A stretch of 34,552 bases of DNA from Terriglobales bacterium (GTDB taxonomy: Bacteria; Acidobacteriota; Terriglobia; Terriglobales; Acidobacteriaceae): contig JAICYU010000014.1 of NCBI GenBank assembly GCA_025934025.1, forward strand, positions 1-34,552. Reading direction: 5' to 3'. Of the stretch, positions 1 through 34,552 are shown piece by piece. Every line of letters begins with the position of its first letter. Positions within the stretch are counted from its first letter, which is position 1. A model generated the notes under the pieces. The model saw nothing but the letters and a program-made list of their open reading frames with translations, ran no database searches and was not told the DNA's origin. The translations under genes and the position numbers were made by a program.

Positions 1-1
1 G

Positions 2-1969
2 GATGAGCACCCTGACCGGCTGAAAGCGCCACTTATACGTAAAGAAGGCGCCGGCTTTGTTCCTGCATCGTGGAACGATGCTATGGACAAAGTCGCCTCC
101 GAGATCACCCGCATCCAGAACACCTACGGCAATGACGCTTTTGCTCTGCTCGGCGGTGCGTCGCTCACCAACGAAAAAGCATATCTCATGGGCAAGTTTG
201 CCCGCGTCGCGGTGAAGACTGCGAACATTGATTACAACGGCCGCCTCTGCATGGTTTCCGCCGGCGCGGCTTCGAAAAAGATCTTTGGACTGGATCGCTC
301 CGCCAATCCCTGGAACGACATTCCGCTGGCCAAAGCCATCCTTGTTGCCGGATCGAACGTCGCCGAGTGCTCGCCCATCACAACGCAGTACCTGTGGCAG
401 GCGCGGGAGAACGGCGGCAAACTCATCGTGCTCGATCCTCGCATGACTCCCATCGCGCGCAACGCCGATCTCTACATTCCGGTGCGCTCCGGCGGCGACA
501 TCGGCGTCTTTAACGGCATGTTGCGCATCATGATTGAGCGCGGATGGATTGATCGTGAGTTCATCGCCCGGCACACCACCGGATGGGAAGAAGTAGAAAA
601 GGTCGTCGCCAAGTACACGCCGGAATACGCGGCTAAAATCGCCGGTGTTCCCGCCAGCATGATCGTTCGCGCGGCGGAGATCTGGGGACCTGCTTCCACC
701 AGCTTTCTTCTCCACGCGCGCGGAATCGAGCACCACTCCAAAGGCGTGGAAAACTGCATGGCTGCTATCAACCTGGTAGTTGCCAGCGGACGCATTGGGC
801 GCGAAGGCTGCGGGTACGCCATGATTACGGGCCAGGGCAATGGACAGGGAGGCCGCGAACAAGGGCAAAAAGCCGAGCAGCTTCCCGGTTCGCGCGACAT
901 CGAGAACCCGGAGCACCGCCGCTACATCGCCGAGGTTTGGGGCGTGCCGGAAGAAAGCATTCCGCACAAAGGGCTCACCATGGTTCCCATCTTTGAAGCC
1001 ATTCACGCCGGCAAGATCAAGGGACTGCTGGGTATCTCCTGCAATCCCATGGTCTCGCTGCCCAACAACGGTTACATCCGGGAAGCCTATGAGAAGCTGG
1101 AGTTCAGCTGCCAAATTGACTTCTTCATGTCGGAAACCGCCCAGTATTGCGACGTGGTGCTCGCCGGTTCGCTGATGGAAGAAGATGAAGGCACCACGAC
1201 CAACGTGGAAGGCCGCGTGATTCATCACAAGAAAGCCGTGGATCCTCCAGCCGATGCGCGGGTGGACTGGCAGATCATCTGCGATCTTGCCGCCCGCCTG
1301 GGCGTGGCAGAGAAGTTTGCTTTTCGCTCCGCTAAGGAGATTTTTGACGAGCTTCGCCTGGCTTCAAGAGGCGGATTGTCAGACTATTACGGCATCACGT
1401 GGGAGCGCATTGACCGCGAGCACGGAGTCTTCTGGCCGTGCCCTTCCGCCGAACATCCCGGCACTCCGCGTTTGTATGAGAATGCGAAGTTCGCGCATCC
1501 CGATGGCAAAGCGCATTTTCAGCCTGTGGAATGGCGACCGGCGGCAGAGGAGCCAGACAGCCACTATCCCATTATCCTCACCACCGGCCGCGTCGTCTCG
1601 CAATATCTTTCTGGAACTCAAACCCGCCGCATTGGCGGGCTGGTGGACCAGTATCCGCAACCGCTATGCGAGATTCATCCCATTCTCGCGGCCCAACTCG
1701 AAATCGCGGAAGGCGACTTCGTGAAAGTGGAAAGCCGCCGCGGGGCCGTCACGGTGCGCGCCAGCGTGGTCAAGACCATCCGCCCTGATACGGTTTTCGT
1801 TCCTTATCACTGGCCGCTCGATCGGGCTGCCAATAACATGACGGTCCGCGCCATTGATCCCGTTTCCAATATTCCTGAGTTTAAGATTTGCGCTGTACGC
1901 CTGCGCAAGGTCCCGCAGCCGCACGATGCCATTGCCGAACTTGCCGTCCAGGCCGGAGGAGTACGATGA
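2..1969 (+). CDS. Molybdopterin oxidoreductase, assimilatory nitrate reductase-like catalytic subunit (5' partial)
   Basis: Bis-MGD molybdenum enzyme of the DMSO reductase superfamily, closest by eye to the Nas/Nar-B/Nap nitrate reductases. The frame is open from base 2, where it reads [16 protein letters not shown], a typical segment just after the N-terminal [4Fe-4S] motif. The gene therefore starts upstream of the window, and both the cluster cysteines and any Tat signal are out of view. The visible part is 655 residues. The segment [14 protein letters not shown] holds the probable Mo-ligand cysteine (about visible residue 83), followed by [14 protein letters not shown] and [12 protein letters not shown] (MGD binding). 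The C-terminal molybdopterin-dinucleotide-binding domain starts near [18 protein letters not shown]. The stop overlaps the ferredoxin-subunit start by ATGA. Nitrate as substrate is inferred from the motif and from the NO-related genes nearby; another oxyanion or a formate dehydrogenase role is not excluded. Confidence 0.85.
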
Positions 1970-2586
1970 GCGCCACCGCTGAAATGGAGTTCTTTATTGA
2001 CTATTCGCGGTGCATCGGCTGCCGCGCCTGCGTGCAGGCCTGCGAAGAGTGTGATACTCATCGCGGGGTCTCCCTGATCCACCTGGAGACCATCATGCGC
2101 GAAGACAGCGTGCAAACTGCGCCGCAAGTCTGCATGCACTGCGAAGATCCTATCTGCGCGCAGGTCTGCCCCGCGGATGCCATCAAGAAAACAGCCGATG
2201 GAGTTGTCCAGAGCTCGCTGAAGCCGCGCTGTATTGGCTGCTCTAACTGCGTTCTGGCCTGCCCCTTCGGCGTTCCAAAATATCGCGCCGAAATCAACCA
2301 GATGATGAAGTGCGACATGTGCTATGACCGCACCAGCATCGGCAAACGCCCCATGTGCGCCACCGTCTGCCCCTCTGGTGCGCTCACCTTCACTACGCGC
2401 GAGAACATCGAGCGGACGCGTCAAGGCCTGGCCATCCGCGACTGGGAGTTCGGAGGCGAGAAGGTGCGCACTAAAGTCAACGTGCTGGTTCCCCGCCAAG
2501 TGGAACGGATTGATGTAAACGTGGAGCAGATCGGAATCCGCCATACCGAAGAGTACGACGTTGCCCGGCTGCTCGCAGGAGATTAA
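1966..2586 (+). CDS. Four-cluster [4Fe-4S] ferredoxin subunit (NarH/DmsB/NrfC type)
   Basis: Electron-transfer subunit expected to carry electrons to or from the molybdenum subunit. It is 206 residues and has four cysteine groups: C16/C19/C22/C26, C56/C59/C64/C68, C89/C92/C95/C99 and C116/C119/C131/C135, enough for four [4Fe-4S] clusters. An additional Cys29 (CEEC) follows the first group. ATG 1966 is chosen because it follows GGAGG, overlaps the upstream stop and begins right before the first conserved block. The frame runs further upstream but encodes nothing conserved there. No signal peptide is visible, so it is either cytoplasmic or co-exported with the catalytic subunit. It is the second gene of a tightly packed four-gene operon. 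Confidence 0.9.
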
Positions 2587-2588
2587 CG

Positions 2589-3110
2589 ATGCCTGACGAT
2601 CACGCGACACCTTGCCTCAATTGCAAGAAGAGGAACGCGCGCTGGCGCGAAGATTTTCCCGTGGAGTGGGAAAATGACGAGTACATCACCCGCCGCGAGA
2701 TGGTGAAGTTTCTTGCCCTGGGGTCGCTTACCATCGCCGGAGCCAACTTTATTCTGGCCGGCATTCCACACGTTCTCCAGTCGGGGCCGCTGCCCAAAAC
2801 AAAGATCGGCACAGCTTCGTCGGTCGCGGCCGGCAGTTCGCAACTGTTCCGGTATCCAACGAACGACGATCCCTGCATCCTCATCCGCCAGACCAGCGGC
2901 GAACTGGTGGCCTACTCGCAGGTTTGCACGCATCTTTCCTGCGCCGTGATCCACGACCAGAAGGAGAACACGCTCTTCTGCCCTTGCCATCACGGCTACT
3001 TCACTGTGGCTGAAGGACGTCCCTACGCAGGCCCGCCGACGCGCCCGCTGCCACGCATCAGACTGGAACAAGAAGGGGACGAAATCTTTGCTGTTGGAGT
3101 TGAGGTCTGA
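2589..3110 (+). CDS. Membrane-anchored Rieske [2Fe-2S] protein with N-terminal CxxC
   Basis: Rieske iron-sulfur protein of 173 residues. The motifs CTHLSC (C113, H115, C118) and CPCHHG (C131, C133, H134) give the four cluster ligands C113/H115/C131/H134. C118/C133 are placed like the disulfide pair of bc1-type Rieske proteins. Residues 34-60 read TRREMVKFLALG and then a hydrophobic run, which looks like a Tat-type signal anchor with its twin arginine at 35-36. Before it lies an unusual 34-residue polar extension with a CxxC (C9, C12). The gene starts 2 nt after the ferredoxin-subunit stop and its stop overlaps the next start by one base. It probably links quinol or another donor to the molybdenum enzyme; that role is inferred from the operon. 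Arsenite oxidase small subunits and haloarchaeal nitrate-reductase Rieske proteins offer partial parallels. Confidence 0.88.
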   Translation: MPDDHATPCLNCKKRNARWREDFPVEWENDEYITRREMVKFLALGSLTIAGANFILAGIPHVLQSGPLPKTKIGTASSVAAGSSQLFRYPTNDDPCILIRQTSGELVAYSQVCTHLSCAVIHDQKENTLFCPCHHGYFTVAEGRPYAGPPTRPLPRIRLEQEGDEIFAVGVEV

Positions 3111-3340
3111 TGAGCACGCGCCAGTCACAAGGGACCACGCTCTTCACCGCGCTGCTCGCTCTCATCGGGATCAGTGTGGTGGTGCAGCTCTGGCTGCTGG
3201 CCGCCACCGTTGATGCTCTTCTGCGGCATGAAGCCGGAACGCCTCTTTACGCCGCCATAGCCTCGGGAGGTTTGTTCGTCATCAACGGCCTGCTGGTGCT
3301 CTACGTGTTCGGCTTCGATAAGAAGATCAAGCAGCGCTAG
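3110..3340 (+). CDS. Small two-helix membrane protein of the Rieske/Mo operon
   Basis: A 76-residue protein with two clear hydrophobic segments (about residues 10-36 and 46-66) separated by a short polar loop (RHEAGTPLYAA), ending in a basic tail (DKKIKQR). I do not recognise a named family with certainty. Its ATG overlaps the Rieske stop (TGATG), so it is translationally coupled and very probably a membrane component of the same complex, for example an anchor or quinone-site helper. It has no histidine pair arranged for heme b ligation, so it is not an obvious NarI-like cytochrome. Its 3' end overlaps the convergent NnrS gene by 14 bp. Confidence 0.75.
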   Translation: MSTRQSQGTTLFTALLALIGISVVVQLWLLAATVDALLRHEAGTPLYAAIASGGLFVINGLLVLYVFGFDKKIKQR

Positions 3341-4682
3341 GCCGGTTCATCTCATGTGCGGGCGGCTGGCGGAAGGTCAAGAGCAGGTTGGCGGCGAACA
3401 CCGTCACAGCAGCAAGCTCGCAAATCGCCGACACCGGCAGTATGTGCCATGCAGGAGGCCAGTATCCTTCATAAGCCGGCACTTCACTACCCACGCGCAG
3501 GGCGCATCCTGCGGTCAACAACGCTAGCGAGCACAGCATGAGCCGCGGGCTGTAGAGCACGCGCATTCCTGCAAACGCCGGTAGCACTCGTTGTCCAATG
3601 GCAAAGACCATGGTGGCGATGAACCCAACGGTAAGCGCATGGCGGGAAGCGCCCGTCCACCCGTTCATTCGATCAAGATAGGCAGCGCAGATGGCCAGTG
3701 CGCCGGCGATCACCAGCCACGCATAGGCAGTCCTTACAAACCAGGGAAATGAAACGTGGATTCCGGTGGTTTTTGCCGGGCGCTCCGGGCGCGCGAAGAG
3801 ACGAAGCGCCACAGCCGACTGAACCGCCCCGATAGCAAACAGCCACGGAGCCACGTGCGCAAATCCGGCGAGAGCAAAAGCAGATCCGGCAACGACGAAG
3901 CCGATGGAACCGCGAAGGAGAAGGTCCGAGGGCTCTCTCAATCCCAGGAACACGGGCAGCCAGCGCGCGCTGAATCCCCAGACAGTGGGAACGATGAACG
4001 CGTAAGCGAGCAGAGCAAGCAGACGCCACTCCAGCGCTGCGGGAAAGACCGGTTGCGCGCCGTACAAACTCACGTAAACCGCTGCTCCCAGATTGATCAG
4101 CAGACCAACCAAAAACCCGACCGTGCCAGTCATCACCGAGAGCAGCCAAACCGGCAGGCGCTTGTCTTGTTCTTTGCTTGGCGTTGACGCGGGTTGCTTG
4201 CGGCCGCCGGGCCGATGCCGCCGCACCGAGTGAAAGAAGATGACAAATGCAGCGAGCTCCAGCGCGGCCGAGACCGACAAATGCAAACGCCAATGCCATG
4301 GGCATACACCCGCCAACCAGCGCAGAAGGACGCCGCTACTCCACAACGCCCAGGCAGTCCAACCTCGCGCCACCGCAAAGCTGCTGCCCGTCATTTTGGG
4401 AATGGAGTAAAAGCCGATTCCCAGAATGAACGTTCCTATCCAGCCGAAGATCTGGGCATGTCCGTGCGCCTGAATCCATGCCGGTGAGACCGCCGCTCCT
4501 TTGTGCCCGCTGATCGAGATCAGGTTCCAAACGCCGAGAAAAGTCCCCGGCAGCAGCATGAAAAACAATCCTGAAATCACGAATCCCAGCAGCAGCCGCT
4601 GCGCGCGGCGTTCCCGCGCCTGAAGGAGGGCGGCCGGAGGATGCAGCACCCGCAGTTTCGGCACTGTCTCCACGGTGCTCAT
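3327..4682 (-). CDS. nnrS: NnrS-like multi-pass membrane protein (nitric oxide stress)
   Basis: A 451-residue membrane protein with about 12 hydrophobic segments. It matches the NnrS family, whose members are linked to NO and nitrosative stress and proposed to handle heme/copper or metal-nitrosyl species. The N-terminal block HGHAQIFGWIGTFILGIGF, followed by PKMTGSS, is the family's hallmark histidine motif. A later conserved-looking block is GFIATMVFAIGQRVLPAFAG. The N-terminal ~30 residues are cytoplasmic-like and arginine-rich. The start ATG overlaps the RIC stop (ATGA), so it is the second gene of a RIC-NnrS operon read from the promoter near 5475. It is convergent with the Rieske/Mo operon. 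The polar loop between helices 4 and 5 (near 4190) is longer than usual. Family assignment is by eye. Confidence 0.8.
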   Translation of the reverse strand: MSTVETVPKLRVLHPPAALLQARERRAQRLLLGFVISGLFFMLLPGTFLGVWNLISISGHKGAAVSPAWIQAHGHAQIFGWIGTFILGIGFYSIPKMTGSSFAVARGWTAWALWSSGVLLRWLAGVCPWHWRLHLSVSAALELAAFVIFFHSVRRHRPGGRKQPASTPSKEQDKRLPVWLLSVMTGTVGFLVGLLINLGAAVYVSLYGAQPVFPAALEWRLLALLAYAFIVPTVWGFSARWLPVFLGLREPSDLLLRGSIGFVVAGSAFALAGFAHVAPWLFAIGAVQSAVALRLFARPERPAKTTGIHVSFPWFVRTAYAWLVIAGALAICAAYLDRMNGWTGASRHALTVGFIATMVFAIGQRVLPAFAGMRVLYSPRLMLCSLALLTAGCALRVGSEVPAYEGYWPPAWHILPVSAICELAAVTVFAANLLLTFRQPPAHEMNRPSAA

Positions 4683-5437
4683 CCTCTGGCGCCGGCAGCG
4701 GCTGCTTCCCTGCTCTGCTCCTCCATCCGGACGGCGCGCGGGAAAAGAATATTGTTTTCCAGATGAACGTGCTGGTGCATGTCGGCTTCAAATTCCGCCA
4801 ATGCGGCATACAGCGTGCGATAGCTGAAGCAGGCGTTTTCCGGCGGTGCATATCCGGCCGAGGCTTCGCGCATCCTCTTAAGCGCATCGCCTGAAGACTC
4901 ATGCTCCAATTCCATCATGTGTATGGGCTTGGCAATGGCGCCGAACATCGGCCGCCTTGGCGCTTTGCCCTGCTGCACGGCCTGTTCCATCTCCACGACA
5001 TATGGAAACAAGACGTTCTCTTCTTTCATCATGTGGGAGGTCATCTCCGCCGCCAACTCCTGGAAGTTCTGCTGGATCACCATCAGCTCCGGATGGCCCG
5101 TTCCGTGAACCGCAACCACCTTCTTCAGCAACTGCCGCAGTCGCGGGATTTCCTGCTTCACATACCCGTGGTGGCGCGTGATGATGTGGTCAATCAGCGC
5201 CGTAAGACCTGAGGCTTCCACTTGCGGAGCGCCTGAGGACCGCTGTTTCTGGTCGGATTCTCCTTCTTCCAATCGCTGCAAAACAGTGGCAATTGGCAGA
5301 CCGGCGCGCGCGCAGGCGTCGCTGAGAGGACGGTTACCGCCGCAGCAGTAGTCAATCCCGAGCTGCTCAAACAGGCGGGTTGCGTTAGGAATGGTTGTCG
5401 CGAACTCTCGTACAGTAGCTGTGGGTCCCAGATTCAT
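4679..5437 (-). CDS. ric: Iron-sulfur cluster repair di-iron protein (RIC/ScdA/YtfE family)
   Basis: A cytoplasmic di-iron protein that restores Fe-S clusters damaged by NO or oxidants. It is 252 residues. The N-terminal DUF542 domain carries the signature YCCGG (C31, C32). The C-terminal hemerythrin-like four-helix domain contains the expected metal-binding histidines and glutamates in HIITRHHGY, SHMMKEENVLFP, HMMELEHES and DMHQHVHLENNILFP. The start at 5437 has a GGAGAAGAG Shine-Dalgarno and gives the normal N-terminus (TVREFA..IPNATRLFEQLGIDYCCGG). It is first in a two-gene operon with NnrS. An FNR/DNR-like palindrome at 5511-5522 fits control by the neighbouring Crp/Fnr regulator. Confidence 0.93.
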   Translation of the reverse strand: MNLGPTATVREFATTIPNATRLFEQLGIDYCCGGNRPLSDACARAGLPIATVLQRLEEGESDQKQRSSGAPQVEASGLTALIDHIITRHHGYVKQEIPRLRQLLKKVVAVHGTGHPELMVIQQNFQELAAEMTSHMMKEENVLFPYVVEMEQAVQQGKAPRRPMFGAIAKPIHMMELEHESSGDALKRMREASAGYAPPENACFSYRTLYAALAEFEADMHQHVHLENNILFPRAVRMEEQSREAAAAGARG

Positions 5438-5481
5438 GGCTCTTCTCCGGCTGATTTGTCGTATTCCGACTTGCTGAGAAG

Positions 5482-5522
5482 AGTTTAGGAAACGAACGCG
5501 CCCGCGGCCATGACTTAAGTCA
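5482..5522 (-). promoter_or_regulatory. Candidate FNR/DNR operator plus -10 for the RIC-NnrS operon
   Basis: Positions 5511-5522 form the perfect 12-bp palindrome TGACTTAAGTCA, a half-site pattern (TGA-N6-TCA) typical of FNR/DNR-family operators. On the minus strand a -10-like TAAACT (4/6) lies at 5487-5482, which puts +1 near 5475. The palindrome centre is then at -41.5, the classic class II activator position. There is no good -35, as expected for an activated promoter. The leader to the RIC ATG (5437) would be about 38 nt and contains the GGAGAAGAG ribosome site. Seen: palindrome and spacing. Inferred: the binding protein. Confidence 0.6.
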
Positions 5523-5531
5523 CAGCACGAA

Positions 5532-6227
5532 TTATTCTGTTTCTTCCAGTTCTGCCTTAAGACGGTTCAGGTCAAGGATCAGCACGGTCTTGCCTTCCAT
5601 GCGGATCAGGTCCTCGGCCTGCAGACGGCTGAGATTGCGCGACACCAGCTCACGCACGGTCCCGATCTGAGAAGCAAGTTCCTGGTTGCTGGGCGGGAGT
5701 TGCACCTCCACTCCGTTACCGGTCTTCTTTCCGTGTTCGGCAAAGCGCAGCAGCGTGGAAATCAGCCGGCCACGAACCGTGGTAAATGACAGCTCTTCAA
5801 TGATCCCTACCAGACGCCGCAAGCGCGCACCCACAATCTTGAGGACTTTGAGCGGCACCTGAGGATGGATGAGGCAGAGCGAGTAAAAATCCTGCTTGCT
5901 GATAAACAGGATTCCTGTGTTCTCCATCGCAGAAGTGGAAGCAGGATAGTTTCCGCCGTCAAAGACGGGGAGTTCGGCGACCGAACTGCCCGGCCCTTCA
6001 ATCGCAAGCACCTGCTCGCGACCGCTGGCAGAGCTCTTGAAGATGCGTATCCGGCCGCTCTCGATCACAAATAACCCGGCACAGGGATCGCCTTCACTGA
6101 AAATAATGTCGCCCTGAGCGTAGGTCCGGCGCACCGCCCTTTCACTCAAGAACTGAAGCTCTGTCGGGGAAAGGTCGGCAAGAATCGGTACGCGGCGGAG
6201 CGTCTCCAGTGGTTTTTCATGGGCCAT
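5532..6227 (-). CDS. Crp/Fnr-family transcriptional regulator (DNR-like)
   Basis: A 231-residue regulator. It has an N-terminal cyclic-nucleotide-binding-type sensor (residues about 10-125, with QGDIIFSEGDPCAGLFVIESG), a dimerisation helix (about 126-155) and a C-terminal winged helix (about 150-228). The recognition helix reads TVRELVSRNLSRLQ with E193, S196 and R197 in the E-x-x-S-R pattern that FNR and DNR use to read TGA half-sites. The N-terminal FNR cysteine cluster is absent; only C49 and C118 are present, so it is not an oxygen-sensing [4Fe-4S] FNR. A heme/NO-sensing DNR-like role is plausible because RIC and NnrS lie directly downstream, but the ligand is inferred. The start is preceded by TACAAT 8 nt upstream, without a Shine-Dalgarno. 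Confidence 0.88.
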   Translation of the reverse strand: MAHEKPLETLRRVPILADLSPTELQFLSERAVRRTYAQGDIIFSEGDPCAGLFVIESGRIRIFKSSASGREQVLAIEGPGSSVAELPVFDGGNYPASTSAMENTGILFISKQDFYSLCLIHPQVPLKVLKIVGARLRRLVGIIEELSFTTVRGRLISTLLRFAEHGKKTGNGVEVQLPPSNQELASQIGTVRELVSRNLSRLQAEDLIRMEGKTVLILDLNRLKAELEETE

Positions 6228-6235
6228 AGCGGGCC

Positions 6236-6258
6236 ATTGTAACCGCTCCTGTTATCCT
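6236..6258. promoter_or_regulatory. Back-to-back -10 elements for the Crp/Fnr regulator and the glycosyltransferase
   Basis: On the minus strand TACAAT (5/6 to the -10 consensus) occupies 6241-6236, ending 8 nt before the regulator ATG at 6227. On the plus strand TATCCT (4/6) occupies 6253-6258, ending 7 nt before the glycosyltransferase ATG at 6266. Neither gene has a Shine-Dalgarno sequence, so both may give leaderless mRNAs. I see no good -35 boxes. Inference from spacing only. Confidence 0.35.
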
Positions 6259-6265
6259 TCCGCTC

Positions 6266-7045
6266 ATGAACCTGTCGGTTTGCATCATCACCTTCAACGA
6301 AGAGGCAAATATCGTTCGCACGCTCAACAGCGTCAAAGCCATCGCGCAGGAGATCATCGTGGTGGATTCAGGCAGCACCGATGCAACGACCTCGCTGTCA
6401 CAAGGGTACGGCGCTAAGGTCTTTGTTGAGCCGTGGAAGGGATTTGCCTTGCAGAAGAACTCGGCGCTGGCGAAAGCTACGAGTGATTGGATTCTCTCGC
6501 TTGATGCAGACGAAGAGGTCAGCCCGGAGTTGGCGCAGAACATTGCCGCGCTTCTGCGTTCCCCCTCGTCTCCTCCGTTTGACGGATACATGATGAACCG
6601 GCGCAACATCTATTTTGGCAAATGGCTGAAGCGGTGCGGCTACTATCCTGATCCCAAACTACGGCTGATCAAGCGCGGCGCGGCCGAATTTGAGCTGCGC
6701 CCGGTGCATGAAGACATGAAGATGGGCAGGAAGGGCCATCTCAAAGGCGACCTTCTCCATCATGCTTACAGGAACTTCGCTGATTTTATCGAGCACCAGA
6801 ACCGCTATTCATCCCTTGGGGCGGAGATGGTAGTGCAAAAACACAAAGTTGGATTCAGCTTCATCAACATCGTGCTGCGGCCGCTGGTGCGCTTTGTTTA
6901 CAACTATTTTTTTCGGCTGGGGTTTCTCGACGGCCGCGAAGGCCTGCTCGTTCTCGCTAATCACGCCATGTACGTAAGCTGGAAGTACGCCAAGGCCTGG
7001 GAGCTCTCAAAGAACATGGAATCAGAGGTCACGCGCTCTGCGTGA
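6266..7045 (+). CDS. GT2-family glycosyltransferase (WaaE/KdtX-like)
   Basis: A 259-residue GT-A fold glycosyltransferase. The N-terminus LSVCIITFNEEANI, then VVDSGSTDAT, and the metal-binding region SLDADEE (about residue 75) are the standard GT2 nucleotide-sugar motifs. The downstream pattern (QKNSAL, the KLRLIKRG region and HHAYRNFADFIEHQNRYS) resembles the lipopolysaccharide-core glucosyltransferases WaaE/KdtX. Residues about 190-215 are amphipathic and aromatic and probably associate with the inner membrane. It likely adds a hexose during LPS-core or other surface-glycan synthesis, on the cytoplasmic face. It stands alone, divergent from the Crp/Fnr regulator, and overlaps the convergent lgt end by 17 bp. 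The exact donor and acceptor cannot be read from sequence. Confidence 0.88.
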   Translation: MNLSVCIITFNEEANIVRTLNSVKAIAQEIIVVDSGSTDATTSLSQGYGAKVFVEPWKGFALQKNSALAKATSDWILSLDADEEVSPELAQNIAALLRSPSSPPFDGYMMNRRNIYFGKWLKRCGYYPDPKLRLIKRGAAEFELRPVHEDMKMGRKGHLKGDLLHHAYRNFADFIEHQNRYSSLGAEMVVQKHKVGFSFINIVLRPLVRFVYNYFFRLGFLDGREGLLVLANHAMYVSWKYAKAWELSKNMESEVTRSA

Positions 7046-7811
7046 GCTTCACGCTGCGTGTGCGGCCGGCGACGAGCATCAGCACGCCTCCGGCAACCAT
7101 GGTCAGCAGCGCGGCAAACTGCGCATTGCTCATTCCGAAAATGATCCGCGGGTTGATGCGGATGAACTCCACCAGGAAGCGTTCCGCGCCAAACAGCATC
7201 AGGAACTCGCCGGTAATCAGGCCGGGTGGAAGTCCCTCGCGCACGGCTTTGGCGCCGCGCCGCCACACATACCAGAAGATCAGCGCGCATGCGATGAACT
7301 CGTAAATTGGCGTGGGGTGAACAGCGCAGTTCTCCGGCCATCCTGATCTCAGGCAAATGCCGTCAGGGCCGGTGGTCGGGACGAGTCCGTGCGGAAACGC
7401 CATGCCCCAGGGCAAGCTGGTCGGGATGCCGTAATCGCCGTCGCCCGAAATGAGGCAGCCAAGCCTGCCCACCGCGTAGCCGATGGCGGCAGCCGGCGTC
7501 GCAACGTCCAGCATTGTAAGAGGATGCACGCGGTAGTGGCGCGCCAGCACCAGCAAAGTCGCGATGCCGGCGACGAAACCTCCAAACCAGGCAAAGCCGC
7601 CGCGAAACCATCCAATCAACATGCTGAAGCTCTGTACCGTCTGCGCATTGAGCCGGTCGGCGGGCGTGTCAACCACATGCCAGAGCTTCGCCCCGAGGAT
7701 TCCGGCGATGGCCACGTAAGCCACCACGGAATAAGGATCAATGTTGAGCTTGCCGCGCTGGACTGCACGGGCAAGCGCGACGTAAGCGGCCACAAAAGCC
7801 AGGCACATCAA
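7029..7811 (-). CDS. lgt: Prolipoprotein diacylglyceryl transferase (start uncertain)
   Basis: Inner-membrane enzyme that transfers diacylglycerol from phosphatidylglycerol to the lipobox cysteine of prolipoproteins. It has about seven hydrophobic helices. The signature region is GRLGCLISGDGDYGIP, the variant with GDGDYG instead of the E. coli NGELWGR, followed by HPTPIYE and AERFLVEFIR. The only usual start codon in frame is TTG 7811, which would begin inside helix 1 and drop the conserved segment before it. The frame remains open upstream with a recognisable Lgt N-terminus (LPFIHIGSRELPTFGLL), so translation probably begins further upstream, perhaps at CTG 7898 or another non-standard codon. 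It follows the secreted protein gene in the same direction. Confidence 0.85.
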   Translation of the reverse strand: MMCLAFVAAYVALARAVQRGKLNIDPYSVVAYVAIAGILGAKLWHVVDTPADRLNAQTVQSFSMLIGWFRGGFAWFGGFVAGIATLLVLARHYRVHPLTMLDVATPAAAIGYAVGRLGCLISGDGDYGIPTSLPWGMAFPHGLVPTTGPDGICLRSGWPENCAVHPTPIYEFIACALIFWYVWRRGAKAVREGLPPGLITGEFLMLFGAERFLVEFIRINPRIIFGMSNAQFAALLTMVAGGVLMLVAGRTRSVKLTQSA

Positions 7812-7918
7812 CAGCCCGAAGGTCGGAAGCTCGCGGCTGCCAATATGAATAAAAGGAAGCAGAATCTTTCCCCAGAAATTAAGATGATCTGCTGCCAGTA
7901 TAAACGGAGCGGAGCTGC

Positions 7919-8563
7919 TTAACGCGGTTCGCTTGAATGCGTGATCGGCACATCCTGCTGTTCGGCGCTGGCGCGGACGGCAAAACCTGCGGGAACGATG
8001 ACCATGCGCGGCAGTTCTCCATCCTTGCGACGGAAGCGGCGAAGATCGGCCATCCTGCGGAGGCCGAGGTGCTCGGCTGCTGCCTGATGAGCCGGAATGT
8101 CGCTCACGTCGAAGAGGTCCGCCGGACGAAACGTACGGTGCGCTGCCATCAGCAGGTCATGCTCGCTGCGCAGGTCTTCTGTGAGCGTGGGATCGAGCAC
8201 GAAGCACCAGAAGACATCCCACTCGCGCACCTTGCCATCCACTGTGTACTTGTTGATTACGCGATTGTGGTTGTACTCAGGATGGCTCTGCGAACGGTAC
8301 TGCTCGCCGGGAAAAACCAGATAGAGGTTCAGGCGCGTATCCAGCGGCTTGCCTTGTTTCAGGCGCTCACCCACGCTCCACGGTCCGAAAGCAGCAGTGT
8401 GGTGCGTGCCGGTTCTTTCCGGAGTAAACACCAGACCGTCGCCATCGTGATAAACGAGAAACGGCTTCACCGGAGGCGCAGTGGAACCAGCCAGCGACAG
8501 CGCCGCCAGCAATAACACGACGCCGGAGCAAGTCCGGATTGGATTCACGGGCACTGCGGCCAT
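7919..8563 (-). CDS. Secreted protein of unknown function
   Basis: I do not recognise this family. The protein is 214 residues from the ATG at 8563, which follows GAAGGT by a normal distance; an ATG nine codons upstream (8590) is less likely. Residues about 13-28 (CSGVVLLLAALSLAGS) form a hydrophobic signal-peptide core, so export is likely. The mature part has conserved-looking patches: VYHDGDGLVFTPERTGTHH, LYLVFPGEQYRSQSHPEYNHN and WDVFWCFVLDP. It is rich in charged residues with no further membrane helix. It reads toward lgt and is divergent from the MFS gene, with 67 bp between the start codons. Whether lgt is cotranscribed is unclear, but the gene ends only about 20 bp before the possible upstream lgt start. 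Confidence 0.65.
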   Translation of the reverse strand: MAAVPVNPIRTCSGVVLLLAALSLAGSTAPPVKPFLVYHDGDGLVFTPERTGTHHTAAFGPWSVGERLKQGKPLDTRLNLYLVFPGEQYRSQSHPEYNHNRVINKYTVDGKVREWDVFWCFVLDPTLTEDLRSEHDLLMAAHRTFRPADLFDVSDIPAHQAAAEHLGLRRMADLRRFRRKDGELPRMVIVPAGFAVRASAEQQDVPITHSSEPR

Positions 8564-8630
8564 TATCTGATTACCTTCGTGCCGGGCCAAGCCCTTTTTC
8601 GCGTTTTGGCAATGCTAAAGTGAGTAGAAC

Positions 8631-9947
8631 GTGCGTAATATCCTCCAACATCGCGGTCTGCGCCTGATCTTTCTTGCCAACATTGTTTCCATGGTGGGCA
8701 GCGGAATGAACTCCGCCGGCGTGACCTGGTTCATCCTTCAGAAAACACATTCGGAAATGGCGCTGGGAACGCTGCTGATGCTCCAGACGATTCCCGCGCT
8801 CATGATGCTTCCCTTCACCGGGGTCGTGATTGATCGCAAAGACCGCCGCCGGCTGGTGATGCTGCTGGACGCGGCACGCGCCCTCATCATTCTTACTGTC
8901 GCGGTGCTCGCGCTGAACGGCATGGCCCGGCTGTGGGAAATCTATCTGATGTCAGTGCTGGTGGCTGCCGGCTTTTGGATGTTCTGGCCGACAATCAATG
9001 CGCTTATCCAGGAGCTGACGCCGGAGTCGCAGTTCGCTCATTCCAACAGCTTTCTGCTGGCAGGCTTCCAGGGCGGATGGCTGATCGCAGGCGCGATTGT
9101 GGGATTTGTCTATAACCATATCGGGCTCGGCGGCGTGCTGCTGATTGACTTTGCGACTTATGTCGTCTCGTTCTCCTGCTATCTCTTCGTACGCAAAGGC
9201 AAGCACGTTGTAATGCCTCATCAGGAAACGCAAGAAGCGGCGCATGCGAATGGAAGCGAAGTGAGACGCTACTTCCACGAGTTGCTGGAAGGCGTGGCTT
9301 ACATCCGGCAGCGTCCGCATCTGCTTCTGGTGGGCGGAGCGTGGGCGCTGTTCATTGGCGGCATGTTCACGCAGGGCATCATCACCGCGCCGTTCAGCGA
9401 CAGAATCCTTCACGCCGGCGCTGTGGGATACGGCTGGCTCAACTGCGGATGGGCAGTCGGCGCGTGTGCGAGCGCGTTGTGCGTGCCGCGTCTGCTGCGC
9501 GGAACCGGAACGCGCCGTGCAATCGGGATCGCGATGACCGGCCTGGGAATTTGCCTTATCGCGCTGCCGCACGTCGGCGCGCATCTGCCGCACAAAGTTC
9601 TTCTCAGTTCCCGCGCCATCGCGGTAGGGCTGATTGCTTCGGCGGCGATTTACTGCCTCATGGGCTCATGCCGCGCACTCGGCGGCGTGGCCATCACCAG
9701 CAGCATGATGGAGATGGTCCCCAAGCACTTTATGGGACGCGTGCAGAACACCTTCTACTTCGGCGCGACATGTCTACAACTCTGCTTCTCGTTCATCGTC
9801 GGCGCGGTGGCGCACCGCCGCAGCCTGGCGGAAGGTTTCGCGATTGTGGGCGCGCTCTATCTCCTCGCCGCGATCACAGGAACCTGGCCTGCGGCTCATC
9901 CAGCTAAGCTCCAGCACGCACCGCAAACCGCCGCAGCAGAGACGTAA
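8631..9947 (+). CDS. MFS transporter (EntS/MFS_3-like exporter)
   Basis: A 438-residue major facilitator with 12 predicted helices. The loop 2-3 motif DRKDRRRLVMLLD and the helix 1 start (RNILQHRGLRLIFLANIVSMVGSG) are typical of the MFS_3 / enterobactin-exporter-like group, which exports siderophores, macrolides and other small molecules. A polar central loop of about 25 residues (KGKHVVMPHQETQEAAHANG) separates the two six-helix halves. The start is GTG 8631; a TAAAGT hexamer lies 9 nt upstream and there is no clear Shine-Dalgarno. Substrate cannot be predicted and the neighbours do not indicate one. It ends just before the dioxygenase-like gene. Confidence 0.85.
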   Translation: MRNILQHRGLRLIFLANIVSMVGSGMNSAGVTWFILQKTHSEMALGTLLMLQTIPALMMLPFTGVVIDRKDRRRLVMLLDAARALIILTVAVLALNGMARLWEIYLMSVLVAAGFWMFWPTINALIQELTPESQFAHSNSFLLAGFQGGWLIAGAIVGFVYNHIGLGGVLLIDFATYVVSFSCYLFVRKGKHVVMPHQETQEAAHANGSEVRRYFHELLEGVAYIRQRPHLLLVGGAWALFIGGMFTQGIITAPFSDRILHAGAVGYGWLNCGWAVGACASALCVPRLLRGTGTRRAIGIAMTGLGICLIALPHVGAHLPHKVLLSSRAIAVGLIASAAIYCLMGSCRALGGVAITSSMMEMVPKHFMGRVQNTFYFGATCLQLCFSFIVGAVAHRRSLAEGFAIVGALYLLAAITGTWPAAHPAKLQHAPQTAAAET

Positions 9948-9956
9948 CTCCGCGCA

Positions 9957-9989
9957 CTCCTTCCACACGCCGCGTTATAGTGGAAGGAG
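9957..9989 (+). promoter_or_regulatory. Perfect 10-bp hairpin whose right arm is the SD-like sequence, with a -10-like box in it
   Basis: CTCCTTCCAC (9957-9966) and GTGGAAGGAG (9980-9989) are exact inverted repeats with a 13-nt loop. The right arm contains AAGGAG and directly abuts the ATG at 9990, so the spacing is too short for normal initiation. TATAGT (5/6 to the -10 consensus) lies at 9976-9981, 8 nt before the ATG. The site could be an operator or a leaderless promoter, or a transcription stop for the MFS gene, though no T run follows. Structure seen; role inferred. Confidence 0.5.
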
Positions 9990-10709
9990 ATGGCCGATTT
10001 CCGCAAACCGATTCTCGAAGGCAAGGGCGGCACCGACTACGAACGCTATCTTCGCACTGACGACCTGCTGTCTCTGCAAACGCCGACCGACCAGCTCTCC
10101 CATCCCGATGAGTTGACGTTTCAGGTCATACATCAATCTTCTGAGCTGCTGATGAAGGGCGCGAGCTGGGAGTTGGAGCGCGCGCGAACCGCTCTCAGCG
10201 AAGGAGATTACGCCAACTGTGCCCGGTTGTTTCGGCGCGGCAACATGATGCTGGAGCACCCGCTCTCTCTGCTCAAGGTGCTGGAAACGATCACGCCCTA
10301 CGACTACCACGTGATCCGCGCCGGCTTGGGACACGGCAGCGGGCTGGACTCTCCCGGCTTCCTCTCGCTTCTGCACATTGCTCCGCGCATCGGAGATGCG
10401 TTCCAGGAGCGGCTCAAGGCTGAAGGCCTGACTGTGGACGATGTCTATCGCAGACATCAGCACTATTTTGGTTTACATGATGTTGCTGAACGCATGTTGG
10501 ACTTCGACGAGCTGATCCAGGGCTTCCGCTTTCATCATCTGAAGCTGGCGCAACGGATTATCGGCGGCGGAGTGCTCGGAACAATGGGAACACCCGTCGA
10601 GGTGCTGCAACAGCGTATGCAGCACCTGGCGTTCCGCGAGCTGTGGGAGCTGCGGAACCGGATCACGGAGAAGTTCAGTCCGAAGGAAACCGTGGATGAC
10701 ACCCGTTAA
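9990..10709 (+). CDS. Tryptophan 2,3-dioxygenase-like heme protein (divergent)
   Basis: A 239-residue member of the tryptophan 2,3-dioxygenase fold, cytosolic and heme-dependent. The N-terminal block YERYLRTDDLLSLQTP and FQVIHQSSELLMK (H48 matching the active-site histidine) fit TDO. HVIRAGLGHGSGLDS matches the substrate-carboxylate arginine region (R110). GFRFHHLKLAQRIIG gives the R-x-x-H heme-ligand motif (R180, H183). The usual GTGGSSG loop after it is replaced by GVLGTMGTP, and the arginine after GSGFQS is missing. So it may not be a standard TDO: related enzymes act on other indoles or aromatics. No kynurenine-pathway genes are adjacent. An in-frame TAG four codons upstream forces the start at ATG 9990. 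Confidence 0.75.
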   Translation: MADFRKPILEGKGGTDYERYLRTDDLLSLQTPTDQLSHPDELTFQVIHQSSELLMKGASWELERARTALSEGDYANCARLFRRGNMMLEHPLSLLKVLETITPYDYHVIRAGLGHGSGLDSPGFLSLLHIAPRIGDAFQERLKAEGLTVDDVYRRHQHYFGLHDVAERMLDFDELIQGFRFHHLKLAQRIIGGGVLGTMGTPVEVLQQRMQHLAFRELWELRNRITEKFSPKETVDDTR

Positions 10710-10722
10710 AGCTTGACTACGC

Positions 10723-11373
10723 TCACGCCGCCTTCCTGCTATCTTCCTCCGCGCCATGCTCCTGTTTTTTCTGCTTCTGCCGCTTCTTGTGGCGATGCCA
10801 AAAGTAAAACCCGAGCGCTCCCACGGCCACCATAATCGCAATATCGGCTTTCTTGAAAAAGCCCAACAGAGTGCTGAACTGCGAGGCAAAAGCGTAGCCG
10901 AGCAGCGCGATGGCCGTGACCCAGGCCGCGGCGCCGAGAAAGTTGAAAAGTAGGAAGGTCCACCAGTTCATCCGCAGTGTTCCCGCCAGGGGACCTGCAA
11001 TCATCCGCAGCCCCCAAATGAAGCGGGCAAAGAAGATGGTGCGCGCGCCTTTGCGCTTGAGCAGGTCTTCTCCGGCAGAGATATCATTTTTATTGATGTG
11101 GAAAATCCGGCCCCATTTTTCGAGCAGAGCGCGGCCGCCTTTTCTCCCGATCAAGTAACCGATGTTGTCGCCGGCCACCGCAGCCGCGATTCCCGTCACG
11201 ATGATCCAGACAAGCTGCAGTTCGTGATTTTTGTAGGCGAGAAAGCTGGCGAAAACCAGAATGGTTTCTCCCGGCAGAGGGACGCCCGCGTCTTCTGCCA
11301 CCAGGCCGAGCACGATTGCCCAATATCCCCATGCAATCAGGAAATGGCGAACGGTTTCAACAATCCAATGCAT
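10723..11373 (-). CDS. DedA-family membrane protein
   Basis: A 216-residue integral inner-membrane protein of the DedA/SNARE-associated (VTT) family, members of which act in lipid-carrier (undecaprenyl-phosphate or phosphatidylethanolamine) flipping and membrane homeostasis. The motifs are EDAGVPLPGET in the re-entrant first loop, GDNIGYLIGRKGG, and FFARFIWGLRMIAGPLAG with the conserved arginines and proline. The C-terminus is a highly basic and polar tail (HRHKKRQKQKKQEHG). Its start has an AAAGGG Shine-Dalgarno at a normal distance. It is convergent with the dioxygenase-like gene (13 bp between stops) and stands alone on the minus strand. Confidence 0.9.
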   Translation of the reverse strand: MHWIVETVRHFLIAWGYWAIVLGLVAEDAGVPLPGETILVFASFLAYKNHELQLVWIIVTGIAAAVAGDNIGYLIGRKGGRALLEKWGRIFHINKNDISAGEDLLKRKGARTIFFARFIWGLRMIAGPLAGTLRMNWWTFLLFNFLGAAAWVTAIALLGYAFASQFSTLLGFFKKADIAIMVAVGALGFYFWHRHKKRQKQKKQEHGAEEDSRKAA

Positions 11374-11528
11374 TCCGCCCTTTCAAGCTGATGGAGGTCA
11401 TCTAATGTCTGATGCGAAATAACAGGGCTTTCAGGAGCTCCTCGTTGTGGCCGGTTTGCAGTTTCCTCAATGCGGGAGCATAATGGCGGGCCGAACGGCT
11501 GAGTTAATCCTTTCTGGAGCCTCCCAAA

Positions 11529-13019
11529 ATGAACCTCCTCTCTCGTTTCGGCTGTTTCTCCCTTTTGCTTTTTTGCGGAGCGCAACTTTTCGCGCAAAAC
11601 AACTCACACAATCCGACCTGGTGGAACAAGTACCAATACCTGCTGAACCATCCGGCAGACAACGGCGCAGGGCCAGGTACTTCACTCAACGCCGGCGCCA
11701 ATGTGGACGTCTCCAATGAATGTGGTCCGCAGAGCGAGACCTTCATCGCCATCAATCATGCGAATACGAAGAACCTGGCTGCGGGATCAAATGAGATCTT
11801 CCGCGATCCCATGCGCGGCTACTTTTCTACCAATAACGGCTCAAGCTGGGGCGCGGTAGACCTGCCCCTGCCGGACGCAATCGGCACGAATGGAATCCGC
11901 TTTGGTTCTGATCCTTCCGTCGCGTTCGACACCCAGGGAAATCTCTTCTACGGCTACATCGTGGTGTTTTTCAGCAACGGGAACGGCATTAATGGAACTG
12001 AGATGGCGGTGGCGAAGTCCACCAATGATGGAAAGACGTATCCTTCCGTTACGTTCTTCTCCTTCTCCAGCGGCTCCAACCATTTCAATGACAAGCCGAT
12101 GATCACTACCGACACCAACGCGAACAGCCCCTTCCGCGACAACGTTTATCTCGCCTGGGACGCAGCCAGCGGCGGGTCGGCCAGCGGTGGCGGGATTCGT
12201 GTGGCAACGTCATCGGATCATGGAGCTACCTTCCAGTCGGTCCGGGTTGACGATCCCGGCGGACCAGGACGTGGCATCGGCGCCTCTCCGTTTACTGGCC
12301 CCGACGGCACGGTGTACGTAGCGTGGAATGACTTTGCCAATAATGTCATCGCGTTCGCAAGATCGAGCGACGGCGGCGCCACCTGGGTACGTCCGGCGAT
12401 TGTTTCCACGAAAACAGCAGTGTTCGATGTCGGCGTTCCAGCGGAGTCCTTCCGCAGAGCCTTGGTCTATCCTTCGTGCGATGCGGACCGTTCCTCCGGC
12501 CCTCACCGCGGACGCATTTACTGCTCCTGGATGGACCTGACCTCCGCCGGAACTACCGATGTTTTCTCGGCGTTCTCTGATGACCAAGGCAACACCTGGT
12601 CCCCGAAGATCGCCGTCACTGACGCGCTTTCGTTTCCCGTAGACCGCTTCAATCACTGGATGGCGGTTGATTCCGCTACCGGCGATGTGAACGTCTCTTT
12701 CTACGACACGCGCAATGACACTACGGGGTCGCGATTCATGACCGACACCTTTTTCAGCCAATCGCAGAACGGCGGCACAAGCTGGCTTTCACCCAATCTG
12801 AGAGTGAGCAGCGACAGTTCCAACGAGCACGACTGCAATGGCGTGTTTCCCTGCGACGCCATTGATTACGGTAACCAGCAAGGAGACTATGAGGGCCTGG
12901 CATCCTTCAATGGCATCTCCCATCCCGTCTGGACAGACAGCCGGGAGCAGCAAGCGCTTGCCCCGGGATGCAGGACCGGCCTGGCCATGGAAGAGGTGTT
13001 CACCGCGACTGTAAAGTAA
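11529..13019 (+). CDS. Secreted Asp-box (BNR) beta-propeller protein, sialidase-like fold
   Basis: A 496-residue exported protein with a signal peptide ending near residue 22 (FGCFSLLLFCGAQLFAQ). At least six Asp-box motifs (S-x-D/N-x-G-x-x-W/F) are visible: STNNGSSW, STNDGKTY, SSDHGATF, SSDGGATW, SDDQGNTW and SQNGGTSW. They predict a six-bladed beta-propeller such as in exo-alpha-sialidases and WD40/YVTN-like proteins. Cysteines in NECGPQ, YPSCDADR, YCSW, HDCNGVFPCDA and GCRTG suggest disulfides, consistent with a periplasmic or extracellular site. A sialidase arginine triad cannot be assigned confidently, so enzymatic function is open. The start has TGGAG 9 nt upstream. It stands alone. Confidence 0.8.
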   Translation: MNLLSRFGCFSLLLFCGAQLFAQNNSHNPTWWNKYQYLLNHPADNGAGPGTSLNAGANVDVSNECGPQSETFIAINHANTKNLAAGSNEIFRDPMRGYFSTNNGSSWGAVDLPLPDAIGTNGIRFGSDPSVAFDTQGNLFYGYIVVFFSNGNGINGTEMAVAKSTNDGKTYPSVTFFSFSSGSNHFNDKPMITTDTNANSPFRDNVYLAWDAASGGSASGGGIRVATSSDHGATFQSVRVDDPGGPGRGIGASPFTGPDGTVYVAWNDFANNVIAFARSSDGGATWVRPAIVSTKTAVFDVGVPAESFRRALVYPSCDADRSSGPHRGRIYCSWMDLTSAGTTDVFSAFSDDQGNTWSPKIAVTDALSFPVDRFNHWMAVDSATGDVNVSFYDTRNDTTGSRFMTDTFFSQSQNGGTSWLSPNLRVSSDSSNEHDCNGVFPCDAIDYGNQQGDYEGLASFNGISHPVWTDSREQQALAPGCRTGLAMEEVFTATVK

Positions 13020-13085
13020 GCATCAGTTCTTGAATCTGAGGGGTGGCATGGACTTGCGGCTCCGATTTCTTGTAGCATCGCGCGC

Positions 13086-13505
13086 ATGAGGAGAAAAAAA
13101 ACTCGGAAGCGCGTCGCCCCGGCCAAGCCACCCAATGTTCCGAAAAGCGTGGAGCATTACCTTGCGCGAGTTCCGGAACCTGCCCGCAGCACGATGGAAG
13201 AGATTCGCCGCGCGATCCGCGCGGTGGTGCCGCCGGAAACCGCGGAGATCATCAGCTATCGCATGCCCGCGTTTAAGCACGGAAGAGTGCTGGTGTGGTA
13301 TGGCGCGTTCGCTGACCATTGCAGCCTCTTCCCTACTGCAGCGGTTCTCCAGGAGTTCAAGGAGCAGCTTAAGGATTTCGCCACTTCCAAAGGCACCATT
13401 CAGTTTCCGAGCGGACAGCCGGTTCCATCTGCGCTGATCAAAGAGATGGTGAAATCGCGCATCGTAAGGAGCAAGCCGAAAAAGCCCAGCCGGCAAGTGC
13501 AATAA
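13086..13505 (+). CDS. DUF1801 (YdhG-like) small cytosolic protein
   Basis: A 139-residue protein matching the DUF1801/YdhG family of small alpha-beta domains related to the bacterial frataxin-like iron chaperone fold. The core reads VEHYLARVPEPARSTMEEIR, then EIISYRMPAFKHGRVLVWYGAF, HCSLFP and GTIQFPSGQPVPSALIKEMV. The first ~15 residues and the last ~12 are strongly basic (RRKKTRKR and SKPKKPSR), beyond the usual family core. No operon partner is present; the very large GH13 gene converges 11 bp downstream. A TAGCAT hexamer ends 7 nt before the ATG and there is no Shine-Dalgarno. Molecular function is unknown for this family. Confidence 0.85.
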   Translation: MRRKKTRKRVAPAKPPNVPKSVEHYLARVPEPARSTMEEIRRAIRAVVPPETAEIISYRMPAFKHGRVLVWYGAFADHCSLFPTAAVLQEFKEQLKDFATSKGTIQFPSGQPVPSALIKEMVKSRIVRSKPKKPSRQVQ

Positions 13506-13516
13506 AGCCCGCGGTG

Positions 13517-16500
13517 CTATTTTTTTACGGGGAGCTTCTCTTCATCAGACATCGTTGTAAGCGAATCTTCGAGCGCCTCCACCCGGAAACCGGCCTGTTC
13601 AAGCGTCTCCATGCGCCTGCTGATCTGGTGTTGGATCTCAAGAATTTCTTCTGCGCCGGCCTCCAGCAGATCGCGCAAGGCCATCCACCACAGCAGCTTT
13701 TCAAACTGCTCCTGGTTTACGAAGGTCGCGCCTTCGTGCTGGTGTACTCCGATGACCCATGCCACATCAGGATCGGGAATCCAGCTATAAGGCGCGCTGC
13801 TGCGGGAAGCGTGAGCAAAAGAAGCGCGGATGCGCGCTGCCGCCCGCCACGTCTCTTCTCCTTCGAGTCCGCATGAGGCAAACGAATCCGCCATCGTGCT
13901 CCGCAAACGCAAATCATCGAACACCTGTACGGCGGAAACATCGGTATGAGCCGGCTTGAGCAGCGCTCCCATGGCTTCCAGTGCGCTCCACGAAAGAATG
14001 GCGCTCCAAGCGGCCTCGGGATTTTCCGCTGCAACAGGGATCACGGCGCCAGAACTGGCCGGCCAGCGATACGAGTTTTGCAATTCCAGCGCCGCGTCAA
14101 CTCTGGCAACGAACTGGCGGTGCGCCGCCTGTACGGGACGAACTCCGCCTCCGGGCATTGACGCGCTCAAGTAAGAATCGAACTGCTCCAACAGTTGGTA
14201 GCCGCGTCCGGTTACCAGTTGCTTTGCCGCTATCGCCTGCTCCTTACGTGGAGCAGCATCTTTCACGGCGGCGCAAGCTGCCATTGCTTCGGACGCTTCC
14301 TTGCTGATCAATTGACTAAGAGCACCGCAGACAGGACGAAGCCGTAGATTGCGCAATTCATCTTCCAGGCTGGAAACGCCTCCGCCGGACAGCATGTCGC
14401 AAAGCTGTCCCCACGGATGAGCCGCGTCCTCGCGCAGGTCGCGCCAATCCAGAAACACATGGCACTGGTAAGCATGGAGTTCAAGGTTGATTCCCTTCTC
14501 CGCCAGGTCATGCGCGCGATGAAGAAACTCAAGCCCGGTGATGGCATCGCGACAGGCGGCGTACATTTGGCCGTCATGCGAAAAGCCGAACGACTCACCC
14601 AGTGTGCGCTGCCGCAGATGGCGTCCGCCGCTGAAAGTCTTTTCCGCATAGGCCGATGACACGCGCACCCACCCGCGCGTGCTGGAATAGCGGTTGTTAA
14701 AGACCACCAGTGCGCGATCATCACCGCTGCGGTTGGAGTAGGCAAAGACGTCTTCGTTCACTGAGCCGTGGTCAGTGAAGAAATCGTAGAGCAGAAAATC
14801 TTTTACTTCGGCAAAGACGTGGCGCCGGTGCAGCAGAGGCGAAATCTGGCGCTCATGGCGTGCCACCAGCCATGAGTCGGGCTGCTCATCATGGTAGGCG
14901 CGGCGGTACTCCATCCCATAGCGCTCGGTATAGCCTTCGATCTGTCCGTGGCCGAACATCGGCAGGCCTGGGAGCGTGGCCATCACGGTGCAGACGCCGA
15001 AGTATTTGTCACCTCTGCCGAACTGGTCCACCGCCGTGCGCTCATCAGGATTGTTCATGAAGTTCACGTAACGCTTGAGGATTTCGGGGTCGAAGTTGAG
15101 CGTGTTCTTGATTACGCTGCGGTAGTTCGCGTTCTCCTCGTCGCGCAGCATGTTCATAAATGCGCTGTTGTACACGCGATGCATGCCCAGCGTGCGCACA
15201 AAATAGCCTTCCATCAGCCAGAAAGCTTCGGCCAGAAGCAGCGTGTTGGGCGCTTCCGCCGCGACTCGATCCACCACCTCACGCCAGAACTCAATCGGCA
15301 TGGCAGCATCGAACTGCTGCTTGGTGAGTCCGTGCTCCGCGCGTGAAGGTATCGCGCCTCCGGTCCCAGGCTCAGGAAACCACAGCCGCTGATAATGACG
15401 TTTGGCGAGAGTCATGGCCGCATCGAAGCGGATGATGGGAAACATGCGGGCCACGTGCAGAATCGTCTGGATCACCGCCTCACGCACTTCCGCCTTCAGG
15501 TAGTTGAGTTGCGCGGTGTCATTCCACGGAAAGCTGGTGCCGTCGTTGCCGTGATAGATGTAGCAGATGTCGCCGCTCCAGCGATCGCGCCGCTGAAACA
15601 CGACCGCCGCATCAGTGCGGTTGAAGTAGTGGTCTTCAATCTTTACTTCTACGCGCCCGTCGCCGGCCACGTCAGGGCCGTTGAAGGAATATGCCGGAAA
15701 GGGCGCGTACGGGAGCGAGATGAACCACTCCGGATGTTCGATCATCCAGCGTGAATCAATGCCCATGTGATTGGGAACCATGTCGCTGGCCAGGCGGATT
15801 CCCCGCGTCCAGGCGCGGTCGCGCAAACTGCGATAGGACTCTTCGCCGCCGAGATCGCTGGCGATGGCATAGTCCTGCAGAGAATATGCCGAAGCTGCCG
15901 CTTCTGGATTGCCGCACATCTGCTTGATGCGTTGCGACGCCTTGCTGCGTTCCCATACACCAATGAGCCAGAGCCCGTTGAAACCGCGCCGCGCCAGCAG
16001 ATCAAGTTCTTCATCTGGTACCTGGTCCAGCCGCCGGACCTCGCGCTTGTAACTTTTTGCCAGTTGATCCAGCCAGACGTACACGCTCTTGGCCATCATC
16101 ACCGTGCGCGGCATCCAGTCCAGATCGGGACTGAAGCGTTCATACTCCTGCTCCGTGCGAGCGAAATGCGGTATGGCAGCGGCGCTGGAGTCACCATGCT
16201 GCTGTGCTCCGCCGAAGTGTTTCGCTGGCGGATTGAAGCGCATCCAGACGGCCATTTGCTCTTCCTTGAGCACGTCCATGGCGGTGAGCATCTTGCGGAA
16301 GAGATCACCCAGGTGCGATGTCCAGTTGTCGCGAATAAAAGCAAGCTGGCCTTCAAGCGAATCGGGCGACGCCAGCGCGGGAGCTCGCAGCAGATCAATC
16401 AACGTTCTATTCCCCGGACCGAAGCCGGGAAGGCTGGAAAAAAACTGCGGCATCTCTCCGGTGAGCTGCGGATACGCCGCACCACGGGAAAGCGGCGCAT

Positions 16501-16999
16501 CGTCGAACAGCTCTTTGAAATCCTGAAATGCGGGATTCCCATTTGCCATCCAGAGCAGCAGCATTTCTTCGAGAGCGATCTCCCGGTTCGGAATTCCGTC
16601 ACTATTCCCGGCAAGCCATTGTGCCGAGTGCACGCGTTGGCGATAGACATCAAGCGGAGGAAAGTGCTCGACAAATGTCAGCAGGGTGCGCTCCAGAGTG
16701 CTCTCGCCCAGGCGCGAGGCGGCCCAGCGCAGCGCATCTTTCATCACTCCCGAATTGGCGCGACGATACTGCGCCGCTATGGCATGCAGGGCTTCGTCAA
16801 TCAGGCCCATCGCGTTCAAGGCGCCGGGCGGCACAGTTTTTTCCGGATGCCGCTCCACATCTCTGGCCCGGTTCATGCGATGGGCAAACTCCCGGCTCGC
16901 GGCCAGGTTAGCGAAAACCACATTGCCGGTCAGCGAGAAAAGCGAGTCGTCGAATCCATAACGGTCACGCGCGGCGCGCGAGACATGAAACTCGAACAC
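13517..16999 (-). CDS. Very large GH13 alpha-amylase-family protein (1160 aa)
   Basis: Alpha-glucan-active GH13 enzyme. The catalytic barrel lies roughly in residues 295-720 and shows the four GH13 regions: SDMVPNHMG (I), FPIIRFDAAM with the nucleophile Asp (II), TLLLAEAF with the acid/base Glu (III), and FMNNPDERTA with the transition-state Asp (IV). About 290 residues precede the barrel (ARDRYGFDDSLF, SREFAHRMN and a helical part) and about 430 follow it, including a GGVRPVQAAHRQFVARVDAAL-like helical region. There is no signal peptide, so it is cytoplasmic, probably acting in glycogen or maltodextrin metabolism. GTG 16999 has an AAAGGA Shine-Dalgarno. It is over twice the length of a simple amylase. 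It stands alone. Substrate and subfamily are not certain. Confidence 0.88.
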   Translation of the reverse strand: MFEFHVSRAARDRYGFDDSLFSLTGNVVFANLAASREFAHRMNRARDVERHPEKTVPPGALNAMGLIDEALHAIAAQYRRANSGVMKDALRWAASRLGESTLERTLLTFVEHFPPLDVYRQRVHSAQWLAGNSDGIPNREIALEEMLLLWMANGNPAFQDFKELFDDAPLSRGAAYPQLTGEMPQFFSSLPGFGPGNRTLIDLLRAPALASPDSLEGQLAFIRDNWTSHLGDLFRKMLTAMDVLKEEQMAVWMRFNPPAKHFGGAQQHGDSSAAAIPHFARTEQEYERFSPDLDWMPRTVMMAKSVYVWLDQLAKSYKREVRRLDQVPDEELDLLARRGFNGLWLIGVWERSKASQRIKQMCGNPEAAASAYSLQDYAIASDLGGEESYRSLRDRAWTRGIRLASDMVPNHMGIDSRWMIEHPEWFISLPYAPFPAYSFNGPDVAGDGRVEVKIEDHYFNRTDAAVVFQRRDRWSGDICYIYHGNDGTSFPWNDTAQLNYLKAEVREAVIQTILHVARMFPIIRFDAAMTLAKRHYQRLWFPEPGTGGAIPSRAEHGLTKQQFDAAMPIEFWREVVDRVAAEAPNTLLLAEAFWLMEGYFVRTLGMHRVYNSAFMNMLRDEENANYRSVIKNTLNFDPEILKRYVNFMNNPDERTAVDQFGRGDKYFGVCTVMATLPGLPMFGHGQIEGYTERYGMEYRRAYHDEQPDSWLVARHERQISPLLHRRHVFAEVKDFLLYDFFTDHGSVNEDVFAYSNRSGDDRALVVFNNRYSSTRGWVRVSSAYAEKTFSGGRHLRQRTLGESFGFSHDGQMYAACRDAITGLEFLHRAHDLAEKGINLELHAYQCHVFLDWRDLREDAAHPWGQLCDMLSGGGVSSLEDELRNLRLRPVCGALSQLISKEASEAMAACAAVKDAAPRKEQAIAAKQLVTGRGYQLLEQFDSYLSASMPGGGVRPVQAAHRQFVARVDAALELQNSYRWPASSGAVIPVAAENPEAAWSAILSWSALEAMGALLKPAHTDVSAVQVFDDLRLRSTMADSFASCGLEGEETWRAAARIRASFAHASRSSAPYSWIPDPDVAWVIGVHQHEGATFVNQEQFEKLLWWMALRDLLEAGAEEILEIQHQISRRMETLEQAGFRVEALEDSLTTMSDEEKLPVKK

Positions 17000-17237
17000 G
17001 GGGTTCCTTTCTTATACCCAGAAACTATCTTAACTCGTGCGCAGATGCGGACTGCGGTCTCGTTGGAATGGATCACTCGCCGGATTCTTGAGTTGTACGC
17101 CAGCCCACGACTTGCCTGGAGAGGCTTGTTGTCCTCTCAAAATGAGCCAGCGGACGATGCCGGCAGCAAGAAAACTTTGTAATTTTGGCCGGAAACTGTG
17201 TTACAACCGTGCAGCTACTCTGGTCTGGAGGACGCCC

Positions 17238-17522
17238 ATGCAAAAAGGCCTCTTGGTTGTGCTTTCCGGATTCCTGGCGTTCAGCCCGGTTCTTCTGGCG
17301 CAAGCTGTTGCCGAGCATGACGTCCATTCCGATGAGCGGCAGCTTGAGCAATATCAATGGCGGCTGCAACAGGACCAGAGCCGTCTCAACTTCGACCGGC
17401 GCAACCGAGCGCCGCGAGCTCAACTCCGCCAGGACCGCGTGCGTGTGCAAAACGATAAGGCAGCCATTCGCCTGCTTCGCCGCGATCTCAGCGCCCGCCA
17501 TCACCACCGCCGAACTCTCTAG
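17238..17522 (+). CDS. Small secreted Q/R-rich helical protein
   Basis: A 94-residue protein of unknown function. The ATG at 17238 has GGAGG 8 nt upstream and gives a clean signal peptide (GLLVVLSGFLAFSPVLLAQA, cleavage near residue 23). The mature ~70 residues are entirely polar and helical, with repeated Q, R, D and L (QLEQYQWRLQQDQSRLNFDR, then RQDRVRVQNDKAAIRLLRRD), and look like one long coiled coil. It ends in a histidine/arginine tail (SARHHHRRTL). The frame is open further upstream but nothing conserved is encoded there. It precedes the RND efflux genes by 276 bp in the same direction. A periplasmic chaperone-like or envelope role would be guesswork. Confidence 0.7.
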   Translation: MQKGLLVVLSGFLAFSPVLLAQAVAEHDVHSDERQLEQYQWRLQQDQSRLNFDRRNRAPRAQLRQDRVRVQNDKAAIRLLRRDLSARHHHRRTL

Positions 17523-17587
17523 TACACCAGCGGTTTTGTGTCTGCGCACACCGCGAATACCCGGCCTGAATGCTCGCCCCCGAAAAG

Positions 17588-17626
17588 CTCTTAATCTCTC
17601 TTTACAAATCGTCATTTGTCTTAATC
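17588..17626 (+). promoter_or_regulatory. Candidate operator: spaced palindrome between 30-bp-phased direct repeats
   Basis: ACAAAT-N4-ATTTGT (17604-17619) is an exact 6-4-6 inverted repeat. It is bracketed by two direct copies of TCTTAATC-like sequence (17588-17596 and 17618-17626) exactly 30 bp apart. It lies about 180 bp upstream of the RND adaptor gene in an otherwise non-coding 276-bp gap (17523-17798). A regulator-binding site is plausible; no regulator gene is adjacent. Sequence features seen, function inferred. Confidence 0.35.
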
Positions 17627-17739
17627 GGAAATGAACCTTTCTAACCGTGATAATTGAAACTTTGGGATAGCCATTCTCCATCCAAGTCTAGTAGCAAGGC
17701 TGCTAGCGGTACATTTGCCGGAACATCGCTTACCATAGA

Positions 17740-17745
17740 TATAGT
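17740..17745 (+). promoter_or_regulatory. Possible -10 box for the RND efflux operon
   Basis: TATAGT (5/6 to the -10 consensus) sits 53 bp before the adaptor ATG. TTGCCG at 17715-17720 could be a -35 box, but the spacing of 19 bp is long. A small stem (TAGCA/TGCTA, 17692-17705) lies upstream. Weak evidence. Confidence 0.3.
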
Positions 17746-17798
17746 GTCGCTTCCCGGGCTCCGGGCGGCCAGAACTCGAGCGGAGACAACACCAACGA

Positions 17799-18962
17799 AT
17801 GCGTTTGATCATTGCCAACCTATCAGTACTTTCTTTGCTGATTCTCGTGGGCTGCGGCCAGAAGCAGCAAACCACCGTCTCCGCCAACGAAGGCCCTCCG
17901 GTAACTATCGCCGTCGCAGCCCAGCAGGCCGTCCCGATTGAGATTGACGCCATCGGAAACGCACAGCCCTATCGCGCCGTCCAGGTGAAATCCATGGTGG
18001 ACGGCCAGATTGACCGCGTGGAACTCCAGCAAGGGCAGGACGTCCGCGCCGGCCAGGTTCTTTTTGTGTTGGACAAGCGGCCGTTCCAAGCTGCTCTGGA
18101 CCAGGCGCTGGGCAAGCTGGCGCAAGATGAAGCGACTGCGGCCAACAACAAGGCATTGGCTGCTCGCGCCAATTCCCTGCTCAAGCAAGGCGTTCTCGCG
18201 CTTCAGGACGTCCAGACCAGCGATGCTCAAGCGCAGGCCAGCGCCGCCGCCGTACAGGCAGACAAAGCAGCCGTCGAAACCGCGCGAGTTAACCTTGGAT
18301 ACACCGATATCAAAGCGCCCATCAACGCGCGCGCCGGCGCGATCCTGGTGAATCTGGGAAACCTGGTGAAAGCCAACGATACCAATCCGCTAACTACGCT
18401 CAACGAAATCGAGCCCATTTACGTCTCCTTCAATATTCCCGAGTCTGATCTGACGACGCTACGTGCTAAAGGCGACACTCATTTCAAGGTCAGCGCTTTT
18501 CCTCCTAACGCGCCCAAGCCGGAAATTGGAACCCTTACTTTCATTGACAACGCCGTGGACGCAACCACCGGCAGCATCAAGCTGATGGCCACATTTCCCA
18601 ACCACAAACGCATGCTCTGGCCGGGCGAATACTTGAACGTGCGCCTTGTGCTTGGTACCGACCCTCACGCAGTTGTTGTTCCTTCAACCGCCGTGCAGAC
18701 CGGACAGCAAGGCAAATATGTTTATGTTGTCCAGCCGGATGGGACCGCGGTGATCAAGCCGGTGAACTCGCCCCGCAACTACGGCCAGCTCGCCGTGATT
18801 CAGAGCGGCATCGCTGCCGGTGATCGCGTGATCGTGGATGGCCAGGTTCGCGTGGTCCCCAACAACAAAGTGAGCATTACGCGCACCATTCCTGCTTCCC
18901 AGGCATCTGGAAATAGTGCGCAGGCAAAGCAATCCACCGAAGCTGCTGGAGAGCCGCAATGA
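17799..18962 (+). CDS. RND efflux periplasmic adaptor lipoprotein (MdtA/AcrA-like)
   Basis: Membrane-fusion protein of 387 residues that links an inner-membrane RND pump to an outer-membrane channel. It has a lipoprotein signal with lipobox LVGC (C19). The biotinyl-lipoyl-like domain shows VKSMVDGQIDRVELQQGQDVRAGQVLFVLDKRPFQ. A helical hairpin follows (about residues 95-165, alanine/glutamine-rich) and the domain is re-entered at ADKAAVETARVNLGYTDIKAPI. The beta-barrel contains EPIYVSFNIPESDL. The C-terminal tail is polar (QASGNSAQAKQSTEAAGE). The stop overlaps the pump start by ATGA, so the two form an operon. No outer-membrane factor is in view. A GGAGA Shine-Dalgarno lies about 12 nt before the ATG. 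Confidence 0.92.
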   Translation: MRLIIANLSVLSLLILVGCGQKQQTTVSANEGPPVTIAVAAQQAVPIEIDAIGNAQPYRAVQVKSMVDGQIDRVELQQGQDVRAGQVLFVLDKRPFQAALDQALGKLAQDEATAANNKALAARANSLLKQGVLALQDVQTSDAQAQASAAAVQADKAAVETARVNLGYTDIKAPINARAGAILVNLGNLVKANDTNPLTTLNEIEPIYVSFNIPESDLTTLRAKGDTHFKVSAFPPNAPKPEIGTLTFIDNAVDATTGSIKLMATFPNHKRMLWPGEYLNVRLVLGTDPHAVVVPSTAVQTGQQGKYVYVVQPDGTAVIKPVNSPRNYGQLAVIQSGIAAGDRVIVDGQVRVVPNNKVSITRTIPASQASGNSAQAKQSTEAAGEPQ

Positions 18963-21900
18963 CCGGACTATTCATCCGCCGCCCCATCATGACCACGTTG
19001 GTCATGGCGGCGATTGTCATCTTCGGCATCTTTGCTTACCGCGTGCTGCCGGTCAGCGATCTGCCCAATGTGGACTTTCCTACTATCCAGGTGAACGCGT
19101 CGCTTCCCGGCGCCAGCCCGGAGACGATGGCATCTTCCGTCGCGACGCCGCTGGAAAAGCAGTTCACCACCATCGCCGGCATCAGCCAGATGACTTCCAC
19201 GAGCCAACTGGGCTCCACCAGCATCACCATCCAGTTCGATCTCTCGCGCAATCTCGATGGCGCTGCCGTTGACGTGCAATCCGCCATCGCCGCGGCCGGC
19301 GGACAGCTTCCGCCCAACCTGCCCACGCCGCCCACGTTCAAGAAGGTAAACCCGGCCGATTCACCCATTCTTTACATCGCGCTCAGCTCCACCACGTTGC
19401 CCATCTACTCTGTGGACGAGGCCGCCGAAACCACCATCGGCCAGCAGCTCTCCATGATTCAGGGCGTGGCGCAGGTGCAGGTGTTCGGCGCTGCCAAGTA
19501 CGCGGTCCGCGTTGATGCCGATCCCAACAAGCTCGCTTCCATGCAGATCGGAATCAACGATCTTGCCAATGCCATCCAGAGCGGCAACACCAATCTTCCC
19601 GTCGGAAGTATTTACGCGCCTGACAAGACCTACACTCTGCAATCGAACGGGCAGCTTACCAACGCTGACCAGTTCCGCCCGCTGATCGTCGCCTATCGCA
19701 ATGGCGCTCCAGTTCATCTCGACCAGGTCGCCAACGTCTCTGACGGCGTGCAGGACGAATACTCCAAAAGCTGGTTCAACAGCCAGCGCGCGATCGTTCT
19801 TGCCGTTCAGAAGCAGCCCGGCACCAACACCATCGAGATCGTGAACGCGATCAACAACTTGATGCCGCGCCTGAAGGGGCAGATCCCAACGGCGATTACG
19901 GTGCAAACGCTCTACGATCGCTCGGTATCGATTCGCCAGAGCGTTGACGACGTAAAGTTCACGCTGCTCTTGACCATCGCGCTCGTCGTGATGGTCATTT
20001 TCCTGTTCCTGCGCAACATTTCCGCCACCATCATTCCCAGCCTTGCGCTGCCCATGTCCATCATCGGGACGTTCATGGTGATGTATGTGCTCGGCTACAC
20101 GGTGGACAATCTCTCGCTCATGTCGCTCACGTTGTCCGTGGGCTTTGTTGTCGACGATGCCATCGTGATGCTGGAGAACATCGTCCGTCACATGGAAATG
20201 GGCAAGAAGCCGATGCAGGCCGCATTCGATGGCGCCAGCGAAATCGGTTTCACCGTTCTTTCCATGACGCTTTCTCTCACGGCCGTGTTCATCCCGATTC
20301 TCTTTATGGGCGGGATCGTCGGCCGGTTGCTGCACGAGTTTGCTGTGGTAATTATGGCGGCCATTCTCGTTTCCGGCTTGGTCTCGCTCACGCTCACGCC
20401 CATGCTGAGCAGCCGCTTTCTGCGTGCGCCTTCTGAAACCAAGCATGGCAGGCTCTACATCGCTTCCGAGCGAGTTTTCGATGGCATGCTCCACTTCTAT
20501 GATTGGACGCTCAAGGGCGCGCTCAAGTGGAAGTTCGTCACCCTGATGCTGAGCTTCGGCGTCATCGCTCTCACCGTTTTTCTGTTCATGATCTCCAAAA
20601 CCGGCTTCATTCCTAACGAAGATGAAGGGCTGGTGTTCGGATTCATTCAGGCGCCCGAGGGCATCGGCTTTGACGAAATGGGCCAGAAGGTCCAGCAGAT
20701 CGCCGCCATCGTCGAAAACGATCCTGCCGTGCTCTACACCATGGCGTCGTACGGCACTCCCGTTAACCAGGGTCGCGTCTTCTTTCACCTGAAGGAAGTG
20801 AAAGACCGCCCAAATCACATCAGCGCCAATGATCTTATCGCCGAGCTGCGGCCCAAGCTGGCTCAGGTGCAGGGCGTGATGGTCTTCATGCAGGTGCCGC
20901 CCACTATCAATGTTGGAGGCCACCTCACCAACGCTCAATATCAGTACACACTCCAGTCTCCCGATACCGCCGAGCTCTACGCCGACGCGCCCAAGATGCA
21001 GGCCGAACTGCGCAAGCTCCCGATGCTGCGCGACGTCAACACCGATTTGCAGGTCCATAATCCGCAACTCACCTTGAAGGTGGATCGCAATAAGGCTTAC
21101 ACGCTCGGCCTGACGGCGCAGCAGGTTTCTGACGCTCTCTACTCCGCTTTCAGCCAGCGCCAGGTCAGCACCATCTACACGCCCAACAACGAGTATTACG
21201 TTATCCTTGAGCTGTCGCCGGAATACCGCAACAACCCGCAAACGCTCTCCACGCTTTACGTGCGGGCTGACGATGGCAAGCTCATCCCGCTCTCGACCGT
21301 CGCCAACGTTGTGCCCAGCATGGGACCGCTCACCGTCAACCACCTCGGCCAACTGCCGGCCGTCACGCTAAGCTTCAACCTGAAAGATGGCGTTGCCCTC
21401 GGCGATGCGACCAAAGCCGTCGAGCAAGTTGCGGAAAAAACCTTGCCCGCAACCGTCCAGCGCAGCTTCCAGGGGACCGCCCAGGCTTTCCAGCAATCGT
21501 TCGCCGGACTCGGCTTCCTTCTGCTTGCCGCCATCGCGGTCATCTACATCGTGCTGGGAATTTTGTACGAGAGCTTCATCCATCCCCTCACCATCCTTTC
21601 CGGCTTGCCTTCGGCAGCGGTGGGCGCGCTGGCCACTCTTCTGGTGTTCCATGAAGAGCTCAACCTGTATTCGTTTGTCGGGATCATCATGCTGATCGGC
21701 ATTGTGAAGAAAAATGCCATCATGATGATTGACTTCGCGCTGGAGAACGAACGCACCCGCGGCGAGAGTCCTGAAGAATCCATCTACCAGGGCGCGTTGG
21801 TGCGCTTCCGCCCCATCATGATGACCACCATGGCGGCCCTCATGGGGACTCTGCCCATTGCAATTGGCTTCGGTGCCGGGGCGGGCGCTCGTCGGGGTCT

Positions 21901-22087
21901 GGGACTGGCCGTGGTCGGCGGCCTCATCTTCTCCCAGATGGTCACGCTCTACATCACGCCCGTCTATTACGTTTACCTCGACCGCGTGCAGAGCCACATC
22001 AACGATTACTGGACGCGCCTCACCGGCCGCGGCGCCAAGGCCAAAACTCTCCACGTGACGGAAAAGGCCGAACTGGTGGAACGATAG
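18959..22087 (+). CDS. RND multidrug efflux pump, HAE1 type (MdtB/MdtC/AcrB-like)
   Basis: Inner-membrane proton/drug antiporter of 1042 residues, the normal length for the HAE1 family. It has 12 helices with two large periplasmic loops. The N-terminal FIRRPIMTTLVMAAIVIFG, the first-loop block SLPGASPETMASSVATPLEK and the TM4 proton-relay pair in VGFVVDDAIVMLENI (Asp-Asp, about 405-406) are all present. In the second half GIVKKNAIMMIDFA and RFRPIMMTTMAALMGTLP match TM10-TM11. It works as a trimer with the adaptor immediately upstream. It most resembles MdtB/MdtC by eye; substrates are not predictable. The gene overlaps the adaptor stop by 4 bp. Confidence 0.95.
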   Translation: MTGLFIRRPIMTTLVMAAIVIFGIFAYRVLPVSDLPNVDFPTIQVNASLPGASPETMASSVATPLEKQFTTIAGISQMTSTSQLGSTSITIQFDLSRNLDGAAVDVQSAIAAAGGQLPPNLPTPPTFKKVNPADSPILYIALSSTTLPIYSVDEAAETTIGQQLSMIQGVAQVQVFGAAKYAVRVDADPNKLASMQIGINDLANAIQSGNTNLPVGSIYAPDKTYTLQSNGQLTNADQFRPLIVAYRNGAPVHLDQVANVSDGVQDEYSKSWFNSQRAIVLAVQKQPGTNTIEIVNAINNLMPRLKGQIPTAITVQTLYDRSVSIRQSVDDVKFTLLLTIALVVMVIFLFLRNISATIIPSLALPMSIIGTFMVMYVLGYTVDNLSLMSLTLSVGFVVDDAIVMLENIVRHMEMGKKPMQAAFDGASEIGFTVLSMTLSLTAVFIPILFMGGIVGRLLHEFAVVIMAAILVSGLVSLTLTPMLSSRFLRAPSETKHGRLYIASERVFDGMLHFYDWTLKGALKWKFVTLMLSFGVIALTVFLFMISKTGFIPNEDEGLVFGFIQAPEGIGFDEMGQKVQQIAAIVENDPAVLYTMASYGTPVNQGRVFFHLKEVKDRPNHISANDLIAELRPKLAQVQGVMVFMQVPPTINVGGHLTNAQYQYTLQSPDTAELYADAPKMQAELRKLPMLRDVNTDLQVHNPQLTLKVDRNKAYTLGLTAQQVSDALYSAFSQRQVSTIYTPNNEYYVILELSPEYRNNPQTLSTLYVRADDGKLIPLSTVANVVPSMGPLTVNHLGQLPAVTLSFNLKDGVALGDATKAVEQVAEKTLPATVQRSFQGTAQAFQQSFAGLGFLLLAAIAVIYIVLGILYESFIHPLTILSGLPSAAVGALATLLVFHEELNLYSFVGIIMLIGIVKKNAIMMIDFALENERTRGESPEESIYQGALVRFRPIMMTTMAALMGTLPIAIGFGAGAGARRGLGLAVVGGLIFSQMVTLYITPVYYVYLDRVQSHINDYWTRLTGRGAKAKTLHVTEKAELVER

Positions 22088-22092
22088 TTTCG

Positions 22093-22110
22093 TGCCGCCG
22101 ATCTGCGGCA
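22093..22110 (+). terminator. Possible weak terminator after the RND operon
   Basis: TGCCGC (22093-22098) and GCGGCA (22105-22110) form a 6-bp stem with a 6-nt loop, 5 bp after the pump stop codon. No T-run follows, so it would be a weak or factor-assisted terminator. Confidence 0.3.
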
Positions 22111-22164
22111 AACAGTGAAATCAAATGTAATCAGCGATCAGACTTTTCGTCTTTTGCCGTCTTT

Positions 22165-22195
22165 CCTCTGCGCCCTCTGCGTCCTCTGCGGTGAA
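22165..22195 (-). repeat. 9-bp tandem repeat array, three copies
   Basis: Three back-to-back 9-mers CCTCTGCGC, CCTCTGCGT and CCTCTGCGG (22165-22191) are followed by TGAA. Read on the minus strand it is TTCA followed by units of the pattern NCGCAGAGG. A relative of the same design, opposite in orientation, lies at 25692-25720. This looks like one copy of a dispersed intergenic repeat family. It sits in the 155-bp gap between the RND pump and the serine hydrolase. Confidence 0.6.
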
Positions 22196-22242
22196 CCTCC
22201 CTCGTGATATTCTTTCCGGTCTCTTTTTCCTTACACCTCATC

Positions 22243-24219
22243 ATGACGAAAACCGCTGCCTCATTCCTCCGCGGCATCATCATTGCAGTTCTGCTTGCTT
22301 CGCTCTCTGGGCACGCGCAAAGACCCAAGCCGGCGCCGCCGTCTCCGCAAAAGCCTGCGCCCGCTGAAGCGACTATCCCGCAGCCTCGGCACGAGATGAC
22401 CGCGCCGGATGTTGAAGCTTTTCTTGATGGTTTCCTTCCTATGCAATTGGCGCGAGAGAACATCGCTGGAGCCGTGGTGCTGGTGGTGAAAGACGGTCAC
22501 GTGCTCGCCGCCAAAGGTTATGGCTATAGCGACGTGGAGAAGAAAACTCCGGTCAGCGTGGACGCTACGCTGTTTCGCCCTGGCTCCATCTCCAAGCTCT
22601 TTACCTGGACCGCTGTAATGCAGTTGGTGGAGCAGGGCAAGCTCGATCTGGATAAAGACATCAACGCATATCTCGACTTCAAAATTCCCGCCACGTTTCC
22701 GCAGCCGATCACGTTGCGCCATCTGATGACGCACACACCGGGATTTGAAGAGCAGATCAAAGACCTGATCAACGCGGAAGGCGCGCCCATTGCCACGCTG
22801 CGCGAGCATCTGGTGCGACACATGCCTGCGCGCATCTTTCCGCCGGGCACAACTCCTGCTTACTCCAACTACGGCGCAGCGCTGGCCGGCTACATTGTGC
22901 AGCGAGTCTCAGGCAAGCCGTTCAATGAGTATGTGGAAGAAAACATCTTCAAGCCGCTGGGCATGGAGCACTCGACTTTCAGGCAGCCGCTGCCCGCTGA
23001 ACTGAAGCCGCTGATGTCCAACGGCTACGATCTCGGCAGCGGCAAGCCGAAGCCGTTCGAGATCATTGAAGAAGCTCCGGCGGGCGCTCTTTCCGCTACG
23101 GCTGACGATCTCGCGCACTTCATGATCGCGCATCTTCAGGACGGAACCTACCAGAACGTTCAGATTCTCCGCCCGGAAACCGCGCGCCTGATGCACTCGC
23201 GGCAGTTCGGGCTGGTCCCCGCGTTGGATGGCATGTGCCTGGGCTTCTATGAAGAGTCGCGCAACGGGCATCGCATCATCGGGCATGGCGGAGATACCAT
23301 CTACTTTCACAGCGATCTCCATCTGGTGCCGGACTCGAACTTGGGATTCTTCGTCTCCTACAACAGCGCCGGCAAAGGCGACATCAGCCCTCGCACCGCT
23401 CTCTGGAACCACTTTCTGGACCGCTACTTTCCTTATGAGCCGCCCGCCGCGCAAGCGCCCGCCACCGCCGCGCAGGACGCAAGCAGCGTCGCCGGGCATT
23501 ACATCTCCAGCCGCCGCTCAGAAACCAACCTGCTAAGAGTTGCCAACATGCTTGACCAGGTGGTGGTGACGCAGCAGTCGGAAGGCAAAATCAAAGTGGA
23601 GCCGCTCAAGGACTTCAACGGCGAGCTGAAAAACTGGCAGGAGATTGGTCCTCTTCTTTATCGCGCCGTAAACGGGCAGGACTTGCTGGCCTTCCGCCGC
23701 GACGATCACGGCCGGCTGCAGCTTGTTCCCAGCTTCCCGGCTGTGGTGTACCAGCGCGCCACTCTGGCCGACAACGGCCTGTTCAACCAAACCATTATCG
23801 TCTGCTCGCTGGCCATTATGGGGCTCACGCTGGTTCTCTGGCCGGTGGGCGCGTTCGTGCGAAGACACTATCATCATCGGCTGGAAATTGAGCCGGGAAC
23901 GCAGCAGGGGCGGCTGTGGATTCGCCTGGTCTGCGCGCTGGACCTTATCTTTGTGGCCGCGCTGGCGCTCGTGCTCTCGTCGGACAGCCCGGGGGTGCTG
24001 AGCGAGAAGACGGACCTGCGCATCCATATGATTCAGGTGGTCGGCGCGCTCGGCGGACTGGGGACAATACTGGTGATCATCGCCTGCCTGCGCTCCTGGC
24101 GCGACCGCAATGCCTGGTGGTTCGCCAAAATCTGGAACTTCGTGGTGGTGCTGGCCTGCCTCGGCTTCCTGTGGTTCACGCTTTACTGGAACGTGCTGAA
24201 CTTCAATTTGAATTACTGA
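22243..24219 (+). CDS. Serine beta-lactamase-like hydrolase with C-terminal membrane helices
   Basis: A 658-residue protein of the class C beta-lactamase / D-Ala-D-Ala peptidase / esterase fold. A signal peptide (FLRGIIIAVLLASLSGHA) and a proline-rich linker (about 28-50) precede the catalytic domain. The active-site motifs are S115-I-S-K118 in FRPGSISKLFTW, Y-S-N in PAYSNYGAALAG and HGG in IIGHGGDTIYFHSD. After about residue 400 comes a separate domain (GHYISSRRSETN), then four or so hydrophobic helices from about residue 525 to the end. The catalytic domain is therefore periplasmic and membrane-tethered. The start at 22243 is preferred over an upstream GTG (22204) because it begins at the signal peptide. 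Substrate unknown. Confidence 0.88.
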   Translation: MTKTAASFLRGIIIAVLLASLSGHAQRPKPAPPSPQKPAPAEATIPQPRHEMTAPDVEAFLDGFLPMQLARENIAGAVVLVVKDGHVLAAKGYGYSDVEKKTPVSVDATLFRPGSISKLFTWTAVMQLVEQGKLDLDKDINAYLDFKIPATFPQPITLRHLMTHTPGFEEQIKDLINAEGAPIATLREHLVRHMPARIFPPGTTPAYSNYGAALAGYIVQRVSGKPFNEYVEENIFKPLGMEHSTFRQPLPAELKPLMSNGYDLGSGKPKPFEIIEEAPAGALSATADDLAHFMIAHLQDGTYQNVQILRPETARLMHSRQFGLVPALDGMCLGFYEESRNGHRIIGHGGDTIYFHSDLHLVPDSNLGFFVSYNSAGKGDISPRTALWNHFLDRYFPYEPPAAQAPATAAQDASSVAGHYISSRRSETNLLRVANMLDQVVVTQQSEGKIKVEPLKDFNGELKNWQEIGPLLYRAVNGQDLLAFRRDDHGRLQLVPSFPAVVYQRATLADNGLFNQTIIVCSLAIMGLTLVLWPVGAFVRRHYHHRLEIEPGTQQGRLWIRLVCALDLIFVAALALVLSSDSPGVLSEKTDLRIHMIQVVGALGGLGTILVIIACLRSWRDRNAWWFAKIWNFVVVLACLGFLWFTLYWNVLNFNLNY

Positions 24220-24227
24220 AAACCCGG

Positions 24228-24298
24228 TTGGAACGCGGGCACTCCTGCCCGCGAAGAGGTTTTCGGCATTGTCGCGGGCAGGAGTGCCCGCGTTCCAA
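24228..24298. repeat. Perfect 27-bp inverted repeat (large hairpin element)
   Basis: The left arm 24228-24254 and right arm 24272-24298 are exact reverse complements over 27 bp, with a 17-nt loop (24255-24271). The arms are GC-rich and begin TTGGAACGCGGGCACTCCTG. It starts 9 bp after the serine hydrolase stop and precedes the TPR gene by about 160 bp. It may act as a transcription barrier or mRNA-stabilising structure, or it may be a non-autonomous palindromic element. There are no terminal target repeats that I can identify. Confidence 0.85.
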
Positions 24299-24456
24299 CA
24301 TAAATGGCTCCGTGGCAAGACTCGGTTCCTGCATCCAACCAGTTTCTGGCGTGGCTGTTTATTCCTGATTGCGTGGGCTGAACGAGTCCAACCTGAACAG
24401 CCATCATGGCCATCCAAAGATCAGGCAGAGCTACTGCTTTTGAGGTTCCCCAGAAC

Positions 24457-25686
24457 ATGCGCCTGCGAATCATAACGGTGCTTCTCTTCGCATTCTCCTG
24501 CGTTACGGTGCAGACGAATGCGCAGCAACTGCGCCTACCCTTACCCAAGAAGAGCAGATATACGCCGGTGCAGAAGCTGAATCGCGACGGCGTGACCGCG
24601 CTGGAAAAGCACCAGATTGACAAAGCCAAGCGGCTTTTCTATCGCGCTTACCTCATTGATCCGAATGATCCGTTCACGCTCAATAACCTGGGCTACGTGG
24701 CCGAAGTGGAAGGCGACATTGATCGCGCGCAGCGTTATTACGATCAGGCGCGGGCCAACACTTCTGACGCGGTGGTGGACAAATCCACCGAGCCGGCATT
24801 GCAGGGCAAGACAGTGGCCAAAATTGCCGGCAACACGGCGGAAGGCGCGATGAAAGTGAATGAGCTGAACAGCGAGGCGCTTCGCCTGCTGAATCAGGAC
24901 CGCGCGCCGGAAGCCGACTTGATGCTGCAAGACGCGCTCAAGATCGAGCCGAACAATCCGTTCACCCTGAACAATATGGGATTTGCCAAGGAGAAGGAAG
25001 GCGAGTTGGAAGATGCCATTCGCTCGTATACGCAGTCTGCGGCCACGGGTTCGCGCGAGCCGGTGGTGGTGACCTATAACAAGGAGTGGCGTGGACGCCC
25101 GATCAGCGAAGTAGCGGCTGAGAACGCAGGCAAAGCGCGCAAAGAGTTCGCCCGGGCGAGCAATGTGCAAGACCAGGTGGCCCGGCTGAACCTGCGCGGC
25201 GTTTCAGCGATGAATCGCAACGATCATAAGACCGCGCGTAACGACTTTGAGAAGGCCTACAAGCTCGATCCGCGAAATGCGTTCACCATTAACAATATGG
25301 GATTTTTGTCTGAGCTTGAAGGCGACAAGGAGACGGCGCAGTCCTACTATGAGCAGGCGGAGGGCGCACGGCGATCGAACGCGCGTGTGGCGGTTTCAAC
25401 CCGCCCTGAAGTAGAAGGACGCGCAGTGGGCCAGGTAGCCGGACAAAGCACCGCGCTGGTGGAAGCGAATATGGCGTCCGTAGCGGAATCGCGCCGCCGT
25501 GCCGGTACACCGCCCGCGCTGCACACGCGTGACAATCGCGTCGTGATTGACAAGGCCAAGCCGAAGTCGAGCACCACGCCTCAGGCAAACCCGCCGCAGC
25601 AGCAGGACCAGCAGGAAGAGCAGGCATCGCCGCAATCGGACCAGCCGCAGAAACCTCCGGAGCTGAAGAAGCGGCCGCCGGAGTGA
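24457..25686 (+). CDS. Secreted TPR protein made of three ~105-residue repeats
   Basis: A 409-residue protein. ATG 24457 gives a signal peptide (LRIITVLLFAFSCVTVQTNAQQ); an ATG 17 codons upstream lacks one. Three homologous modules follow. Each holds a TPR pair with the consensus F-T-x-N-N-x-G-F-x-x-E-x-E-G-D/E (FTLNNLGYVAEVEGD, FTLNNMGFAKEKEGE, FTINNMGFLSELEGD), followed by a linker with G-K/R-x-V/I-x-x-V/I-A (LQGKTVAKIAG, WRGRPISEVAA, VEGRAVGQVAG). The C-terminal ~50 residues are Q/P/K-rich and disordered (QQQDQQEEQASPQ). It probably sits in the periplasm and acts as a protein-binding scaffold. No partner gene is evident. Confidence 0.8.
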   Translation: MRLRIITVLLFAFSCVTVQTNAQQLRLPLPKKSRYTPVQKLNRDGVTALEKHQIDKAKRLFYRAYLIDPNDPFTLNNLGYVAEVEGDIDRAQRYYDQARANTSDAVVDKSTEPALQGKTVAKIAGNTAEGAMKVNELNSEALRLLNQDRAPEADLMLQDALKIEPNNPFTLNNMGFAKEKEGELEDAIRSYTQSAATGSREPVVVTYNKEWRGRPISEVAAENAGKARKEFARASNVQDQVARLNLRGVSAMNRNDHKTARNDFEKAYKLDPRNAFTINNMGFLSELEGDKETAQSYYEQAEGARRSNARVAVSTRPEVEGRAVGQVAGQSTALVEANMASVAESRRRAGTPPALHTRDNRVVIDKAKPKSSTTPQANPPQQQDQQEEQASPQSDQPQKPPELKKRPPE

Positions 25687-25691
25687 TTAAA

Positions 25692-25720
25692 TTCACCGCT
25701 AAGAGCGCAAAGGACGCAAA
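25692..25720 (+). repeat. 9-bp-periodic repeat related to 22165-22195
   Basis: The sequence runs TTCA followed by 9-bp units CCGCTAAGA, GCGCAAAGG and ACGCAAAAT. It has the same TTCA plus N-C-G-C-N-N-A-G/A-R design as the array at 22165-22195 but in the opposite orientation. It lies in the gap between the TPR gene (stop 25686) and thiD (stop 25773). Degenerate copy. Confidence 0.5.
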
Positions 25721-25772
25721 ATGGAAATTGCCCTTGAAAAGCGGTTACGTACTGTGCGGTGAATCAAGCTCT

Positions 25773-26555
25773 CTAGATTACCGGCCCCGTTCCCTTCCCT
25801 ACATTCGGCGCCGACCGCAGGGCCTGTTCCACAAATTCTTTCGCGGCGCGCGCAGCGGCTTCCATGTTCTTGCCTAGCGCAAGATTGCAAGCCAACGAGG
25901 TTGAGAAGGCGCATCCGGTTCCATGAGTGGAGCGAGTCTTGATGTGCCTGCCGCGCAACCACAATGTGCGCTTTCCGAAGCTCAGCAGGTCCACCGGCGG
26001 ATTGAGATGTCCGCCGGTGATGATCACGGCGCGCGCGCCCATCGCGTGGAGGGCTTCTGCGGCTGACTGCATGTCCTCCCTGGTCCGCACGGAGAAACCG
26101 GCGAGCGTCGCGGCTTCGTCGAGGTTCGGCGTGATGACCGTCGCCAGCCGTAGCAGGTTGCGGCGGACGAAGCCGAGCCCGGGTTTTGAAATCAGTTCTG
26201 CGCCCGAAGACGAGCGCACGATCGGATCGAGCACAATGGGAACGCGCAGGTTGCGCTCAAGAAATGCGCTTACCACGCGCGCGGCTTCGAGCGAACCCAG
26301 CATTCCAATCTTGACGGCAGCAATGCTGAAGTCAGACGCCAGTTCTGTCAGCGTCTGGGTGATCGTTCGCGCTGCAACTGGCTGGACGCGACGCACTCCG
26401 CGCGTGGACTGCACCGTAAGCGCCGTGATGCAGGAGATCCCATAGCAGCCGTGGACTGCGATGGTCTTGATATCGGCGGTGATTCCCGCTCCGGACGAAG
26501 GATCATAGCCTGCGATGGAGAGGACAACCGGCGGCGATTTCGGTTTGCGTGGCAA
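25773..26555 (-). CDS. thiD: Hydroxymethylpyrimidine (phosphate) kinase
   Basis: Phosphorylates HMP and HMP-phosphate for thiamine synthesis; a cytosolic ribokinase-fold enzyme. The N-terminal motif VLSIAGYDPSSGAGITADIKT, the middle VLDPIVRSSSG and the C-terminal HGTGCAFSTSLACNLALG (anion hole and catalytic cysteine region) are typical. It is 260 residues if TTG 26555 is the start; that is close to the usual length, and no ATG or GTG lies nearer. The open frame continues far upstream inside rlmB, but that part encodes nothing conserved. TACAAT ends 6 nt before the TTG. It is divergent from rlmB with only 18 bp between starts. No other thiamine genes are in view. Confidence 0.88.
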   Translation of the reverse strand: MPRKPKSPPVVLSIAGYDPSSGAGITADIKTIAVHGCYGISCITALTVQSTRGVRRVQPVAARTITQTLTELASDFSIAAVKIGMLGSLEAARVVSAFLERNLRVPIVLDPIVRSSSGAELISKPGLGFVRRNLLRLATVITPNLDEAATLAGFSVRTREDMQSAAEALHAMGARAVIITGGHLNPPVDLLSFGKRTLWLRGRHIKTRSTHGTGCAFSTSLACNLALGKNMEAAARAAKEFVEQALRSAPNVGKGTGPVI

Positions 26556-26560
26556 CGATG

Positions 26561-26567
26561 TATTGTA
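26561..26567. promoter_or_regulatory. Overlapping divergent -10 elements for thiD and rlmB
   Basis: The 7-bp segment 26561-26567 reads as TATTGT (4/6) on the plus strand, 7 nt before rlmB ATG 26574. On the minus strand it reads as TACAAT (5/6), 6 nt before thiD TTG 26555. The total gap between start codons is 18 bp, so both mRNAs would be leaderless. There are no clear -35 boxes and no Shine-Dalgarno for either gene. Inferred from spacing. Confidence 0.4.
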
Positions 26568-26573
26568 AAGCGC

Positions 26574-27302
26574 ATGCAAGTGATCTTTGGCATTCACGCG
26601 GTCGAGGAGGCGCTGGCGGCGCGTGGCCGTGGTTTTGAATATGTTGGCGTCGCTCCGGGTCGCGGCGACAAGCGCATTCAGCACATCGTTGAGCTCTGCC
26701 GCGCGGCGGGGGTCGCGGTGAGAACCGTTCCTCGCGACCAGCTCACGCGGCTGGCGAAGACTGCCAGCCATCAGGGAGTTGTGGCGGTCACAGCGGAAAA
26801 GCAGTACGGCAGCGTGGACGATCTGCTGGAGCATCGCCGTGGGCAGCATGCGTTCATCGTTGTTATCGATGGCGTGGAAGACCCGCACAACCTGGGCGCG
26901 ATCATCCGCACGGCCGAAGGCGCCGGCGCGGACGGAATCATTATTCCTGAGCGGCGCGCTGTCGGCGTAACAGCGACAGTGGTGAAGGCCTCGGCAGGCG
27001 CATCGGAATATCTGCCGATTGCGAAGGTCACGAACATCAGCCGCACGATTGAAGACTTGAAGGCGCGCAACATCTGGACCGTGGGGCTGGACGAGCGCGG
27101 CGACAAGCGCTACGACCAGATTGATTACAAGATAGATTGCGCTGTGGTGCTGGGCGCCGAGGGCCACGGGCTGCACGAGCAGATCAGGAAGAAATGCGAT
27201 TTTCTGGTTTCAATTCCCATGGCCGGCAAAGTGCCGTCGCTGAACGTCTCGGTGGCCGGCGCGATTGTGATGTACGAAGTCGCGCGGCAGCGGAGAGGGT
27301 AA
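26574..27302 (+). CDS. rlmB: TrmH/SpoU-family 23S rRNA (guanosine-2'-O-)-methyltransferase
   Basis: SPOUT-fold methyltransferase of 242 residues, the usual RlmB length. The N-terminal substrate-binding domain begins MQVIFGIHAVEEAL. The catalytic domain has motif 1 DPHNLGAIIRTAE, motif 2 VLGAEGHGL and motif 3 IPMAGKVPSLNVSVAGAI, which form the SAM-binding trefoil knot. It methylates 2'-O of G2251 in E. coli 23S rRNA; the same site is likely here but not provable from sequence alone. The frame is open upstream to 26451, yet ATG 26574 starts exactly at the conserved N-terminus. It is divergent from thiD, and its 3' end is 16 bp from the convergent HTH-TPR gene. Confidence 0.92.
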   Translation: MQVIFGIHAVEEALAARGRGFEYVGVAPGRGDKRIQHIVELCRAAGVAVRTVPRDQLTRLAKTASHQGVVAVTAEKQYGSVDDLLEHRRGQHAFIVVIDGVEDPHNLGAIIRTAEGAGADGIIIPERRAVGVTATVVKASAGASEYLPIAKVTNISRTIEDLKARNIWTVGLDERGDKRYDQIDYKIDCAVVLGAEGHGLHEQIRKKCDFLVSIPMAGKVPSLNVSVAGAIVMYEVARQRRG

Positions 27303-27318
27303 GCGGGCACGGCTGATC

Positions 27319-28962
27319 TCACGTTGGCAGTCCGATTCTGCGCAGGAGTTCCTGAAATCGGGGGTCATCGCGCATGTCATCCAGCATGGGTTCAACAGCA
27401 AGCCAGGTGAGGCCGTCGGCGCGCTCGGCCAGGGCCTTCTCCAGCCACATGAGAGCGCGGGTCCGGTCCCCCAGTCCGGCGTAAAGCATGCCAAAGTAAG
27501 TGGGAGGAATATATCGTGTTGCGAGTGTATTCTGGAACGCTTTGGAAATTTTTCTTGTCTGCTCTTTGTCGCCGATCACCGCATAGGCAAGCCCCAAGGC
27601 AGCATCAACCAGCGGAATCTCTCCCGGAGCGGAACTGGCGGCCTTGAAGTGCATGATCGCCTTCTCGGTCTGGCCCAGACGGATGCAGGACCGGCCCTGA
27701 ATGTAACGCAGCATGAAATGACCGGAATCGAGTTGCAGTCCCTTTTCTCCTTCGGCCAGCGCGCGCTCGAACTCGCGGCCAAAATAGTAAGCCTGCGCGC
27801 GCGTGGCATGGACTGCAACTAGCCGGCGCGGATCGGTTTCCTGCGCGATCTGCATGGTGCGATTAATCTCCGCCAGAGCTTCCGTCTGCCGGCGTAAGGC
27901 CCGCAGCAACCACGAGTACCACAGGTGCGTGGCGGCGTGGCTGGGATTCAACTCGAGCGATCGGCGGTACTCGACTTCCGCCTGGCTCCAGTTCCAGTGG
28001 TAGTGATGCTGGACCAGCGCCAGCGCGGTGTGCGCTTCGGCCAACGAGGGATCCAACTCCAGCGCTTTGCGCGCGGCGGCTTCTGCTTTGGGCATCGCTT
28101 CGCGGGGCGGCTTTAGATCGAACGGCGCAATTGCCAGCAGCGCAGTGGCGCTGGCCAGCGCGGCATGTGAAGGTGCATGCGAGGGATCCAGGGTCACCGC
28201 GCGCTCAAATTCTTCAGCGCTTTTCTCGATCGCGGCAGGCGACATCTGGTGCAGATAGTAACGGCCTTTGAGGTATGCGTCATAGGCTGCGGGCTCCACG
28301 CGTGCTTTGCCCTGCTGCAACTCGCGCAGACGGTCTTTCTCTTTGAGATTGAGCGCCAGTCCGATCTCATGAGCAATGGCCTGTGCGATTTCCGCTTGCA
28401 CTCCGAGCACGTCCTCCAGATCGCGCTCGTAAGTGTTGGCCCAGAGCTGCGTATGGTCCTGAATTTCGTTGAGCTGGGCGGTGATGCGCACACGGTTGCC
28501 GGCGCGTCGAATCCTGCCTTGAAGAACGTAGTCCACGCCAAGGCGAGTTTTCATCTGGGCAAGCGAGGCCGTGCTTTCGTCGTACTCCGCCGCAGTCTGG
28601 CGGGCTAAAACGCTCAGCCCCGCGGACTGGAGACGCGTGGCTTCAGTAATCATTTCCTCGGTCAAGCCGTCAGTGAAATAGGGGTCATCGCTGCCGCTGA
28701 GATCGCGAAAGGGCAAGATAGCGAGCTTGGTCTTTTCCGCTTGCTGCGCCGTAAGAGAATGCCGGCGCCCATCGAACCATCGAGCGAGTTCCCCTACGTA
28801 CGCATAGACCGAGCCAATTTTGTCATGCTGGTGGCGATGGACAGGCAGGCCTTCGCGCCGCTCCCAACGCTGAACCGTACGCACGTCGCGTTTCAGGTAG
28901 GAAGCGATCTCCTTCCAGGAGTCGAGCCGTTGCTCAGGGTTTCTGGGAGTGTCGGTTGGCAT
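27319..28962 (-). CDS. HTH - TolB-like - TPR protein (acidobacterial type regulator)
   Basis: A 547-residue protein with three parts. An N-terminal HTH (about 12-65: LDSWKEIASYLKRDVRTVQRWE, then EGLPVHRH) resembles MerR/excisionase-like DNA-binding domains. A central TolB/FlgO-like domain (about 78-200) has LAILPFRDLSGSDDPYFTDG and DYVLQGRIRRAGNRVRITAQL, as in many CadC/adenylate-cyclase-associated proteins. The remaining ~320 residues are TPR repeats (HAPSHAALASATALLAIAP, LAEAHTALALVQHHYHW, HAATHLWYSWLL). There is no transmembrane segment between HTH and TolB domain, so it is soluble, unlike CadC. It is probably a transcription regulator scaffolded by TPRs; the target is unknown. It lies downstream of the ADOP permease with a 142-bp gap. 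Confidence 0.82.
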   Translation of the reverse strand: MPTDTPRNPEQRLDSWKEIASYLKRDVRTVQRWERREGLPVHRHQHDKIGSVYAYVGELARWFDGRRHSLTAQQAEKTKLAILPFRDLSGSDDPYFTDGLTEEMITEATRLQSAGLSVLARQTAAEYDESTASLAQMKTRLGVDYVLQGRIRRAGNRVRITAQLNEIQDHTQLWANTYERDLEDVLGVQAEIAQAIAHEIGLALNLKEKDRLRELQQGKARVEPAAYDAYLKGRYYLHQMSPAAIEKSAEEFERAVTLDPSHAPSHAALASATALLAIAPFDLKPPREAMPKAEAAARKALELDPSLAEAHTALALVQHHYHWNWSQAEVEYRRSLELNPSHAATHLWYSWLLRALRRQTEALAEINRTMQIAQETDPRRLVAVHATRAQAYYFGREFERALAEGEKGLQLDSGHFMLRYIQGRSCIRLGQTEKAIMHFKAASSAPGEIPLVDAALGLAYAVIGDKEQTRKISKAFQNTLATRYIPPTYFGMLYAGLGDRTRALMWLEKALAERADGLTWLAVEPMLDDMRDDPRFQELLRRIGLPT

Positions 28963-29104
28963 GGATTAGTGGGCGTTGAGTCAGATCAGGAGAATGATAC
29001 CGCACGACATTGAGCGGCATGCACCCGCTGCCGTGGCTTGCGATTCGCTTCCGCAGGTTCAGCTATCGCGAGAGCAGACGGAATGGGACAGCCGTCTTCA
29101 AGTG

Positions 29105-31564
29105 TTACTCGTATCGCAGTGCGATCATTGGATCCACCTTGGAGGCGCGCCAGGCCGGGATATAGCAAGCCAGAAGCGACACCAGAAGCATGACAGCAAC
29201 CACGACTCCGAAGGTGAAACCATCTGTCGGCTTGATGCCAAACAGGACGCTGCTGAGCGACGACAGGAAGCGGCCCGCGATCAGCGCCAGCACAACGCCG
29301 GCAGCTATGCCGATGGCAGTGAGTTGAAAGCCGGACTTGAGGACCATGGCGATCACTTTGCCGCGGCTCGCGCCCAGAGTAATGCGCACGCCGATCTCAT
29401 GCGTGCGTTGGGCGACGGCGTATGACACGACGCCGTAAAGACCGATGGCGGTAAGCAATAGCGCGAGGCCGGCGAACGCTTCAAGCAGCATGGCCTGGAA
29501 GCGCGGCGTGACCAGCGTGGCGGCGAGGTATTCGTCCATGGTCTTGATGTCATAGATCGGCAAGTCGGGATCCATGGAAGAGACCACGCTTCGAACCGCC
29601 GAAGCAATGCTGTGCGGTTCCACGCTGGTGCGCAGGCAAACGGTCATGGAACCGAAGTTCAACTGAGTATCGGGAATGTAGTATTCAGGGCGGTCTTCAA
29701 CGTCGAGGCGGCGGCTCTTCACATTTCCAACAACGCCGATAATCTCGCGCGGCTGCGGCTTGCCGTGATTGCTGGCGCCGGGCGTGATGTGCTTGCCCAG
29801 CACATTCTCGTTGGGAAAAAACTTCTCCGCGAAAGCCTGGTTCACGATGACCACCCCGGGAGCTTTGCCGTCGTCGCGTTCCGTGAAATCACGTCCACTG
29901 AGCAGAGGAATGTTCAGAGTATGAAAGTAGTCTGGCGTGGTGACCTTAATGTCGGCCGAGGGTTCGTCAGCTTTTGGCACGGGACGGCCTTCAATCGTAA
30001 AGGTGATGATGGCCCCGCTACCGCTGAGAGGAAGCGGCGTGACGGCTCCGACGGAGCTCACTCCGGGCAAGTTTTCTAAACGGTGCTGAAGCTGGGTGTA
30101 AAACTCGATCTGCTGCTGCTCGTTGTACTTTTTGTCCGGCAGGTCGAAGGTGAGCGTGAGCACGTCGTGGGAATTCATTCCGGGATCAACGGAAAGAATT
30201 CGATGGAAGCTGCGCAACAGAAGTCCGGCGACGACAAGCAATGCCAGGCCGAGCGTGGTTTCCGCCACCACCAGCACGCCGCGCAGCCGCTGGTGCGAAG
30301 CGCTGGACGTGGTCCCACGGCCTTCCTTCATGAACTCGGTAAGATTCGGGCTTGACGCGCGCAAGGCCGGAACCAGGCCAAAGAGGATGCTGGTGAGCAG
30401 CGCGATCCCGGCGGTAAAAGCCAGCACCGTGCCGTCAAGGCCTGCGCTCTCGATGCGCCGCATGTGAGCGGCGTTGAGACTGATGAACATTCTGACTGCC
30501 CAGAACGCCAGAGGAATGCCGAGCAGCGCGCCGGCGAGTCCGAGAACCAGACTTTCCGTGAGCATCTGCCGGACCACGCGGATGCGGCGAGCGCCTAGAG
30601 CCGCGCGCACCGCGATTTCACGATTGCGCTTGCTGGCACGCACCAGCAGAAGGTTGGCGACGTTGAGGCAGGCGATGAAGAGAACCACCGCCACCGAAAC
30701 CAGCAGGATCATGAGCTGCGTGCGATTGTTGCCGACGAGGTGCTCGAGTTCGGTAGTTACGGTGGCCGAAGGGAATTTCTTATTGCTGTCTGGATATTGC
30801 GCAGCGAGATTGCGCGTGATCAGGTTCAACTCGTCGCGCGCGCTTTCGAGCGCTACGCCAGGCTTCAGCCGCGCTACGCCTTGCAAAAAGTGAGCGCCAC
30901 GTTCGCCGGTCATCGGCGTGTCTTTAGGATCCGTTGTCTCCGCATCTGTAGCGGAACTGCGCCAGAGCTGCGGCGCATCGCCTTCCATGGGAAAGACATA
31001 CCCGGCCGGCATTACGCCGATCACGGTGTAACTCTGCTTGTCCATGGCGATGGCGCGACCGATAATGCCGCGGTCGCCATGAAACGCCGATTCCCACAGT
31101 TGATGACTCAACACGACTACGCGCGTGCCCGGCTTTTCTTCTTCGCGAGTAAAGTCGCGCCCCAGAAAAGGCTGCTGGCCGACGGTGGTGAAGAAGCCGC
31201 CAGTAGCCGTCACGCCGAAGACGTGCAGCGGTTGCGGGAGACCAGTAAGCGTAAAGCTATCGCCGTGATACGCCGCCATCCCGCTAAAAGATTTTGCGGT
31301 CGCGCGCCAATCAAGAAAATCAGGATAGGAAATGGCGAACGGACGGCTCACGTCCTTCTGATTGGAAAAGGCAGAGGTCATGAACAACAGGCGGTCGGGC
31401 TCGGGAAATGGCAGCGGCTTGAGCAGCACCGCGTTCACGATGCTGAAGATCGCGGTGTTCGCGCCGATGCCGAGAGCCAGTGTGAAAACAGCAATGATGG
31501 TGAAGCCCGGCGCCTTGCGCAGAGTACGAAGACCGAAGCGGATGTCTTGGAAAAAAGTGTGCAT
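29105..31564 (-). CDS. ADOP-type ABC transporter permease (MacB-like, two FtsX domains)
   Basis: An 819-residue permease of the acidobacterial duplicated orphan permease type. The N-terminus ([19 protein letters not shown], then [19 protein letters not shown]) is diagnostic. A periplasmic MacB-PCD domain is followed by three membrane helices ending an FtsX domain ([20 protein letters not shown]). A second copy then begins ([18 protein letters not shown]) and ends with [18 protein letters not shown] and [15 protein letters not shown]. No ATPase domain is fused. ATG 31564 is selected because it begins the conserved start and has GAGGTGA upstream; the frame extends 13 codons further to 31603. 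The ATPase (31697-32410) and adaptor upstream, in the same direction, complete a MacAB-like system. Substrate unknown. Confidence 0.92.
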
Positions 31565-31651
31565 GCCTTCACCTCTTGCGGTGGCCGGACAGGAAACCCT
31601 CACCGCTGATGAACGCTGATACGAAACGAACCTGTGCCTCTGAACCTAAAT

Positions 31652-31690
31652 GCCAAGGGCCAAGAGCTAAGGGCTAAACAGCTAGGAGCT
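31652..31690 (-). repeat. 7-bp degenerate tandem repeat between ABC ATPase and permease
   Basis: On the plus strand four consecutive heptamers GCCAAGG, GCCAAGA, GCTAAGG and GCTAAAC (31652-31679) are followed by a partial AGCTAGGAGCT. They occupy part of the 132-bp gap between the ATPase stop and the permease start. No other function is visible. Possibly a dispersed low-complexity element. Confidence 0.5.
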
Positions 31691-31696
31691 GCGCTT

Positions 31697-32410
31697 CTAC
31701 GCCATCTCTGCCTGGCGCGCTGCTTCAGTCTCCTCGACCACTTTGCCGTCGAAGAGATGGATGGTGCGCTCGGCGTGCTTGGCGAAGCGGGCATCGTGCG
31801 TGACCATGCAGATGGTGGCGCCTTCGCGGTGCAACTGCTGCAAGAGTTCCATCACGGCTTCACCGTTGCGCGAGTCCAGGTTTCCGGTAGGCTCGTCTGC
31901 CAGCAGGATGCTTGGCGATCCGCCCAGAGCGCGCGCGACGGCAACACGCTGCTGCTGACCGCCGGAGAGTTGAGAAGGATAGTGCCGCATGCGGTGCGCC
32001 ATGCCGACTTTCTCGAGCGATTCCTGCACGCGCTTCTTGCGTTCCGGAGAGGACATGGAACGATAGGTGAGCGGCAGCTCGACATTTTCATAGACTGTGA
32101 GATCGCCGATCAGGTTGAAGCTCTGGAAGATGAAGCCAATTTCCTGGTTGCGAATGCGCGCGCGATCGGAGAAGTCGAGGCCCTGCACCGCCCGCCCGTT
32201 GAGGACGTAAGAGCCGTCGGTGGGCGAGTCGAGCAGACCGATGATGGAGAGCAAAGTTGATTTGCCGCATCCCGAAGGACCGGCGATGGAGACGTACTCG
32301 CCACGCTTGATGTCGAGGTGGATGCCGGAAAGAGCGTGCGTTTCGACTTCGTCGGTGTAGAAAATTTTGGTCACGTTCTCCAGGTTGATCAGCGTCTGTC
32401 CATTCGTCAC
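31697..32410 (-). CDS. ABC transporter ATPase (MacB/LolD type)
   Basis: A 237-residue nucleotide-binding subunit. Walker A is GPSGCGKST (about 39-47), followed by the Q-loop (IGFIFQSFNLIGDLT), signature LSGGQQQR and Walker B ILLADEP with D-loop GNLDS and H-loop MVTHD. The pattern matches the MacB/LolD/FtsE exporter-type subfamily that drives mechanotransmission rather than substrate translocation. The start is GTG 32410 with AAGGAGA about 9 nt upstream. It sits 34 bp after the adaptor gene and before the ADOP permease, so the three are likely one operon. Confidence 0.93.
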   Translation of the reverse strand: MTNGQTLINLENVTKIFYTDEVETHALSGIHLDIKRGEYVSIAGPSGCGKSTLLSIIGLLDSPTDGSYVLNGRAVQGLDFSDRARIRNQEIGFIFQSFNLIGDLTVYENVELPLTYRSMSSPERKKRVQESLEKVGMAHRMRHYPSQLSGGQQQRVAVARALGGSPSILLADEPTGNLDSRNGEAVMELLQQLHREGATICMVTHDARFAKHAERTIHLFDGKVVEETEAARQAEMA

Positions 32411-32444
32411 GTTATTGCTCTCCTTGATATCGTTTTTTAACTTT

Positions 32445-33710
32445 TTATCGCTCCAGGCGAATGCGGTCCTGGTTGTCCCAGCGCGACATGTCGGAAAGAA
32501 TCACCTTGTCTCCTTCCTTCAAGCCGCGCAAAACTTCAATGGTGTTGACGGAACTGCGGCCCAGCTCAACGGGAACGCGCGTAGCTCCCTTTTCGTCGGG
32601 ATCAATCTTGAACATCCCGACGGTCTGCTTCTCCTGGCCAAACGCGGGCCGACCAACGTAAAGCACGTTGTCCAGTTTCTCCAGCGTAATCGTTCCGTCC
32701 ACGCTTAAGTCCGGTCGCGCACCTTTGGGCGGAGGCTCGGTGAGCTTCACGTCCACCGTGACGGTGCCGTTCTGCACCGCCGGGTCAATGCGGCTGACCT
32801 GCCCAGCGACAATCCCGTTGTGGGTATCAATCTCAGCCTGCTGGCCGATCACGATGTCTTTCGCCTGCGTCTCAGGAATTTTCAGCTCGGCTTTCAGGTG
32901 ATCCGGCTGCACCACTTTGGCGAGAATCGTTCCCTGAGGGGCGCGCTGGCCGACCTGTACCGGCAGTTCCTGTAAGACACCGCTGATTCCGGCCCGGACC
33001 TTGAGCGCATCAAGCTGGCGATGCTTCAAGTCCGCCATGGCGCGCTTCTGGTCAATGTTGGCTTTCTGAACTTCGAGCTGCGTTTCCACGGCTTTGCTGG
33101 TCTCAGCAATCCGGTCTTGTTCGATCTGGTGCCGCGTAGCCAACTCGCGCGACTTGGCGAGCGAGGTCTTCAATGCTGAATCGGAGAGCACGCCAATCTT
33201 TACCAGCTCTTTATTGGCATCGGAGTCGCGCTTGGCGTTATCGTAGTCGGCTTCCACGGTGGCGGCTTCCGCTTTCAGGTTCAGCAGGTCGCTGTCAATC
33301 TTCGCTTTGGTGTTGTGGTATTCGGCTTCGGCGGATTTCAGCTCCAGGTCGGCAGCGATAGCTTCCTGCTGCACCTGAGGATTCGAAAGCTCCATGATGA
33401 TGGTATCGGGTTTCACCGGCGTGCCGGGCAACACCAGGACTCTCTCAACTCTCACATCGGTCTCCGCCGGGATCAATCTCACGTCCTCTGGTATGGGAAC
33501 CAGCGATCCAAGCCCTCGAACTTGCCTCATCATTGAGCCGCGTTTCACGGTGTCTGGCCAGATGGTTCCCCACTCCACGCTTGGGGCCGCCGGCTTCAGT
33601 TTTGATACGCCAAGGGTGATTCCCAATACCGCCAGCACTGCGGCCACGGTGATGACGATCTGGTTCCTGCGCTTTTTCTTCTTAAACGATGCGTCGCGAA
33701 CGATATCCAT
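32445..33710 (-). CDS. MacA-like periplasmic adaptor (HlyD family)
   Basis: A 421-residue membrane-fusion protein. It has a basic N-terminus (KKKKRRNQ), then one membrane anchor (IVITVAAVLAVLGITLGV), a lipoyl-like half (MMRQVRGLGSLVPIPEDVRLI), a long coiled-coil hairpin (about 120-230, with ANIDQKRAMADLKHRQLDAL), and the returning half GISGVLQELPVQVGQRAPQG. Beta-barrel and membrane-proximal domains follow (EIDTHNGIVAGQVSRIDP). It is the first gene of the adaptor-ATPase-permease operon. A sigma-54-like -24/-12 element lies 16-31 bp upstream of the ATG. No Shine-Dalgarno is visible before ATG 33710. An outer-membrane partner is not in the window. Confidence 0.9.
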   Translation of the reverse strand: MDIVRDASFKKKKRRNQIVITVAAVLAVLGITLGVSKLKPAAPSVEWGTIWPDTVKRGSMMRQVRGLGSLVPIPEDVRLIPAETDVRVERVLVLPGTPVKPDTIIMELSNPQVQQEAIAADLELKSAEAEYHNTKAKIDSDLLNLKAEAATVEADYDNAKRDSDANKELVKIGVLSDSALKTSLAKSRELATRHQIEQDRIAETSKAVETQLEVQKANIDQKRAMADLKHRQLDALKVRAGISGVLQELPVQVGQRAPQGTILAKVVQPDHLKAELKIPETQAKDIVIGQQAEIDTHNGIVAGQVSRIDPAVQNGTVTVDVKLTEPPPKGARPDLSVDGTITLEKLDNVLYVGRPAFGQEKQTVGMFKIDPDEKGATRVPVELGRSSVNTIEVLRGLKEGDKVILSDMSRWDNQDRIRLER

Positions 33711-33725
33711 TGCAACTAAGTAGTT

Positions 33726-33741
33726 TGCACCCGCCTTGCCA
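33726..33741 (-). promoter_or_regulatory. Sigma-54-like -24/-12 promoter for the MacA-like operon
   Basis: On the minus strand the sequence reads TGGCAAGGCGGGTGCA. It matches the sigma-54 consensus TGGCACG-N4-TTGCA with GG at -24 and GC at -12 in exact register; the mismatches are C to A within the -24 element and T to G at -13. Transcription would start about 5 bp before the adaptor ATG (33710), giving an almost leaderless mRNA, which is a reason for caution. Sequence match seen; function inferred. Confidence 0.45.
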
Positions 33742-33744
33742 AAA

Positions 33745-33764
33745 CCTTACCTAACCTAACCTAC
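33745..33764. repeat. 5-bp tandem repeat, four copies
   Basis: Four pentamers CCTTA, CCTAA, CCTAA and CCTAC run without gaps, directly upstream of the -24 element of the putative sigma-54 promoter. Too short to assign a role; possibly a spacer or a binding site array. Confidence 0.45.
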
Positions 33765-34030
33765 TGATTTGCCAAGGAAAACCGTTGTGAAGCACCCTTT
33801 ACCTGTGGCCGGTTTGTCCATTCCCGAAACCCCTGTGTTCGAAACCGGACAGTAGTAATTCAGCCCGCATCCGCTTAGACTTCGCAATCTGCCGCTGGTT
33901 ATCCCTGATTTTTGCTTTTCCGATCTTCACCAGCGGCACTCATAAATACGGTCCAACCTGAGCAAAAGTTCCCGCTGATGAATACCGAATTTCTGCGGGA
34001 AGGTTACAGAACCGGCTCTCTTCCGCCGTT
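33765..34030. other. Intergenic region without a gene
   Basis: No credible gene is seen on either strand here. A spaced inverted repeat CCGGTTT (33809-33815) / AAACCGG (33842-33848) lies about 70-120 bp upstream of the putative sigma-54 promoter, the usual distance for an activator-binding site. The rest is AT-richer than neighbouring coding DNA and has no clear terminator for the HAD gene that ends at 34031. Confidence 0.5.
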
Positions 34031-34552
34031 TTATCTCTGCCTGGCGCCGACGGCGAAATCCGTAAGCTGATAGCTGAGCAGGTCCCCGATCCTGGAAATG
34101 CTGATGTCGGCTTTAGGGAACTCCGCCAGTATTTTGGGGTCCTTGGCATAGTGCCCCTGCTGCGGAAAAACGGTTGTGACCTTCGGGCCCCAGATCTTTT
34201 TCACCGCAGCCAGAATGCGCAGCTTGTCATCAATCAGCACGTAATGATCTGCCGGAAAGCGCTGGGCTACATCGTCAAGCTCCTGTTCTTTGTGAATGTA
34301 GATCAGCACCTTCCCGTCCACCGACTCATAGATCCCGGAGCGTTCCACCTTGAGCGGCTGGAAAACAACATCGCCATCCGATAGAATAACCGCTTCGCCC
34401 CACTGCTTCACGTGCTCAATCACGTCCAGCGAGTCCGGATACAGCCGCGTCGCAAACGGATAGTTAATGATGAAATGCGAGACGGTCAGCAGTCCCGGGT
34501 CGCGCGGGTACTCCACCCGATAGCGTTGCAGTGCGCCAAGGTAATCCGCGTA
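34031..34552 (-). CDS. HAD-like hydrolase (5' partial)
   Basis: The frame is open through the window edge, reading YADYLGALQRYRVEYP at the left end, so the true start is beyond 34552; a GTG at 34516 is internal. The visible part is 173 residues. It resembles haloacid dehalogenase-like phosphatases: VILSDGDVVFQP fits a motif II region (Ser/Thr and small-residue turn), and HYVLIDDKLRILAAV fits motif IV acidic residues (D-D-K). The nucleophile DxD motif I would lie upstream and is not visible. The C-terminal part has an ISISRIGDLLSY segment. It would be a cytosolic phosphatase or sugar-phosphate-type hydrolase; the substrate is not predictable. Confidence 0.7.
   Translation of the reverse strand, partial: YADYLGALQRYRVEYPRDPGLLTVSHFIINYPFATRLYPDSLDVIEHVKQWGEAVILSDGDVVFQPLKVERSGIYESVDGKVLIYIHKEQELDDVAQRFPADHYVLIDDKLRILAAVKKIWGPKVTTVFPQQGHYAKDPKILAEFPKADISISRIGDLLSYQLTDFAVGARQR

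Follow-up and report, generated by a model that had tools for sequence, protein, structure and literature searches.

A NasC-type molybdoenzyme operon that probably encodes most of a membrane-bound nitrate reductase with additional Rieske and DUF6755 subunits

What supplies electrons to a molybdenum enzyme of the assimilatory nitrate reductase kind when its gene shares an operon with genes for a four-cluster ferredoxin, a Rieske protein and a small membrane protein? The window analyzed here, by which we mean the whole stretch of 34,552 nucleotides, raises this question from its first bases. Analysis of its open reading frames and profile matches finds four plus-strand genes in a single run, with minus-strand genes as context:

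2–1969, plus strand: Mo-bis-MGD catalytic subunit, NasC-like, C-terminal 655 aa (PF00384, PF01568)
1966–2586, plus strand: ferredoxin with four 4Fe-4S Cys sets, NarH/FdnH/NrfC-like (Fer4_11 and others; Cys positions)
2589–3110, plus strand: Rieske [2Fe-2S] protein with a twin-Arg N-terminal anchor helix (PF00355)
3110–3340, plus strand: two-helix membrane protein, DUF6755 (PF20540, 37.4 bits, cut-off 27)
3327–4682, minus strand: NnrS-like membrane protein, context of NO/nitrite handling, convergent with the operon (PF05940, 45 bits, cut-off 28)
4679–5437, minus strand: RIC/ScdA iron-sulfur repair di-iron protein, context (TIGR03652, 249.2 bits, cut-off 204.7)
5532–6227, minus strand: Crp/Fnr-family regulator, context (PF00027, PF13545)

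An earlier sequence-only reading had noted that the four genes overlap or nearly touch, and so they do: the ferredoxin gene runs from an ATG at 1966 to a stop codon whose last base is 2586, its first 4 nt (ATGA) being shared with the Mo gene; a 2-nt gap leads to the Rieske gene, and the Rieske and DUF6755 genes overlap by 1 nt. The four-gene operon at 2–3340 is genuine, although cut short at its 5′ end. The window begins at the first base of the contig, so the Mo gene lacks its start; the N-terminal ∼85 aa with their 4Fe-4S motif, as present in the related locus L006, fall outside the contig. Scans for promoters and terminators found no more than they did in shuffled sequences.

The four-gene arrangement is not due to chance, because the block recurs in relatives spanning at least eight phyla. 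The 75 loci compared were gathered by peptide patterns of the Mo protein, and conservation is therefore conditional on that protein. L077–L080 were not entered in the block count, and L066, L073, L075 and L076 have no recognizable Mo motif; with two Deinococcus plasmids the count covers 69 loci, 62 of them with more than 2 kb downstream. Ferredoxin and Rieske genes are kept in place in 58 of these 62 usable loci. The four misses are L022, where the ferredoxin frame begins late and BLAST detects the ferredoxin; L030, where both genes are present but upstream; L067; and L069. Among 396 sampled genomes of the phylum, 59 carry cytochrome b and 38 carry DUF6755; cytochrome b accompanies DUF6755 in 36 of the 38 and is linked to it in 35. 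These counts bear out the expectation that the Rieske and two-helix genes are conserved beside the Mo gene. A literature search found no paper on DUF6755, which thereby gains a system to which to belong. One genome, G384, has DUF6755, Rieske and ferredoxin genes, but there a short stretch of NarK continues straight into the C-terminal part of a Mo subunit, and its 11-kb contig contains no match to the cytochrome b; either sequence was lost internally or the assembly is faulty.

Sequence comparisons support placing the Mo subunit among Nas-kind nitrate reductases and outside the formate dehydrogenases tried, as the sequence-only reading had proposed. It is 84% identical to that of L006. Against the NasC model NF047855 (cut-off 1100), the truncated window fragment scores 779.8 bits and full-length L006 827.4, both below cut-off; scores are also far below cut-off for NarG (TIGR01580: 57.2 bits for the window, cut-off 1084) and NapA (TIGR01706: 297.7 for L006, cut-off 930.55). 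The window's Mo-ligand motif is NGRLCM, the ligand being Cys83 of the fragment, and Cys-Met occupies this site in every displayed block row that reaches it (L066 falls short). Among the references, NapA, NarB and NasC/NasA likewise have C-M, and the three formate dehydrogenases have C/U-H. In a tree of 34 hand-chosen block rows with three formate dehydrogenase and two NapA references (NarG was left out; rows were trimmed to the part aligned with L006; L037, L038, L075 and L076 were omitted from the alignment), the block rows group with nirB-linked NasC, and the three formate dehydrogenases separate at 100/100. The clade holding all block rows is supported at just 88/77, and two sequences without the block sit inside it: L067 and D. 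grandis NasA, the latter a flagged long branch. Untrimmed rows gave a similar grouping, in which the Bacillota rows were resolved less well. Visual inspection of 18 Mo N-termini, and of the ferredoxins, showed no signal peptide.

Relatives also indicate what would lie past the contig edge in the window's genome. By a strict motif, the gene immediately before the Mo gene encodes a NarI-like cytochrome b in 56 of 59 usable relatives. Neither this gene nor the Mo N-terminus was found elsewhere in the window genome's assembly. From sequence and predicted structure, the upstream protein looks like a NarI-type cytochrome b. Alignment to E. coli NarI with hhalign gave E 8.7e-6 and 83% probability, placing His256 and His274 on NarI His187 and His205; a profile search with the upstream protein recovers NarI at E 0.05–0.1 only. 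The predicted model (pLDDT 92.5) matches EtfD at Z 11.8 (rmsd 4.4, 225 aligned) and NarI 1q16_C at Z 10.5 (rmsd 4.8, 180 aligned), with the next rows after NarI at 7.1; a Z of 10–12 is the range in which the tool advises caution for helical bundles. Foldseek returned no match to the model with E below 0.001. The QmoC model NF038018 matches four of five unfused cytochrome copies tried, plus L064, and its score for L006 is 33.2 bits, far below the cut-off of 300; QmoC and DsrM structures are absent among the fold matches listed, which excludes nothing. The Chloroflexota copy, L058, has no profile match.

A NarK-type carrier is fused to the cytochrome b in four loci (L030, L042, L043 and L047), and a NarK match occurs in 33 of 69. 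Two records call the upstream gene an “MFS transporter,” a name that may derive from such fusions and that we reject on the NarI-like evidence. A reading of this upstream gene as a second NarK was likewise rejected; single-linkage clustering had merged the two families via the fusions.

We think that the operon probably specifies the greater part of a membrane-bound menaquinol:nitrate oxidoreductase with a cytoplasmic active site, its biochemistry being predicted. The NarI-like cytochrome b, encoded by the next gene upstream in relatives, would oxidize quinol towards the outer side. A heme b on its inner side would then reduce the four-cluster ferredoxin, in which the four sets take up 16 of 17 Cys and whose best PDB sequence match is the FdnH chain 1kqf_B. 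From there electrons would reach the 4Fe-4S cluster and Mo center of the cytoplasmic NasC-type subunit, which would reduce nitrate brought in by a NarK-type carrier. Two further membrane subunits would stand at the quinol end: the Rieske protein, twin-Arg-anchored on the outer side, and DUF6755 with its two helices. That the proteins form a complex, that nitrate is the substrate and quinol the donor, that hemes are bound, which side each part faces and what the Rieske protein does are all inferred.

The histidines of the cytochrome differ from those of NarI. NarI has two complete His pairs for two hemes. In the upstream cytochrome, His127, His256 and His274 are conserved in 49 of 49 rows; position 137 is Ala, Ser, Gly or Thr, and none of the 49 has a His at 128–146. 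The outer pair is half missing, and therefore the path from quinol to heme cannot be the known NarI one. Speculatively, the AioB-like Rieske protein may stand in for the missing His of the outer heme. A fuller version, which we offer tentatively and with real doubt, is a Nar/bc1 hybrid: the cytochrome b would carry the inner heme only, a Rieske protein held by DUF6755 would replace the outer heme at a quinol site with invariant His256 and Asp48, and menaquinol would be oxidized by the Rieske center and the single heme b. If true, the hybrid would explain nitrate reduction in bacteria without narG and napA.

Several other readings have to be weighed. First, the identical membrane enzyme could serve assimilation, with quinol rather than NADH or ferredoxin feeding a cytoplasmic NasC and the nitrite going to ammonium. 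The grouping with nirB-linked NasC is in keeping with this. So are the four Verrucomicrobiota block loci, with matches to a siroheme-type reductase (L032, L033, L048) or NirB (L044, L048), where assimilation is suggested by these neighbors; L031 also has a NirB match. The window's genome (97% complete by the tool's figure), however, contains no match to the siroheme nitrite reductase (NIR_SIR) or NrfA families and has a NirK fragment, and the NnrS, RIC and Crp/Fnr neighbors indicate nitrite/NO stress, making assimilation unlikely here. RIC matches occur in 11 of 69 loci and NnrS matches in 7. A NirK-like match at L026 was discarded as merely a 33% copper-protein match.

Second, the twin-Arg signal of the Rieske protein could export the Mo and ferredoxin subunits and yield a periplasmic active site, much as the AioB signal carries AioA out. 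The Rieske model (pLDDT 89.2) has AioB as its best fold match (Z 18.2, rmsd 1.2, 106 aligned), although its score against the arsenite oxidase small-subunit model TIGR02694 is 55.3, below the cut-off of 95.65. RR stands at residues 35–36, with the helix at 29–62; all 61 Rieske sequences have RR ahead of the hydrophobic stretch. Against export, linked or fused NarK-type carriers imply nitrate import, and the C-terminal (heme) side of the cytochrome, presumably inner, has a K+R excess in 49 of 49 rows, largely due to one long loop. We regard a periplasmic site as very unlikely.

Third, the substrate could be other than nitrate, as in formate oxidation or reduction of a different oxyanion. L006 almost reaches the cut-off of the formate dehydrogenase alpha model TIGR01591 (658 of 666.25; window, 584) and lies closer to it than to that for NasC, and the best PDB sequence matches of the Mo subunit are formate dehydrogenases. 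A formate dehydrogenase identity is rejected on the tree and the Cys-Met motif, and these together with NarK linkage and fusion make any other substrate highly improbable. Finally, the sequence-only reading was of a respiratory module, which stands as the best reading, in which the Rieske and two-helix proteins replace a NarI/NapC-type quinol oxidase, and this second part is scarcely credible: no cytochrome b lies beside the Mo gene in the window or was found in its assembly, but the recurrence of one upstream in relatives and in DUF6755-bearing genomes of the phylum means that the two proteins are added to the quinol oxidase subunit, not substituted for it.

Nitrate respiration is commonly traced by narG and napA, and NasC-type genes serve to mark assimilation; the block would be annotated as an assimilatory nitrate reductase and an MFS transporter. 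Of eight block-bearing isolates, with no completeness figure for their genomes, five have no NarG or NapA above cut-off, Edaphobacter aggregans DSM 19364 being an example. The accessible text of Eichorst et al. (2018; PMC5900883) describes nitrate reduction to nitrite by acidobacteria that have nasA genes but no recognized dissimilatory reductase.

It is useful to compare the block with known systems. Like NarGHI, it has a Mo subunit, a four-cluster subunit, a NarI-like cytochrome b and an adjoining NarK. However, its Mo subunit is NasC-type with a Cys ligand and ∼740 aa, whereas NarG has an Asp ligand and, in E. coli, 1247 aa; its cytochrome has one complete His pair only, and Rieske and DUF6755 proteins are added. 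The ferredoxin has 16 Cys in four sets, whereas one NarH cluster is 3Fe-4S, as the accessible part of PMC3475470 states. With the assimilatory NasC/NarB reductases it shares the catalytic subunit, by tree and motif, but it has membrane electron-transfer subunits instead of NirB/NasB, a flavoprotein or a soluble ferredoxin. Arsenite oxidase AioAB also pairs an AioB-like Rieske domain with a MopB-type enzyme. AioA has no protein ligand to Mo, according to the accessible part of PMC10100899. In the block, by contrast, Mo has a Cys ligand, and a four-cluster subunit and a cytochrome b are present as well. Haloarchaeal Nar has a large outward-facing NarG and a bc1-like cytochrome b. Its operon holds Rieske/cytochrome b and nitrate reductase within one gene cluster (PMC4683180, accessible part), a clustering that the block shares with a NasC-type subunit and NarI-like cytochrome b instead. 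A further comparison is with the Bacillus bataviensis nasC cluster (BABA_16882 to 16872), where, in the accessible text of Heylen and Keltjens (2012; PMC3475470), nasC is linked with an iron-sulfur protein and a further protein of Rieske type, noted as an alternative system. They termed the cluster assimilatory and the iron-sulfur protein HCP, with no cytochrome b or DUF6755 mentioned in that text; it is probably a member of this family. A literature search on the gene set found no description beyond that accessible part. Overall, our best reading is that the block combines parts of known types otherwise than in the two standard bacterial respiratory nitrate reductases, as a new variant of iron-sulfur molybdoenzymes.

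The window covers the first 34,552 bases of contig C136, part of a 3.66-Mb assembly in 362 contigs; the four genes at its start run without gaps on one strand.

2-1969, + strand, Mo subunit gene, 5′ end open at the contig start
1966-2586, + strand, ferredoxin gene
2589-3110, + strand, Rieske gene, third of the four
3110-3340, + strand, two-helix protein gene, assigned to DUF6755 by Pfam

Next to this operon (the block), on the minus strand, come genes that family models assign to NnrS, to RIC/ScdA and to a Crp/Fnr regulator. The NnrS gene converges on the DUF6755 gene, and their 3′ ends share 14 bases (3327-3340). Farther along, Pfam matches mark two ordinary genes, for an RND-type efflux pump (18959-22087) and a beta-lactamase-fold protein (22204-24219).

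The block is real and widely conserved. Scanning relatives, one genome per species, yielded 75 loci. A Mo gene could be recognised in 69 loci, a count that takes in the Deinococcus plasmids L081 and L082 and leaves out the window and L077-L080. The nearest relative of the Mo subunit, 84% identical, comes from a Candidatus Angelobacter (Acidobacteriota) MAG. Sequence extends >2 kb beyond the Mo gene in 62 of the 69; among these, Rieske is present in 59, and ferredoxin and Rieske are both in place in 58, bearing out the Mo-FeS-Rieske order proposed in the sequence-only reading. Next after Rieske, 56 of 60 loci encode a small hydrophobic protein; the four exceptions (L032, L033, L044 and L048) are all Verrucomicrobiota. 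The 60 Rieske-bearing loci are spread over Acidobacteriota (29), Chloroflexota (6), Myxococcota (5), Bacillota (5), Verrucomicrobiota (4), Bdellovibrionota (4), Actinomycetota (2) and Planctomycetota (2); phylum was not read for three, two of which are the Deinococcus plasmids, where a NarK-type gene directly follows the block. In locus L019, the Mo gene is followed by a tandem pair of distinct four-cluster ferredoxin genes (9965-11205).

Could the catalytic subunit instead be a formate dehydrogenase? The full-length Mo subunit of the nearest relative, L006, narrowly misses the Fdh-alpha model (658; cut-off 666.25) and scores low against NasC (827; cut-off 1100), passing no cut-off among the families compared. 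We counted both scores against the NasC reading, which comes from motif and tree. At the Mo-ligand site the block has Cys-Met, like the NapA, NarB and NasC references, whereas three formate dehydrogenase references have Cys or Sec followed by His. In a 48-row tree, the block's subunits join NasC of Paenibacillus, Mycobacterium, Calidithermus and Meiothermus (support 100/100), and the Fdh group stands apart (100/100); placement inside the formate dehydrogenases, the outcome that would have counted against a nitrate-reductase-like enzyme, is thus not what the tree gives.

In relatives, the gene directly 5′ of the Mo gene encodes a membrane protein of ∼360 aa, named "MFS transporter" in the records of both Deinococcus plasmids. 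MFS models gave no match to the L006 copy at E 0.001. The QmoC model matches four of five unfused copies in one test set (all but L058) and, outside that set, L064, always far below its cut-off; TcuB and DsrM match some copies. The 62 aligned sequences show no variation at His127, His256, His274, Cys299 and Cys302, while 61 of them retain Cys338 and Cys341. Profile alignment with Escherichia coli NarI (hhalign, E 8.7e-6, probability 83%) pairs His256 and His274 with His187 and His205, which we take to be heme ligands. The predicted structure (pLDDT 92.5) is closest to EtfD (Z 11.8, rmsd 4.4, 225 aligned) and NarI (Z 10.5, rmsd 4.8, 180 aligned), both weak for helical bundles, where Z should reach ∼13; remaining matches score at most 7.1. 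Foldseek returned nothing at E < 0.001, and in a sequence profile search the E value for NarI was no better than 0.05-0.1. For the four-Cys tail, the likeness is to the C-terminal region of formate hydrogenlyase subunit 6 (Z 5.7, rmsd 1.8, 52 aligned; profile search E 0.094). A strict motif places this cytochrome b beside the Mo gene in 56 of the 59 loci that could be used; among the others, L048 falls within the family alignment and has a variant motif, L032 carries a 304-aa cluster member at that position, and L054 is the third. A search of the window's own assembly did not find the gene, which we infer to lie beyond the contig edge.

Within Acidobacteriota, the cytochrome b profile has matches in 59 of the 396 genomes sampled (in 57 of the 338 good-quality ones). 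DUF6755 exceeds its cut-off in 38 of the 396 and in none of 14 controls; 36 of these 38 also have cytochrome b, and in 35 the two genes share contig and strand. The remaining two of the 38 are the window's genome and G384, where locus L148 (contig C10) has a NarK start running into the Mo end with no cytochrome b match, either an internal deletion or an assembly fault. At a looser limit (E ≤0.01), cytochrome b accompanies DUF6755 in 53 of 60 genomes, linked in 52; six genomes have cytochrome b without a DUF6755 match. Linked pairs lie 3.3-4.0 kb apart, leaving room for Mo, ferredoxin and Rieske. DUF6755 thus goes with this block in the phylum.

A NarK match turns up at 33 of the 69 loci; at 17 of these it lies no more than 2.6 kb upstream and reads in the same direction. 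L030, L042, L043 and L047 each have a single open frame, 728-760 aa long, that encodes a NarK domain and then cytochrome b; NCBIfam recognises the two parts in three of these four frames, and in L042 the latter half of the protein aligns with the cytochrome b family. Such fusions are a possible source of the "MFS transporter" name. Eight of the 59 phylum matches lie in frames of at least 755 aa and may be further fusions; in G081, the one examined, a NarK match directly precedes cytochrome b. Near 12 of the 69 loci (L008, L009, L013, L017, L020, L021, L027, L034, L041, L054, L058 and L060) there is an HPP transmembrane match, and near eight others a SLAC1-type anion channel; both are possible nitrite or nitrate carriers. 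In L033, a protein phosphatase 2C-kinase fusion (4767-6533) sits between the NarK-like gene and cytochrome b, with cluster mates in L032, L035, L044, L045 and L061 (annotation from L033 only).

The use of the enzyme may differ between lineages. Among eight block-bearing isolates, five (Edaphobacter aggregans, Polyangium sp. 15x6, Halalkalibacter alkalisediminis, Bacillus sp. P14.5 and Ammoniphilus sp.) have neither NarG nor NapA above curated cut-offs; Anaeromyxobacter oryzae has both, Bacillus MRMR6 NapA and Bacillus FJAT-47783 NarG. Searches of the window's genome for siroheme nitrite/sulfite reductases (a family seen in 11 of 14 controls) and for NrfA (in 1 of 14) gave no match. The genome does contain the first half of a copper nitrite reductase (TIGR02376, 212 bits; L152, contig C104:3908-4447), below cut-off because the gene ends at a contig edge. 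Together with NnrS and RIC next door, these results favour dissimilatory use here. RIC and NnrS match in only 11 and 7 of the 69 loci, and the four Verrucomicrobiota loci have assimilatory-type nitrite reductases as neighbours, hence the possible difference among lineages. The NnrS-like protein of L006 (312-1985), whose gene precedes those for Crp, RIC and NarK as well as the block, has an N-terminal DUF1858/hybrid-cluster-protein-associated disulfide domain.

An electron path can be proposed from sidedness. In each of the 61 Rieske sequences, RR precedes a hydrophobic stretch, and 60 show the C-T/S-H...CPCHxGxF pattern; the twin Arg together with the helix would form an anchor that leaves the cluster on the outer side. 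The predicted structure (pLDDT 89.2) best matches arsenite oxidase AioB (Z 18.2, rmsd 1.2, 106 aligned, 35% identical), nearer than bc1/b6f proteins. Given this likeness, FAY30_05805 of Bacillus sp. S3, a lone "aioB" presented as an arsenite/antimonite oxidase subunit in PMC7193398, might be a Rieske protein of this kind. In cytochrome b, K+R are commoner on the C-terminal side in 49 of 49 rows, mainly owing to the long loop 74-120, which places His127/His274 and the four-Cys tail inside, as with their NarI counterparts; they would adjoin the cytoplasmic ferredoxin and Mo subunit. NarI presumably binds its outer heme through His66 and His187 and its inner heme through His56 and His205. Position 137 of cytochrome b, ten residues past His127 and likely the place of His66, is Ala, Ser, Gly or Thr, and residues 128-146 contain no His in any of the 49 rows; the His187 equivalent is invariant. 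Our boldest reading, built on this absence and on co-conservation, has the Rieske centre stand in for the outer heme.

Our literature search, with most subscription journals outside it, turned up no account of DUF6755, of this cytochrome b or of how widely the block is distributed. Heylen and Keltjens 2012 (PMC3475470) report nasC of Bacillus bataviensis as linked both to an iron-sulfur protein and to a further Rieske protein, and propose an alternative assimilatory system for that set. We consider the block most likely a quinol-linked nitrate reductase, its function inferred throughout. In a 2024 paper (PMC10949509), Nap and Nar are the canonical types and Nxr a third. The block would be a new variant of complex iron-sulfur molybdoenzymes.
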